A DNA stretch of 64,000 bases from positions 10,360,938 through 10,424,937 of the forward strand of contig NC_089312.1 in assembly GCF_036669915.1 (NCBI RefSeq). Reading direction: 5' to 3'. The stretch comes from Pocillopora verrucosa. Lineage: Eukaryota > Cnidaria > Anthozoa > Scleractinia > Pocilloporidae. Each line of letters starts with the position of its first letter. Position 1 is the stretch's first letter. The translations under genes were made by a program, and so were the position numbers. Below are positions 1 to 64,000 of the stretch, one piece after another. The notes under the pieces were generated by a model. The model was not told the origin of the DNA. It did no database searches and worked only from the letters and a program-made list of their open reading frames with translations.

Positions 1-458
1 TTCGCGAAGTGTTTGACTCCCATTTGGCTCTATATTGCACGTTTTGCGGCTGATTTACCATCTTCTGAGTCTTTACAATATTCATTAATTAAGCCTATCA
101 GATTTAACCTGTTTTGAGGTGTTACGTATCTCGTTGGATTTTACCTTTTACACTATTACCTTGTGAGCTATTTCGCTCCTGGTCTGGCTGCGTGAATCTT
201 ATTAGCAAAATATTAAATTTTATTACTTTTGTAGGCACAAACTGGATTTTCAGCAACAATTTTGTGTCTCTAGTTGATTTTAAGACTTGAGGCCCTTTGC
301 TTTCCTGTTAAGTATTCTTTTTGCATGTTTAAAGAAGGAAAAACCAACTATTTCGATATTCATTTCAGCGTTCGGCTGCGACGGATGCAATTTTGATTTA
401 TGTCGATAACTTCATGTACTCACGCAAACATTCCCACCTTTGTCCCACCTGCCTCCAG
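1..458. other. AT-rich DNA without a recognised gene
   Basis: No open frame, RNA gene or repeat that I recognise lies in this stretch. It borders a short tandem repeat on its right. Confidence 0.4.
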
Positions 459-676
459 ATATATGATCAGAAGACGGTAGCACAACTTTGGTAACAGAAA
501 CAAACCTAGTGGGGGAGGCAGGGGATAACGGGTTTAATCAAAGTTGTTATGCATAAATTAATTGTATAAATATATGATCACAAGACGGTAGCACAACTTT
601 GGAAACGGAAACAAACCTAGTGGGGGAGGCAGGGGATAACGGGTTTAATCAAAGTTGTTATGCATAAATTAATTGT
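459..676. repeat. Two-copy 111-bp tandem repeat
   Basis: The unit starting atatatgatcagaagacg at 459 recurs at 570 with only a few substitutions (for example gatcagaag against gatcacaag). Both copies include a g-rich core (agtgggggaggcagggg) and end in gcataaattaattgt. The period is 111 bp. No coding potential is seen. Confidence 0.9.
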
Positions 677-1032
677 CTGACAGATAAAACTGAAATCGGG
701 TGAGTGAGTAGGTAAGCAAGAGAGTGAGCAAATGTTAGGTCCATACGTTAACCTCACAGTATGACTACGTCACACCATGAGGTAAAGTGATAATTGTATA
801 AGTTACGAAGCATTGAGCATAGCTTGAATTTATCAATGTCACCTACGACTGAGACTGTGGCAATTAAAATGTAATAAAGAAAAACAGTATGTTATAATTT
901 CTCACATTGACTCCACGAAATCAGAGCTGCGTATTGTCAACTCGCCTTTACGGCTCGGAATGCTGGCGAATGACAACAACAACAACAACAACTTTATTTT
1001 TTCACCCCAAAATATACAAGAAAAAATAATAT
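677..1032. other. Possible 5' flank of the LINE
   Basis: This stretch holds no gene. It contains a short (aac)n run near 975-992 directly before the LINE reading frame, and may include the 5' untranslated region of that element. The left border of the element cannot be fixed because no target-site duplication was found. Confidence 0.35.
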
Positions 1033-4000
1033 ATGCATGCCAATATGGCTGCCACGCTCTTTAGAGCTCTTGCAGTTTTCTATATTTTTACCTTCATAAC
1101 TATGATAACAGTCGAAAGAGCTTATCGAAATCAATCTTTAACATCAAGATGCATTAGTTGGATGGCTAGATTTGAGCTGAGAGTATCCCGGTCTCGAAAT
1201 CTCCGGGTAAGAAGGGCTATGGTGAAATGGGACAGTCGAGGCATGGTCTTCCTGGCCGCCCCTGAGAAGTTTGTTGTGCTCGACATTACTGTTAATATGG
1301 ATGTCCATCCACATCCTGGACCTGAAGAAGTGGATAATGACCACGGTAAACGAAAACAGAGCTCCAACTCCTCGGACTCTGCTTGTCAACCTGCAATTGG
1401 GTCAGTCAGAATCCATTGCTCTCACAATCGTGACAGGCTACTTTCGCTGAGACGTTCGGCGGGCCGACCTGCGCCTCATGTTTTCGATACCCTTAAATCC
1501 CTGGGAATTCTGAAATACAGAGGTCCGGGATTACGAAGATTGGGGAAAATTACTAAAAATATCTCTGCATCGCAACACTCCGACAGATGTCGACCCATTG
1601 AAGTTGTTAAAACCCGGCGGTTTGCTAGACCTTATCGCTTCCAAGATCCCGCTAAGAACAGATATCTTACAGCTATTCCTCGAGAGCCCACTAAATCATC
1701 TACCGATTGCTCGGAGTTTGCCGTTCCCAAGTGTATGTTCATCAATATTTGCAGTCTCGCAAAAACTAAGAACAAAGTGCGTGCGGCGGTTGGACTTGAG
1801 GCTGACTTGCGATCTAAAGATATTGATGTTTGTGTCGTATCGGAAACACACCTCAAACCGGCACAACCGGATGCGATTGTAAATATTGAGAACTATTCCA
1901 TCTTTCGTAGAGACAGAAATTGGAATGGCAGAGATATGCGCAATAAGGGTGGGATTGCTATATACATCAGGAACAATCTTGCAGTAGAGGATGTTTACCG
2001 CTCTAGTCTTTATGAATTAATTTGTATAACTCTGCGACTTCCCAAGGGACATCGATTTGTAATATGTGGAGTTTATCATCCCCCAAAATTTAATTATGCA
2101 GAGATCGATCTAATGAATCATCTTGTAAATACCGTGGATAATATACTAGACAAACATCCACAAACAGTTGTGTTGTGCGGTGGCGATGTCAACAAACTGG
2201 ATATCAAACGCTTCGAAGAAATGTCTGGTTGGAATGCTCTGGTTAATTTCCCCACCAGAGGGAATTCTTGTTTGGACAACTGTTTCACGAACCGCACGGA
2301 TCTCTTTTCAAAGTGCTATCCCTTTCACATGCTCTCCAAGACGGATCACATGGGAGTTATTTTACCACCCGGTATAAAGCTTCCACCTATCCGCCGTAAA
2401 GTATACGTGCGTGACCAAAGGGCTCATAGAAAGCGTGATCTGTATATCGCGTTGGCGAAGGAAAACTGGGATGATATGATACAGGAAACTGATGTCGATG
2501 AAGTGGTTGGTAGGCTCGAAAATACCATCCTAGGGCACCTGGATAGCTGCATGCCTCTGAAAACAGTGCGCATGTCTTCTAGAGACCCGGGCTGGATGAC
2601 TCCGCTCGTTCGATCGATGATACGAGCCAAATCACGCATATCACTCAGTAATCTAGACCGTCTTAAAGTTATGAATAAAAGGATCTCTGAAGTGATTTTC
2701 AGAAACAGAAGGGACTTTATCGCCTCTATTGGAACTCGGGATTGGTGGAAAAAAGTGGATAAAACATCTCAGCGCCGCAAGCCGGTGATTTCTCTATCTC
2801 TTGGCCACTACGAACTCAACGCGTTAAATGACTACTTTGGTGACCTATGTACTGACCACGCCTACAGAAAGCCAACACCTCTGGAGATTAGTGAAGATCA
2901 GGAAGTCCCAGAAATCTCAGAGCGACAAGTCCTGAATTCTCTTATGCGTATAAAGAAAACAGCAACCGGACCAGATGGCATCCCGTATACTATATGGAAA
3001 GACCACGCCGAGCTATTCGTTCCAGTGATCACCTGGATTTGGAATCTGTCTCTTAGAACACACGCCTGGCCTGTCTCTTGGAAAAAGTCAGACCTGTACC
3101 CCTTGCCGAAGGTTGATATACCTAAGGGAATATCAGACTTCCGCGGAATAAATGTGACACCTGTCATCGCAAGGTGCTTTGAGAAAGCTGTCTTAGGAAC
3201 ACACGCAAGGGAGACCTTCGATGAACATTCTGGGATCTCACAGTTTGCATACATAGAGGGAGGGAGCTGTACCAATGCTCTACTGACTATCCAACATACT
3301 GTCAATCAATATCTTGATATCCCAGAGTGCAAAGCGGTACGCCTATTCGCTATGGATTTCAGCAAGGCTTTTGATAGTGTGAAACACGATCTCCTCTCAC
3401 ACAAATTGAAGCAACTCCCCCTAAATCCTTTTATAGTTAACTGGTATCTAAGCTTTTTGGAAGACAGGCAGCAGAGAGTCATTAGAAATGGGTTTATTGG
3501 AAAATGGAAAAGTGTCAACAAAGGTACCACCCAAGGAAGTGTCAGCGGGCCGCACTTGTTCAATGTCTTTCTCAGTGATTTAGAGATACACTTGGACAAT
3601 AAGAGCGTGCTGGTAAAATATGCAGATGATACAACCATTATCTCGCCTGTGATAGGTGATAATGACAATTCTATCGCACTGATTAATCAGTTTTCCCAGT
3701 GGTCTAGAAGTAATGGTATGTGTAGCAATCCATCTAAGTGCAAGGAAATCATTTTCCGCAAGAAAGGTTGTACAATAGAGTTTCCGATGGTGTCTGGAAT
3801 ACCACAGACAAAAGAGCTTACTATTTTAGGGGTAACATTTCAGGAAGACAGTAGGTTCATAACACATATTCGGGAAAAACTAATTAAAGCAAACAAGTGC
3901 CTGTTCATTTTAAGATCTTTAAGGAAAGAAGGATACAATCAGGCCGAAATAGACCATCTGTTTCTAAATCTGGTTCTACCAAATATATTATACGGGCTGT

Positions 4001-4302
4001 CCGTATTTGGCGCTGTAAATTCCGAATTAACAACAATCCAATGTTTCTTAGATCGATGTTATAAGCGCAAGTATACATCCGATCACATTAATGTTTATGA
4101 ATTGTTAGTTCAACAGGACACGCGTATCTTCAAGAATGTTTTTAATAATACAATACACCCTTTAAGAGCTATAATGCCAAAAAAGAAATTAACCAAGTAC
4201 AATCTGAGGAAAGAGACAAGTCACCATCCTAAAATAAACACTGATAGGTTCAAAAACACGTTTGTTAATCGTTTAATTTTTAAACATAATCTAGTCTTAT
4301 AA
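1033..4302 (+). CDS. LINE ORF2-like protein: AP endonuclease plus reverse transcriptase
   Basis: A single uninterrupted frame of 1089 residues encodes the enzyme that copies a non-LTR retrotransposon. An endonuclease/exonuclease/phosphatase fold begins near residue 235 (INICSLAKTKNKV), with the metal-binding glutamate in VSETHL, GGIAIYIR, GGDVN and the SKTDHMGV motif. The reverse-transcriptase domain follows (about residues 640-930), with FRGINVTP, FAMDFSKAFDSVKH, the GTTQGSVSGP turn and the catalytic KYADDTT box. The N-terminal roughly 230 residues are lineage-specific; residues 90-97 read DVHPHPGP, resembling a degenerate 2A motif. The frame has no stops or shifts, so the copy may be young. 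The layout fits APE-type elements of the CR1/L2/Rex1 group; I cannot fix the clade by eye. Confidence 0.95.
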   Translation: MHANMAATLFRALAVFYIFTFITMITVERAYRNQSLTSRCISWMARFELRVSRSRNLRVRRAMVKWDSRGMVFLAAPEKFVVLDITVNMDVHPHPGPEEVDNDHGKRKQSSNSSDSACQPAIGSVRIHCSHNRDRLLSLRRSAGRPAPHVFDTLKSLGILKYRGPGLRRLGKITKNISASQHSDRCRPIEVVKTRRFARPYRFQDPAKNRYLTAIPREPTKSSTDCSEFAVPKCMFINICSLAKTKNKVRAAVGLEADLRSKDIDVCVVSETHLKPAQPDAIVNIENYSIFRRDRNWNGRDMRNKGGIAIYIRNNLAVEDVYRSSLYELICITLRLPKGHRFVICGVYHPPKFNYAEIDLMNHLVNTVDNILDKHPQTVVLCGGDVNKLDIKRFEEMSGWNALVNFPTRGNSCLDNCFTNRTDLFSKCYPFHMLSKTDHMGVILPPGIKLPPIRRKVYVRDQRAHRKRDLYIALAKENWDDMIQETDVDEVVGRLENTILGHLDSCMPLKTVRMSSRDPGWMTPLVRSMIRAKSRISLSNLDRLKVMNKRISEVIFRNRRDFIASIGTRDWWKKVDKTSQRRKPVISLSLGHYELNALNDYFGDLCTDHAYRKPTPLEISEDQEVPEISERQVLNSLMRIKKTATGPDGIPYTIWKDHAELFVPVITWIWNLSLRTHAWPVSWKKSDLYPLPKVDIPKGISDFRGINVTPVIARCFEKAVLGTHARETFDEHSGISQFAYIEGGSCTNALLTIQHTVNQYLDIPECKAVRLFAMDFSKAFDSVKHDLLSHKLKQLPLNPFIVNWYLSFLEDRQQRVIRNGFIGKWKSVNKGTTQGSVSGPHLFNVFLSDLEIHLDNKSVLVKYADDTTIISPVIGDNDNSIALINQFSQWSRSNGMCSNPSKCKEIIFRKKGCTIEFPMVSGIPQTKELTILGVTFQEDSRFITHIREKLIKANKCLFILRSLRKEGYNQAEIDHLFLNLVLPNILYGLSVFGAVNSELTTIQCFLDRCYKRKYTSDHINVYELLVQQDTRIFKNVFNNTIHPLRAIMPKKKLTKYNLRKETSHHPKINTDRFKNTFVNRLIFKHNLVL

Positions 4303-4430
4303 TTTTTATCTTGATTTTCTCTGTAATTTATATATATACCTTCTTTTAATGTTGTAACATAGGATATGTGATTATTTATCTTATGACTTAATAAAGATTC
4401 AAGAAGAAGAAGAAGAAGAAGAAAGAAAAA
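4303..4430 (+). other. LINE 3' UTR and simple-repeat tail
   Basis: After the stop codon the sequence is AT-rich, carries an AATAAA-type signal near 4390 and ends in an (aag)n run at about 4400-4425. Short microsatellite tails in place of poly(A) are typical of CR1/L2-like elements, so this is the likely 3' end of the element. Confidence 0.65.
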
Positions 4431-4439
4431 TTTATAATA

Positions 4440-4915
4440 ATAGTACAGACAATGATAGGGGCGCTGGCTGCCCGAAATAATCTAAGAGTTAAAAATGCCA
4501 GGCAGTCAGTCAGACAGAACAAGACCTCTCAAAACTAGCATCCTTTCACACAGCTAACCTCAGGAAGATTCTGAGAATCTTCTGGCCTCAGAAAATATCA
4601 AACGACCAGCTACTGAGGCAAACCAAGCAGGAGGATATTCGTACACTTGTCAACAGGAGAAGATGGAGGTGGATCAGTCATGTGATGCCGAAGGCCAGTA
4701 ACAACATAGCAAGAATTGCAATGCACTGGACACCTGTAGGCAAACGAAGCAGAGGGCGCCCGAAAACAACTTGGCGCAGGACAGTAGAGAAGAGACTAAG
4801 GGGGCTCAATTACAGCTGGAGCACCATTGAAAAACTGGCTAAAGATAGACAGGGTTGGAAGGATTTCGTTGCTGCCCTATGTGCCACACAGGCATGATGG
4901 GTAGTAAGTAAGTAA
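4440..4915 (+). pseudogene. 5'-truncated LINE, C-terminal remnant
   Basis: The translated stretch at 4682-4897 reads WTPVGKRSRGRPKTTWRRTV and continues to FVAALCATQA. This is the conserved C-terminus of a different invertebrate LINE family from the one upstream. Homologous residues extend upstream in broken frames from about 4530 (RRWRWISHVMPK just before the open part). The copy ends in a (taag)n tail at 4903-4919, the usual 3' terminus of such a family. The reverse-transcriptase domain is missing, so it is a dead 5'-truncated insertion. Confidence 0.8.
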
Positions 4916-4919
4916 GTAA

Positions 4920-5220
4920 GTCAACAACCCTCCACTCCACATAATAAACAGAAATCTTGCGATTTATCTCTGATGAGTTGCTTGACATGCTTAAAAGTCC
5001 GCCCTTTCTAACCAGGCAACATTACAAGAAACTTATCTACCATTTTGTTAGCACCTGGAAAGATTGAAATGGGGGAGAAAAATGACAATAAAAGAAAAAA
5101 TTAAAAAAGTAGTGGAGCTTACTAAGACTAATGCCACTCACTGAAGATTTTAATGAAATTTGTTCCTTATTTTTCACACAGGGAAGGAGAAGCATAAGAA
5201 GATACAGGAGTCTATCTAAA
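4920..5220. other. No recognised feature
   Basis: AT-rich spacer between the truncated LINE and the 424-bp duplication. I see no reading frame or repeat that I can name. Confidence 0.3.
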
Positions 5221-6069
5221 CACCGAAGTCAACCTTTAAGGACGCCTTAGGTTTTTCCTGAAGGCACCGAAATAGGAGCATTCGTTCTGTGAATAACGTC
5301 ACGTGTATGGCGAATAACACCACATGCACATCCTATGCAGTAAGTATCCACGTATTTTTTTGTTTACCGCATCTTGAAAATCTTGTCGACCTTTTTCGTC
5401 GGAAATTAGATGTTTTCATTTGCAGAATCACCATAGCTGCGATTTTTAATTACAGTTTAAACGCATATTGCGAGACACCCGGACCAAGTTACAAAAAACA
5501 GAAATGATTGGTTCACAAAATATTGCTCAACGACCACCGCCGAAAATGTCTCTCTAAATTAAATGTTAGCTCTACAAGTTTTCGCACAAACCAATTTCTA
5601 ACTGCATTCGTAGTCGCCTTTGCTGTAAAACGGATCTACTAAGACACCGAAGTCAACCTTTAAGGACGCCTTAGGTTTTTCCTGAAGGCACCGAAATAGG
5701 AGCATTCGTTCTGTGAATAACGTCACGTGTATGGCGAATAACACCACATGCACATCCTATGCAGTAAGTATCCACGTATTTTTTTGTTTACCGCATCTTG
5801 AAAATCTTGTCGACCTTTTTCGTCGGAAATTAGATGTTTTCATTTGCAGAATCACCATAGCTGCGATTTTTAATTACAGTTTAAACGCATATTGCGAGAC
5901 ACCCGGACCAAGTTACAAAAAACAGAAATGATTGGTTCACAAAATATTGCTCAACGACCACCGCCGAAAATGTCTCTCTAAATTAAATGTTAGCTCTACA
6001 AGTTTTCGCACAAACCAATTTCTAACTGCATTCGTAGTCGCCTTTGCTGTAAAACGGATCTACTAAGAC
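5221..6069. repeat. Perfect 424-bp tandem duplication
   Basis: Two adjacent 424-bp units (about 5221-5644 and 5645-6069) appear identical wherever compared, including a small 72-codon frame repeated at 5289 and 5713. The shared end is ggatctactaagac. Such identity implies a very recent duplication, or an assembly join of two haplotypes. The repeated frame resembles no family I know and is probably not a gene. Confidence 0.92.
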
Positions 6070-7930
6070 TTCTTATGCGTGATTCGAACCCTGTGTTTGA
6101 GTCCGCAGTCCCCTTTGAGATCGTGTTTACTCTTTTTGGAAACTGGCCTTAAGGAGTCACCCACGAGACAGGCAAGAACAAACCGAGAAAGCACTGGCGA
6201 CAGAGGAAGCCTTCCGCTCTCCTTAGTTTCCGCTCTGTCATACCTACGTTCATACAAAAGTTAATATCTTCTTCAAAAACATTCCTGCCTTTTTGGGGTC
6301 GAATGGGTCAGTAGTTCACCATGAAACTCACATTGGAGTTTTTATTCCCATCCTTTAACACATGTAAGACGATTTTAATCTCCATGGCACCGACTTCAGC
6401 GGATTTTTAGGCTTATGAACATGACCAAAACCGAAGCTAAATGGGTATGCAAACTTTTCTTTGGTAAAATTTACAGTCGAGAAAACTTCTTCACCTAAGA
6501 TATATCACACCTTAAGTAAGCTTGGATGTTTACACATATTTAAGTCACTTTATCTGATCAGAACAACACTGAGATTTGAATGACCTCCATAAATCGTTAT
6601 ACCATCTCGTCCAAGCTGGTATGCATGATAGCGTCTCGGGATGATTATTTATGATCATGTGTTAAAGGCATGTGCTTAGACTGGAATTATATCATCGACC
6701 AAAGAATTATGGAATCACGTTTTCAAACTTAACCAATACTCGAATATAAATTAGCGACTGCGGGCAGAATGAATTGTTTATGTCCGTTGCATTGGTAACG
6801 CAAAAAAACATGACCATATAAGGTGGTTTTGTACTTTTGTTTGCCCATATTTCTCACATAACCCTAAATGAAAATGGTTTTAACAAAAATTATTTCTAGT
6901 TTGTGTGTAAATTTTTTATTGATAAGGTACTTAATTGGAGGATTTTAAGGAGAAAACTCAGGCTGGTATTAAAAACATAACCTGCAAGGTTATACCCATG
7001 AACCGATTTGCACCAGGTTCAAGATAAACAAACAACTACCGAGGTGGACAGACAAAATCCTCTTCGTAAAATTAAAAAAAAAACTCGGGAGGGGTAGTGC
7101 ACCACCCCCCCCCACCCCCCACCCCCTTGTACATCCAAGTGTTAAGTCACAACCAATGGCCCATTCTCATCCCCATGGCTACTCGTTTACCCGAACCGTC
7201 GCTCGTATCTCGATCCGACGAAAAGGAAACGAGGATTCTACAAACGACATGTCACCCAGGCATGCTTCTTGAGGTTAGAGACCAAGAGTTCAACTGGGTT
7301 CGATGACCAGGTGCAATCACGTTCCCAGAGGTCACGGGTTGAAAGAGTGTAGCAAAGCAAGGGCCCTACCCCCCGTTTCACGCACGTACTAGTTTTATTA
7401 AAATTCACGGGTCACGTATTTAGAAGGGAATACTTCAAATCTCTCTTCTTGTGTTTAAGGTTTTAGGGAAATCTTGATGCCGTTTACGAAATGATATACG
7501 GGTCAAGTATATTTCAGGTCACGTATATTTCGTGCACCTCTCTGGTTCATAAATTCACGAATCACGCTCGCCCTTCTGTAAGATTTACGCTTCACTTAGT
7601 AATATTGGCCTTAAATCATCACTCGTCAAATATTTTTTTTAACGGAGACTGGTAGTTTTCATTATTAACAAAGCCTATCGTAATTGATTCAATTTAAGGG
7701 GGCAATACTGGAATACCTGCGGTTTTGTCTTTTCAGTGATAATATTAGCGGCAAGTTTTTAAACATAGCGCTGTGAAAACCTCACAAACTGCTAAGAAAA
7801 AATTCCTAAAAAAATCTATTTAACAGGTGCTCAAAAATTGAAAACATTAACCGATCAAGATTTGCGCGTAGATGCACACAGCGTTAACAGAAAAAAAAAA
7901 ACCAACGTTATGATTCATCGTTCGTGTCAT
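6070..7930. other. Intergenic DNA, no gene recognised
   Basis: AT-rich sequence with a C-rich tract at about 7104-7128 (runs of c interrupted by a and t). Short frames are present, but none has domain-like content or credible splice borders. Confidence 0.35.
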
Positions 7931-8614
7931 TATGCCAGTGAAGTCACAACCCATTGTCTATCATAGGTTAATTCTTGTTAGAATATTAATTGTCAATATT
8001 TGTCATGATCGAGATCATGAGTCACGAACAAAAACGGCACGCGCTGCTAAGTGTAACACGTTGTTAGGGTGTGGTGATTATTCATTTGTCGGCAAAACTA
8101 CGATAATCCGCAAACAAATCTTAACGAAATATCACGAGAAGGTGTTAAAAAAATTTGTATTGTGTAATCTTATCGGGTTCTTTCAGGAAGATTTTAAAAC
8201 TGTGACGATGGTCTTTTACAAGGACCCGGACCACAAAAAAACCTTAAATACTCTAAAAAGAACTAAGAAAGACTTATTAAGTTTCAGGACTTTCGGACGG
8301 GACACAACAGAGACGGGAGCTAATTATAAAACTGTTGACGGCCAAAATGCGGTTCACCAGGGTTAACGAATATAGTATATAGTATGCCGGTTTTTAGACA
8401 ACATGTTCAAGAACCAGAAATAATTAATATAGAGTATGAGAACGGACACGCTTTCAACTGCATGGATATTTTGCACTGGAACGCAACCTATCCAAAATAA
8501 AGAGCAATACTATTATTTTCCATGCACTTTTGTCCTGGAGGGAGGGGAGGAAGGAGCTTATTATGAACCTGAAGGTTTTAGACGGTAGGGTTTTTGAGGG
8601 GTAAACAAGGTAGA

Positions 8615-8905
8615 AGCCCACTCAGTCGGAGCTTATCCCGATTTCCATGTTGCATGAAGCGACTAAGAGTATAACCACTCCCCCCTGGATGGGATGCTAG
8701 TTCATTGCAAGCTTACCCCTCAGGATTTCATCACACCTCCGTGACAATTCGCTGTTATCCGTTCATAGTCTTGGGTGGAGAAAGACACACTGAGAGAGTA
8801 AAGTGTCTTTCCCAAAAACACGACTGACAGAGTGACCCGGTTAAGTCTCGAACCTGGATCCTTTCGAACTTGGTGTCCAGTGCACTGATCTTCAGGCCAT
8901 TGCTT
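8615..8905 (-). repeat. tRNA-derived SINE
   Basis: Read on the minus strand, the element starts near 8905 with a tRNA-like head containing a B-box-like stretch (ccaggttcgagac). It continues through gggaaagacactttactc to ctagcatcccatccaggg near its 3' part. I recall this arrangement as a widespread marine-animal SINE. It lies in the spacer of duplication unit 1, and the corresponding parts of units 2 and 3 do not show it, so insertion probably followed duplication. Confidence 0.65.
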
Positions 8906-10852
8906 CTTCTACGGTTTTAAAGGGGTGGGGGTAGGGGGTAATTTAGGCGTGTACGTTAATTTTAGGAAATGGCCTTCCAAAGATCCTGTAGTTTTACCTT
9001 ACAAAGATTTTAAGAAGACAATTTTGTTGAAAATTTCCTCGGAATATGAAAGTCCTGAAATATTGCCCAGTTGCTGGTTAAAATGTAAAAAAATCTTCAA
9101 AGCCGACGAAAGTGCTTCAAAACTCCAACGCAGCTAGCAAAGACTGGGCATGAAGAGAGCAGTTGCATTTTATTTCTTTTTGAAAAAATCTCTATCATTT
9201 AAACTATTTAATGAATAAATTTCCTCATAAGAACAAAATAAAATATTCATCAGATTTCACACAATGCCAAACACATAAGTCTGCTAAAAATAATTTTGAA
9301 ATATGTTGACTGAAAAACATTGTCATGTTAGTTTTCGGCTATGATACACTTCTAAGTCACAGTTTTGTCGACAGCACTTATCTCGCCCACACAAAGGCAC
9401 TTGAGTTTAGCAAAGTCATTGAAAAATCTTCATATCGTGCCCAACCAATCGTGCTTCATATCGGGCCAACCCAGATGAAGGGTATTGGAATGGCAGTTGA
9501 CGCACAGGCGAAGTTGTGACCGGCCTTCATTCAAGGAAAGAAGGAATTAAGCATTCCTTCCTTCCTTTTTTTCTAGTAGCACAATTAACTTCTTACCATT
9601 TCAAGTCCTTAGCCGTGAGAAACGCAGCGAGTTATTTGGTTATTGAAAACATCACGTTCGAAGTGTGACTGTTTCCATGTTAACAAAGATGTTAGCGGAA
9701 GAAACCGCCCACGTTAGAACTTATATGAAATCAGCGTCCTATATTTATTCCGTGGATCACTCGAGAAATTCAATTTACTGCATCAATGCACAGATTTCGC
9801 AAACTCATGAGAAAATCATTGTTGCATTACATTCAAAGTTTTCTACAGTCTATCACATGTAATGGAAAAAAGCAACAATTATAGGTACTTACAAGAAGCG
9901 TTGATCATCTTGGGATCAAAGGCGCGTTAATAGCTATGTTTTCTTCTCCATAACTAAAGTTTTCTTTTTTAATGATGACCTTTGAGTAATTACTATGATC
10001 AATATAAATTAAAAAAATCAAAGACTTCACAGCGGCATAGAAAGACCAGAAAACATGCCAATCAACAGCTGAAAAGATGAAACATAAAAACATTTATTTA
10101 CGCGGCACATTTATCTCCTAAAAAAATAACTTCGGTGAAATGTTAGACTGATATCATCCATTTCGGGTCGAGCCCGGGATTAATGCGTTAAGAATGTGTT
10201 CAAGTGACTAAGTGACAGTGTTAATACATGATTTTAATGAGTCACAAGTTGAGATTAATTATCTTCTTAATGAGATAGTTTTAAAAGTTAACTTTGGGAA
10301 TGAATCTTGACAAAAGCTTGATTTACACTGTTCTGATTAAACCGATTTCTTCGGCATCCTGATATTCAAAGGCCCATCAATTTTGATAGCAATCCGCTCT
10401 ATTACAACTGTAGCATGGACATGCGTTATATTGACTAAAGAGACAGATCCAGAAGCTACGCATTAAAGAAATAACGCAATCTTCAAAGGGCAATGAATCC
10501 TCCAATGCTTTATAATTGTGGCTGCGTATTAAGTTTAGTTAATTCACTCAGGAATAGGTTGTTTTAATAAAAAAAAAAGCAATTAATTTTCAATCTAGAA
10601 AAATTGTGCGCTGTTTCAGTTTCGTATTTAATTAGTTTCCATGGTGTTTATCCCAAAACATAGACGCAAAGAAGGAAAAAATAGCTACACCCTACTTGAA
10701 TTCAAGTTCTAAAGCCAACATGTTCGCCGGTAATTATTTGTTATGTAGATATGATTGGCATTTTCCAGATCCTGAAGAACCTCACGATTAACGCAAACCG
10801 CAGCCCTGTTGCACAGTAAATAAAAGAAAAACGCTATATTGATGAATCATGA

Positions 10853-10878
10853 CACGTGATCCTAAATCGCTATAAAAG
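10853..10878 (+). promoter_or_regulatory. E-box and TATA box of peptide gene 1
   Basis: CACGTG at 10853-10858 is followed 12 bp later by TATAAAAG at 10871-10878, about 112 bp before the start codon. Both elements and their spacing recur upstream of the two paralogues (18270-18295 and 26000-26026). A TATA-type core promoter suits a strongly and cell-specifically expressed gene. Confidence 0.7.
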
Positions 10879-10989
10879 AACACACTGAAATTGTTTCAAT
10901 CATTGGATAACAGCAGAGGTGACTATTGCAAAGGAAATTGGAAAGCAGATCCTTTTTTTTATAAACACTAGCCATAAAGTTCCTTAACC

Positions 10990-13900
10990 ATGAATACATG
11001 CAGGCTTTTAATTTTGGTAGGTACATCCAACAGTTTATAATCTCTTGATATTGACACCTTAAAGCAAAATTTCAGCCAAGTAGTTTGTTTGAACAGGAAA
11101 CCATGATGATATCCTAAGCTTACAAATTGTCAGTTTTATGCTCTGTCTGTAACCCTGATTTTGGAGTGAATGAATCAAATCAAATCACCTGCGATGTACC
11201 AGGCCTATAAGAAAAATTTTCCGTTAGTATTGCACCCCCTATCTTGTGCTAAAATCTCATTTTTTGCGTTAGCTTTAAATTCGTTTCGCTTCCAAAGAGA
11301 TGGGGCTGGCGTCAAAATTATACAAAATACTTTGAATCATAACAATAACCTTTATAAGGAAAGGAAATAAATGACCGAAGTGATTTGACGTCATTTTTCA
11401 ATTTCCTCTTTCTTGTGTTCGAACAGAAATCGCACCTGACTAGTGTTAAAATCAGCTTTCGTCTCCCACGTACTTGTGTTCAAGAAAAACGCGTTAGAAT
11501 TTTTTTACGTTTAAATAAATCGAACGAAATTTGAATGGACTTACAAATATATATGCAGTGGCTGTTAGGTAATTAGCTTCCTCTGAATCTTCTAAGCCCA
11601 TAGATAGAAGTTTATATATGATCTTTGATCGCTTGACCTTCTTGTTTACAGGCAGCAATCTGTGTTATATTCCTGGTGTTATTTGTTCAAGGAAAGAATG
11701 AAAACGAAGTCAGTGAGTCAGATGTGGAATTGCAAGGTGTGTAGTAATTACATTGTAGGTGTGTAGTAATTACATTAATAAAAATGTCTGTGGTAATCAC
11801 ATATAAACTTTAACGGCCGAACTGGAGGCTTTTTATTTTGTTCAAAATAAAAAAAAGATAAAAAACCAAAGCAAAACAATGACGGAACCAGAAACAAAAT
11901 TAAAACAAACAAACAAATAAGGGCCCTTTTAGACTCTGCTGCTTTAAAATGAAATAAGGCCCAGCGTGGTAATTTTGTGTAGAGTTGCTTCTCACCGACA
12001 AACATTGTTCTAGTTATCGAGGGTAAAATTATGTGGAAAATCACCTGACAGGAAGCGCAATTTCAAAGATTTGAGTCGCGTTGAGGGGTTGAATTGTCGG
12101 TCGACAGTACAGTTAAAAAGGTAATAGCTCACAACTGCACGCAGTTGAACGTTGAATAAAACAACGCGACAATAAGACTTGCCTTCAATCAATATCTCTA
12201 CATATCGACTCCATACCGTAGAAATGTCTTTGAAAACAATGCACGCTGGGAAAACTGGGAGTACATCAAGTCCGTCAAGGCTTACTGGTAAACTTCTCGG
12301 GAAAAATAAGTTAACAAACGCGTAATATAGTTTTTTTTCTCTGATGCTTCAGCTTAATTTTGTTCTAGCGATCCTGTTCTCTTTCTAAGTTGCTAAGGAC
12401 CTCTTCTTCTTAAAGTTAAGTTTGGACCGCTTTCGTAAAAAACGCTCTAAAGTTACGAGATATGTCGTTTTCATTTACTTCTGAAACTTTAACCTCTGTT
12501 TCGACTTCATTTGTTGACCAAATATATCGAAGCAGCTCAGCAAAAATGAGTTGAGAAGTAAAAAGTGTTCAAATTATAATTCGAAAAAAAGTGGTCTAAT
12601 CGTTGTACTTTAAGATGTTCACAGGATTGATATCGCCAGGATATAAAAATAATTAGAACCTGTTCTGTCCTGCTTGCTATACCTGTACTATTGTTTTTTG
12701 ATATCATCGATGTGATAAAAGGGAACCCTTCATTTAAACAGATTCAAAGCAAGTTGAAAGCGAACCTTAGGCCCTTTTATCCCTGACTGAACCTATGTAT
12801 TTAGAGAATTGTTTGTATTTTCCAGGCCATAATCTCCGAGAAAAGAGGAGCTATAGGTTTTACTCCAGACGCTGTCTACTCACTTATTGTAAGTAATCGC
12901 TCTGACAAAGGGCTAACGCTCGAAACGTCAGCTTTTTTACTCTTTACGGCGGCCAATTTACGTTTTCAACTCAGTTGTTAACACTGAATTACTCACTTAC
13001 TGTAAGCAGCTTATTCTGTTTTTATCAAAAAGATTTTGCCAAAAATTACGATCAAACTTAGTAGCACTCTGTGCACTGTGATTGGTAGTTATCGTTGATC
13101 AATCATGGAGAAATCGTTTTCCTTGCTTTGTTCAGCGTGACGCGCAGTCCTAAAAATGTTAAGAAGATTTATCCGAATATAAGAGGTGAAAGATCTGTTA
13201 ACTAGGAATAGAAGGAGGACCGGTTCCTTGCGAAGAGAAAAATACGTCAATAGGGACATAAAATTCAGAGAGTCAGGCGAACGAGGGAATTTTTATTTGC
13301 CTTTCTGGTATTAAATGAAATATGTATTTCCCGTGTGTCTTAAATCAAATCACGGTCGCAAAATCGTGGTCAACAACATCAATGGCACACAAGTTGCTCG
13401 GTATACCACCTTCTTTTCTCTTACCATGTTTTGATGGAAAAAAAAAAAAAAAAAAAAAAAAAGGCGCCAAAGTTGCATCAAACGGCTCAACATCTGACCA
13501 AGGGAGGCTTAAGACATAGGTTACTCATTGAACGTTATCTAAAGCAATTGTCTGTGTTATTTTTTCATCAGTGAAGAAGAAGAAGTGGCTACTCAAACGT
13601 GTACTGAAAGAAGTTGATTGCTTGGATAATAAAAAATGCCGATTTTATCAAAAGAAGCTTTTTGGTAAGTATCATGTTTAGTTACTAACCCTCACCAATT
13701 CCAGACCTACAACAAAATGCTGTCAGAGTAAATAGTTCAGAAGATTAGAAGACAGATTGCCTTCCGGAGAAATGCTTAATTGATAGGGACATCACTTTTC
13801 CATAAAAAATCTCCTCCCCCCCCCTCCCTTAGCGTAATAAAAAATGACTGGTTTCTAATGATTCTCTCCTTAACTACACTGAGACATTTGTAAACCAATT

Positions 13901-14205
13901 ACTCTGCCCTTGATAGGGGAGCGTTTAGTAATGTTTTGTTTACCCTCTCAATAATACAAGTGTAACGGTTAGTACCTTGTTCAAAACAAGGACGCACTGT
14001 TAACAGAGTTGTACCATTTGTCATATCTATAACAGGAGAGATTTTCAAGCCACCCACTCCTGCTCCACCTATGAGTCCCACCCCGTCGCCTTCCTCCAGT
14101 CCTGTGATGTCCGTAACCCCTTCAAGTTCACAAGTTGTATCTTTGATGCCGGTCGTATCGCCCACACCATCCTCCAGCAGTGTAATGGTTTCACAGACTG
14201 TTTAG
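10990..14205 (+). CDS. Secreted cationic cysteine-containing peptide precursor, copy 1
   Basis: Five exons: 10990-11016, 11652-11736, 12826-12888, 13572-13664, 14036-14205 (438 nt, 145 residues). Intron 1 is phase 0 and the rest are phase 1. The product starts MNTCRLLILAAICVIFLVLF (signal peptide), followed by an acidic propeptide ending LREKR, a furin-type site. The predicted core has LKKKKWLLKRVLKEV, a cationic stretch that could form an amphipathic helix, with cysteines spaced C-x20-C-x5-C. The tail is Pro/Ser-rich with one copy of the 14-residue repeat seen in the paralogues. The arginine/tyrosine-rich segment of copies 2 and 3 is absent because exon 3 is only 63 nt. A poly(A) signal lies at 14571-14576. 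No named family is recognised; a role as antimicrobial or matrix peptide is inference. Confidence 0.78.
12877..13006 (+). mobile_element. Short ribozyme-bearing retroelement fragment at a splice donor
   Basis: About 97 bp at 12894-12989 is flanked by a 17-bp near-perfect direct repeat (tactcacttattgtaag at 12877-12893 and tactcacttactgtaag at 12990-13006). The insert holds ctctgacaaagggctaacgc followed by tcgaaacgtcagc, a degenerate hammerhead core of the type found in Penelope-like elements, and a tail shared with 31640-31820. The duplicated target contains the GTAAG donor of exon 3, so both borders keep a donor. Confidence 0.75.
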
Positions 14206-14242
14206 CCAATCAGCCCTTAGTCTCCGCAGCAGCCTTTCTACA

Positions 14243-14325
14243 GGATGTCACGTAAATCTACAAGAAGTCACGCAACGTATCTTAACCCCTTCCCCCTTTG
14301 CGTAGAAAAGAGTTGTGTAACATCC
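14243..14325 (+). other. 3' UTR hairpin of peptide gene 1
   Basis: The arms ggatgtcacgtaaatct (14243-14259) and agagttgtgtaacatcc (14309-14325) pair imperfectly. Equivalent arms follow the stop codon in both paralogues (21312-21395 and 29819-29890). Confidence 0.5.
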
Positions 14326-14599
14326 TGAAATATTGCTACGAAGAAGAATCGTCAATATCGAGTGTCCGTAACGTAGTTCCGGATCAATTTCCATGGCATT
14401 TTTTTTATAACAAACACACCAAGTGGATAAAGAAGTGTCAGTCCCCGCAGCAAATCTTGTCTATTTTACGTTTGTGCAAAGGTATTTGTCCTGAACTATG
14501 CCACTGAGGGAAAGGCGTTATGTGGGGCTTCTTGTGAAATATCTGTTAAGAGATATTTAGGCTTTATCAAAATAAAACAATATAGAAAATCCACACCAT

Positions 14600-17500
14600 C
14601 CAAAACAATAGAATATTTGTGATATTATAGTATTAAACTTTATATTACATATGAAATTTTCAGTTAACTTTGAGACAGAACTGCATGTATATACAACATG
14701 GTTGCTACAGCCATGCATGTAAGTTTATGAATTTCTCTGACAAATGTAAAATTCCCCTGACAATATAGAAAAATTATTTCTTTGGTGGAAACCTAACACC
14801 TGCATCTCGTTAATTTTCATGAAACAATATTTCAACAATCCAGCACATTTGTTGTTTCCTTTTTCTAAATAACAATTCAATCTGGAATTTGATTGATAAA
14901 GGAAAAACCATTAAGTGGATATACTACAGTATGTACCACTAGAACCAAATCATATTATTGTTTCTTGAAACCCAATTTAGTTTATTTATATTTCATGTTC
15001 ATAAAAACCTACTAAAGTACTTGAATTGGTAAAAAAAATCCAATTTTTGCTCATTTCTCTTAAAAACAAATTTTCCTTGACTTAGAGTGAAATTTCCTGA
15101 CTTTTCCCTGACCTTGAATCTTTTTTTTGACCATTTCCTGACTTGTGGAAAGTAAAATCCGTGCACGAGTCAAGTTGCCCATCCAGCTGGAGCTTCTCCT
15201 TAACATGAAGCGACCAGAAGAAAAACCAAGGTGAACCCTCAAACGGAGCATAATATTCGATGACAGCGGGCTCTCGTTTGACAAATAACTAGTTTGGTTT
15301 GTTTAATTATGTTCTCTTCGGGCAATAACAGCACAATGAAACGAAACATCATTGTTTTAAATACTAAAAACTAAGTATGGTGCGGTGATAAGAAATCGGA
15401 AATTAGACAACAATGTTCGAATGATAAACAGAGAGATTGAAAGCATCGTCAAAAACACAAAATGGCGGTTGGCGACTGAGTAAATCAAGACCACCCTATG
15501 CACTTTTTTCCTGCGGTTCGCATCACGATAAATAGCAGTTGCATCGAAAAAAAAAGATAGATTTAAGAACAGCTCCATGATTTTTTGACCCCGGAAAAAT
15601 TCATTCACTGACTCAAACTTTAAGGCAAAGTTGAAAAACATAACTCAATCAAATGTGTCATTTCAACTGTCCTGTTACTTCCGTGCCCAAAATTTCGCCT
15701 CTAGCACTCCGTGATGACCACCATCTTCAGTAGGCGAAAACCAGTACCTGTTCACTAATTTCCAATGGAATTATTTGTACGTACGGCGTGTAATAACGAC
15801 TAAACAGCGAACATTTCGAGTTGGGTATAAAAATCTTCGATACCCGAAATGGTCGTCGCCATGTTGTGACGTCAAGTAGTTATCAACTCTGATAACTATC
15901 CCGGACTGACTGAGATGGACAGTTGACCGGAAAAAAAAAATTCTCTTACCAGAATTAAAAAAAATTTAAAAGATTTGCGCAATGTTACCTCGACGGTTTC
16001 TTACGGGTTAAAACTGAGGGTCGAACTTATTTTATACGACTTGTTGACAGATTTACATCTGAAACAAACAAATTAGCTCTCGTGCAACCCGACCCTTATC
16101 AACAACTAATTGAGGGCTAAAGTTTTCACTATACAGTGCACAGTCTGTCCGAGAGCCTGAGACATTCAATACAGAGTATTAATGTCGCCGGACAAGCCTT
16201 CATCTGCATGAATATTTTGCACTGAAACACAGTTGTTCCCAAATAACATAATAAGCAACGACATGAGGAACTTGAAGGTTATTAGACGGGAGGCGGTTTA
16301 AAGGGAGGGAGGAATGCAGGTAATTAAGGTGTCTGAGTTAATTAGGGAAAGGCCTTGCAAACTGTAATTTTAGCCTAAAAAGCATACCGGAAGACAGTTT
16401 TCTTGGAAATGTGCTCGAATTGTGAAATATTGCCCCGTCATGGAAAAATGCGAAACATCTCCGTGGTCGGAAATAATGCTTCAAACTTCAGCGCAGTCCG
16501 GGAATGCCTGGCCGCAGACCACGCAAATTGACACCGCTCCCGATTGATAACTGTTACCTTGAAAACAATAAAAGAAAACCTGCTGACTGACAAAGATACC
16601 GTTCATCTCCTTTCAAACTAAATCGATCAGCTAGAAATGAAGTAACATACTTAGGACTTTGGGTATCATGATAGGTGTGATGTTCAATGAAGAGCAAAAC
16701 TGCGCTAAATTTCTTTTAGAAAAAGTCTTCACCTTTTAAACTATTTGACGAACAAATTTCCCATCTAAGAATTAAGTATGATATTCATCAGATGTTTTGA
16801 TGCAACCAAACAATACTAAGCAAATAACTGGGACTAAAATAATGTTGTAAATATTTTGACCGAATCACATTGCCAAATAGTTTTTGGTAAAACTTATCAA
16901 GAAGTGCAATAATACATCTTTAAGTCAAATTTTTGTTGACAGCGCTTATCTCACCCGCGCGAAATTACGTGAGTTGTGTAAAATCCCTAAAAACCTACTT
17001 ATCACGCATGCCTCGTTAGCTTTCAGGCCAACTTAAATGAAGGATATTGGAATGGCAGTTGACGAACCGACGATGTTGTGACCGGCTTTGATTTGGGGAG
17101 TTGATATTCTCGTGGCAAAACAAAAAAGATAAAACCATTCTTTCCTTTCTCTCTCTTGTAACATGGTTCAATTTTTACCGTTTTAAGGTCTTAACTTTGG
17201 GAAGTGCAAAGAGTTATTTTGTTATGAAAAACGTCACGTTCAAAGTTTGGTGTTCAAGGATCTTAGGCGGAAGAAACCGCCTACGTAAGTGCCTCAATGA
17301 AATCAGCGTCTTATATTTACCCTGTGGGTTTATCAAGAAATTCACTATTACTGCATCAGTGCACAGACTTCGCAAACTCATAGGAAAATTATTATTGTAT
17401 AATATTCAAAATTTTTTATCTATCACAAGAAATAAACTAATGCAAAAATTCAAGGATCCTTACAAGTAACGTTGATCATCTTGGGATCAAGGGTCCGCTA

Positions 17501-18260
17501 ATAGCTATGTTTTCTTCTTCATAACAAAAGTTTTTAATGGCACAATGACATTAACTCGAATAATTTCTGTGATCAATACAAATAAAACGATTTTTACTCC
17601 ACAGGGGCATAAAAAACATTCCAGACAACAGGTAAAAAAGGCAAAAAGAAAAATATTTCTTTAAGCATCACATTTATCTCCTTAAAACTTTAAAATTTAA
17701 TAAGATCGCTTTAAAGTTTCACTTTGGGAATGGCTCTCGACAAAAGTTTGATTTACACTGTTTTGATTAACTTACTTCCGCAGAATCTCGATATTCAAAG
17801 GCACATCAATTTTAAGAGCAATCCGCTCTATTACACCAGCTTGGGTATGTGTTATATTGGCTAAAAAGACAGATCGAGAAGTTACGCGTTAAAGAAATTA
17901 TGCAACATTAAAACGTCAACGAATCCTCTAAAAAGTGTCGTGGTTAATGTTTCTTAAATGAAGCTTAATAATTTTATCTTTTTCCCTTAATGATTAGCCT
18001 TAACGGTTTCCTTCGTGGACTGTCGTACCCTTGCGAAGTTCCTGATGAAATTAGTTTCCATGGTGTTTTTCCTAAAACAGTCACAAAGAAGGAAAAAATA
18101 GCTACACCCTACTTGAATTCAAGTACTAAAGCCAACATGTTCGCCGGTAATTATTTGTTTTGTAGATATGATTGGCATTTTCCAGATCCTGAAGAACTTC
18201 ACGATTAACGCAAACCGCAGCCTTGTTACACAGTAAATAATAGAAAAACGCTATATTGAT
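14600..18260. other. Spacer between peptide genes 1 and 2
   Basis: This is duplicated spacer that recurs at about 22.2-26.0 kb. Short frames are shared between the units, but they shift or break between copies (for example a 103-codon frame at 23632-23943 is interrupted at 16068), so I see no conserved gene here. Confidence 0.5.
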
Positions 18261-18269
18261 GAATCATGA

Positions 18270-18295
18270 CACGTGATTTTAAATCGCTATAAAAG
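18270..18295 (+). promoter_or_regulatory. E-box and TATA box of peptide gene 2
   Basis: CACGTG at 18270-18275 and TATAAAAG at 18288-18295 have the same spacing as in copy 1. They lie 110 bp before the start codon. Confidence 0.7.
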
Positions 18296-18405
18296 TACAC
18301 ACTGAAATTTTTTCAATCATTGGATAACAGCAGAGGTGACCATTGTTGAAGAAATTGGAAAGCAGATCCTTTTTCTATATACACCAGCCATAAAGCTCTT
18401 TAACC

Positions 18406-21274
18406 ATGAATACCCTCAGGCTTCTTATTTTGGTAAGTACATTTTAATCAGTTAATTAAGTTCCAGTGGAGTATTTTGTACGTCAGTAAAGACATTTGTC
18501 TATGTTTCCAAGTTATGATCATTGGAAATTGCAAAACCCAATTTTAAAGATAAAAAACTTTAAAGAAAACATTTTTATTTTGATCGTAAATTATTTGCAC
18601 ATGAAACTACAATAATATTAAGAGCTATTTTTCTGCAACATCCTTATATATGATGCTTTTTTACTGATTCTGGCAGAATGTCCGTCAAATATGAACCTTT
18701 TCAATTGTCTAATTCGCTCACAAGCTCTGTTTAGCTTATTTTACAAAGCATCGCTTATTGGACGGAAAAATGAGAGGACTGAGGCTACAATTCTTTTAAT
18801 TAGATTATCGTCCTACGCTTGTGAAAAATTTTCCACATCCTTCGGCGTAGTTGTCATTGATTTCGGAGTGAAGGAATACGATTACCTGCGATGCATTGAA
18901 CCAGTATGAGGACTCTTGCGCCAGTATTGCGCTCAAATATCACGTTTTTTTATTTACAAGTTATTGCCTTCAGAAAGCTGGGAATGGCAACAAACTTCAA
19001 CAAAATACTTTGATCAACTTCAATTAACTCTGATTAATTAAGCAATAAAGGAGATAAAGAAAGTGACCGAATGACAAAAGTGATTTTACGTTCTTATTCA
19101 AGATCCGCTTTCTAGTGTGTGAGTAGATATTGCACTTGGCTACGGTTAAAGTCGTCTTTCATTTCGCGTCAATATTAATGTTGTCCAAGAAAAACACATC
19201 TGAATTCATTTACTAGAATAACCCACTGCGGCCATACTCATAGATGTGATAGCTGGTCGCTGACAGGTTATCCGCACTTGTGTCCATAATTAGAAGTTTA
19301 TGGCCTTTATTCTTCTTGTTTACAGGCAGCATTCTGTGTCATATTCCTGATATTACTTGTTCAAGGAGAGAATGAAAACGAAGTCAGTGAGATAGACATG
19401 GAATTGCAAGGTGCTTGATAATTATTTCTCTCTCACACAAATTCAAATTGAGTTAAAAACGAACCTTTATCACTGACTGTATCTATGTGTTCGTCAATAA
19501 ATTCTTTTTATTTTCCAGGCCATAATCTCAGAGAGAAGAGGAGCGTCGGGTGGTGGGGAAGGAGGAGCCGCCGCCATTACCGCCCCTCTTACCGCCGCCG
19601 TTACCATTACCGTTATGGTTACTGCGCACGCTATTGGGGTAAGTAGCTTATTCTGTTTATATTAAAATAAATCAGCTAAAAAATTTCTTTTACAGTTTGC
19701 ACTCTGGTGGTAAATTGCGATGTAACCTCGTGCCCAGATCCTGCCGTTTAAGTAACCGAAATGCCTTTTCAGACTTTGGGGCATATTTTCGCCAAACCTA
19801 AGGATCCTGTCACGAAAGAACAACGAACCGACGCCATTTCTTCTATTCCTTGCAATGACTGTGACAACGAATACATTGGACAGACCAAACATCACTTTGG
19901 TACACGTTTAAAAGAGCACCAAAAAGCGGTTTTCCTTTGCAAAAAGGAAAATTCAGCTTTATCGGAGCTACATGCCTAACTAACCATACAATTGGGTGGG
20001 ATAATTCTAAAATTATCACCACTAATCGGCGTTACCACTCGCGCCTTTGTTTGGAGGCTTGGCATATTAACTCCGCCCACGCTCCTTTAAATCGTGACGA
20101 TGGCGGTTTGCTTCCTGACGCCTATTTACACCTCGTCAGAAAAAATTAGTGATCATATAAAAGGACCTCTTGTTGCAGCGTTTAGATCACCCCTGATGAA
20201 AGCACTAGACAGGAGTGTCGAAACGTTGGGTCTATGAATTGTAACTTCTTCGGTTACATTCATTAAATCTGCAAACCAGAGTAGCATCAAACTATGTTTG
20301 CAACTAACTGTGTTTTTCTTAAACAGGAAAAAGGAAGTATTCCATACTCAAATCTGTACTGAAAGAAGTAGACTGCTTGAATAATACAAATTGCCAAAAA
20401 AGTCAAGTCAAAATCTTTGGTAAGTATCATGTGAAGTTACTAACCCTGATTAGAGCTAGACCAACAACAAAATGCTGACAAAGTAAGTAATCCATGCCAG
20501 AAACGTAGTAGAGACTCTGTTTCCGGAGAAATGCCTGATAGAGAAAGCATTTCTACATAAACAAATGACGCAATTGCCAAGTAAGCCGAAGCATAATCAG
20601 ATCTTGAGTTTAGGTTGCTACTGATTAAACCCAAGATATCATTATTTATTCTCCCTACTGTTTGCCATGTCATTCTCATTATGTTTGTTTAGAGAATTTG
20701 GTAGTTGATGAACTAATCATGCCCTCATTGATATGTTTTTCTGTATTGTCATCACTTTTCTGCTGAATCTTGTATTAATATTATAAGGAGAAATTCAGTT
20801 TCGGTCACACTGGATAGTAAGAAGTTGGGGGGGGGGGGGAAGAGGTTGAAGGAATTTGTTTGTGTCACAATAAAATTTACCTGATTTCCCCCCCCCCCAT
20901 TTCATACCAATTATTCTGATCTTGTTTGGAGGAAGTCCACAGTTCTCTAGATCGAAGTTGTTCGTACCACCCTCTTTATTGTATAAGTAAAACGGTTAGT
21001 TCTTTGTTTAAAGCAAGGACGCGCTATAAACAGAGTTGTACCATTTATCATATCACTTACAGGAGAGATTTTCAAGCCACCCACTCCAGCCCCACCCATG
21101 AGTCCTATTCCGTCGCCTTCCTCCAGTCCGGTGATGACCGTATCGCCTTCAAGTTCACAAGTTGTATCGTCGATGCCGGCCGTATCACCTTCAAGTTCAC
21201 AAGTTGTATCTTCGATGCCGGCCGTATCACCCACACCATCCTCCAGCAGTGTAATGGTTTCACAGACTGTTTAG
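18406..21274 (+). CDS. Secreted Arg/Tyr-rich cationic peptide precursor, copy 2
   Basis: Five exons: 18406-18432, 19326-19410, 19519-19638, 20327-20419, 21063-21274 (537 nt, 178 residues), in frame throughout. It has a signal peptide (MNTLRLLIL from exon 1, AAFCVIFLILLVQG from exon 2), an acidic propeptide with many Glu residues, the LREKR cleavage site, then a core starting SVGWWGRRSRRHYRPSY. The core contains about eleven Arg and many Tyr/His before its first cysteine (YGYCARYW). Cysteines are spaced C-x20-C-x5-C. The tail starts with FKPPTPAPP and holds two copies of PSSSQVVSSMPAVS. The exon 2 donor is weak (gtgctt), which might reduce splicing. Intron 3 hosts a Penelope-like fragment. The function is unknown; a secreted host-defence or structural peptide is the best guess. 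Confidence 0.8.
19762..20297 (+). mobile_element. Penelope-like element 3' end (GIY-YIG endonuclease remnant)
   Basis: Frames at 19761-19979 and 19937-20149 give IPCNDCDNEYIGQTKHHFGT and then CLTNHTIGWDNSKIITTNRR, the C-terminal GIY-YIG-type endonuclease region of Penelope-like retroelements. A frameshift near 19965 separates the two parts, so the copy is dead. Downstream lies a hammerhead-ribozyme motif. The surrounding intron sequence matches unit 3 on both sides, which dates the insertion after the split of units 2 and 3. Confidence 0.8.
20186..20232 (+). ncRNA. Hammerhead ribozyme motif of a Penelope-like element
   Basis: The core CTGATGA (20193-20199) and GAAAC (20220-20224) flank a stem II formed by GCACT and AGTGT. 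GTT follows as the cleavage triplet, and stem I pairs ACCC before the core with GGGT after it. The very short stem III is typical of hammerheads in Penelope-like elements. Activity is not shown. Confidence 0.65.
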
Positions 21275-21311
21275 CCAGTCAGCGCTTAGTCTCCGCAGCA
21301 GCCATTCTACA

Positions 21312-21395
21312 GGATGTCACGTAACTCTACGGGAAGTCACCCAACGTATCTTACCCCCGTCCCCCTCAGCGTAGTAAAAGAGTTGTGTAACATCC
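21312..21395 (+). other. 3' UTR hairpin of peptide gene 2
   Basis: Arms ggatgtcacgtaactct (21312-21328) and agagttgtgtaacatcc (21379-21395) pair in the same place as in copies 1 and 3. A candidate poly(A) signal AATAAA lies far downstream at 22166, beyond about 0.5 kb of inserted DNA. Confidence 0.5.
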
Positions 21396-22199
21396 TGAAA
21401 TATTGCTACGAAGAAGAATCGTTATTATCGAGTGTCCGTAACGTAGTTCCGCATTAGTTTCCATGGCATTTTTTTTCATAACAAACACACCAAGTGGATA
21501 AAGAGCCGGTGTTTTCCAAAGAGCAAAGACTTGACATAATTGAATTATGAATGTTTTTTTAATTTTTAATTTTTTCACAAATTTGGATTATATCGGACCA
21601 ATTAACGCTCAGACTCACATGTAAACTTAAACCTCCACCATGGTACAAGGGAGGTGGTTGGAACTTCCAAACACTTAGCGTTCCGTTTTGTTGCAACATT
21701 TTGAAAAGTTGCGATGTTAATATTATGGAATACATACGCAAATGGCGCTGCTGGGGACCAGTGACGTCATTCAACAGAGCGGATTTTTCAAGATTTTTCA
21801 CTTTTCCACTGTAATTTTTGGAAGAGTAGCTTTCGAACTTGACAGAAAAATGTAAAATAAGACAAAAAAATAAATAACAGTTTTACTGTACTTTTCATAT
21901 TAACTTTAAAGCTTTAAATTCTTTCGTAGCTCATATCCACTAATAAACCACACATCACTTGTCATTTAATATCTCTTACTCCTTTTCGTCAATTTATTTG
22001 AACTTCAGCTCTTGGCTTTTATACTTCTACGAAGTGTTCCAGTAGCAAACCTTGTCTATTTTTGGTTAGTGCAAGGGTATTTGTCCTGAACTATGCCACT
22101 GAGGGAAAGACGTTATGCGGGGCTTCCTGTGAAATATCTATTAAGAGATATTTAGGCTATATTAAAATAAAACAATATAAAAAATCCACACCATCCAAA

Positions 22200-25100
22200 A
22201 CAATAACATATTTATAATATTGTAATACTACACTTTATATTACATATGACATGTTCAGTTAACTATGAGACAGAAATGCATGTATATACAACATGGTTGC
22301 TACAGCCGTGATGTAGGTTTATGAAATTCCTGACCAATTTCCCAAATTGGCTCAATGATGACCTCAAACCAACCCCACAGCCATCCTCTCCACCCATTTA
22401 TTTATGCTTTCAGTAAGTAAGTCACATGCAGGGCAGATGAATTGATAGTTCCTTGACACAATATAGAAAAATGATTTTTTTGGTGGAAACCAAACAAATA
22501 TATCTTGTTAATTTTCATGAAACAATATTTCAACAATCCAGCACATTTGTTGTTTCCTTTTTCTAAATTACAATTCAATCTGGAATTTGATTGATAAAGG
22601 AAGAGCCATTAAGTGGATATACTACAATATGTACTACTAGAACCAAACTATATTATTGTTTATTGAAACCCATTTAGTTTATTTACATTTCATGTCCATA
22701 AAAACTTACTAAAGTACTTGAATTGGTAAAAAAATCCAATTTTTGCTTATTTCTCTTAAAAACAAATTTTCCTTGACGTAGAGTGGAATTCCCTGACTTT
22801 TCCCTGACCTTGAACAACTCTTTTTTCTGACCATTTCCTGACTTGTGGAAAGATAAAGTAAAATCCGTGCATGAGCCAAGTTGCCCATCCAGCCGGAGCT
22901 TATCCTTGACATGAAGCGACCAGACGCAAAACCAAGTTCAACCCTCAAACGGAGCATAATATTCGACGACAGCGGGCTCTCGTTTAACAAATAACTAGTT
23001 TGGTTTGTTTAATAATGTTTTCTTCGGGCAATAACAGCACAATGAAACGAAACATCATTGTTTTAAATACTACAAACTAAGTATGGTACGGTGATAAGAA
23101 ATCGGAAATTAGACAAAAATGTTCGGATGATAAACAGAGAGATTGAAAGCATCGTCAAAAACCCAAAATGGCGGTTGGCGACTGATTAAGCTGTAAATCA
23201 AGACCACCCTATGCACTTTTTTCTTGCGGTTCGCATCACGATAATTAGCACGTGCATCGAAAAAAAAAATAGATTGAAGTACAGGTCCATTATTTTTTTG
23301 ATTCAGGAAAAATTTTATTCACTGACTAAAACTTCAGGACAAAGTTGAAAAACATAACTCAATCAAATGGGTCATTTCAACTGTCCTGTTACTTCTGTGC
23401 CCAAAATTTCGCCTCTATCACCATCGACCACCATCTTGAGTACACGCGAAGATCAGTATTCATTCATTAATTTCCGGTGGAATTTTTTGTGCAAACGGCA
23501 TGTAATAACAAATTAACAGCGAACATTTCGGATTGGGTACAAAAATCTTCGATACCCGAAATGGTCGCTATGTTGTGAAGTCATACAGTTATTAAATCTG
23601 ATAACTATCTTGGATTGACTGAGGTGGACAGTTGACCAGACAAAATTCTCTTACCAGAATTAAAAAACTTTTAAAAGATTTGCGCAATGATACCTCAACG
23701 GTTTCTTACGGGTTAAAACTGAGTGTCGAACTTATTTTATACGACTTGTTGACAGATTTACATCTGAAACAAGCAAAATTAGCTCTCGTGCGACCTGACC
23801 CTTATCAACAACTAATAATTGAGGGCCAAAGTTTTCACTACACAGCGCACAGTAAGCATTTCCTATCCGAGAGCCTGAGACATTCAATGCAGAGTATTAA
23901 TGCCGGCGGACAGGCTTTCATCTGCATGAATATTTTGCACTGAAACACAGTTGCTCCCAAATAACATAATGAGCAATGGCATGAGAAATTTGAAGGTTTT
24001 TAGACGGGAGGCGGTTTAAAGGGAGGGAGGAATGCAGGTAATTAAGGCGTCTGCGTTAGTTAGGAAAAGGCCTTGCAAACATCCTGTAATTTTAGCCTAA
24101 AAAGCATATCGGAAGGTGATTTTCTTGGAAGGGTACTCGAATCGTGAAATATTGCCCCGTCATGGAAAAATGCGAAACATCTCCAAGGTCGAAAATAATA
24201 CTTCAAACTTCAGCGCAGTCCGGGAATGCCTGGCCGCAGACCACGCAAATTGACACCGCTCCCGATCGGCGACTGCTACCATGAAAACAACAATAGAAAA
24301 CTTACTGACCAACAAAGATACCGTTCATCTCCTTTCAAACTAAATCGATCAGCTGGAAATGAAGTAACATACTTACGACTGTGGGTATCATGATAGGTGT
24401 GATTTTCAATGAAGAGCAAAACTACGCTAAATTTCTTTTAGGAAAAGTATTCACCTCTTATACTATTTGACGAACAAATTTCCCAAGTAAGAATTAAGTA
24501 TGATATTCATCAGATGTTTTGATGCAACCACACAATACTAAGCAAATAACTGGGACTAAAATTATGTTTTAAATATTTTGACCGAATCACATTGCCAAAT
24601 AGTTTTTGGCAAAACTTGTCAAGAAGTGTAATAATACACCTTTAAGTCAAATTTTTGTTGACAGCGCTTATCTCACCCGCGCGAAATTACGTGAGTTGTG
24701 TAAAATCCCTAAAAACCTACTTATCATGTATGCCTCGTAAGCTTTCAGGCCAACCTAAATGAAGGGTATTGGAATAGTAGTTGACGAACAGACGATATTT
24801 TGACCGGCTTTGACTTGGGAGTTGATATTCTCGTGGCAAAACAAAACAGATAAAACCATTCTTTCCTTTCTCTCTCTTGTAACATGGTTCAATTTTTACC
24901 GTTTCAAGGTCTTAACTTTGAGAAGTGCAAAGAGTTATTTTGTTATTGAAAACGTCACGTTCAAAGTTTGGTGTTCAAGGATCTTGGGCGGAGGAAACCG
25001 CCTACGTAAGAGCCTCAATGAAATCAGCGTCTTATATTTGCTCTATGGGTTTATCAAGAAATTCATGTTACTACATCAGTGCACAGACTTCGCAAACTCA

Positions 25101-25990
25101 TAAGAAAATCATTATTGCATAATATTCAAAATTTTCTCTGTCACAAGAAATAAACTAATGCAAAAATTCAAGGATCCTTACAATTAACGTTGATCATCTT
25201 GGGATCAAGGGCACGCTAATAGCTATGTTTTCTTCTCCATAACAAAAGTTTTTGATGGCACTACGACATTAACTCGAATAATTTCTGTGATCAATACAAA
25301 TAAAAACGATTTTATTTTCACAGCGGCATAAAAAACATGCCAGACAACAAGTGAAAAAGACTAATAGAAAAACATTTCTTTAAGCAGCACATTTATCTCT
25401 TTAAAACTTTAAAATTTAATGAGATCGCTTTAAAATTTCACTTTGGGAATGGCTCTCTACAAAAGTTTGATTTAAACTGTTTCGATTGACTTACTTCCGC
25501 AGAATCTTGATATTCAAAGGCACATCAATTTTAAGAGCAATCCGCTCTATTACACCAGCTTGGACATGTGTTATACATGCTAAAAAGACAGATCGAGAAG
25601 TTACGCGTTAAAGAAATTATGCAACATTATAACGTCAATGAATCCTCCAAAAAATTAAATGCAATTGTCGTGGTTGATATTTTATAAATGAAGTTTCATA
25701 AGATTATCTTTTCCCCTTAATGATTAGCCTTAACGGTTTCCTTCGTGGGGTGTCATAGCTTTGCAAAGTTCCTAATGAAATTAGTTTCCATGGTGTTTTT
25801 CCCAAAACAGTCACAAAGAAGGAAAAAATAGCTACACCCTACTTGAATTCAAGTTGAGAAGCCAACATGTTCGCCGGTAACTATTTGTTTCCTAAATATG
25901 ATTGGCATTTTCCAGACCCTGAAGAACTTCACGATTAACGCAAACCGCAGCCCTGTTACACAGTGAATAATAGAAAAACGTTATATTGAT
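22200..25990. other. Spacer between peptide genes 2 and 3
   Basis: Duplicated counterpart of the 14.6-18.2 kb spacer. A 103-codon frame at 23632-23943 is open here but broken in unit 2. I do not recognise it and see no splice borders that would make it an exon. Confidence 0.45.
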
Positions 25991-25999
25991 GAATCATGA

Positions 26000-26026
26000 C
26001 ACGTGATCCTAAATCACCTATAAAAG
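26000..26026 (+). promoter_or_regulatory. E-box and TATA box of peptide gene 3
   Basis: CACGTG at 26000-26005 and TATAAAAG at 26019-26026, 110 bp before the start codon. One extra base lies between the elements compared with copy 2. Confidence 0.7.
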
Positions 26027-26136
26027 AACACACTGAAATTGTTTCAATCATTGGATAACAGCAGAGGTGACCATTGTTGAAGAAATTGGAAAGCAGATCC
26101 TTTTTCCATATACACCAGCCATAAAGCTCTTTAACC

Positions 26137-29100
26137 ATGAATACCCTCAGGCTTCTTATTTTGGTAAGTACATTTTAATCAGTTAATTAAGTTCCAGTAG
26201 AGTATTTTGTACGTCAGTAAGGACATTTGTCTATATTTCCAAGTTATCATCACTGGAAAACCCAAACCCAAATTTAAGATAAAGAACTTTAAAGACATCA
26301 TTTATATTTTGATCGTAAATTATTTGCACAGGAAACTACAATAATATTAGGAGCTAAGAAATTGTCATTTTTGTGCAATATCCTTACATATGATGGTTTT
26401 TTACCGATTCTGGCAAAATGTCTGTCAAATATGAATCTATTCAATTGTCTAATTCGCTCACAAGCTCTGTTTAGCTTATTTTACAAAGCATCGCTTATTG
26501 GACGGAAAAATGAGAGGACTGAGGCTACAATTCTTTTAATTAGATTATCGTCCCACGCTTGTGAAGAATTTTCCACATCCTTCGGCGTAGTTGTCATTGA
26601 TTTCGGAGTGAAGGAATACGATTACCTGCAATGCATTGAACCAGTATGAGGACTCTTGCGCCAGTATTGCGCTCAAATATCACGCTTTTTTATTTACAAG
26701 TTCTTGCCTTCAGAAAGCTGGGAATGGCAGCAAACTTCAACAAAATACTTTGATCAACTTCAATTAACTCTGATTAATTAAGCAATAAAGGAGATAAAGA
26801 AAGTGATTGAATGCCATAGTGATTTTACGTTCTTATTCAAGATCCGCTTTCTAGTGTGTGAATAGATATTGCACTTGGCTATGGTTAAAGTCGTCTTTCA
26901 TTTCGCGCTAATATTAATGATGTCCAAGAAACACACATCTGAATTCATTTACTAGAATACCCCACTTTGCGGCCATATTCATAAATGTGATAGCTGTTAG
27001 CTGACAGGTTATCCGCACTTGTGTCCATAATTAGAAGTTTATGGCATTTATTCTTCTTGTTTACAGGCAGCATTCTGTGTCATATTCCTGATATTACTTG
27101 TTCAAGGAGAGAATGAAAACGAAGTCAGTGAGGCAGACATGGAATTGCAAGGTGCTTGATAATTTAGTTCAAGTCTTAAAACAGAGTAAGCATCATCTCT
27201 CGCATGCGTGCGTTGGAGCCAGTTTTCATGGCCAAACGTAGCGACGCAAACCATCGAAAATAAATTTGGAAGGCAAAAAAATTCATTCCATAATTCAGAA
27301 AACGAAACTAATTACTTCTTAAACTGAAATTTTTATCGGATTAATATCGGATATAAGAATGATGAGAACCTGTTTTTTCCCGCTTCACCAACCCACAGTA
27401 CAAATCTTTGTGGAAAAAAAAACAGTTCTTATGACACCAAGACAGCATTATTTATTTCTCTCTCACACAAATTCAAAGTGACTTTAAAAAGAACCTTTAT
27501 TACAGACCGTATCGGTGTGTTCGTCTATAAATTCTTTTTATTTTCCAGGCCATAATCTTAGAGAAAAGAGGAGCTTCAGGTCGTGGGGAAGGAGGAGTCG
27601 CCGCCATTACCGCCCCTCTTACCGCCGCCGTTACCATTACCGTTATGGTTACTGCGCACGCTATTGGGGTAAGTAGCTTATTCTGTTTTTATCAAAATAA
27701 ATCAGCTAAAAATTTCTTTTAAAGTTAATGCATTATACGTTATGCACTCTGATGGTAATTGGCGATGTAACCTCGTGCCCAGCGTTTAAGTAATTGAAAT
27801 GCTGGGACCGGCCCTCCCAACGCTTGGCCGTAGAAGGTCTGGTTATGAGACTATTGCCGGTGATCAATCAGAGAACAGACGCAAGGAGAGGTCATGAAAA
27901 AGCTCGTTTTTTTTTATTATTTCGTTCAGCGTTACGCACAGTGTTGAAAATATTTGCAATATTTTTATAAATGTAAGAGCTGAAGGATCTGTTTCCGAAG
28001 GAAGAAAAAATGGGCGAGTTCCTAGCTACAAGAAAAGTACGTTGCAAGGCACATAAAAAATCTCAGAGAGTCAAGCGACCGAGGGGAATTTCCTTTTCTT
28101 GTTTAATATCAAGTATAAATTGGCCGTGTGTCTTAAATTTTTAACATAAAAGTCGCCAAATCGTGGTACATGTAATAAAACAATAGATATTATGTTCGAG
28201 CTGCTGGGCAAGGGTTAAAATGACTCTGAGAAGAGCCAAAAACATATTTAAGCCCACGAACGTATACTGTACTATTACTAATATCATCAATAAAATAGCA
28301 ACAGAAAAAAATGAAGAATCACGAGAGTGTGCGAGCTTTCAGCTCAGCAAAATTTTCATTTTAGCCCACAAAATTCGCCATAATGCATGACAAAGGGATA
28401 ATAATAACATCACTGACATACAAACCGCAAGCAAGTGCGCTAATTTTTTTTATTCCTATCACGTCTTGAGGAAAATAATGAAATAGTGAGAAAAAATGTA
28501 GCAACTGACCAAAAAAAAGGTACTTTTTTAAAGCAACTAACTGTGTTTTTCTTAAACAGGAAAAAGGAAGTATTCCATACTCAAATCTGTACTGAAAGAA
28601 GTAGACTGCTTGAATAATACAAATTGCCAAAAAAGTCAAGTCAAAATCTTTGGTAAGTATCATGTGAAGTTACTAACCCTGATTAGAGCTAGACCAACAA
28701 CAAAATGCTGACAAAGTAAGTAATCCATGCCAGAAACGTAGTAGAGACTCTGTTTCCAGAGAAATGCCTGATAGAGAAAGCATTTCTACATAAACAAATG
28801 ACGCAATTGCCAAGTAAGCCGAAGCATAATCAGATCTTGAGTTTAGGTTGCTACTGATTAAACCTTTCACTCCCAAGATATCATTGTTTATTCTCCTTAA
28901 TGTCTGCCATGTCATTCTCATTATGTTTGTTTAGCGAATTTGGTAGTTGATGAACTAATCATGCCTTCCATGATATGTTTTTCTTTATTCTCATCACTTT
29001 TCTGCTGAATATTGTATTAATATTATAAGGAGAAATTCAGTTTTGGTCACACTGGATAGTAAGAAGTAAGGGGCGGGGGGGAGAGGGGTTCTGTCGAAGG

Positions 29101-29796
29101 ATTTTGTTTGTGTCACTAATGATTTGTTTGTGTCACTAATGATTTGTTTGTGTCACTAATGATTTGTTTGTGTCACTAATTGATTATTAGACGTCAATTT
29201 TCTATAGTCCTTCCTTTAATCTCTGATGGAGACGACTGATCCTTCTCTCAGTTCCCCCTAAAAACCGTACGATCCCCCCCTTCGAAAAAAAAACAAACAA
29301 ACGGTCCTACAGGCGATAAATGATGGTTTTTGTCCCTGATTATTCGATCCATAACTAAACCGATACATTTTCATACCAATTATTCTGATCTTGTTCGGAG
29401 GAAGTCTGCAGATCTCTAGGTCGAAGTTGTTCCACCCTCTTTATTGTATAAGTAAAACGGTTAGTACTTTGTTCAAAGCAAGGACGCGCTATAAACAGAG
29501 GTGTACCATTTATCATATCTATAACAGGAGAGATTTTCAAGCCACCCACTCCTGCCCCACCCATGAGTCCAATTCCGTCGCCTTCCTCCAGTCCGGTGAT
29601 GACCGTATCACCTTCAAGTTCACAAGTTGTATCGTCGATGCCGGCCGTATCACCTTCCAGTTCACAAGTTGTATCTTCGATGCCGGCCGTATCGCCTTCA
29701 AGTTCACAAGTTGTATCTTCGATGCCGGCCGTATCACCCACACCATCCTCCAGTAGTGTAATAGCTTCACAGTCTATTTGGACAATCAACATTTAG
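26137..29796 (+). CDS. Secreted Arg/Tyr-rich cationic peptide precursor, copy 3
   Basis: Five exons: 26137-26163, 27067-27151, 27549-27668, 28560-28652, 29528-29796 (594 nt, 197 residues). Same plan as copy 2: signal peptide, acidic propeptide, LREKR site, Arg/Tyr/His-rich core and C-x20-C-x5-C. The core begins SFRSWGRRSRRHY where copy 2 has SVGWWGRRSRRHY, and the rest of exon 3 encodes the same residues. The tail carries three copies of PSSSQVVSSMPAVS. The ancestral stop TAG has become TGG, adding WTINI before the next stop. The exon 2 donor is again gtgctt. No family is recognised. Splice borders were chosen because all three copies share them and keep frame. Confidence 0.8.
29101..29180. 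repeat. 20-bp minisatellite, four copies
   Basis: The unit gatttgtttgtgtcactaat repeats four times in intron 4 of peptide gene 3; the first copy starts with attttg. The same place in copy 2 has a single related stretch, so the expansion is specific to copy 3. Confidence 0.92.
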
Positions 29797-29818
29797 TCTC
29801 CGCAGCAGCCGCTCTACG

Positions 29819-29890
29819 GGATGCCACGTAACTCTACGGGTTGTCACGCAACGTCCTCCCTCAGCCCAGCAAGAGAGTTGCGTGACATCC
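29819..29890 (+). other. 3' UTR hairpin of peptide gene 3
   Basis: Arms ggatgccacgtaactct (29819-29835) and agagttgcgtgacatcc (29874-29890) form the strongest of the three paralogous stems. Differences from copies 1 and 2 mostly keep pairing through G-U. Confidence 0.55.
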
Positions 29891-29899
29891 TGAATCGAG

Positions 29900-31250
29900 T
29901 GTCTTCAGTTATTTTGCTTTTTTTGGAATTTCGCTAGTGGTCAGCTCAATTTTTATTACTCGAAAAAAAAATTGACTTACACATAGGAGACAGAACTTAA
30001 AATTAAACTTTGAACCTTAGGAAAGTCGACTTTTTACTCTAATTTAAATGTGATAAATTCACTTTTAATTTAATGTGACTAGTTCGTTTGATGGTATGGG
30101 TGAGTTGATATATTGAACATTTAATAAATCAATTTTGTCTACAAAGACCCTATCTCTATTATCATGAACTATTGTCCCATTTTCGTCCCATTGCAGTCGT
30201 TTTTGTTCTTACTCATTACTAGGAGGTTCTCGCATTTACAAAGTTTGTCAAATGACAGATGAAGAAAGTACAAATGACATAAGCGAGACATCTTCTCAGG
30301 GGCTTCTCGGACGCCGTCATTTAAATAATTTCCTAATGGCAAAAGGTAGCGAGGTCTCAAGCTGTATTATACTAAGGTAAAACCTGTTATATTCAAATTA
30401 CTTTTAGCCAAATTTTTCTTTCCTTGTGGGCGTTATGGTTTTGTGATGACACAGTGCAATTAGCTACCAAAAAGAAACGATTTGTCTTTTCACGATACCT
30501 TTGACGGATATTTCCGGTATAACCCTCACCTTCGTGTGCTCAACCCAGTCTCTCAGCTCACGAACAAATATTTCCAGCCGAAACCGAAGCTAATTTTGAG
30601 AAAACTTCGTGAGAGAACTTTTGATCTGCTAGTCTCGGAAGGTTATAGAATAATCGCAACGCATTTTAAGTTTGGACATTTATACATAGCTCCTCTCTTG
30701 AATTAATCTAAACTTACTGCGACCCAAATTTCGTAAAGCAGGAAAACCGACGTCAAAACTCACTAGCGACTACCTATTTGAAAGAAAAATAATAATGAAC
30801 AAAGATCACTGACCTCTGAGAAAAACCCAGCTACATCAAACAGCGACGCATAACTCAACTCCATCGCCCAAAGCCAGCAATAAAGAGGTTTTTAGTTGAC
30901 TGTCGAAAGTAAACCAGGAATGCTTTAGTTTTTCTTGACTTTGCTTTGAATTGGTCCAGAAAATTTGCGCTTCTTTCTCAACCAAATGGATTCAAAACCA
31001 AACGCTACGTGGACGCCCGCGTTTTCCCGCACTTTATGCGGTTTCATTGTTTGTACTTTGAGTTTCAAATGGCTTCTTGTAATATTTTCCTTTGTTCTGA
31101 TTGGTTGGTGTTATTACCATGGGTTTTTTTTTTGCGTTTTTGTTTGCGACACTCAATCGACATCCTCGTGCTCTCCAAAATGTTCGAAGCATAACTGATG
31201 GTGACATTTTAAATGATAGGGGACTTAACTGTAGAGCTGTGTCGGTGAGG
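29900..31250. other. Intergenic DNA right of the peptide cluster
   Basis: AT-rich single-copy-looking DNA. Short frames near 30482-30706 and 30946-31198 have no recognisable content. Confidence 0.35.
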
Positions 31251-31269
31251 GGTATAACGAGATAATTTG

Positions 31270-31370
31270 GTTTTCATCGAGTGAGTTGATAATGTAAATT
31301 GGCCACCGTAAAAACTTTCTAAAACCGACAATTCGAACGTCAGCTCTTCGTCAGACCGAATGCTATCATT
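31270..31370 (-). mobile_element. Degenerate ribozyme-bearing retroelement end
   Basis: On the minus strand the stretch from about 31365 reads tctgacgaagagctgacg, then a damaged ttcgaattgtc, then the accgtaaaaac/tggccaattta tail shared with the elements at 31640-31820 and 12894-12989. It is a more decayed member of that family. Confidence 0.55.
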
Positions 31371-31583
31371 AGTGACTTTACATTTTCAGACAGACGATTC
31401 ATTTATCTTTATGACCACGATGAAAAATAATCACACGTTTGTAGCAAGTCTGCGTTGGTTTTACGTCACTTTGCTCTGTGATTGGTCCACAAAACTCGAG
31501 CCATCCTCTCAACCAATAAGTTGTAAGATGTAGAGAAAGGCCAATCAGATGCAAAACTAAACCAGTCATGACTAATGAATAAA

Positions 31584-31614
<31 letters not shown>

Positions 31615-31639
31615 TGTCAGTGGGGGAGTAGAACAGGTA

Positions 31640-31824
31640 ATTTAGTGTTAACAACTGAGTTAAAAACGTAAATTGGCCACCGTAAAGAGTAAAAAGGCTA
31701 ACGTTTCGAGCGTTAGCTCTTCGTCAACCGCTCTGACGAAGGGCTAACACTCGAAACGTCAGCTTTTTTACTCTTTACGGTGGCCAATTTACGTTTTCAA
31801 CTGAGTTGTTAACACTAAATTACC
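31640..31824. mobile_element. Inverted pair of ribozyme-bearing retroelement ends
   Basis: Two arms of about 85-90 bp face each other: 31644-31725 on the minus strand and 31729-31824 on the plus strand. Each contains a hammerhead-like core, the actctttacggtggcc block and the gttaacactaaatta end. Only a few bases separate the arms, so a transcript would fold into a long hairpin. The same unit occurs singly at 12894-12989. Confidence 0.75.
31729..31763 (+). ncRNA. Hammerhead ribozyme motif
   Basis: CTGACGA is followed by stem II (GGGC, loop TAAC, then a partly paired ACTC), then GAAAC, the GTC cleavage triplet and AGC, which pairs with GCT before the core to form stem I. All conserved core bases are present. 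Stem III is minimal, as in hammerheads of Penelope-like elements and retrozymes. The facing copy on the minus strand has T in place of the first core C. Confidence 0.65.
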
Positions 31825-31829
31825 AGTCA

Positions 31830-32920
31830 TGAGTAGGTCGCCCGCATTTTCCCGCGCTTCAAGCAGTTTGCTCGTTTTCAACGGAGTTCTCACTGCTAAT
31901 GATAATGTGAACCTTAAGTTTTAGTCTGATTAGTCACTGTGATTACTTTGAATTAAGTTTCTTCGACACTGAATTGAAAACCACTCTACAAATCAACACA
32001 ACGCGAGACATGATAATACAACACGTTTCAACCGCTTTCGCGTTGATAGGAGGTACAAGGATTTAACTTCCACACTTTTGATTGTTTCTTTGCTATTTAT
32101 CTACAAATCCACCAAAATACATCTTTTGACATATCAGCCTAAAAATGTGGATTGCTAGCAACCCTTTTTTGAAGCGAACATGGTTTTGACAATAATAAAT
32201 CGCACTATTTTTATCAGCACCCCAACACAAGAACTGCGTAGCACATTTCCTTTTCTTCCTAAAAACGTATTTACAACGTCAATGAATAAATAATTAAATA
32301 AATAAATAGATTGCTTAAAATAAAAACCTCATTCCAAAAAATACCGCTTAAAATATTCCTTTTCTTGATATTCTCAAACCAATTCTTTTTTTTTGTACAA
32401 TAAATTAATTCTTTCTTTGTGAACTTCAATCGGAACCAACCAGTCTTGTAAAGTTCAAATACCCGGGGTGGTTGCCAGGGAGAGATATGAAAACATCGAA
32501 TTGATCGACGCATCTATCTTGTCGTTAGTAACGATCCACAGTTACTGCATTTCTCCATTTCTTTCATTTTTGCCGCCAACATTTTTGTGGCAAGTCTTTG
32601 GTGCGCAAGCGCTTCACTGTTGTCATGGAGCTGTCAATCAAAACAAGAATGGAACACGCGTCCTGTTATTACGTAAACTCAACTGAATACCTTGCTTGTA
32701 CTATACAGCAAAGCAGAATTATGCAATTTTACAATTTAACAGTGAGGCGTTATTTACAAGAACTTCACACTCGCACACAATTTTTTGAAAGGTTAATTTA
32801 CTTTCTGGAATCTCAAAATACGGTTTAAGTCATGATTTCACTTCTGCTTTTTATTTAAAAAATATAATTTCTGAAGCACACTTCAGCAAGTTAGCCTGCA
32901 CTTTTGCAGATTTTTTTTTA
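31830..32920. other. Intergenic DNA upstream of the CCDC125 3' end
   Basis: No gene is recognised. A possible last exon of the minus-strand gene was looked for here and not found. Confidence 0.35.
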
Positions 32921-35900
32921 TCAAGTTTTATTTACTGGGAAAAAAACCAACAACTGTTCCCTGACAAAAGAACTCCCATCTGGCGTAAACAAGGTTTTCA
33001 ACATACATACCATGCTCAAAAGCGTTTCTACAATTTCATCTTTGTACGTGTTGACCTGACAGATAATCTCCTCCTGGTCATATTTGACCCCTTCTGCCTG
33101 TTTCGTCAATGTCCTTGTTTTCCCGCCGAGGCCAGTCTTCTTTCTCCAACTAGATCTCTTCATTAATTCATAGATAAGTGAAGAATTCTTGGCAAGTTGT
33201 TGTTCAAATGCAACACGATACGCATCAGCAGCGAGAAGAGCTTCTTCCTCCCTTCGCTGCACAAGTTCAAGCTAGGGAAGACAAAACAAAAAGAAAATTA
33301 CCACCATTACAGTTCTGTTTTTTCAGTAACGTTACAACGTATTGAACTTTGACGGTAGAACAATTCAATCATGAGGCACCCGATTACACTTCTTTACATC
33401 TTCTCGTTTGATACTGATGTACCGCTAGCATGAAAAATACTCATCTCTTGAGAAGTGCATACTCAGTCACACCAGTAGAGGAAGTACAAATTACTCAGAA
33501 CTTGATTACCTCATGTTTGAGTTTCGCTATGTCCCTTTTAGCGTCCACTGCAGCCCTGGCACATGCACACGGCTCTTGCTTTTTTCCTCTACACTGACAT
33601 GCACCCAGAGTTGCAAGCTGAAAAGAAAACAAACAAAAAAAAGAAAATCTACACTTGGAAGAAGCTGTGTTACTAGCCCTCTTAGGTCACATGGCCTTTA
33701 CTGGTAAAGTAAAATCCATGAGAAAATATCTTCAAATTGAAGTGACATTGGATTGGATACACTGTGCAGAATATAATAACAATACACATTGACTGTACTA
33801 AAAACCAATGATTCTGTGTGTTACGATAACAGCACCAATCAAAGAATTTCCTACTAACAAACCATTATCGTGAAATATGTTAAGGAGTCGTTAAGAATAA
33901 TTATCGTGTGTGCACGAAAGGTAAGCGTTATCAATTTTTAAGTTTTGTTTTGTTTCTTAAATAACGTTTGATCGTATAAATGAGCACCATGAGGAAACAC
34001 TGTGATTCTAGGATGGCCAGGTGTTAAAAAAAAAGCGTTGGTTTGGAAATGATCCATTATTATCCTCAAAATCTGTCTTACAAAACATTACCTCAACAAT
34101 CAGATCTCCAGTGGACAAGATTTCTTCCCTCTCGGGAGTACTCAAGTCATATTTGATCCTGTCTCTGACTTCCAAGGCCGCTGCCAGCTCATCACGATCC
34201 CGCATAAGTGCTGAGAAAAAAAAACATCTACTACAAACCAAAAACTAGACATAGAAGTTTTTCTTTTCACTCATCCCCTGGAAAAAATTTTCACATTCAA
34301 AATATTCCAGTCAGTCTATTCAACTTCCTGACATCAATCCCCATACCACATCCAATAAGCAAACTAAAGGCCAGTTCTAAATGCTACCGGCAACACTAGG
34401 ATTTGGTGACAAACCAATAAAATACCCATTGTGCACAATGCAAGAACAAAAATTTTTTTCCATTCATAGAGGTTAACTCAAAGTGTAATCAATATGTTAC
34501 AATAAGTCATATTTTCTAATACCGTTGAAGTAGTCTAATGACAATTACTTAATAAAGAAATGCAATATTTTAACTTTCAGTTATTAACATTAGCTCCCCA
34601 GCTTAATTACATACTAGGTAGCCTGAAAACAGGCCCTCATAAATAATGCTGCAGGATGTGCATGTCTCCACCCACAGAAAGATTTCAGGCAAAGTTTGCC
34701 AGGGGTCTGACGTAAATTGTTAGTGCAGACCTCTGGCCACCTCTCATTGTTCAAGGTCTCAGACTTTCCAGCAGGTCTAGATATGCCGGTTTGTACCAAC
34801 ATAATGCTCTGGAGAAATTACTGCCAACCATAAAATTAAATTCATTGCCTATTTCAAGGAACCTCATGGCCAGAAGAATTTGCCTTTAACATCAACACTC
34901 AAGGCACCATCATTGCAAATGACATTTTCCTCCACTTACTCATTTTCTCAATGGCAACCTTCCTCAATTCCTCTGACCTTGTCTGAAGGGCAACCATCAG
35001 AGCAGCATTTTCTGTAGCAACCCTATCAAACCTCTCAGCCCATGTTTGTTCATATCAAGCAAGTAACTCTGTTTCAGCTCAAGCTCCCACTGAAGAAAAT
35101 TCACCTCCTAGATCACATTTTCAAAAAATAAATATGTTGGAAAAAATAGAGACTGAAATGATACACCAAGCAACCTTAAATGATTATGCCTTCTGTGCAA
35201 ATGATTTCTGATAAACTGATGTATATGCATCAAATTATTCTGTTATTTCTTCTGAAAGTTGGGGAGAATATGACCTGTGCCTTAGAATAAAAGACCTGGA
35301 ATAAAACCTTCATATTTTTTCCATTACTAGTCAGAGTATCCTTTTATCAATTATTTGTCAAAACTCAGATGATAGTAATACACAATTTTGATCATGAAAT
35401 TCTCTCCCCCGTGAAAAATTCTCTTGAAGTTGGAAAAATGGTCTTTCAGAGCTTTCATTGCCATACCAAGTCTAAATAATTCATAACTTAACACTAATTT
35501 CTTTCTGGCTGCAGGATGCACATAATGTTACATAAATAGCTTCAAATTTCTGGCCCCTATAGCATAGTGCCACCAGTAAAAGCAATATAAAATTTTCTGT
35601 TCCCTTAACCTTTTAACTCCCAGAAGTGATTGACATGTAACTTCTCCCTGCCTGTAATATCTATACATTACCCAGCAAACAGGTAATGAGAAATTGTCAC
35701 CTTGATCTTACACCAAATTTTCAGAACTATTTTACAAGGAAATATATAGCAGCTGGAGTGAAGAATTAACAATTAGATTTTGGAAGTTGAGTGTTAACAG
35801 ATTTCCTTAAGCCTCTAAATCTTCAGTCAAATACTCAAATCCAGTTGACTTGCAAGAAAGTTACACACTGAAGAACCACCAATTCTAATCAAGAAATGCA

Positions 35901-38900
35901 ATTAACATTATGCAGTGGTCGACAAAGTTACACAAGATTACTATTGAAATCTCACCCAAAAATTTAATTAATCACCCTATTTCTGCAAATTTACCTGCTC
36001 AAGTTTCTTGCTTGCTTCCAATGCCTTCCTTGAACACTGTTTTTGATGTGCTTGTTCCAGACGTGACAGACTTTGGATAATTTTAACAGCCCCGTATTTG
36101 CTTTGTAGCTGCTGCTGACATACTTCTAAATCCAAAGTCAAATTTTCAATTTCCTGGAAATTCAAAGCAACAACAAGTTTTTTCACTACAATTGAAGTAA
36201 GGTAAGCTGAAGGCTTGAGACTCCAACAAATTCCTCACCTACCATGGATGAAGATATGTTGGATGTGGGCAATGCCATATGTTTGATCCCTAAAATATTT
36301 TGGTCAGCCTTTCAATCCCCTGTGGTGACTAGCATCAAATTTCTCCTCACAATATCATCCCTGAATCATGTATCAAGGTCACAAGAATAAAAGGAAATCA
36401 TCACCAACTAAAGCAGGTCCTGATTGTTTAACAAATTCTCCTTGTCAGTACCTTAAAAATGTATGGGGAACAGTATGGAGAATATGCTTATTGATTTTAG
36501 GATGTAAAGGTTTAAAGGACCAATGGTCTTAATGCACCATGTGGCGGAATATGTCCCAGCTAACTGAGGTATAACTGCTGATATTATATATGTCCCAGCT
36601 AACTGAGGTATAACTGCTGATATTATCTAATTCCCAAACCTTTTGTTTGAGCATAGTTAATCGAGGGGACTCGATTAACTATGGTTTGAGATGATAAAAG
36701 GGTCCATTTAAAATTATCTTAATTAAAGATGGATTTAGCAGTGCAATTGGTTATTGTTACAAAAAAAAAATTCAAACCCAATTGTTTATAAAAGTTTGAC
36801 AGGGCTCTGAAAAGTCAAACTCCCACAAACTGAAAGTTTCTGATGGTACGCTGTTTACAAACTCTTCTTCCCTTATTGTATTTGATGGACAATAAACATA
36901 ATAGTCACCATTTGGCTAAAAACATTTCCCAGCATACATGTAAATGTCCTTAGACATTATCTCTTCCTTGAAGCCCAGAGATTTTGCTGCATAAGATTCG
37001 CTCACACAAAACTGTTCACTTCATAGGACAGATCATACCCACGAACAGATATCTGAGCATATTTTTGCTCCAAATTGAGGCAATTGTTTATCTTAAATTA
37101 TCCAATACCCACTCACTTGTTTGGCTTTCAAAAGTTTGCACTGAAGGGCATGATACTCATCATCTTCGACAACTGATCTCCTTTCTGTTTCAAACCATAC
37201 AAAAAAATTATGTCAGAAATCAAATTAATAGTAAAAATATATGTACATTTACTGGGTAGTTAATAATGGAAGAAGTATATTGAAGAAATGTAAAATGGTT
37301 TCCATGTTTACATAGCCGATGTAAACACGCGGGAGGTTGGGAGAACATGAGATAAGCTGGAAACCACGACACGAAGCGGAGTGGTTTCCAGCTTATCAAG
37401 TGTTCTCCCAACCTCCCGAGTGTTAACATCAGGCTATGTAAACACAGAAACCATTTTACATTTCTCTTATAAAATAACTAATGAAAGAGGAATGAAAACC
37501 ATGTTTACATACGCTCATGTAAAATGGTTTTATGGCCAATCAGAGTGCGCATACTATTTGAATTATTTTATAAGTTGTGGTTCAACTTTATCCTAGGTTC
37601 AAATTTTATTTTCTTTTGCTTTTGGGTATTGTAATGTATAATAATGAGTTTGAAACAAAGGAAAATAAAATTTGAACCAAGGATAAAATTGAACCACAAC
37701 ATATACATCTTGTAGTATGTTTCCTAACTAAACAGGTGGCTGCAGACTTAAAGGCATTTTTGAATCAGCTGCAGACATGTCATTCACCTTTCGCACCAGT
37801 AAATTATTAACAAGTAGCCACATGATTTCTTGAGTAATTTAGTGTAGATTAGCACTTGTAAATTTTTCAAAGACTACAAATTCCACTCACCCAACAGGCT
37901 TGTGCAATTCTGCTGTCTTTATAAAATTTACTCATGTTTATTAACACCAAATTGCACCTGAATTCAAGTTGTTACCTATACAAAAACCCAGGATACTACA
38001 GATGAGAGCTGTCTGGATGACTCTTTAAGATATTAATTTAAGACTACCACCTTGACGAGAAAACTGCAGTGACCCTGACCAGCAAACTGTCCCTTGACCC
38101 TTTCATTCCCAAGATCTCATTAGTAATTCTCCCTACTGTCTGCCATACAATTCATATAATTTCACGAGGGGGTTGGAGAATTTTGATATTGGGTCACTAA
38201 TTTTTTACAATCCCCAGACATTCCAACCCCTTTTGAGGGAAAAATAGGGAGTATATTTTAGCACCAAAGGTGTGAGCCTCTAGAGGGGTCTGGGGGCAAT
38301 TACCTCCCCAGGAACTCTTTCAAATTTAGTTTCTCTCCAGTGGCATTTCCTGCATTTTGACATCATTTTTGTGGTATTCTATATGGTCTTTATTCTTATC
38401 ACAGATATCTTTGAACTTTTCTTTGCTGTTGTTAATTCATCTTTTCAGAATCAAAAAGGGAAATTTTTTTACAATGGCCTCTGTGAAAGATCATGAATAA
38501 ATGTAAACTTACTTTCCACAAGGCATAAACGCATTCGGTGGGAAGCCACAAAAAGATCCCAAAAAATACATATAATATAAGCAATTTTTTCTTTGTCGTC
38601 AGGATTTTATGATAAATCGGGGAAACCTGATAAAAATAAGGAGAGCGGGAGGCAACGCATCAAATTGGGAGGGTTGGAATGTCTGAATCCCCTAATTAAC
38701 ATTTTTCTTATTCTCATCACTTTTGTGATTGATATTGTATTGACAATTGCGAGGAGAAATTCTGTCTTGGTCGCTCTTGAGAGTTAAAGAGTTAAAACGG
38801 AATCTGTTACCCTCAACTAACCAGCCGGAACATTTACCTGTTACAAATACAATTACGCACTGATTCATTTTTAGAAAGTTTTTGCTCTGAAGATATTAAC

Positions 38901-39721
38901 CATTTGAATGGTATCATACACACGTAAGATTGATCGACCACATCGATTACCTTCCACAATTGTTCACTCTTTGAAACACCAACAGAAACAATCACACACC
39001 CAAAACAAAATGTACTGTAAACAATGACCGGTACACGTGTGAAAAAAACATTCTTTCAAAGTGAACCCTACATTTTGAAACTGACAATATTCTGAAATCC
39101 AGCTTAATAAAAATTTTAATTTCAGAGGGCGATTTAACTTTACGGGACAACGTTCTATACGCAAAAGAGCGCCAATGTAATTATAGATTTCTCTTCAACA
39201 AAAATATCAATTTAAGAGTACGTATTATTGTAAACATCATAATAAACAACAAACCTCTTGCCGAATTTATCCGCCTTAGTCCACAAGCCTTTCCTTTACA
39301 ACCTTTATCAACGTCATTAGGTGCACTTTCGCTGTTTGTTCTGTTCCTTAGCTTGAGAGAAAAACTTCTCCTCGGCAAGTTTTTCAAACTCCATTTAGAG
39401 ATCCGGCTTAACCCACCCTTAATTTCTTTAACTGCTCTACACTCTCCTGTAAACTGGTTCTCCATGTAAACGGCTTGGATCGGTGCTGGTATTTTTCTAG
39501 AGTTTCTTCGGACTGTGTCGTATCTTCTGTATCAGCCTGAAACAAGTCAAGTACCTCTAATTCGCTGCTAACTGAATCGTTCTCGCATCGTGGCAACCCG
39601 CCCGGTTTCAAGCCGAATCCTAGTCCCAAATCAACGGAGCAAAGAGAGACGAAGAATCATCAGATGAGAATGATCGCCGGCCTCCATTAAGCTCACTTTC
39701 ATGAGTTAGCACCGAAGACAT
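32921..39721 (-). CDS. CCDC125: Coiled-coil domain-containing protein 125 homologue, with three apparent 1-bp deletions
   Basis: Seven exons on the minus strand: 39721-39255, 37184-37117, 36153-35995, 35107-34940, 34210-34092, 33617-33510, 33271-32921. The predicted product is about 480 residues, near the length of the vertebrate protein. Recognition rests on the order GLKPGG near the N-terminus, EVNFLQWELE, LGACQCRGKK with CACARAAVDAKR, and AADAYRVAFEQQL, which I recall as CCDC125 signatures. Most of the protein is predicted coiled coil, acting in the cytosol; vertebrate CCDC125 has been linked to cell motility. Reading frame is lost by one base near 39628, 39412 and 35055. With one base added at each point, every exon phase agrees (exon 1 ends phase 1, exon 4 ends phase 1). 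A donor at 33010 could instead end the last exon early. Confidence 0.85.
36550..36628. repeat. Short tandem duplication in a CCDC125 intron
   Basis: The block tgtcccagctaactgaggta, continuing to ctgctgatatta, occurs twice in succession with a period of about 40 bp. Confidence 0.85.
37280..37475. mobile_element. Foldback (MITE-like) element
   Basis: The arms are about 80 bp (from aaatggtttccatgtttaca on the left to tgtaaacacagaaaccattt on the right) around a short centre, gacacgaagcgga. The arms match closely apart from a few substitutions. It lies between exons 1 and 2 of the minus-strand gene. Confidence 0.85.
37574..37700. mobile_element. Second foldback element
   Basis: Left arm gttgtggttcaactttatcc and onward pairs with the right arm ending ggataaaattgaaccacaac. 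The arms are about 44 bp around a roughly 40-bp centre. It sits about 100 bp from the preceding foldback element and has unrelated arms. Confidence 0.85.
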
Positions 39722-39957
39722 GAAGACGACGATGAAATGGATAATTCCTACCCCGAATGAACGGGAATGAAATACCTAATGACTTGTCATAAAGTTTACA
39801 ATGTTTTTTTGCTCTAGTGTTTTCATGTGCTTTGAAACCACGCCGTTTTACTTAGCAGCCACGCCTAACCACGCCAGGTAAGATAATTTACGATGGAATG
39901 GACTACCGGCACGGTGGAGGAACCGGGGGTTGTGTGTGGGCTTATATGCAGTAAAAG

Positions 39958-40226
39958 GAGCTACGCTATTTGCGGGAATATGGTGACGAGAAAACAAGAA
40001 TAAATTAGTTTGAATGAAAAGCCCTCGTTGATACCGTCGGGATTAAGAGTGCCGATTTGAACGATAAATTTTTGTTCAAGTGATTTGCGGCTTTCCGAAA
40101 TGCCTAGATGTAGGGAAAGGCCGCAAACTACCATATGCTGTTTAGAATGATTAGGGACTTTGATCTCCCAACTAGTTTATTCTTGTTTTCTCGTCACCAT
40201 ATTCCCACCAATAGCGTAGCGTATTA
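39958..40226 (-). mobile_element. Retroelement remnant with terminal inverted repeats
   Basis: The ends match in inverted orientation over about 50 bp (gaatatggtgacgagaaaac at 39979 and its complement near 40180-40200). On the minus strand, 40158-40010 translates without a stop as SESRKSLEQKFIVQIGTLNP then DGINEGFSF, which I recall as the C-terminal tail of coral and hydrozoan retroelement proteins of the Penelope/GIY-YIG type. That family call is from memory and uncertain. The inverted ends may come from flanking untranslated sequence rather than a DNA transposon. Confidence 0.6.
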
Positions 40227-40229
40227 TTG

Positions 40230-41060
40230 CTATGTCTCTAAAACGCAATTGATTGTCATACTATGTAATTGATTTTCTATTGGTGGTAATGATCAACCAT
40301 TGCACGAGATTGAAAGTATATTTGTTATGTTTGATGCCCAAAGGTGCAATTGTTCATCCGTTGATGATACTGAATGTTTATACATATGCAACTTGCATTA
40401 TTCAGAAAGTAGTTAGTGTTTATGAAGTTCATGGAAGTGCCTAATAGAATGTAATTTGCCGTATGAAAACTTGATAACGTAAAACCGATAAAAAAATTCG
40501 TAAATGACACCGAAAAAAGGTCGAAAACGCTAAAACTGGTCAAACCGATTACATTTAAATATCCTGATCGATCCGATACAGTGGTGACAAGTGGAGGATG
40601 TACCAGAGTAAACTACACTCATTTCATTACAGGATTTATGGATGCCCATAGGACTTGTCATGTATCTTCGAAACGCTGCTTAAATTAGCGAGACTATCTC
40701 TAGACCTCGAGCTGTGGTTCTCTGCTGGGCTCAGCAGCTGGTAATGGAGCCTAGTTAAATTAAGAGACATTCGCACAAAAAGTTCCTCTGTAGGGCCTTA
40801 GAATTTGCAGTCGCAAAAAAGCTTGTAGCTCTGGAACTTTATCGAACTCCCAAACTAAACATTTGCGTTTGCGAAACTAAGACCCGAGACGTTTGGAGAG
40901 TCTATTGGAATGTTGAATCAATCAGTCACATGTGGCATTGTAACTTGGTCCCCAACTTCGAGGTGGCGTAGATAAAGAAACTCTGGGCCAATGTTCCGTG
41001 CTCAGCCGTTACCCTCCCCCCCACCTTGGGGGAGAGAGGGGGGTAAGGCTTTCACCTGGG
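40230..41060. other. No recognised gene
   Basis: Short frames only. A c/g-rich stretch lies at about 41017-41045. Confidence 0.35.
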
Positions 41061-41159
41061 GATCTTGCGATATTTTAATCGGTTTGTCACGCATTTCCTC
41101 TCGATAACATTTGCGTTTTTAGCGGCTATTCCAGATCTGTGGAGGCATGTAATTGCCGC

Positions 41160-41370
41160 TCAGGATCGAAGAGAAAACCGGAAACCAAATAGGTCAAATA
41201 GGAAAAACCGAAAAACACGTATGTATATTTTCGCGAAAAACCGAAAACTAAATGCTATAAGAAACGGAAAATCCGCAAACCGTAATGTGAACTCCAAAAC
41301 GAAAAAACCGGAGTTTTTTTGGCACAAAAAACGCGAACAAAACCGATCTAAAAACATGGCCAAAACCTCA
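41160..41370. repeat. A-rich degenerate aaaccg/aaacg repeat
   Basis: Many irregular repeats of gaaaaccgaaaa-like words give an artificial Asn/Arg/Lys-rich frame on the plus strand. A related aaaacgaaaaacg-type stretch lies at 49780-50000. Confidence 0.7.
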
Positions 41371-41479
41371 AAATCGGAAAATCCCAGTGCCCCCCTCCTT
41401 TACCAGCTCTATGGTTTCCGAATTTCCTTGATCGGTGACGTAAACTCCCAGCGGGCGGAAGTTCCAATTTTTTTCTGAT

Positions 41480-42430
41480 ATCACAAACAATTAGCCTTAT
41501 TTTTAGGCGTACGTACACGTGATGATTTATAATATAATTAAAACTGCAGTATGTGTTTCTTCTATCTATATTTAAATACCACCAATTTGCATATGGTATG
41601 AAGATCACATTTATAACTAGAGATGAATTTTGTGAGCTACGATTCAATTGAAGGGGGTTGTCATGCGACTTTATTCCCGAGCCTCGAGTAGAAAAGTTTT
41701 ATTCGGAGATGAATTTTGAGGAAAATACGATCATAGACATTGCATTGTTCCTATCATATCTGTCCCGTCTGATGAAAAATTATATTATGCTGGACCTCTG
41801 TCAAAAAGTAAGCAACGTCATTCAAGCTTAAATTTTTTTTCGTTTCCGTTCAGTATTTTGGTGACAATCATGGGTCATCCTGGTATGGACAGTTCCACGT
41901 GAACTATTCACTCATTAGGATATTTAAAACGGATAGCTTTTCACCAAACGAGCAGTCAACTGATAGAAACAGAATATGCGGTGTATATTACGGCCGCTAA
42001 AACAAATCGATCCGAGGGTCAAAGGACTGTAAAACTGGCAAATTACTGCAACAAAAGTCCTGATGGATTCCTTGAACTCTTATACAACAGTATTACAGGA
42101 ACGTGTACGAGGACACGACGATTCTTGTTCTACTTCTTTGTCTCGTCTTAGGCAGGTTGGTATAATTTCCGTTTAAACAAAATAAAATGGCGATGGGACT
42201 ATCTTCATCGTATCCCAGAGGGATTTATTGACTCTTAATATCTTTACGGCACTGGCCCTTTCTTATATATAGCCCAATTTACAATTTTAGACCAAGCAGG
42301 CGAGCATATACGACACAATGCGGCATCCGAAAAATTTGTATTGTATGTTTACAGTGCACAATATAGGTGAAATATAAGGATATTTATGGAAATAACGTAA
42401 AAAAGTGAGCTAGTTTGTAATGAAAACTAA
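41480..42430. other. No recognised gene
   Basis: AT-rich spacer with no supported feature. Confidence 0.3.
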
Positions 42431-42431
42431 G

Positions 42432-42815
42432 TTACCTCGCTAATATGTTTGTCTCTTTGAATCCTGTGAATTTTGGGTTAGGTTGATTAGCGGCCATCTG
42501 AACTTCTGAATGAAACCCCCAACGGTCACGTGCATGGTTTGTTATGTCATCTATAGTTTTTAGTTTCAGTTTCAAGTATTTCTGATTATATACCGCTCTG
42601 TTATATATAACACACTTTTGATTTTGATAAGGGACTTGTAAAGTTTTTCTACGCTGAATAGTTAATTTAGTTTCCGATAGCGTATCAGCTGAGATACCCA
42701 TATCCTATAATACCTGGTCTAACTCTTCACAATGAGATTCAAGTGCTAAAGACATAAAGCCGTTTGTCTTTACTTCATGAATTTCAATCATTGTCCATGT
42801 TCTTTCATTATAATA
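42432..42815 (-). pseudogene. Unrecognised decayed reading frame or exon
   Basis: On the minus strand one frame runs about 125 codons from near 42815 to 42432 with a single in-frame TAG near 42709. It includes MSLALESHCEELDQVL before the stop and ITNHARDRWGFHSEVQMAAN after it. The residue composition looks coding, and both sides of the stop look equally so. Alternatively the part after the stop is an exon, since the stop lies at a possible acceptor (attatag) and the far end at a donor-like gcgaggtaact. I recognise no family. Confidence 0.35.
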
Positions 42816-43671
42816 CAGTTAATTTGTTCCCGTTGAAGAGCGCACGGCCCGAAAAAGTAAACGCTATCAAGGCAATGATAAGATTTCCCTGAGTAAATGA
42901 GATTAAACACGACGTCCATGTGATTTAAAATGCAAATTCTACTAAGCAATCAGGACACTTAACCGCGTCAGGAACGACACATCGTACTGCAACAGCACAT
43001 TATTGAGGGAAGAAATATTCAACTGAACCCGAGCTAAAAAGTGCCTCCTACTAAGCAACAATAAAGATTCATAGGGATGTATTAGTACTCTAACTCGTAC
43101 GGCAGCTGTAGAAAAGGCAGAGTCTATTTATTTGTAGCGCAAAACATGATAATTGGATCTTTGAGTTGACATATTGTCTTAAGCACTTTTAGTGTTATTC
43201 TTTCACCTGTGAGGACATTAATTACATTGTATAGTTCATAAATGAATGTAATTTTCGAACAAATGCAAAGACTAATTTCGAGATCTCAGGTAGTGAAATT
43301 TGATAGAAACCCAAGCATTGATATCTCTGTTGTTCGAGAAGCCAATAATTGCTAAGAACACACACGGAGTGCATCGATTCACATTCAAGCTGTCCTTCGA
43401 TAAATGTATGCAAAGCACTTTCTAGACCAAAACAAAAGATATGATCAAAAATGAAACAACGGGTGACATCGGTATTGATGCACACAACACCTCTACATAG
43501 CAGCAGAAATACGCAATTTTGCGTACTTTCTCCGACAGGCAAATAATGGTCGAAGGGGAAAAAACTCTTCTTGCCTTAAAAATCAACATTATGATGTGTG
43601 GCAAACAGACCATGGATAAAACCACGCAGGTTACAATTATAAGTTAGAGCACGTATTGATCAATGCCAGAT

Positions 43672-43743
43672 ATGGAGAAATTAATTTGAAGAGGCATGTC
43701 AGAGTTTATTCCTTTCTTGGCGCACTGCTGAAGCGTTACAGTG
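43672..43743 (+). pseudogene. Broken signal-peptide exon of Ig-like gene A
   Basis: This aligns with the signal-peptide exon of gene B at 50404-50473, including the shared 3' part (gcactgctga...agtg) and the donor. Here the sixth codon is TGA, and a net two-base insertion destroys the frame of the hydrophobic segment. It cannot encode a signal peptide. Confidence 0.75.
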
Positions 43744-44583
43744 GTATTTGTTTTGATGCGCGTGTGTTAGAGTGTGACCGTCCTTTTTATTGTTAAATCA
43801 TTGTGACGGAGTAATTTGTGGTTACACCTTGCTGAAACGGCTGTTGACAGGGTTACCTTGCTTAATTTTGAAAATATTCGAGGTTTGCTTCTATTCGACT
43901 GTTTCAGAAAAACTTGTTATTCGTTATCCGTGAATTTCTGAACCCCGCGATCAGTGAAGATCTCAGATCTTCACTGATTTCACTGAAAAATGTTTACAGT
44001 CATCAAAGCTTTCAAAGACTTGTTTGTTTATATGGATGCATATCTTAAATTAAGAGTTTAACCTATAAGTTGGCAATGACAAAGAGGTCATGTTTATCTG
44101 TCGCTTAACCGTATGGCGTCTGTTGTGTATAATGGCCTCAGTGCCGTTAACTAATTTTTCGCAGTGTTTGGATATCTATTTCTAGCGTTACTTAAATCAA
44201 GAAGAAATTTCATTAGACGATGAGAGCGCTTCCACTAGCGTTATACACCAAAGGATATAAACTCCCTGGAGATGAGAATGCTGAAACCGAAAAAGGACGT
44301 AAATTGTTGAAGGAAGAATATTATTACACGAGCTGGAAATAAAATTTAAAAAAGGAAAATTTCTCAAGATATGCGAATTGCGTGACGAAGAATCCATTCA
44401 AACGTTGGGTCTATTTATTCTCAACAACTGTCTTCTTGATATTGTTTTGATATTGTAAGATGTAATTCTAGTTGTCTTGGTCACTCATGGGAGTTAAAAG
44501 GGTTGATTCCACTCTCATTGGCCATGGTGCTTCGGCAAATCACAATTTCTCATCTCGATTTTTCAATGTGTTTATCTTAGCAG

Positions 44584-46347
44584 GCAGCACTACTCTGGAG
44601 GGAAAGAAATTTACCTGTCCCAAAAAAACCGAAACATTTGAGTGTGACGCTGCAAAAAGGGTTCCAGTAGAATTTAACAGAGGAACATCATACAAGATAA
44701 ACGACCTGAAGAGTCCAAGCGATGAAAAAGAATCAGAAATTTATTGCAGAAAAAATATATGTTCTGTGAAGAAAAATAAACTCTATGGAAGAGTTCAAAT
44801 TTTGGAGAAAAATGCCACGAGAATGACCTTTCAGATGATGAACTTGAATGATTCTTTGCGTTTTTCATGCGATGTACACACCGCACCTGAATATCAGGTC
44901 ACTGAGTTTCATACCAAGGACTTCACAACTGTCGAATGTAAGTTGAATGATCAAACGATGATCTAATCTAGAAGCAAAGAATTTGAAGAGGCCGCCAAAC
45001 CTTTTTTTTTTACTTTCTGCCCTCCCCTCCCTTAAGACTTCCCCTATTTTTTCGAAACTATATCTTCCATTGCTGACGTCGATCCTTTCTTCTAGGAGTG
45101 TGCGTTGTGTGAATGTGTGGAGAGAAGGGGGAGATGGGGGGGGGGGGGGGGAGTTGCACGAAGAATCTCTTTATCGGTTCTATGAGGCGCCAACGGATAA
45201 ACTGCGAGAATAGGAAGAAATGTAACACCAAGAAGATATTTGCTATTTCGGGAAGTTTATGATATCCTTAAAATAAGAGACCTAACTACAATATAACTTT
45301 ATTCAGTTTACACGCTAATTAATAACTGACGTCATCTGCATCATTTTACTAAATATTTATGTATTTTTATTGATGTTCAGGCGTTCGCAGTTGCATTGGC
45401 CACAGAGTTGACTTATCTTGTTCGAGCTTTCAACAATTTCTTCAAACTCCACATGGCTTGGGAGCGTTCTTGAAAAAAGCTGATGGATCTAAAGATATCA
45501 CTTTCTGCAATGAAAAAGGGAACTGCACCTGTATGGACGGGTGTAGAGAGTACAAGGGCAGATTGGAACCGGGATATAAATCAGTAAACATGCGAACCGT
45601 CAAGATGGAAGACGCTGAGCTAGATTTTATGTTCTATTTTGAACGCGACGATCCACGAAAACAAAAGCTCAGAGAATGTGTTTTCAAAATCGATCCTGTG
45701 GTTTGTCCAGGTAAGACAGCTTCTTGATTTCGTTCATTTGTGATAATGTTGACTTGTCACGACTTTGCAAAAACTTTCTATAACATAGGTTGTAATTTCT
45801 TGTAAAAAAATCCAACAGCAAGGGCTTGATTTTAATTTTCGTGTCTTTCCTTTATTTCGCTATAGATATTTATGCTCCAGTATTAAACTTGATAGGAAAT
45901 GCGTTCTGTTGCTCGTAATTAAACGCTGTAATGATAAAGGCTGGGCGATATTGAGGTAGTTCCGTTTTTCCACACTTCGCGACGGATATTACCCCTGTGA
46001 CTTGATATGAAATGTGATGTGTTGTTTGGTTGTGCTGTGATGATGAAACTGAGCGATGATTGAATACTTTCCTCAATTCCAATAAATGTTAAACACTGAA
46101 ATATCGAAAAATAGCAAATATGCTGCAAATGAGAAGATTGATTTTGTTATTGAAACATTTTTCTGTCACAGGTAAACCAACCAGAACCCTAGAAGTAATC
46201 ACAGGAAGGCCTTTACAAGAAAACGAAAGCAACAGGACAAAGCACCCGTCTACCATCTCGCATAATGTCACGCCAGGAACGTTAGAAGTGAAAAGAGGGC
46301 TTTTATTTCTGTGCTTGATATTGGCAATTTTTACTTTTCCTGGATAG
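44584..46347 (+). CDS. Ig-like domain protein A, GPI-anchor type tail (signal exon broken)
   Basis: Three in-frame exons: 44584-44937, 45381-45710, 46172-46347, all joined in phase 1. The first two each encode one Ig-like domain rich in cysteine. Domain 1 has KLYGRVQILEKNATRMTF before SLRFSCDV, the position of the canonical second cysteine; domain 2 has DLSCSSFQ and DAELDFMFYF. The canonical tryptophan is absent. The terminal exon gives a Thr/Asn-rich stalk with N-glycosylation sites (NESNRT, HNVTP), then GLLFLCLILAIFTFPG and a stop, which fits a GPI-attachment signal. The protein would act at the cell surface if exported, but its matching signal exon is broken, so it may be a pseudogene or use another first exon. 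Closest relative in the window is gene B. Confidence 0.7.
45131..45155 (+). repeat. Poly-G tract in intron of Ig-like gene A
   Basis: A run of about 18 g follows gaagggggagat. The equivalent place in gene B (51936-51975) is also G-rich. Such tracts can form G-quadruplexes. Confidence 0.8.
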
Positions 46348-46419
46348 TAGGTTAGGAGAATGAATGAACCAGATTGCTTTCGACTCAGTCTACCGTTGTA
46401 TATATCCTATCTAAGGTTC

Positions 46420-46590
46420 CATTGAACTGAGACACAGGATGTGGTTAACGAATACTCACAACAAATCAAAGGGTCCACGAAGAAGCCTCTACGTCATTAG
46501 GACAATGGGGTTCTTGTGTTGACCAAGATGCTCTAATAAGATGGAACTACTGTCCTAATGAGTATTTCATGTTGTTTCGTGTCATTAGTA
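46420..46590 (+). other. Conserved 3' region of the Ig-like genes (A copy)
   Basis: Blocks such as caggatgtggttaacgaata and gagtatttcatgttgtttcg recur after gene B (53530-53690) and gene C (61925-62075). This is probably untranslated exon sequence shared by the three paralogues. Confidence 0.6.
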
Positions 46591-46599
46591 AGGACAAAT

Positions 46600-49500
46600 T
46601 CTGATGTGATTTTGGCGAAGAGAAACATGTTTTGTGAGCGTCTAGTCGCTACTGCGGAAGGGCCCTTTAGCACCGTGTGCATAATTACGCGTCCCCCATA
46701 CGGCGGAAAGCCAACAAAGTGTTCAGACATTACTTCAGAAAACTCCGCCTCTGTCTGAATTTTTGGTAGCCTATTGACCAATTCCCAATCGAGACTTAAC
46801 TCTGGCGTCAAGCGTAATTTTGCTCACGGTGGTAAGTAGCCTACTTACCGAAGCCAGATTGTACGAATTTTCCAGACATCTTGAGCACTATCCGTGATAC
46901 ACGCTTGCTAATTCCCCTATCAGCTTTTGGAATCAACTAAACCCTACCTTTACCATGGCCGGACATTTCTTTTGGCACCCTACATCTGCTATTGGAACTA
47001 CGATTCCACCCAACGCCGAGATTTGATCTGTGAGTGGGGAGTCGTAAAATCATCGATATCTTTTGGCGTCTCGAAGATGCCGGCACGCGACAAAACAAGA
47101 TCAACTTTATTTTCTGGATCTGAAAACTTGCAACTCCACAAGTGACATGAAATGTCTTTTTAACAATCACGCAAGGGAACGACTTGGTCTTCTCGATAAC
47201 TAAACCCACAAGTTCCACCAGCGAACGATATAACTAAATAGCAAATCTCCATGTTAGCATGTAAGATGAGACGCTTATAAAACAGATCAGTTAGCTAAAT
47301 CAGTATGTAGCTTGTCAATCAAATTGACCACTGTAACCATACTTTGACTTCAGCCGGCAAAGGAATCATTGATGGATCTGGACATTTTAGTTTTCTGAAT
47401 GCAGTAATTCCTGAAATGTTTTTCTAGATGTCATGCAAAGAGGAAAAAAACCCATCTTGGTATTTCGGAGGTTGATTTATCTTAGAATTTCTGTGTCACG
47501 CTTGTCACGCAACTGATATAATAAGTTGGAGAAGATATATAAACTGGAACTCTAATCTGGCTAGAATGTGGTAGAGCATAATTAACGTGATCATCGAAAC
47601 AGCTAATAAAATCATAAATAAACAGGATAAGAGTGTTTTGTTAGATTTTTGAACAAGTTGTAGTGATTTATGCCAGTTAACGGTGGTGACAAGTAGGCGC
47701 ATCATGTACATTTCATAGTCGCTATCAAGTAAATTTTGCCGGACTTTGAGTTCGTCTCAAAATAGAACAACACAAATACACAAGGAAATTTTTACAGTAA
47801 CTTTATAACCATCCTTTGGTCTTTTAGAAGCTTGAAGCTCAGTAGATTGTGTCATATCGGTCATTGTTAAAACTGTCTTTGTTTTGATGCTACTTTTCGA
47901 CATAGGAAAAGTATGTCGGACAAAAATATTCACCAAAAAATAAATATTTCCTTGGCAGCTTCAATAACGACAGAGGATTAAGTTTAGATGATAAAACAAA
48001 GGATCATGTTCACAGAAATACCGTAGGTCTAGTACATTCGATACATGAGGTCACACAACTCGGGTAATATTCACGGTGAAAATTTGCATATTGGAGCGGT
48101 CGATCGAAAAAAATTATTTCTTGAAAACTAAAATATATTTTATAAAAAAACTACAGCACAGTTATTAGAACATTTTGGGCTACAAAATATAAAAGTAGGA
48201 GGGAAAAAAATTTGGGTGACTTGCCGCTGTTTGTTTGATGCATGCTGACATTAGCTCTTAAGATATTCCTTGTTCAGATTTGAATGCTTGAATGACTGAA
48301 AATATGAAAGAGATGGATGGAACGCAAACAAGGGTCGTTTCGCTCTGTTTGCCATAATATGACCATGAGATCGGCTACGTGATAATATTCAAGAGCTGAT
48401 GTAATATCAAAATACATCGCAATTTTTTGCGGTAACCCATTTCTTGCGGAAAATCCCTTTAACTGGATAGTAAACTTCACTGACGTTCTAGCCATTGCGA
48501 TCTTTAGCTAGGACCGGGCATCTTCGAGACGATGAAATTATTATGAAACAAAATCTGTACCCTCTATTGACAAAGGTCGAAAGGCCCTTTTCGGCGAAGA
48601 AAAAATGGAAGAATCCATGGCCCTCTTCTCTTAAATTCAAATGTATTCTAGGTCAAAAAGAAAAACTGGTTACTTTAATTCGACTAGAATGTTACGGAAT
48701 ACATGTAGTTCGAAATCACGCCGTCAAAGTGAAAGAGAATTAATTAGGGAAAAAGCCCTTTTAAAGTCCCAAGCTTTTTCCTGTTTCGATTGTATTCAAG
48801 CTACAATCGAATTATTCCTAGCGTTGAAAGGAGTACCACAAGTAGAAGATGCACAGATTCCGTCTTATACTATCACAGAGGGCATTCATACTTCAAGCAT
48901 TCTTCGTCTTTTCTTGTGGTAGGTTTTGAGATTTTCTTTGTCAGTTTGGAATTCATTTGATCACCAAGAAGTTAAGCCAAACTCAGCTGACTTAGCCAGT
49001 GTCGTCACTGTCGTCACACGAATTTTTTTTTTGTATTTTCTGGTTGATAGCGGTATTTAAAATTAGAAATAATCGACTTTAGCGCCCGGCGAGTTCTCCT
49101 TTTCCACTTTTTTTGTGCATTGAGAGTACAATTTGGCGGTCAAAAAGTGTCCTCATAAAGCGCACGGCAAAAACGATCATATCTCATAGCTGTGACGTAG
49201 AAAACTGTTCAAGACGATGAAGAGGCGAAATGCCAGCGATGATGGAGAGCGCGGAAACAAGAAATTGCGTCAGTAAGCTGTGTGCGAGTTGTCTTCATCT
49301 TAAGAATCTTTATCCACACAGTCCGTAAAGGAAATTTTGCGACGCAGGATTGAACAGAAGCGGGTACAAAAAAATGAAGAGAGATTTTCTAGATCGCAAG
49401 ATAATGCTACTCTTTCGAATTGGGCTTCGATCTTGTCAAATCTTGGTTATTTTTGTGAAGTGCGGTCGATAATTGCCGCATGCAGCAAAATTCACGGTGC

Positions 49501-50094
49501 CTGTTGTCGCTTTGATCATTGAACAGTCAAGAGTCATTCCTTTCCTGCTCCTTGATCTGTGTGATCTTGGATCACAAATCCTAATCCAGATCCTCCCAAA
49601 GGAACGCACCCCTAGTTCGCGGTAAATTCAAACTAAAGACAGACTTATCTGTGAAAACGCCGTGACAAAAATACAGGGCAGTTGAGGCTCCAAGTGATGG
49701 GCTCCTGACAATCGAAAATTGGTTGGCACCAAGGTACACGGACTGTACACGGATTGTGAATGTCAGTTTCACTGCCATTGGCCTAAAACGAAAAGCGAAA
49801 AACGATTTGTAATCCGTTTTCCAAATTCTATACGAAAACGAAGAACGAAAAACGAAAAAGAAAATTAAAATCCGTTTTTTCAAAAGTTACAAAAAAGAAA
49901 AACGGAGAGCGTAAAGTGAATTCGAATTCCGTTCCCTCCCGGCGGGGAAAAAATGCAAAACGAAAATTTCGTTGTTTTGCAGCAAAGAAAAGCGAAAATA
50001 AAATTTGTGCTTCATTTTCATATGCAATCGATTCTAAATTTTTACCCAAAACAAACTTTCGTGTCATAGGCACTTTAAATAAGGATCAAAAATC
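46600..50094. other. Spacer between Ig-like genes A and B
   Basis: The parts at 48270-48520 and 48520-48930 recur with modification at 54590-54790, 55250-55400 and 55740-56240. Short frames here shift between copies, so they are probably not genes. Confidence 0.5.
49780..50000. repeat. A-rich aaaacgaaaa-type degenerate repeat
   Basis: Irregular repeats of acgaaaaacgaaaa-like words and their complement lie just upstream of gene B. Related in composition to the stretch at 41160-41370. Confidence 0.6.
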
Positions 50095-50403
50095 GAATGA
50101 TTGTTCGGTAAGCAACAGAACAAACACGGAGTGCATCAATTTACATTACAGCTGCCTTCTAATAAATGCGTGGAACGCACTTACTATACCAAACAAAAGA
50201 TACTGTCAAAAATGAACAAAGAATGACATCGGTACTGATAACACAACACTTTTATAAAGCATCAGAAATAGTAGTTTACGTAATCATGCTCGAAGGGAAA
50301 AACCCCCTTAAAATCAAAACATATCGGTTAAGTGTAGCAGTACAGACCAGGGATACAGTGAGTTATAACTGGAAGTTGGAGCACTTATTGATCGATGATA
50401 GAT

Positions 50404-53400
50404 ATGGCGAATGGAATTTGTAGAGCATTTCAAAGTTTATTCCTTCTTGTCGCACTGCTGAGCGTTTTTAGTGGTATGTGTTTTGATACGCTTGTGTTAG
50501 AGTGTGAACGTCCTTTCTATTGTAAAGTCAAAGTAGCCAGCCAAACCGTTCATTGCGACGGAGTAAACGGCGGTTGACGGGGTTACCTTGCTTGATTTTG
50601 GGAATATTCGAGGTTTGCTTCTATTCGACTATTGCAGAAAAACTTGTTCTTCGGGATTCGTGAATTTCTGAGCCCCGCGATCAGTGAAGATCTTGAATGA
50701 AATGTTAGAAATATTTTGAGGTTAATTTCGACGGAAGAGCCGATGAGTCGAGAAATTTTTACAGTCATCAAGCCTTTCAAAGACTTGAAAAAGCCTCCAA
50801 CATTTGTTTGTTTATGTGGATGAATACCTTAAATTAAGAGTTTAATTTGATAGGTGCGTGACGTCTCATGAAAACCAATAATACGCTGGCAATGGTAAAG
50901 AGGTTATGTTTATCTGTCGCTTAACCATATGGCATCTGTTGTGTGTGAGGGCCTCAGTGCCTGTTCACTGATTTTTCACAGGGCAGTGTTTTGATGTCAA
51001 TTTCTAGCGTTACTTAAATTAAGAAGAAGTTTCATTAGGCGATGAGAACGCTTCTACAAGCGTTATATACTGAAGGATATAAACTACCTGGAGATGAGAA
51101 TGCTGAAACCAAAAAGGCACGTAAACTGTTGAGGGGAAAAATGATTACACGAGCTGGAAATAAAATTGGCAAAAGCAAAATTCTTAACATGCGAAATGCG
51201 TGACGAAGAATCCATTTTTCAAACGTTTGGTCGATTCATTCTCAACAACTGTCTACTTGGTATTGTTTTGATATTGTAAGGAGAAATTCTGCCTTAATCA
51301 CTCATGGAGTTCGTCATAGTGCTTCGTTAAATCACACAAATAATTTCTCATCGTGATTGTCAATCTGTTTATCTTAGCAGGCAGCAGCACTACTCTAGAG
51401 GGAAAGAAATATACCTGTCCCGAAAAAACCGAAACATTTGAGTGTGACGCTGCAAAAAGGGTTCCAGAAGAATTTAACAGAGGAACATCATACAAGATAA
51501 ACGACCTGAAGAATCCAAGCGATGAAAAAGCATCAGAAATTTATTGCCGCAAAGAAAGATGTATTGTGCAGAAAAATAAACTGTATGGAAGAGTTCAAGT
51601 ATTAGAGAAAAACGCCACGAGAATGACCTTTCGGATGCTGAACTTAGATGATTCTTTGCGTTTTTCATGCGATGTACACACCGCACCTGAATATCAGGTC
51701 ACTGAGTTTCATACCAAGGACTTCACAGCTGTCGAATGTAAGTTGAATTATCCTCAGTCGAGAAACGATGATGTAATCTTGAAGCAGGTAATTTGAAGAG
51801 GCCGCCAACCCTTTTATTTTTACTTTCTGCCCTCCCATCCCTTAAGACTTCCCCTATTTTCTTGGAACTATATCTTCCATTGCTGACGCCCACCCTTTCT
51901 TCTTCGAGTGTGTGTTGTGTGAATGTGTGGATGGAAGGGGGAAGGGGAGGGGGAGGGGGGAGGGGGAGGGGAGTTGTAAAGAATCTCTTTATCGGTTCTA
52001 TGAGGCGCCAATGGATATACTGCGAGAACAGGTAGAACTGTAACACCAAGAAGATATTTTCTATTTCGGGAAGTTTATGATATCCTTAAAATAAGAAACT
52101 TAGCTACAATATAACTTTATTCAGTTTACACGCTAATTAATAACTGACATCATCTGCATCATTTTACTAAATATTTACGTATTTTTATTGATGTTCAGGC
52201 GTTCGCAGTTGCATTGGTCACAGGGCTAACTTATCTTGTTCGAGTTTTCAACAATTTCTTCAAACTCCACATGGCTTGGGAGCGTTCTTGAAAAAAGCTG
52301 ATGGATCTAAAGATATCACTTTCTGCAATGAAAAAGGGAACTGCACCTGTATGGACGGGTGTAGAGAGTACAAGGACAGATTGGAACCGGGATATAAAAC
52401 AGTAAACATGCGAACCGTCAAGATGGAAGACGCTGAGCTAGATTTTATGTTCTATTTTGAACACAACGATCCCCGAAAACAAACGCCCGAAAAATGTATT
52501 TTCAAAATCGATCCTGTGGTTTGTCCTGGTAAGACAGCTTCTTGATTTCGTTCATTTGTGATAATGTTGACTTGTCACGACTCTGCAAAAAAGTTCTATA
52601 ACATAGGTTGTAATTTCTTGTAAACAAATCCAACAGCAAGGGCTTGATTTTAATTTTCGTGTCTTCCCTTTATTTCGCTATAGACTCCACTTTGATAGGA
52701 AATGCGTTCTGTTGCTCGTAATTAAACGCTGTAATGATAAAGGCTGGGCGATATTGAGGTAGTTTTAGGAATTCCAATAACTGAAAAAAAAACTGAAATA
52801 TTGAATAACGGGAAAGTATACGACCATTGTGTCATATATGGCGACACATTGCTGATGAAGAGCTTGATGAATCTAATTTAACATTTTTCTGCCACAGGCA
52901 CACCAACCGGAACTCCAGAAAAGTCTTCAGGAGAAACTGAAAGCAAAGAAAATGCACATAACGTCAGGCCAGGTATCATAAAGGGGACAACAAATTTTTC
53001 ATTTCTGTGATTGATGTTGGCAGTTTTAATTTTGGATAATACATTTGAAAGGTGAATTTACCGCACTGTTTCGACTCATCTGACTCTCGGACGGAGGCCA
53101 CACTTCGCAAGGGAAATTACCCTAGTAACTTGATAGGAAATGTGATATGTTGTTTGGTTGTGCTGTGATGATGAAACTGGGCGATGATTGAATACTTTCC
53201 TCAATTCAAATAACTGTTAGACCCTGAAATATCGAATAATAGCAAAATATGCTGCAAATGAGAAGATTTATTTTGTAACGAAACATTTTTCTGCCACAGG
53301 TAAACCAACCAGAAGCCCAGACGAAATCACAAGAAGGCATTTACAAGAAAATGAAAGCAAAAGGACAAAACAGCCATCTACCATCTCGAATAACGTCACG

Positions 53401-53475
53401 CCAAAAACCATAGAAGTGAAAAGAGGGCTCTTATTTCTGTGCTTGATAATGGCAACTTTTATTTTTCCTAGATAG
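50404..53475 (+). CDS. Ig-like domain protein B, GPI-anchor type, two terminal cassettes
   Basis: Exons: 50404-50473 (signal peptide MANGICRAFQSLFLLVALLS), 51381-51737 and 52199-52528 (two Ig-like domains), 52898-52972 (short stalk exon), 53300-53475 (stalk plus hydrophobic tail). All joins are phase 1 and the sum is 1008 nt (335 residues). The last exon ends with LLFLCLIMATFIFPR and a stop, a GPI-type signal. Domains match gene A closely but with many amino-acid changes, concentrated around KERCIVQKNK in domain 1. The stalk exon at 52898 resembles a terminal exon whose tail carries a stop, so it may be spliced through (donor 52973) or skipped, or serve as an alternative secreted end. The likely role is cell-surface recognition; the ligand is unknown. 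Confidence 0.78.
51933..51975 (+). repeat. G-rich tract in intron of Ig-like gene B
   Basis: Runs of four to six g separated by a or aa form a G-quadruplex-prone tract at the same intron position as in gene A. Confidence 0.8.
52898..53037 (+). pseudogene. Degenerate terminal cassette of gene B
   Basis: Read through its donor, this exon continues HNVRPGIIKGTTNFSFL and stops at a TGA exactly where the intact copy has the TGC of LFLCL. The following bases still resemble the lost hydrophobic tail. It is a second terminal exon, closer in its upstream intron to that of gene C, with a stop inside the anchor. Confidence 0.7.
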
Positions 53476-53509
53476 CAGATTGTTTAAGACTCAGTCGACC
53501 TTTGGACAT

Positions 53510-53755
53510 ATCTGATCTAAGGTTCTGCTCAACTGAGACACAGGATGTGGTTAACGAATACCCACAACATATCAAAGGGTCCATGAAGGAGCCTCTCCAT
53601 CATCAGGACAACGGGGTTCTTGTGTTGATCAAGATGCTCTAATAAGATGGACCTACTGTCCTAATGAGTATTTCATGTTGTTTCGTGTCACAATCTTGTG
53701 CAGCTTCTTCGCTCACGAGCCATTTCTGACTTGTGGCAAGCCAAGTAAATAAATT
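53510..53755 (+). other. 3' region of Ig-like gene B
   Basis: It shares the conserved 3' blocks described for gene A and ends near aagtaaataaattttg, which contains a usable poly(A) signal (AATAAA at about 53748). Confidence 0.55.
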
Positions 53756-53759
53756 TTGT

Positions 53760-54264
53760 TGAGCATTATTATTTTCTGTTCAAAGCATGAGCCTCTCTGT
53801 ATAGATTTTAGTAGAGTATATTTAGCAGTAAAGTGTTCTTGTTTATCAATAGTCAAGTATTGTGATATATTTCTTTACTTCAAGCGACCAACATCAAAGT
53901 CAACGTAAGGTAACAAAACTTAGAATAAAGTCATCATTTTTTAGCATAGCATATCCTTGTCAAGTAATCGTTTGCGTGGCTGCAAGTTTAAATGCGTTCA
54001 ACTGAGATCAGTTTTTAAAAATATCTAGCACAATCTGTTCGATACTTGAGTTATCTAATACCCCATTCACACCAGCAAAACATGTTTTGTTAAACTGGTT
54101 TTCATTGAATGAAAATTATAAACAGAGAACTGAAAAACTTGATTTTCCATTGGATTCAAGTACTTGCTAACTTGCATTTCCAATGTGCTACATTCAAGTC
54201 AAAAATATTCGGCTAAATAGTTTCTATGAAGAAAAAAAAAATTAAACTGTGTTTAACAAAACAA

Positions 54265-54295
<31 letters not shown>

Positions 54296-57200
54296 GGGGC
54301 ATAAGACTCGCTAGCAAAACCAGTTTGCATGGCCAATATGTCCTTTTCAATCTTGTCCAAATATACGTAACATTTTGCAGCTGTTACTTGATGTAGAAAA
54401 CATCGTTGACGTAAAACAATAGAGAACAAAGAGACAAAAGACCGAGGAAAACAAATGGAAACAATAGGTTACCGAGGCTGATGTTGTGTGTCTTCTACAC
54501 CAAGAAGGGGCCCATTTTCCGAAGATGCTCTTTTTAGACAGGCCAAAACTTGAGACAGAGATTCCAAACAATTCGCTCAAGATATTCCTTGTTCAGCTAT
54601 GAAATGCCTCAATGACTGAAAATATATAAGAGATAGATGGAACACAAACAAGGGTCGTTTGGTTCTGATCGGCACAGTATGACCGTGAGATAACTACGTG
54701 ATAATATTCTAGGGCTGATGCAATATTGTAATACCAAAATACATCGCGATTTGGTATGGTTTCGTCTTTTGAGGTAAACCATTTCCTGCGGAAAACTCCT
54801 TCAATTGGATAGGAATAATCCTGTTCTGCGCAGAAGTAATGTTGGCAAACAAGTTAAGTGGTGCTTATTGTTTCCAAATAGTTACAGCCATTATCAAGCA
54901 ATGATAGATTATTCAAACAACAAAGCATGTTTATTGTGACTCGTAAAACCAAGAGATACCGAAAGCCTGCAGTTCAAGCGCTATTTGAAAAAAATTATCG
55001 TCTCTCACTATTGGTTTATTCGAACAACAAACCATAGGTATTGTAAGTAATGAAACTGAAAGAGAAGTCGAAAAGGCTGCAATGAAAGCTTTAATTGAGA
55101 GACGTTCAATTTCGCTTTTAGAGTAAACATTTTAGCCATTGCGATCATTAGTTATTTTGCTTTTACTTAGGGAAGTAGATTTACGACACAAATGAGTAAT
55201 AGGAAGTTTCCTTACAGTATTAACGGTATGTAACGCAATACACTACATACAACCAAGGGTCGTTTCGCTCTGTTCACCACAGTATGATCGTGAGATAACT
55301 ACGTGATAATATTCTAGGGCTGATGCAATATTGATACCAAAATACATCGTGATTTGATACGGTCCTGTTTTCGGAGGTAAACAATTTCCTGCGGAAAATC
55401 CCTTCAATTAGATGGGAAGAATCCTGTTCTGCGCAGAAGTAATGTTGGCAAACAAGTTAAGTGGTGTTTATTACTTCCAAATAGTTATAGCTATTATCAA
55501 GCAATTATAGTTTATTCAAACAACAAAGCATGTTTATTATGACTCGTAAAAGCAAGAGATACCGAAAGCCTGCAATCCAAGCGCAATTTGAAAACATTCA
55601 TTTTGTCTCGGTATTAGTTTATTCGAACAACAAAGCATAAATATTTTGACTAATGAAACTGAAAGAGAGGCAGAAAAGGCTGCAATGAAAGCTTTAATTA
55701 AGAAACGTTCAATTTCGCTTTTAGAGTAAACATTTTAGCCCGTGCGATCTTTACTGAGGACGGAGCATCTTCGAGACAATGAAATTATTATGAAACAAAA
55801 TCAGTGGTCCCAATTTACGAAAAAAAAGCTCCTATTCGACGAACAAAGAATGACAGAATCCATGGCCCTCTTACCCAAGGTCCAAATGTATTCTAGCTAT
55901 TGATTTTCACTGAGTGTGACCGCAATTTTCTGAAGTCAGTTGACACTGAAGAAAATAAAGTTACTCATAGTCGACTAGAGTGTCATGGAATAGTTAAAAA
56001 TCCCGCAGTCGAAAGTGAAAGACTTAGATTAGGGAAAAAACCCTCACATCTCTAAGTCCAAAGGTTTTTTTTCATGAATAACTGTTTCACGCCATTTGAA
56101 GCTTACAATCGACTTATTCCTAGCGTTGAAAGGAGTACCACAAATCTCAGTAGAAGATGCACAGATTCCGCCAAATGCTATCACAGAAAGCATTCATACT
56201 TCAAGCATTCTTTGTCTTTTGTTGTGGTAGGTTTTGAGATTTTCTTTGTCATTTCGGAATTCATTTGATCACTAAGAAGTTAAGCCGAACTCAGCTGACT
56301 TAGCCGGTGTCGTAACTGTAAATAAGGGGAACTGCTTCTGGAAAGAAGTTTGATGAAACGTTCCTCTAAATAACGTGACCATTAACGATCGTTGCTCGTT
56401 TTAAACTGGAGCCAAAAGGACATTTTATGATAAGAGTGAACCTTGTGATCCTAATGCAAGTGGGGGATGGTATATATATGGTTAGAAGCGCTCGCACGTG
56501 GCTAATTGATGATTTCATACGCAACAAGCTTGTCAGTATAGTCCGACCTAAATGTCTCACAGGAATACCAACCTTATAACATTGTTCGTTTATTTTATCT
56601 TTTTCTGCGGTATCAGAATTCTGAAAAGGTTCTTTTGGAGAATGGAAAGTAAACAGATTTTTTTTCCCAGATTCAGGTGCTGCCTTCCCTGTGTTGAAAA
56701 GTTTGCAAAGAAAGCTAGTTTGCAATTGCTATATGAGGTGTGAAATGCAACTAGTGATCGAAAGTCATGCACGGGCATTCGAATATCAGTGATTAACAAA
56801 CAAATTATAGCAGCAAATATTTGTTAAAATTTAAGCGTCAAACATCAACTCTTTTTTTAAAACTGCTGGTTTTATTTTGGGATTGAATTAGTCTAGATAG
56901 AGAAGAATGGAGAAATTTGAGCTCGACAGTTTTGGAATATTTATTTTTAATTTGTAAAGGCGCCTTAATAGAGTCTTAAATGAACTTAAAGGCCATTTTC
57001 CTATTTTGAGTCACCTGAGAGCGAAATATTTCCTAATGCTGATGACAGGCCATTATCTTATCAGCCATAACCTTTACTTCACCCGACCAAAAATTAGTTA
57101 TTATCATTCACAGAGGAATCCTTTCTGTCAGTATATTCAGAGTGTCTTGAATTCTTTGGCTTAAGTTTCCCGTTTCTAATTCACCTTAGTGACCGAGCTA

Positions 57201-58200
57201 CGTATTTGCAAAGTGCTCTTAAGATTTTGGGTTGGAAGTGTTTTTATTTATTATCAGAAGGGGACCTTATCCTTCTCTCATCTGATTTCCGAGTTTTACT
57301 TATTGCGCATGTATGTAAATTTCAGAAAAAGAACCTGTTTTGGCAAAAGATTTCGTTTTATACCAGCGCTGAATTTTTATTGACAACGTATTCTTACCAT
57401 GTATTGGCGACGAAAAAAAGATGCAGCGAGGCGCAACGATTTCACTTCGCTTCGGACCATTTTAATTAACTAGAAAACAGATTATAAAGAGTCCACGTCC
57501 ATGTTGCCCAGTGTCTGAAATATGAAGTAACGGTTCGTATCGTGGGTGTATAAAAATAAACTGTATGATTACTGAAAATGGGAGAAAGTTAGGCGCAAAA
57601 TTACTCGAATGTGTTAAACCCCGTGAAAGAAATTTCAAAAAACGTCTTAGCGTTTAAGCTTAATGAGAGAAGAAGCCTTTTTCAAACGGACAGTTCAGGA
57701 TGTAATATTTGACACGTGCGCTTCCCGTTAGAATTTCGTTGCGCTAGTGATGTAATCTAGAAGACTGTTGTAATAAGTCATTACAATGTGGTGCCTCAAA
57801 TATCATAAAGCGCTCATGAGGCAATGTATTATAAACTGCTCGTGTATCAAAACTATTTAGGCAATAAGAAAGAAAGCAGTAAGAGAAATGATATTGTTAA
57901 AGTTTTTTTGTGTCGTTGGCCTATAGGATGTTTACAATGCCAACAGCACGAGGAGCTATGCAAAGATCGAACAGTCACCTACACTGTATATTGGAAATCA
58001 GTTGATAACAGTTGATCGTTTCAAAAACCTTCCTAACGCGAGCGCAATAGGGTGATTCCCTCATTGCTTATTTACAAACGGGACCACAGCATGATGAAAC
58101 GGTCTCAAAATAAACATGATGTAATGAAGTCTATAAATATGCTCTGCTAACGCAAGTAAAACCTCATTGCCGAGTTTACGCAACCGATTAACAGAGTTAA
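53760..58200. other. Spacer between Ig-like genes B and C
   Basis: It holds duplicated blocks (see the direct repeat entry) and otherwise AT-rich DNA. Short frames at 56366-56799 and 57189-57469 have no recognisable content. Confidence 0.45.
54590..55745. repeat. Direct repeat of about 0.5 kb
   Basis: 54650-55140 and 55257-55735 share long blocks (cgtgataatattctagggct, aacaagttaagtggtg, cgttcaatttcgcttttaga) at an offset of about 605 bp. Parts recur at 48290-48500 and 63600-63870, each downstream of an Ig-like gene. Confidence 0.75.
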
Positions 58201-58204
58201 GACT

Positions 58205-61200
58205 ATGGCTGTTAGCGTTCGAAGGCTACGATCTTCCGACCATATTTGCAAGTTGTTTTCCCTTTTTGGAGTATGCAGCATGTTTGTGTCATTTCCTTTG
58301 TTAGGAGGTATGTCAATAAGTAATCTGTTACATTTTTAACGTGATCTCCACCGCGACGTTGATATACTAGAATGCTGGATTACCGCGATTGCAGATATTT
58401 ACGTTCCTTGAGAGTTTAAACATTTTTCATGCTCTTCTTAGCAGAGATGCGTAAGTGTATTGATGTATTCATTTTTCTCATAGTGAAATTTCAAACCATC
58501 AGATTCATCTCAATAGCACTGTACAAACACGTAAACTATATCGATCTCGTTTCCGACTCAAAACTTAAATAAAGTATTTGCCCACAATATTTGCTCCCTA
58601 AGAGTTTACCATATGGAAACTTGATGTGGGTCGGCGAGAAGCGTATCCGCTTTGTGAGAGTGGTATCCTGGAAATAATTTCGCGAAACTGATGGAACTAA
58701 ACGCAAAAAAACTCTCTTGTAGATGGCCTTTGATTTTCAATTACGTGTTAGATACGTCTTAAAAATCAAAATATTGATAGCCATTTGTCATTTGCATCTT
58801 TTGTTTTGGTATTCAAAAGGGAAAATCCCCTTGATAAATAATTGATTACACCAACCACCTGGGTTCACAATGGCAAAGACATCTGATCAGTATTGTTCTG
58901 AGCAATGATGACATCTATATCGAGTCTCTTTCTTTTACAAGTGGACGCATTTATCGAATACTTTTAGTAATCTAGAGATCGGAATTTAGATTTAAAAAAT
59001 TACGTACGTTCATAGCTATTTTTCCATAAACTATGGCGATGCGAAATCAAAAGCTTATAACGCACTAATAAGCTCCCTTAACTTCTCTTATTAACACTTG
59101 ACTGTAACTTCCAGATCCTCAAGTCTGTGATATTTGTAATAAGCTCCTTAGTCTAACATCCTTCCCCCTTCTCTTGCTTCCACCTCCCCCGATCAAAATC
59201 GGTCACGGTTTAAGTTTCTTTTGGCTCGATAACGTTACATTACAAAATATCGACATTTCTTAAAGGCCGCATTCATTTTCGTTTTCAATATCGTGGGAAT
59301 TTAACCATAAAGATGTATATTGCTACGTCATTCATAACCTTTGGGTGACTGTGCTAAAGGAAAATAATAACTCGAATTTTTGCCTTCATGAACTTTCTTT
59401 AATGAGGCCTTCCCCCTCTAAAAAGCCTTTGTCTTCCCTATGCCTCCGGTCTCTCGAAACTCTGATGATCAATAAGTCTTTTCCTTTTGAGTGTAGGCAT
59501 AATAAAATGCTAATGATTTGTGTTAATTATTTTCTATCAAACGAAGTCGAGTTAAAATTTGTTTGGGGGACCAAGACATAATTTAGCATCTGGAGGGGAG
59601 GGGAGGGGGGGTGGGAGGATTATGGGGGGGATCACGTGGTTTTCAGGGGGAACTGATCGAGAATCAGTCGTCGCTAACCGAGAGGATAAATGGGAGGCCA
59701 TAGAAAATTGACTGTCAATGACTGGGAATCATTAGATTACTACAGAACCTTGAAGCGATCAGGTAAATTTAATTGTGACACAGCCAAATTCTCCATCCCC
59801 CCCCCCCGATGAAATTTTAAAAAAATGATGGGGCCTTAATCTTGGAACTACACCCGCCACTCAAGATAAACGTTGCTTTTTTTTGTTCCTTTTTTTAGGT
59901 GCCGTGGGTACCGAAATTCGAACAGAATGCATAAACGACGAGATCCGTCTTAGCAACCCTCAACTTGCTAGTCTTATCCAGGAAAACTCTTACAAAGAGC
60001 TGATCTGGACTGTTGACGATCCAGAAGAGCAAGGGCAGGACAAACAAAAGCTCGTTTATTGTAACGAATATCCTAAATGCCACAAGTATAACATCACTGG
60101 GAGATATAAGAACAGAATTGAGACAACCGCTGCCGTGCGGGGAGTGCTTTACATCAAACAGAAGAAGTTCAACGATAAACTCACGTACACATGCCGCGTG
60201 ATACAGAAAGGAAACAAGCCTCCGTGTGATTACACGATCACAGTCAGATCTTCAGCAAATTGTGAGTAAATCAACGAATCATGTGAACCATCCATTTTTA
60301 AAATCTTAAAAAACATAGTTAGACATTAGCCATGCATGCATAATCTGAAAGTAGACAATTTAGCTCGGTTTTTAAGCAATTTTTTTTCATATTGCTCTCA
60401 CGAGGTCACTGCTGCGGGAAAAAGCCCCATTTCGTGTAAGAGAAGCGTTAAGAAAATCAGCCTTAGCTTAGGGCGTAGCTGAGATGTTCAATGGGTGGAG
60501 GGTGGTGTGGGGGTCACAGTTACGAATTCCTCCGTCGCTGGGCACTCAACGGGAAATGGCTTGTATCTGAATGGGCGGGCTTGTGTTCTGGCAAAGGGAG
60601 TACTGTAACATAGTTATGCCATGTAGGAAATTGGGCGTTTTCTTGAACCGTAATCATAAGACTCAGGAGATAATAAAGGGATTTTCTTGTAAGATTCGCA
60701 AGTTATTGTGTACTCTTGGCTTAACCGAAAAAATAACTCACAAAGGGTATGGGTAAATCGTGAGCTCGCTAGGACACCCCTGCCACACCGCGTCTTTGAT
60801 AAGTTTCCTTTGGGGTGAATCATTTATTCAAGTTAGTTTGGAGGATTGCCCTAACTGCAAAGTTGATTTGCTTTTCTTTCAAAATTTCTCCGCCAAATGT
60901 AGACGGGAAGTTACCTTCAGGTTCACGTTAAGAATTTGTAGTATTATAAGCCAATCTCTCTTTGGTTTTTCCCTCTCAAGGCTTGTCCACGACTGTTGGG
61001 AAAAGAATCGACCTGAGCCGTGCGATTCATGAAAAATGTTCAGAAAAAGACGTGGAAGACATAACATGGTACAGGATCCTTCAGAATGGTGGAAAGGAAA
61101 AAATTGCGCACTGCAGTCCATCCAGGGTTTCGTGCTTGCTCATCAATTGCACAAGATCGTGCCCGGAGTATCTAAGAAGGCTGAAGACGAATGGATTATC

Positions 61201-61840
61201 AGTCATCTTGACAAATGTTACGCCCAATGACCGTGGTTTGAAATTCCAGTGCGAGTTACATCCAGGAATCCACGGGACACGTCAAGCTTATACCATTAAG
61301 ATCAAAGAGGTCGCTGTACCCCGAGAAGGTTAGTGCGTGAGACTTACGCGATTTCGAGGGTGAGTTGTAGGGGTGGGAGGGTGGGAGAGGCGCCATGTAA
61401 GCATGCTCAATGCCATTAGGGGCCTTGCTCACAATAAATGTTGTCGGCCTACAGGTGGTGACATGTTCCAACTATCTCCCTCTTTTCCCTTGTGAGTGTT
61501 GTATTAATGAAAGCTTGGAGATGATTAAATTGTTCCACGAACGTTAATAACTGCAAGAAACTAAAATATAAAATAGCAAGAAAATATACGACCATTGTGA
61601 TAGATCATCACACACTGTAAATGAGGAGCTTGATATTTTCTGTTTAAACACTTTTTTGCTACAGGTACACCAACCAGAACCCCAGAAGTAATCACAGGAG
61701 GGTCTTTACAAGAAGATGAAAGCAACAGGACAAAACACCGACCCACCATCCCGCATAACGTCACGCCAGTAACCTTAAAATTGACAAAAACACTTTTATT
61801 TCTGTGCTTAATGTCGGAAATTTTTACTTTCCCTGGATAG
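58205..61840 (+). CDS. Ig-like domain protein C, GPI-anchor type, complete
   Basis: Four exons: 58205-58307, 59899-60261, 60981-61328, 61665-61840 (990 nt, 329 residues), all phase 1. Exon 1 gives MAVSVRRLRSSDHICKLFSL followed by a hydrophobic stretch, acceptable as a signal peptide. Domain 1 has ELIWTVDD and DKLTYTCRV. Domain 2 has DITWYRILQNGGKEK and LTNVTPNDRGLKFQCEL, close to the W and D-x-G-x-x-x-C pattern of V-type Ig domains. The last exon encodes a stalk with NRT and NVTP glycosylation sites, ending in LLFLCLMSEIFTFPG and a stop: a GPI-type tail, although a glutamate interrupts the hydrophobic run. Its terminal exon is close to those of A and B while its domains have diverged. A surface-recognition role is inferred; Hydractinia Alr proteins are a comparison, not an identification. 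Confidence 0.8.
59590..59632 (+). repeat. G-rich tract in intron 1 of gene C
   Basis: Several runs of four to seven g lie about 270 bp before the first Ig exon. A poly-C run follows at about 59797. Confidence 0.75.
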
Positions 61841-61889
61841 TATATGTATGGAAGGTGAATATACTGCAACATTTTCGACTTGAAACTGT

Positions 61890-62090
61890 TGGATAGATCT
61901 GATCAAAGGTTCCGTCTTATCAAGGCACCAGGTGTGGTTAAGGAATACTCGCTACAGATTGAAGGGTCCACAAACGAGCCTTTCCACCTGGGAAGTGGAG
62001 TTCTTTTGATCACCAAGATGTTATTATATGATGGAACTGCTGTCCAACAAGTATTTCATTTTGTTTCGTGTCACAATTCTACGAATACAA
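61890..62090 (+). other. 3' region of Ig-like gene C
   Basis: It carries the conserved 3' blocks (caccaggtgtggttaaggaa, caagtatttcattttgtttcg) seen after genes A and B. The 166-codon frame starting at 61880 runs through it and is probably fortuitous. Confidence 0.55.
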
Positions 62091-62389
62091 ATCTTATGCA
62101 GCTTCTTCGCTCACGAACAATTATTCACGAACAATTACTTGCCTGTCGCCAGCCATATAAAGAAGAATTTTGGATATTCATCCGAAATAATTCTTGCCAG
62201 AAGAGCACTATATTCTTCTTTTTGAGCATTAAGACGAAATCGACTGAGGTCTCGAGTAATGAAGGGACAAAAAGAGGCCCCGTAGGCAGTCTTTATCAGT
62301 TTCTTTTGACTAGAACATACCGTCAACTTTTGCGTGGCCTGCAGGTTTTTAATAATAAAAATATAAACATTTCTTTATGAATTGAAGTG

Positions 62390-63060
62390 TTTTCCGCCTT
62401 TCAAGGCAAGTATTTGTATCAGACTGACACTTTCCGCAGACCAGCCTATCGTCTCGGCTATTTAAATAAGATCAATCAGTCTATGTCTGATGTAATGATG
62501 AATAGGGACAGAGTTACGTTTAACAGAATAATCGAGGACACTGGCGGCTCTCAGAGATAGGGGCCATGACCTCATACTCCTCAGAGTTAAAACCGAACGG
62601 TTTAAACGGGGTTTTTTAAATATACGTCTTTTTAGTTTTATTTCTCAACCTATTTTTATCTCGTTGGTCTTAAATGGATTTAACTACGCAGTTGGCTCTT
62701 AGTTTTTAGTCTCATGATTATTAATAAAGATGTAAAGTCACACGTATGTTGTGTCTCATTCTTCAATAAAAACATTGTTATCACCATTATCAATTTTTTC
62801 AATGTCTAAAGCTCGCTGGAATAACCAGTTTGCATTTGCATTGCAAATCAATTTACTTCTTTTAGTTTTGTTAAACTCCGCGAAGCTTTTTTGCAAGACA
62901 CGCTCTCAAACGACAAACTAGAATTAAAAACAAAGTGATTCACATCAATTCTCTCAAGATAATTATTGTTCAGAAATGAATGCTTTAACGACTAACAGTA
63001 TAGAAAGGATAGATGGATCACAAACGAGTATCATATCATCTTCGCTTTTTTTTTTTTTTT
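62390..63060. other. Spacer right of gene C
   Basis: No gene seen. The block at about 62960-63030 recalls 48240-48320 and 54580-54640 (tctcaagataattattgttc). Confidence 0.4.
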
Positions 63061-63065
63061 TGCGA

Positions 63066-63320
63066 TGTTAACGTCTTTATCCGCAGTTCAAATATATGAC
63101 TTTCATATATTGACATTCGTTTATTCCCCATCTCACGGGTTTATTTGGTAAAGCGCTGTACTGGTATCGCAGAGGTCATGGGTTCAAACCCCGTAGAGGC
63201 TCAAATTTTTCTTCAGGCCTTATTTTCACTACTGTTCAAATAGTGTTCATTACTGCGATGTTCGCTTTTATAGTTACGTCTTTATCCGCAATTCAAATAT
63301 ATGACTTTCATATATTCACA
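63066..63320 (+). repeat. tRNA-derived SINE
   Basis: 63140-63210 reads tggtaaagcgctgtactggt, then gcagaggtcatgggttcaaa and ccccgtagaggc: A-box-like and B-box sequences with a tRNA-like fold. The tail contains attttcactactgttcaaat and gtctttatccgcaattcaaa. The tail block at 63273-63320 also occurs before the head at 63066-63114, so the end of a second copy lies upstream. I recall this as a common coral SINE. It is not a functional tRNA gene. Confidence 0.7.
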
Positions 63321-63428
63321 ACATGATTTCTCGTGTAATTTGGTGTGAATGAGCAAGAGTGCAATTTGTAGTCTTTGAAAACCTTACAAGGGCTTGTTTA
63401 CACCGCATTGCACGAGAAATCATGTTGT
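63318..63428. mobile_element. Small foldback (MITE-like) element
   Basis: acaacatgatttctcgtgtaa at the left pairs with ttgcacgagaaatcatgttgt at the right, around a roughly 65-bp centre. It abuts the end of the SINE. Confidence 0.8.
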
Positions 63429-63599
63429 TACTTGCTGATAATTTACATGAAAAACGCATCACAAAAAGTCAAGACGGACGGAATATTTAGCAAAGCGCAC
63501 GCGTAATCTGTAATTTGCACTCGTCTTACATGAAAAATGCACTCCTTTTTAGCCGATCAGACGCGCGTAATTTTTTTCATGTGTGCTATTACTAATAGA

Positions 63600-63880
63600 G
63601 TTGTTATCAAGCTGTGACGTATAGTTTATTCAAACCTCAAAGCACGTTTATTGTGATTCGTGCAACTAAAAGATACCGAAAGCCTGAGCTGCAATCCAAG
63701 CGCTATCTTAAAACATTTATTCACGCTCAATATCAGTTTATTCAAACAACAAAGCATGTTTATTATGACTCATGAAACTGAAAGAGAAGCAGAGAGGCTG
63801 CAATCAAAGTTTTATTTGAAAAACTCCCAATGTCGCTTTTAGAGTTAACATTATAGCCATTGCGATCTTTAGGACCTGGC
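63600..63880. repeat. Copy of the Ig-cluster spacer repeat
   Basis: It matches blocks at 54900-55140 and 55500-55745 (agataccgaaagcctg, tgaaactgaaagagaagcag). This indicates that the duplicated Ig-gene unit continues to, and perhaps beyond, the right edge of the window. Confidence 0.65.
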
Positions 63881-64000
63881 ATCTTCGAGCTAGCTAGCTC
63901 GAGCACGCCGCTCTAGTGCGCGTTGTGAAGCGGAACTTTGCCGCCCGCTGTTGTTTGAAATTGAACAGTGGAAATACGAATAAAGGTACAAAACAGTTTT

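Follow-up and report, generated by a model that had tools for sequence, protein, structure and literature searches.

Three tandem coral genes predicted to encode secreted, strongly cationic peptides, with host defence as a candidate role

Damicornin, from the coral Pocillopora, is described as the product of a precursor with a signal peptide, an acidic proregion, a dibasic site and a cationic, amidated antimicrobial peptide, the last being a 40-residue, six-cysteine peptide at the C-terminus (PMC4306955), and AmAMP1 is reported as a six-cysteine peptide too (PMC11767717). Myticalins, linear cationic antimicrobial peptides of the mussel Mytilus, have in the cited passages conserved ends, a hypervariable cationic Arg/Tyr/Pro centre, a Gly-Arg amidation signal and clustered genes, with some activity in six of the seven tested (PMC5577615, PMC12294457). 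None of those tested inhibited Vibrio anguillarum, perhaps owing to salt (PMC5577615), and seawater activity of an analogue therefore cannot be assumed.

In the window (the whole 64,000-nt stretch of Pocillopora verrucosa DNA that was analysed), an earlier note had claimed three tandem five-exon genes with the same exon order and phases, and with exon lengths that sum to multiples of three. Re-derivation by script of 15 exons and 12 introns in three genes, g1 (10990-14205), g2 (18406-21274) and g3 (26137-29796), bears this out, and the coordinates and anatomy given for the genes were right. The features below rest on this re-derivation for the exons (with AlphaFold2 for exon 4 of g1 and g3), on identical blocks and K2P distances for the g1 promoter, and on promoter comparison for those of g2 and g3.

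10611..10989, + strand: g1 proximal promoter, with TATAAA at -119, TGAATCA and CACGTG
10990..11016, + strand: g1 exon 1, start of signal peptide
11652..11736, + strand: g1 exon 2, rest of signal peptide and acidic pro-region
12826..12888, + strand: g1 exon 3, REKR site and start of basic core
13572..13664, + strand: g1 exon 4, Lys-rich core with C-x5-C
14036..14205, + strand: g1 exon 5, Pro/Ser/Thr tail and stop
14760..17500, no strand: spacer 1, duplicated as spacer 2 (90.8% identity, K2P 0.081)
18028..18405, + strand: g2 proximal promoter
18406..18432, + strand: g2 exon 1
19326..19410, + strand: g2 exon 2
19519..19638, + strand: g2 exon 3, REKR site, Arg/Tyr-rich core and two W-G-dibasic signals
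20327..20419, + strand: g2 exon 4
21063..21274, + strand: g2 exon 5, with 42-nt repeats at 21138-21231
22458..25218, no strand: spacer 2, duplicate of spacer 1 (90.8% identity, K2P 0.081)
25758..26136, + strand: g3 proximal promoter
26137..26163, + strand: g3 exon 1
27067..27151, + strand: g3 exon 2
27549..27668, + strand: g3 exon 3, REKR site, Arg/Tyr-rich core and two W-G-dibasic signals
28560..28652, + strand: g3 exon 4
29528..29796, + strand: g3 exon 5, with 42-nt repeats at 29603-29738

Exons 1 to 5 measure 27, 85, 63/120/120, 93 and 170/212/269 nt (g1/g2/g3), the differences being multiples of three, and the stop-terminated coding sequences of 438, 537 and 594 nt correspond to proteins of 145, 178 and 197 aa. 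The splice junctions were inferred solely from the sequence and from comparing the paralogues; in every gene intron 1 is in phase 0 and introns 2 to 4 are in phase 1, and the donors agree with the consensus at six to eight of nine positions. The weakest donor is that of g1 intron 1 (6/9), a score reached by 16% of regional GT sites. Repeats with a hammerhead-like look, located close to g1 exon 3 and within g2 intron 3, were set aside, with no Rfam match at the gathering threshold in the whole window.

Coding status was assessed by re-placing the observed substitutions at random, with 3,000 randomisations per pair. Over the full length, g1-g2 has 35 amino-acid changes against 53.2 expected, g1-g3 has 38 against 53.5, and g2-g3 has 8 against 13.8 (p = 0.0043); stops, of which the real sequences have none, were present in 97%, 97% and 56% of the respective randomised sets. 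For the core alone the result is significant in both g1 pairs (p = 0.0017 and 0.0007), with p = 0.68 for g2-g3, where there are just four nucleotide differences to work on. The differences among the genes spare the frame and the amino acids beyond chance, and the genes are therefore coding; as far as sequence can tell, these comparisons show three intact, protein-coding gene models. It is highly improbable that they are, at least in part, untranscribed or mis-modelled duplicates. The weak g1 intron 1 donor and a dispersed repeat lying at the g1 exon 3 donor would fit that explanation, but all three full-length pairs conserve frame and amino acids, internal stops are absent, 12 of 12 introns have GT-AG borders and the promoter is conserved, all of which argues against it.

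Each precursor has the parts that had been claimed for it, namely a signal peptide, an acidic pro-region, a furin-type REKR site, a cationic core and a Pro/Ser/Thr tail. The pro-region, 22 residues between signal peptide and core, has a charge of -2.2 in g1 and -4.2 in both g2 and g3; the cores have charges of +11.5, +14.5 and +15.5, and the tails -0.2 in all three, with P/S/T contents of 62, 61 and 58%. Three cysteines, an odd number, are present in each mature region. The g1 core is short and Lys-rich, without a Tyr/Arg array, and the exon-3 peptide up to RYW is 31% Arg in g2 and 34% in g3, with 22% Tyr in both and a charge, if amidated, of +10.8 and +11.8, respectively. Such a Tyr content, together with the P/S/T-rich tails and their 42-nt repeats in exon 5 of g2 and g3, could also suit secreted structural, adhesive or mucus/nematocyst-matrix proteins, in which the Tyr/Arg-rich core would cross-link or bind polyanions and the tail would be a mucin-like spacer; for small proteins that larvae of coral and Clytia secrete in abundance, one paper suggests a possible antimicrobial or adhesive role (PMC12225738). 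We consider this explanation unlikely, the short Lys-rich core of g1 speaking against it. A furin-type site behind an acidic pro-region is, moreover, more typical of released peptides.

The g2 and g3 cores each carry two internal W-G-dibasic amidation signals (in the second g2 signal, the Gly codon is divided between exons 3 and 4), and g1 has none. The earlier note had overlooked these signals, as well as the chimeric origin of g2 described below. Because of them, a signalling role is a real rival: as Wamide-type precursors, g2 and g3 would be cut at REKR and the Gly-dibasic sites, and Trp-amidated products, predicted to be SFRSWamide or SVGWWamide plus a longer ...CARYWamide, would act on receptors. 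Of the Trp residues in the core, two of two in g3 and two of three in g2 directly precede Gly and two basic residues, and two W-G-dibasic motifs arose in only 9 (g2) and 3 (g3) of 100,000 shuffled cores, figures that overstate the case since the motif was picked post hoc. Anthozoans, including Pocillopora damicornis, have single-copy RWamide precursors, and the survey script that missed single-copy LRWamide genes of Anthopleura was followed by a pattern search that found them (PMC7523074). However, length, charge and P/S/T tail are unlike those of short neuropeptides, g1 is without any such site, and the RWamides of the survey, mostly with an N-terminal pyroglutamate, stand directly after the signal sequence, which the g2 and g3 peptides do not; no word in the survey's main text starts with RYWamide, SWamide or WWamide, longer names that contain these being uncounted (PMC7523074). 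We regard this rival as rather unlikely.

The three genes arose by duplication and have in common a TATA promoter of ∼360 bp, in which eight blocks of at least 19 nt are identical across g1 to g3 no more than 361 bp from the ATG, with a ninth at -613. The K2P distance of the g1 promoter is 0.074 to g2 and 0.086 to g3, compared with 0.50 for g1-g2 intron 1. Its TGAATCA motif is AP-1-like and its CACGTG an E-box, and no kappa-B-type site occurs in the 726-740 bp upstream of g1, g2 or g3. Two further, weak matches to the promoter profile lie at 21439-21505, in the 3' flank of g2 (E 0.0095), and at 14368-14431, in that of g1 (E 0.018).

Signal peptide, pro-region and tail are conserved among the genes, but the core exons diverge at about the intron level between g1 and g2/g3. 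Between g1 and g2, identities are 0.81, 0.88, 0.60, 0.70 and 0.92 for exons 1 to 5 and 0.64, 0.69, 0.42 and 0.65 for introns 1 to 4, exons 3 and 4 being the most diverged exons. There is no sign of positive selection on the core, since g1-g2 dN (0.50) does not exceed dS (0.66), and the contrast between core and ends is probably due in part to homogenised ends, not accelerated cores. In g2 exon 5, sites change from g3-like to g1-like between 21229 and 21247, and g2 is a chimera, for which a single unequal crossover in exon 5, mapped to within 18 bp, is the best explanation.

Host defence, the role claimed by the earlier note, stands as the most likely single reading, on grounds of layout, charge and evolution, not activity: we put at about an even chance that g1 to g3 are a small tandem family of secreted, antimicrobial-type peptides, and as evenly balanced that this putative family resembles mussel myticalins or coral damicornin in its working, without membership of either. 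Layout and charges, REKR in all three precursors, the divergence of the core exons, the Arg/Tyr-rich exon-3 peptides of g2 and g3, and the likeness to damicornin in layout and to myticalins in evolutionary pattern support it; the lack of any sign of positive selection, the odd cysteine number and the missing kappa-B-type site count against it, as do two structural results. The amphipathic helix moment beats shuffles in g3 only (p = 0.018; g1, p = 0.175; g2, p = 0.173), and such a helix is unsupported as a general property of the cores; AlphaFold2 models of exon 4 (single sequences, mean pLDDT 72-75) give a helix for g3 and a hairpin for g1, so that the paralogues disagree.

As host-defence precursors, the proteins would enter the secretory pathway, with the acidic pro-region keeping the cationic core inactive, and a furin-like convertase would cleave after REKR. 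Extra dibasic cuts, carboxypeptidase and PAM would yield Trp-amidated, Arg/Tyr-rich peptides from g2 and g3, and a disulfide may close a small loop in the C-x5-C segment. The tail, which is probably O-glycosylated, may keep the product in solution or hold it in mucus, and the core would bind and damage bacteria. New cores would emerge because exons 3 and 4 diverge among duplicates whose ends and promoter stay alike. A more elaborate proposal, which taken jointly we find quite unlikely, has the phase 1-1 cassette exons of one precursor supply two kinds of product: exon 3 would yield Trp-amidated, Arg/Tyr-rich peptides that serve both in signalling and against microbes, and exon 4 a disulfide-looped cationic segment that a mucin-like, repeat-extendable tail would hold in coral mucus, with unequal crossover in the tail exon producing chimeric new members. 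Toxin precursors commonly carry a signal peptide, an acidic pro-region and a dibasic site, and venom-type peptides from cnidocytes or gland cells, cytolytic or channel-active, would share this layout; three mature cysteines and the lack of a Pfam toxin domain in g1 and g3 argue against them, and we judge them very unlikely. Toxins and defence peptides are both said to have conserved signal peptides and hypervariable families that duplicate fast (PMC5577615).

For the g1 and g3 proteins, no Pfam or NCBIfam match rose above the cut-off, and PDB gave no significant match for g1, the only one queried there. Matches to Pfam RRXRR (g3; E 0.1, 12.9 bits versus a cut-off of 25), NCBIfam BimA (g1; E 0.82, 8.5 bits versus 600) and PDB entries (g1; E 0.16-0.28) were dismissed as compositional. 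Six sequence strings do not occur in the literature searched, and such a coral family is undescribed in titles and abstracts among the matches listed, which is not proof of absence. The description of the family as unrecognised thus holds for these databases and proteins, its absence from cnidarian proteomes being unproved. Bacterial and viral origins were rejected, as none of 74 pattern stretches in genome contigs (query g3) or 52 in viral contigs (query alignment A1) encodes a relative at E up to 1e-3. A tblastn search of 240 kb of flanking DNA (220 kb to the left and 20 kb to the right), with matches accepted at E up to 1, found no fourth copy, and reversed proteins, as a control, gave no match there either. 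Exon profiles detected no additional exon across the window and 40 kb more, the best non-gene match (E 0.081) being the opposite strand of exon 3 itself. Weak tblastn matches in the 40-kb near flank (best E 0.47) and outside exons within the window (E 1.5 or worse) were dropped as chance.

The three genes look real and unfamiliar, and their predicted products are secreted, strongly cationic peptides. Should they prove to be effectors, they bring in a family that known-domain annotation would miss, and with it a precise genetic record of the formation of a new member, with one crossover inside the tail exon and one shared promoter; if they are instead W-amidated signals, they would be of the single-copy kind that repeat-seeking neuropeptide screens can overlook.

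Like Antho-RWamide and GLWamide precursors, those described here are secreted types with W-G-basic amidation signals, in g2 and g3 and not g1. We reject membership of the RWamides: Antho-RWamides directly follow the signal sequence (PMC7523074), whereas the 22-residue pro-region intervenes in g1 to g3, and GLWamides, among other Wamides, are released from repetitive precursors, whereas g2 and g3 have at most two dissimilar sites and no multiple copies of one peptide. With damicornin and AmAMP1 the genes share the signal peptide, acidic proregion, dibasic site, cationic region and coral source, and with damicornin a Gly amidation signal, in g2 and g3 only. Unlike these six-cysteine, three-disulfide peptides, they have three mature cysteines, five exons and a long P/S/T tail, and unlike damicornin, with its C-terminal amidated cationic peptide, they end in that neutral tail, with amidation signals internal in g2 and g3 and absent from g1. 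A Pfam match to ShK, a trait of damicornin and AmAMP1, was absent at E up to 1 for the g1 and g3 proteins. Membership is rejected on these differences, and the earlier statement that the genes do not match damicornin agrees with the absent six-cysteine array; that on SCRiPs, which are many-cysteine mature peptides, agrees with the three cysteines found here. Like myticalins, g1 to g3 conserve the signal peptide and C-terminal region around a divergent cationic centre (Arg/Tyr-rich in g2 and g3), and have a G-basic amidation signal, a phase-1 intron, a gene cluster and a length-variable, low-complexity extension. However, the myticalin cationic region adjoins the signal peptide, without the intervening acidic pro-region of g1 to g3, the C-terminal extension is anionic, not a neutral P/S/T tail, and the gene has three exons, of which the first is entirely 5'UTR and the second holds the core, in place of five coding exons with the core in exons 3 and 4. 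The cores of g1 to g3, moreover, contain cysteines. Exon layout, extension charge and pro-region set the genes apart from myticalins, whose membership we reject, and the likeness between the two, drawn by analogy, is probably convergent.

Re-deriving the gene models for g1, g2, and g3, the three tandem genes for putative secreted cationic peptides, gave exon coordinates identical to those of the five-exon models proposed in the earlier note:

g1, forward strand, re-derived exons 1-5: 10990-11016, 11652-11736, 12826-12888, 13572-13664, 14036-14205
g2, forward strand, re-derived exons 1-5: 18406-18432, 19326-19410, 19519-19638, 20327-20419, 21063-21274
g3, forward strand, re-derived exons 1-5: 26137-26163, 27067-27151, 27549-27668, 28560-28652, 29528-29796

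The common intron phases reported there also hold (intron 1, phase 0; introns 2, 3, and 4, phase 1); exons 3 (63 or 120 nt) and 4 (93 nt) are symmetric 1-1 cassettes, and because their flanking introns are all phase 1, they could be skipped or exchanged with the frame intact. The genes share a conserved promoter of ~360 bp directly upstream of the ATG, with TATAAA 118-119 bp 5' of the ATG in all three and no upstream ATG within the last 90 bp before the start; the promoter profile also has weak matches in the 3' flanks of g2 (21439-21505; E 0.0095) and g1 (14368-14431; E 0.018). Candidate poly(A) signals lie 206-1083 bp past the stops (1500 bp downstream scanned), the nearest at 366 (g1), 595 (g2), and 206 bp (g3). 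An open frame of 145 codons antisense to g3 exon 5 (29355-29792, reverse strand) is perhaps a by-product of the repeats in that exon. A dispersed repeat of ~98 bp (12895-12992), bordered by near-copies of ACTCACTTAYTGTAAG, abuts the g1 exon 3 donor and recurs at 31637-31823 and in 4 of 24 flank loci; it may have contributed to the shortening of g1 exon 3.

Coding capacity was assessed on paralogue pairs by re-placing the observed substitutions at random (3000 randomisations per test). Amino-acid changes numbered 35 against 53.2 expected for g1-g2, 38 against 53.5 for g1-g3, and 8 against 13.8 for g2-g3, and 97%, 97%, and 56% of the respective randomised sets contained a stop. Confined to the core (the cationic segment encoded by exons 3-4, after REKR), the test is significant for both pairs with g1 (p=0.0017 and 0.0007); the g2-g3 pair, with only 4 differences, is uninformative (p=0.68). 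This sparing of amino acids beyond chance, together with exon length differences that are all divisible by three, provides strong evidence for three coding genes, and speaks to coding, not to expression.

The precursor layout described previously is present in all three proteins, with cut sites set by rule and not by a trained predictor: a signal peptide (a hydrophobic stretch, with V at -3 and G at -1 given cleavage after residue 23), a net-negative pro-region of 22 residues ending in LREKR, a core with a net charge of +11.5 (g1), +14.5 (g2), or +15.5 (g3), and an exon 5-encoded tail of 55, 69, and 88 residues, respectively, that is 62, 61, and 58% Pro/Ser/Thr. Repeats of 42 nt run through the tail, with 2.2 copies in g2 and 3.2 in g3, and each mature region has three cysteines, two forming C-x5-C within exon 4. 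The best amphipathic moment exceeds that of shuffled cores in g3 alone (p=0.018). AlphaFold2 predictions for the 30-residue exon 4 pieces disagree (helix for g3, hairpin for g1) and come from single sequences with mean pLDDT of 72-75, so we deduce no fold for exon 4. The g2 and g3 cores also carry RSRR, an additional furin-type site, and two motifs each of Trp-Gly followed by two basic residues, an amidation signal, the second with its Gly codon spanning the exon 3/4 junction; the g1 core has no such Trp-Gly motif. Two such motifs, picked post hoc, arose in only 9 (g2) and 3 (g3) per 100000 shuffled cores, and a serious rival reading of g2 and g3 is that they encode Wamide signalling peptides (PMC7523074, PMC7270403, PMC11087051).

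A search of the 353.4-Mb assembly (52 contigs) with 1001 bases of g1 gave at least four nucleotide-level matches, all inside g1, g2, or g3, and there is no further copy in the 240 kb of flank searched. In two coral genomes, close to one third of the predicted genes are tandem duplicates (PMC10236652), so a three-gene array is not unusual by itself. At diagnostic sites (gap-free columns of the three-way alignment), g2 mostly groups with g3 from upstream through 21229 and with g1 from 21247 on. Sites uniting g2+g3, g2+g1, and g1+g3 number 175, 10, and 9 in intron 1, and 9, 56, and 6 in the 3' flank; exon 5 has 11 g2+g3 sites up to 21229, then 6 g2+g1, and one g1+g3. A single unequal crossover beside the repeats, pairing exon 5 of the g3 ancestor with that of g1, would explain the chimeric g2, the doubled spacer, and a 3' flank that is unique to g3. 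K2P is 0.081 between the intergenic spacers (14760-17500 and 22458-25218) and 0.082 between the g2 and g3 upstream regions; values for other stretches compared between g2 and g3 or between g1 and g2 span 0.040-0.126, and rates are therefore uneven across the array. For g1-g2, K2P is 0.50 in intron 1 and 0.28 from about -720 to -400, and the duplication that split g1 from the g3 ancestor would predate the crossover.

Over the 360-bp promoter, K2P is 0.074 (g1-g2), 0.086 (g1-g3), and 0.055 (g2-g3), with 19 g2+g3, 12 g2+g1, and 7 g1+g3 sites. Because constraint alone should reduce g1-g2 and g2-g3 divergence proportionally, we infer that the promoter was also homogenised by gene conversion, as perhaps were exons 2 and 5, and that the cores escaped it; conversion at the ends and none at the cores would thus give common ends and leave the cores free to diverge. 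Within the core, dN is no higher than dS, giving no sign of positive selection there.

Other elements lie in and around the array. A g2 intron 3 fragment (19755-19976) reads like the GIY-YIG end of a putative Penelope-like retroelement; it has no blastn match elsewhere within the window, g3 included. A long open frame at 1030-4302 with endonuclease and reverse-transcriptase domains (Pfam) is probably a non-LTR-type retroelement, and a tandem duplication at 5211-6069 (424-bp period) is probably very recent because its identity is 99.5%. Mutually similar open frames, Ig-like by eye, occur in 44472-62000 and at positions 6932-8382 of locus L007, and may represent a receptor cluster, expanded by duplication, that follows g1-g3; the six frames compared with Pfam have no match at E up to 0.01.

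The three genes are real, coding, conserved, and unfamiliar. The earlier description of an unrecognised family stands within the databases covered: no Pfam or NCBIfam family exceeds cut-off with g1 and g3 as queries, no PDB chain is significant with g1, and six sequence strings from g1-g3 do not occur in the literature searched. The proposed host-defence role fares less firmly, and a small family of host-defence peptides is likelier than any single rival, at about even odds. Damicornin, from Pocillopora, has an identical precursor order, but unlike g1-g3, with their three mature cysteines, it has six cysteines and an amidated C-terminus (PMC4306955). Myticalins likewise combine conserved ends, a divergent centre (Arg-rich, often amidated), and clustered genes (PMC5577615, PMC12294457); of the seven made synthetically, six were active to some degree and one, D5, was inactive, and none of them inhibited Vibrio anguillarum (PMC5577615). 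As described there, however, they differ from g1-g3 in exon structure, in having an anionic extension, and in lacking an N-terminal acidic pro-region. On these comparisons, the resemblance of g1-g3 to damicornin and the myticalins is one of similar working, with descent not implied.
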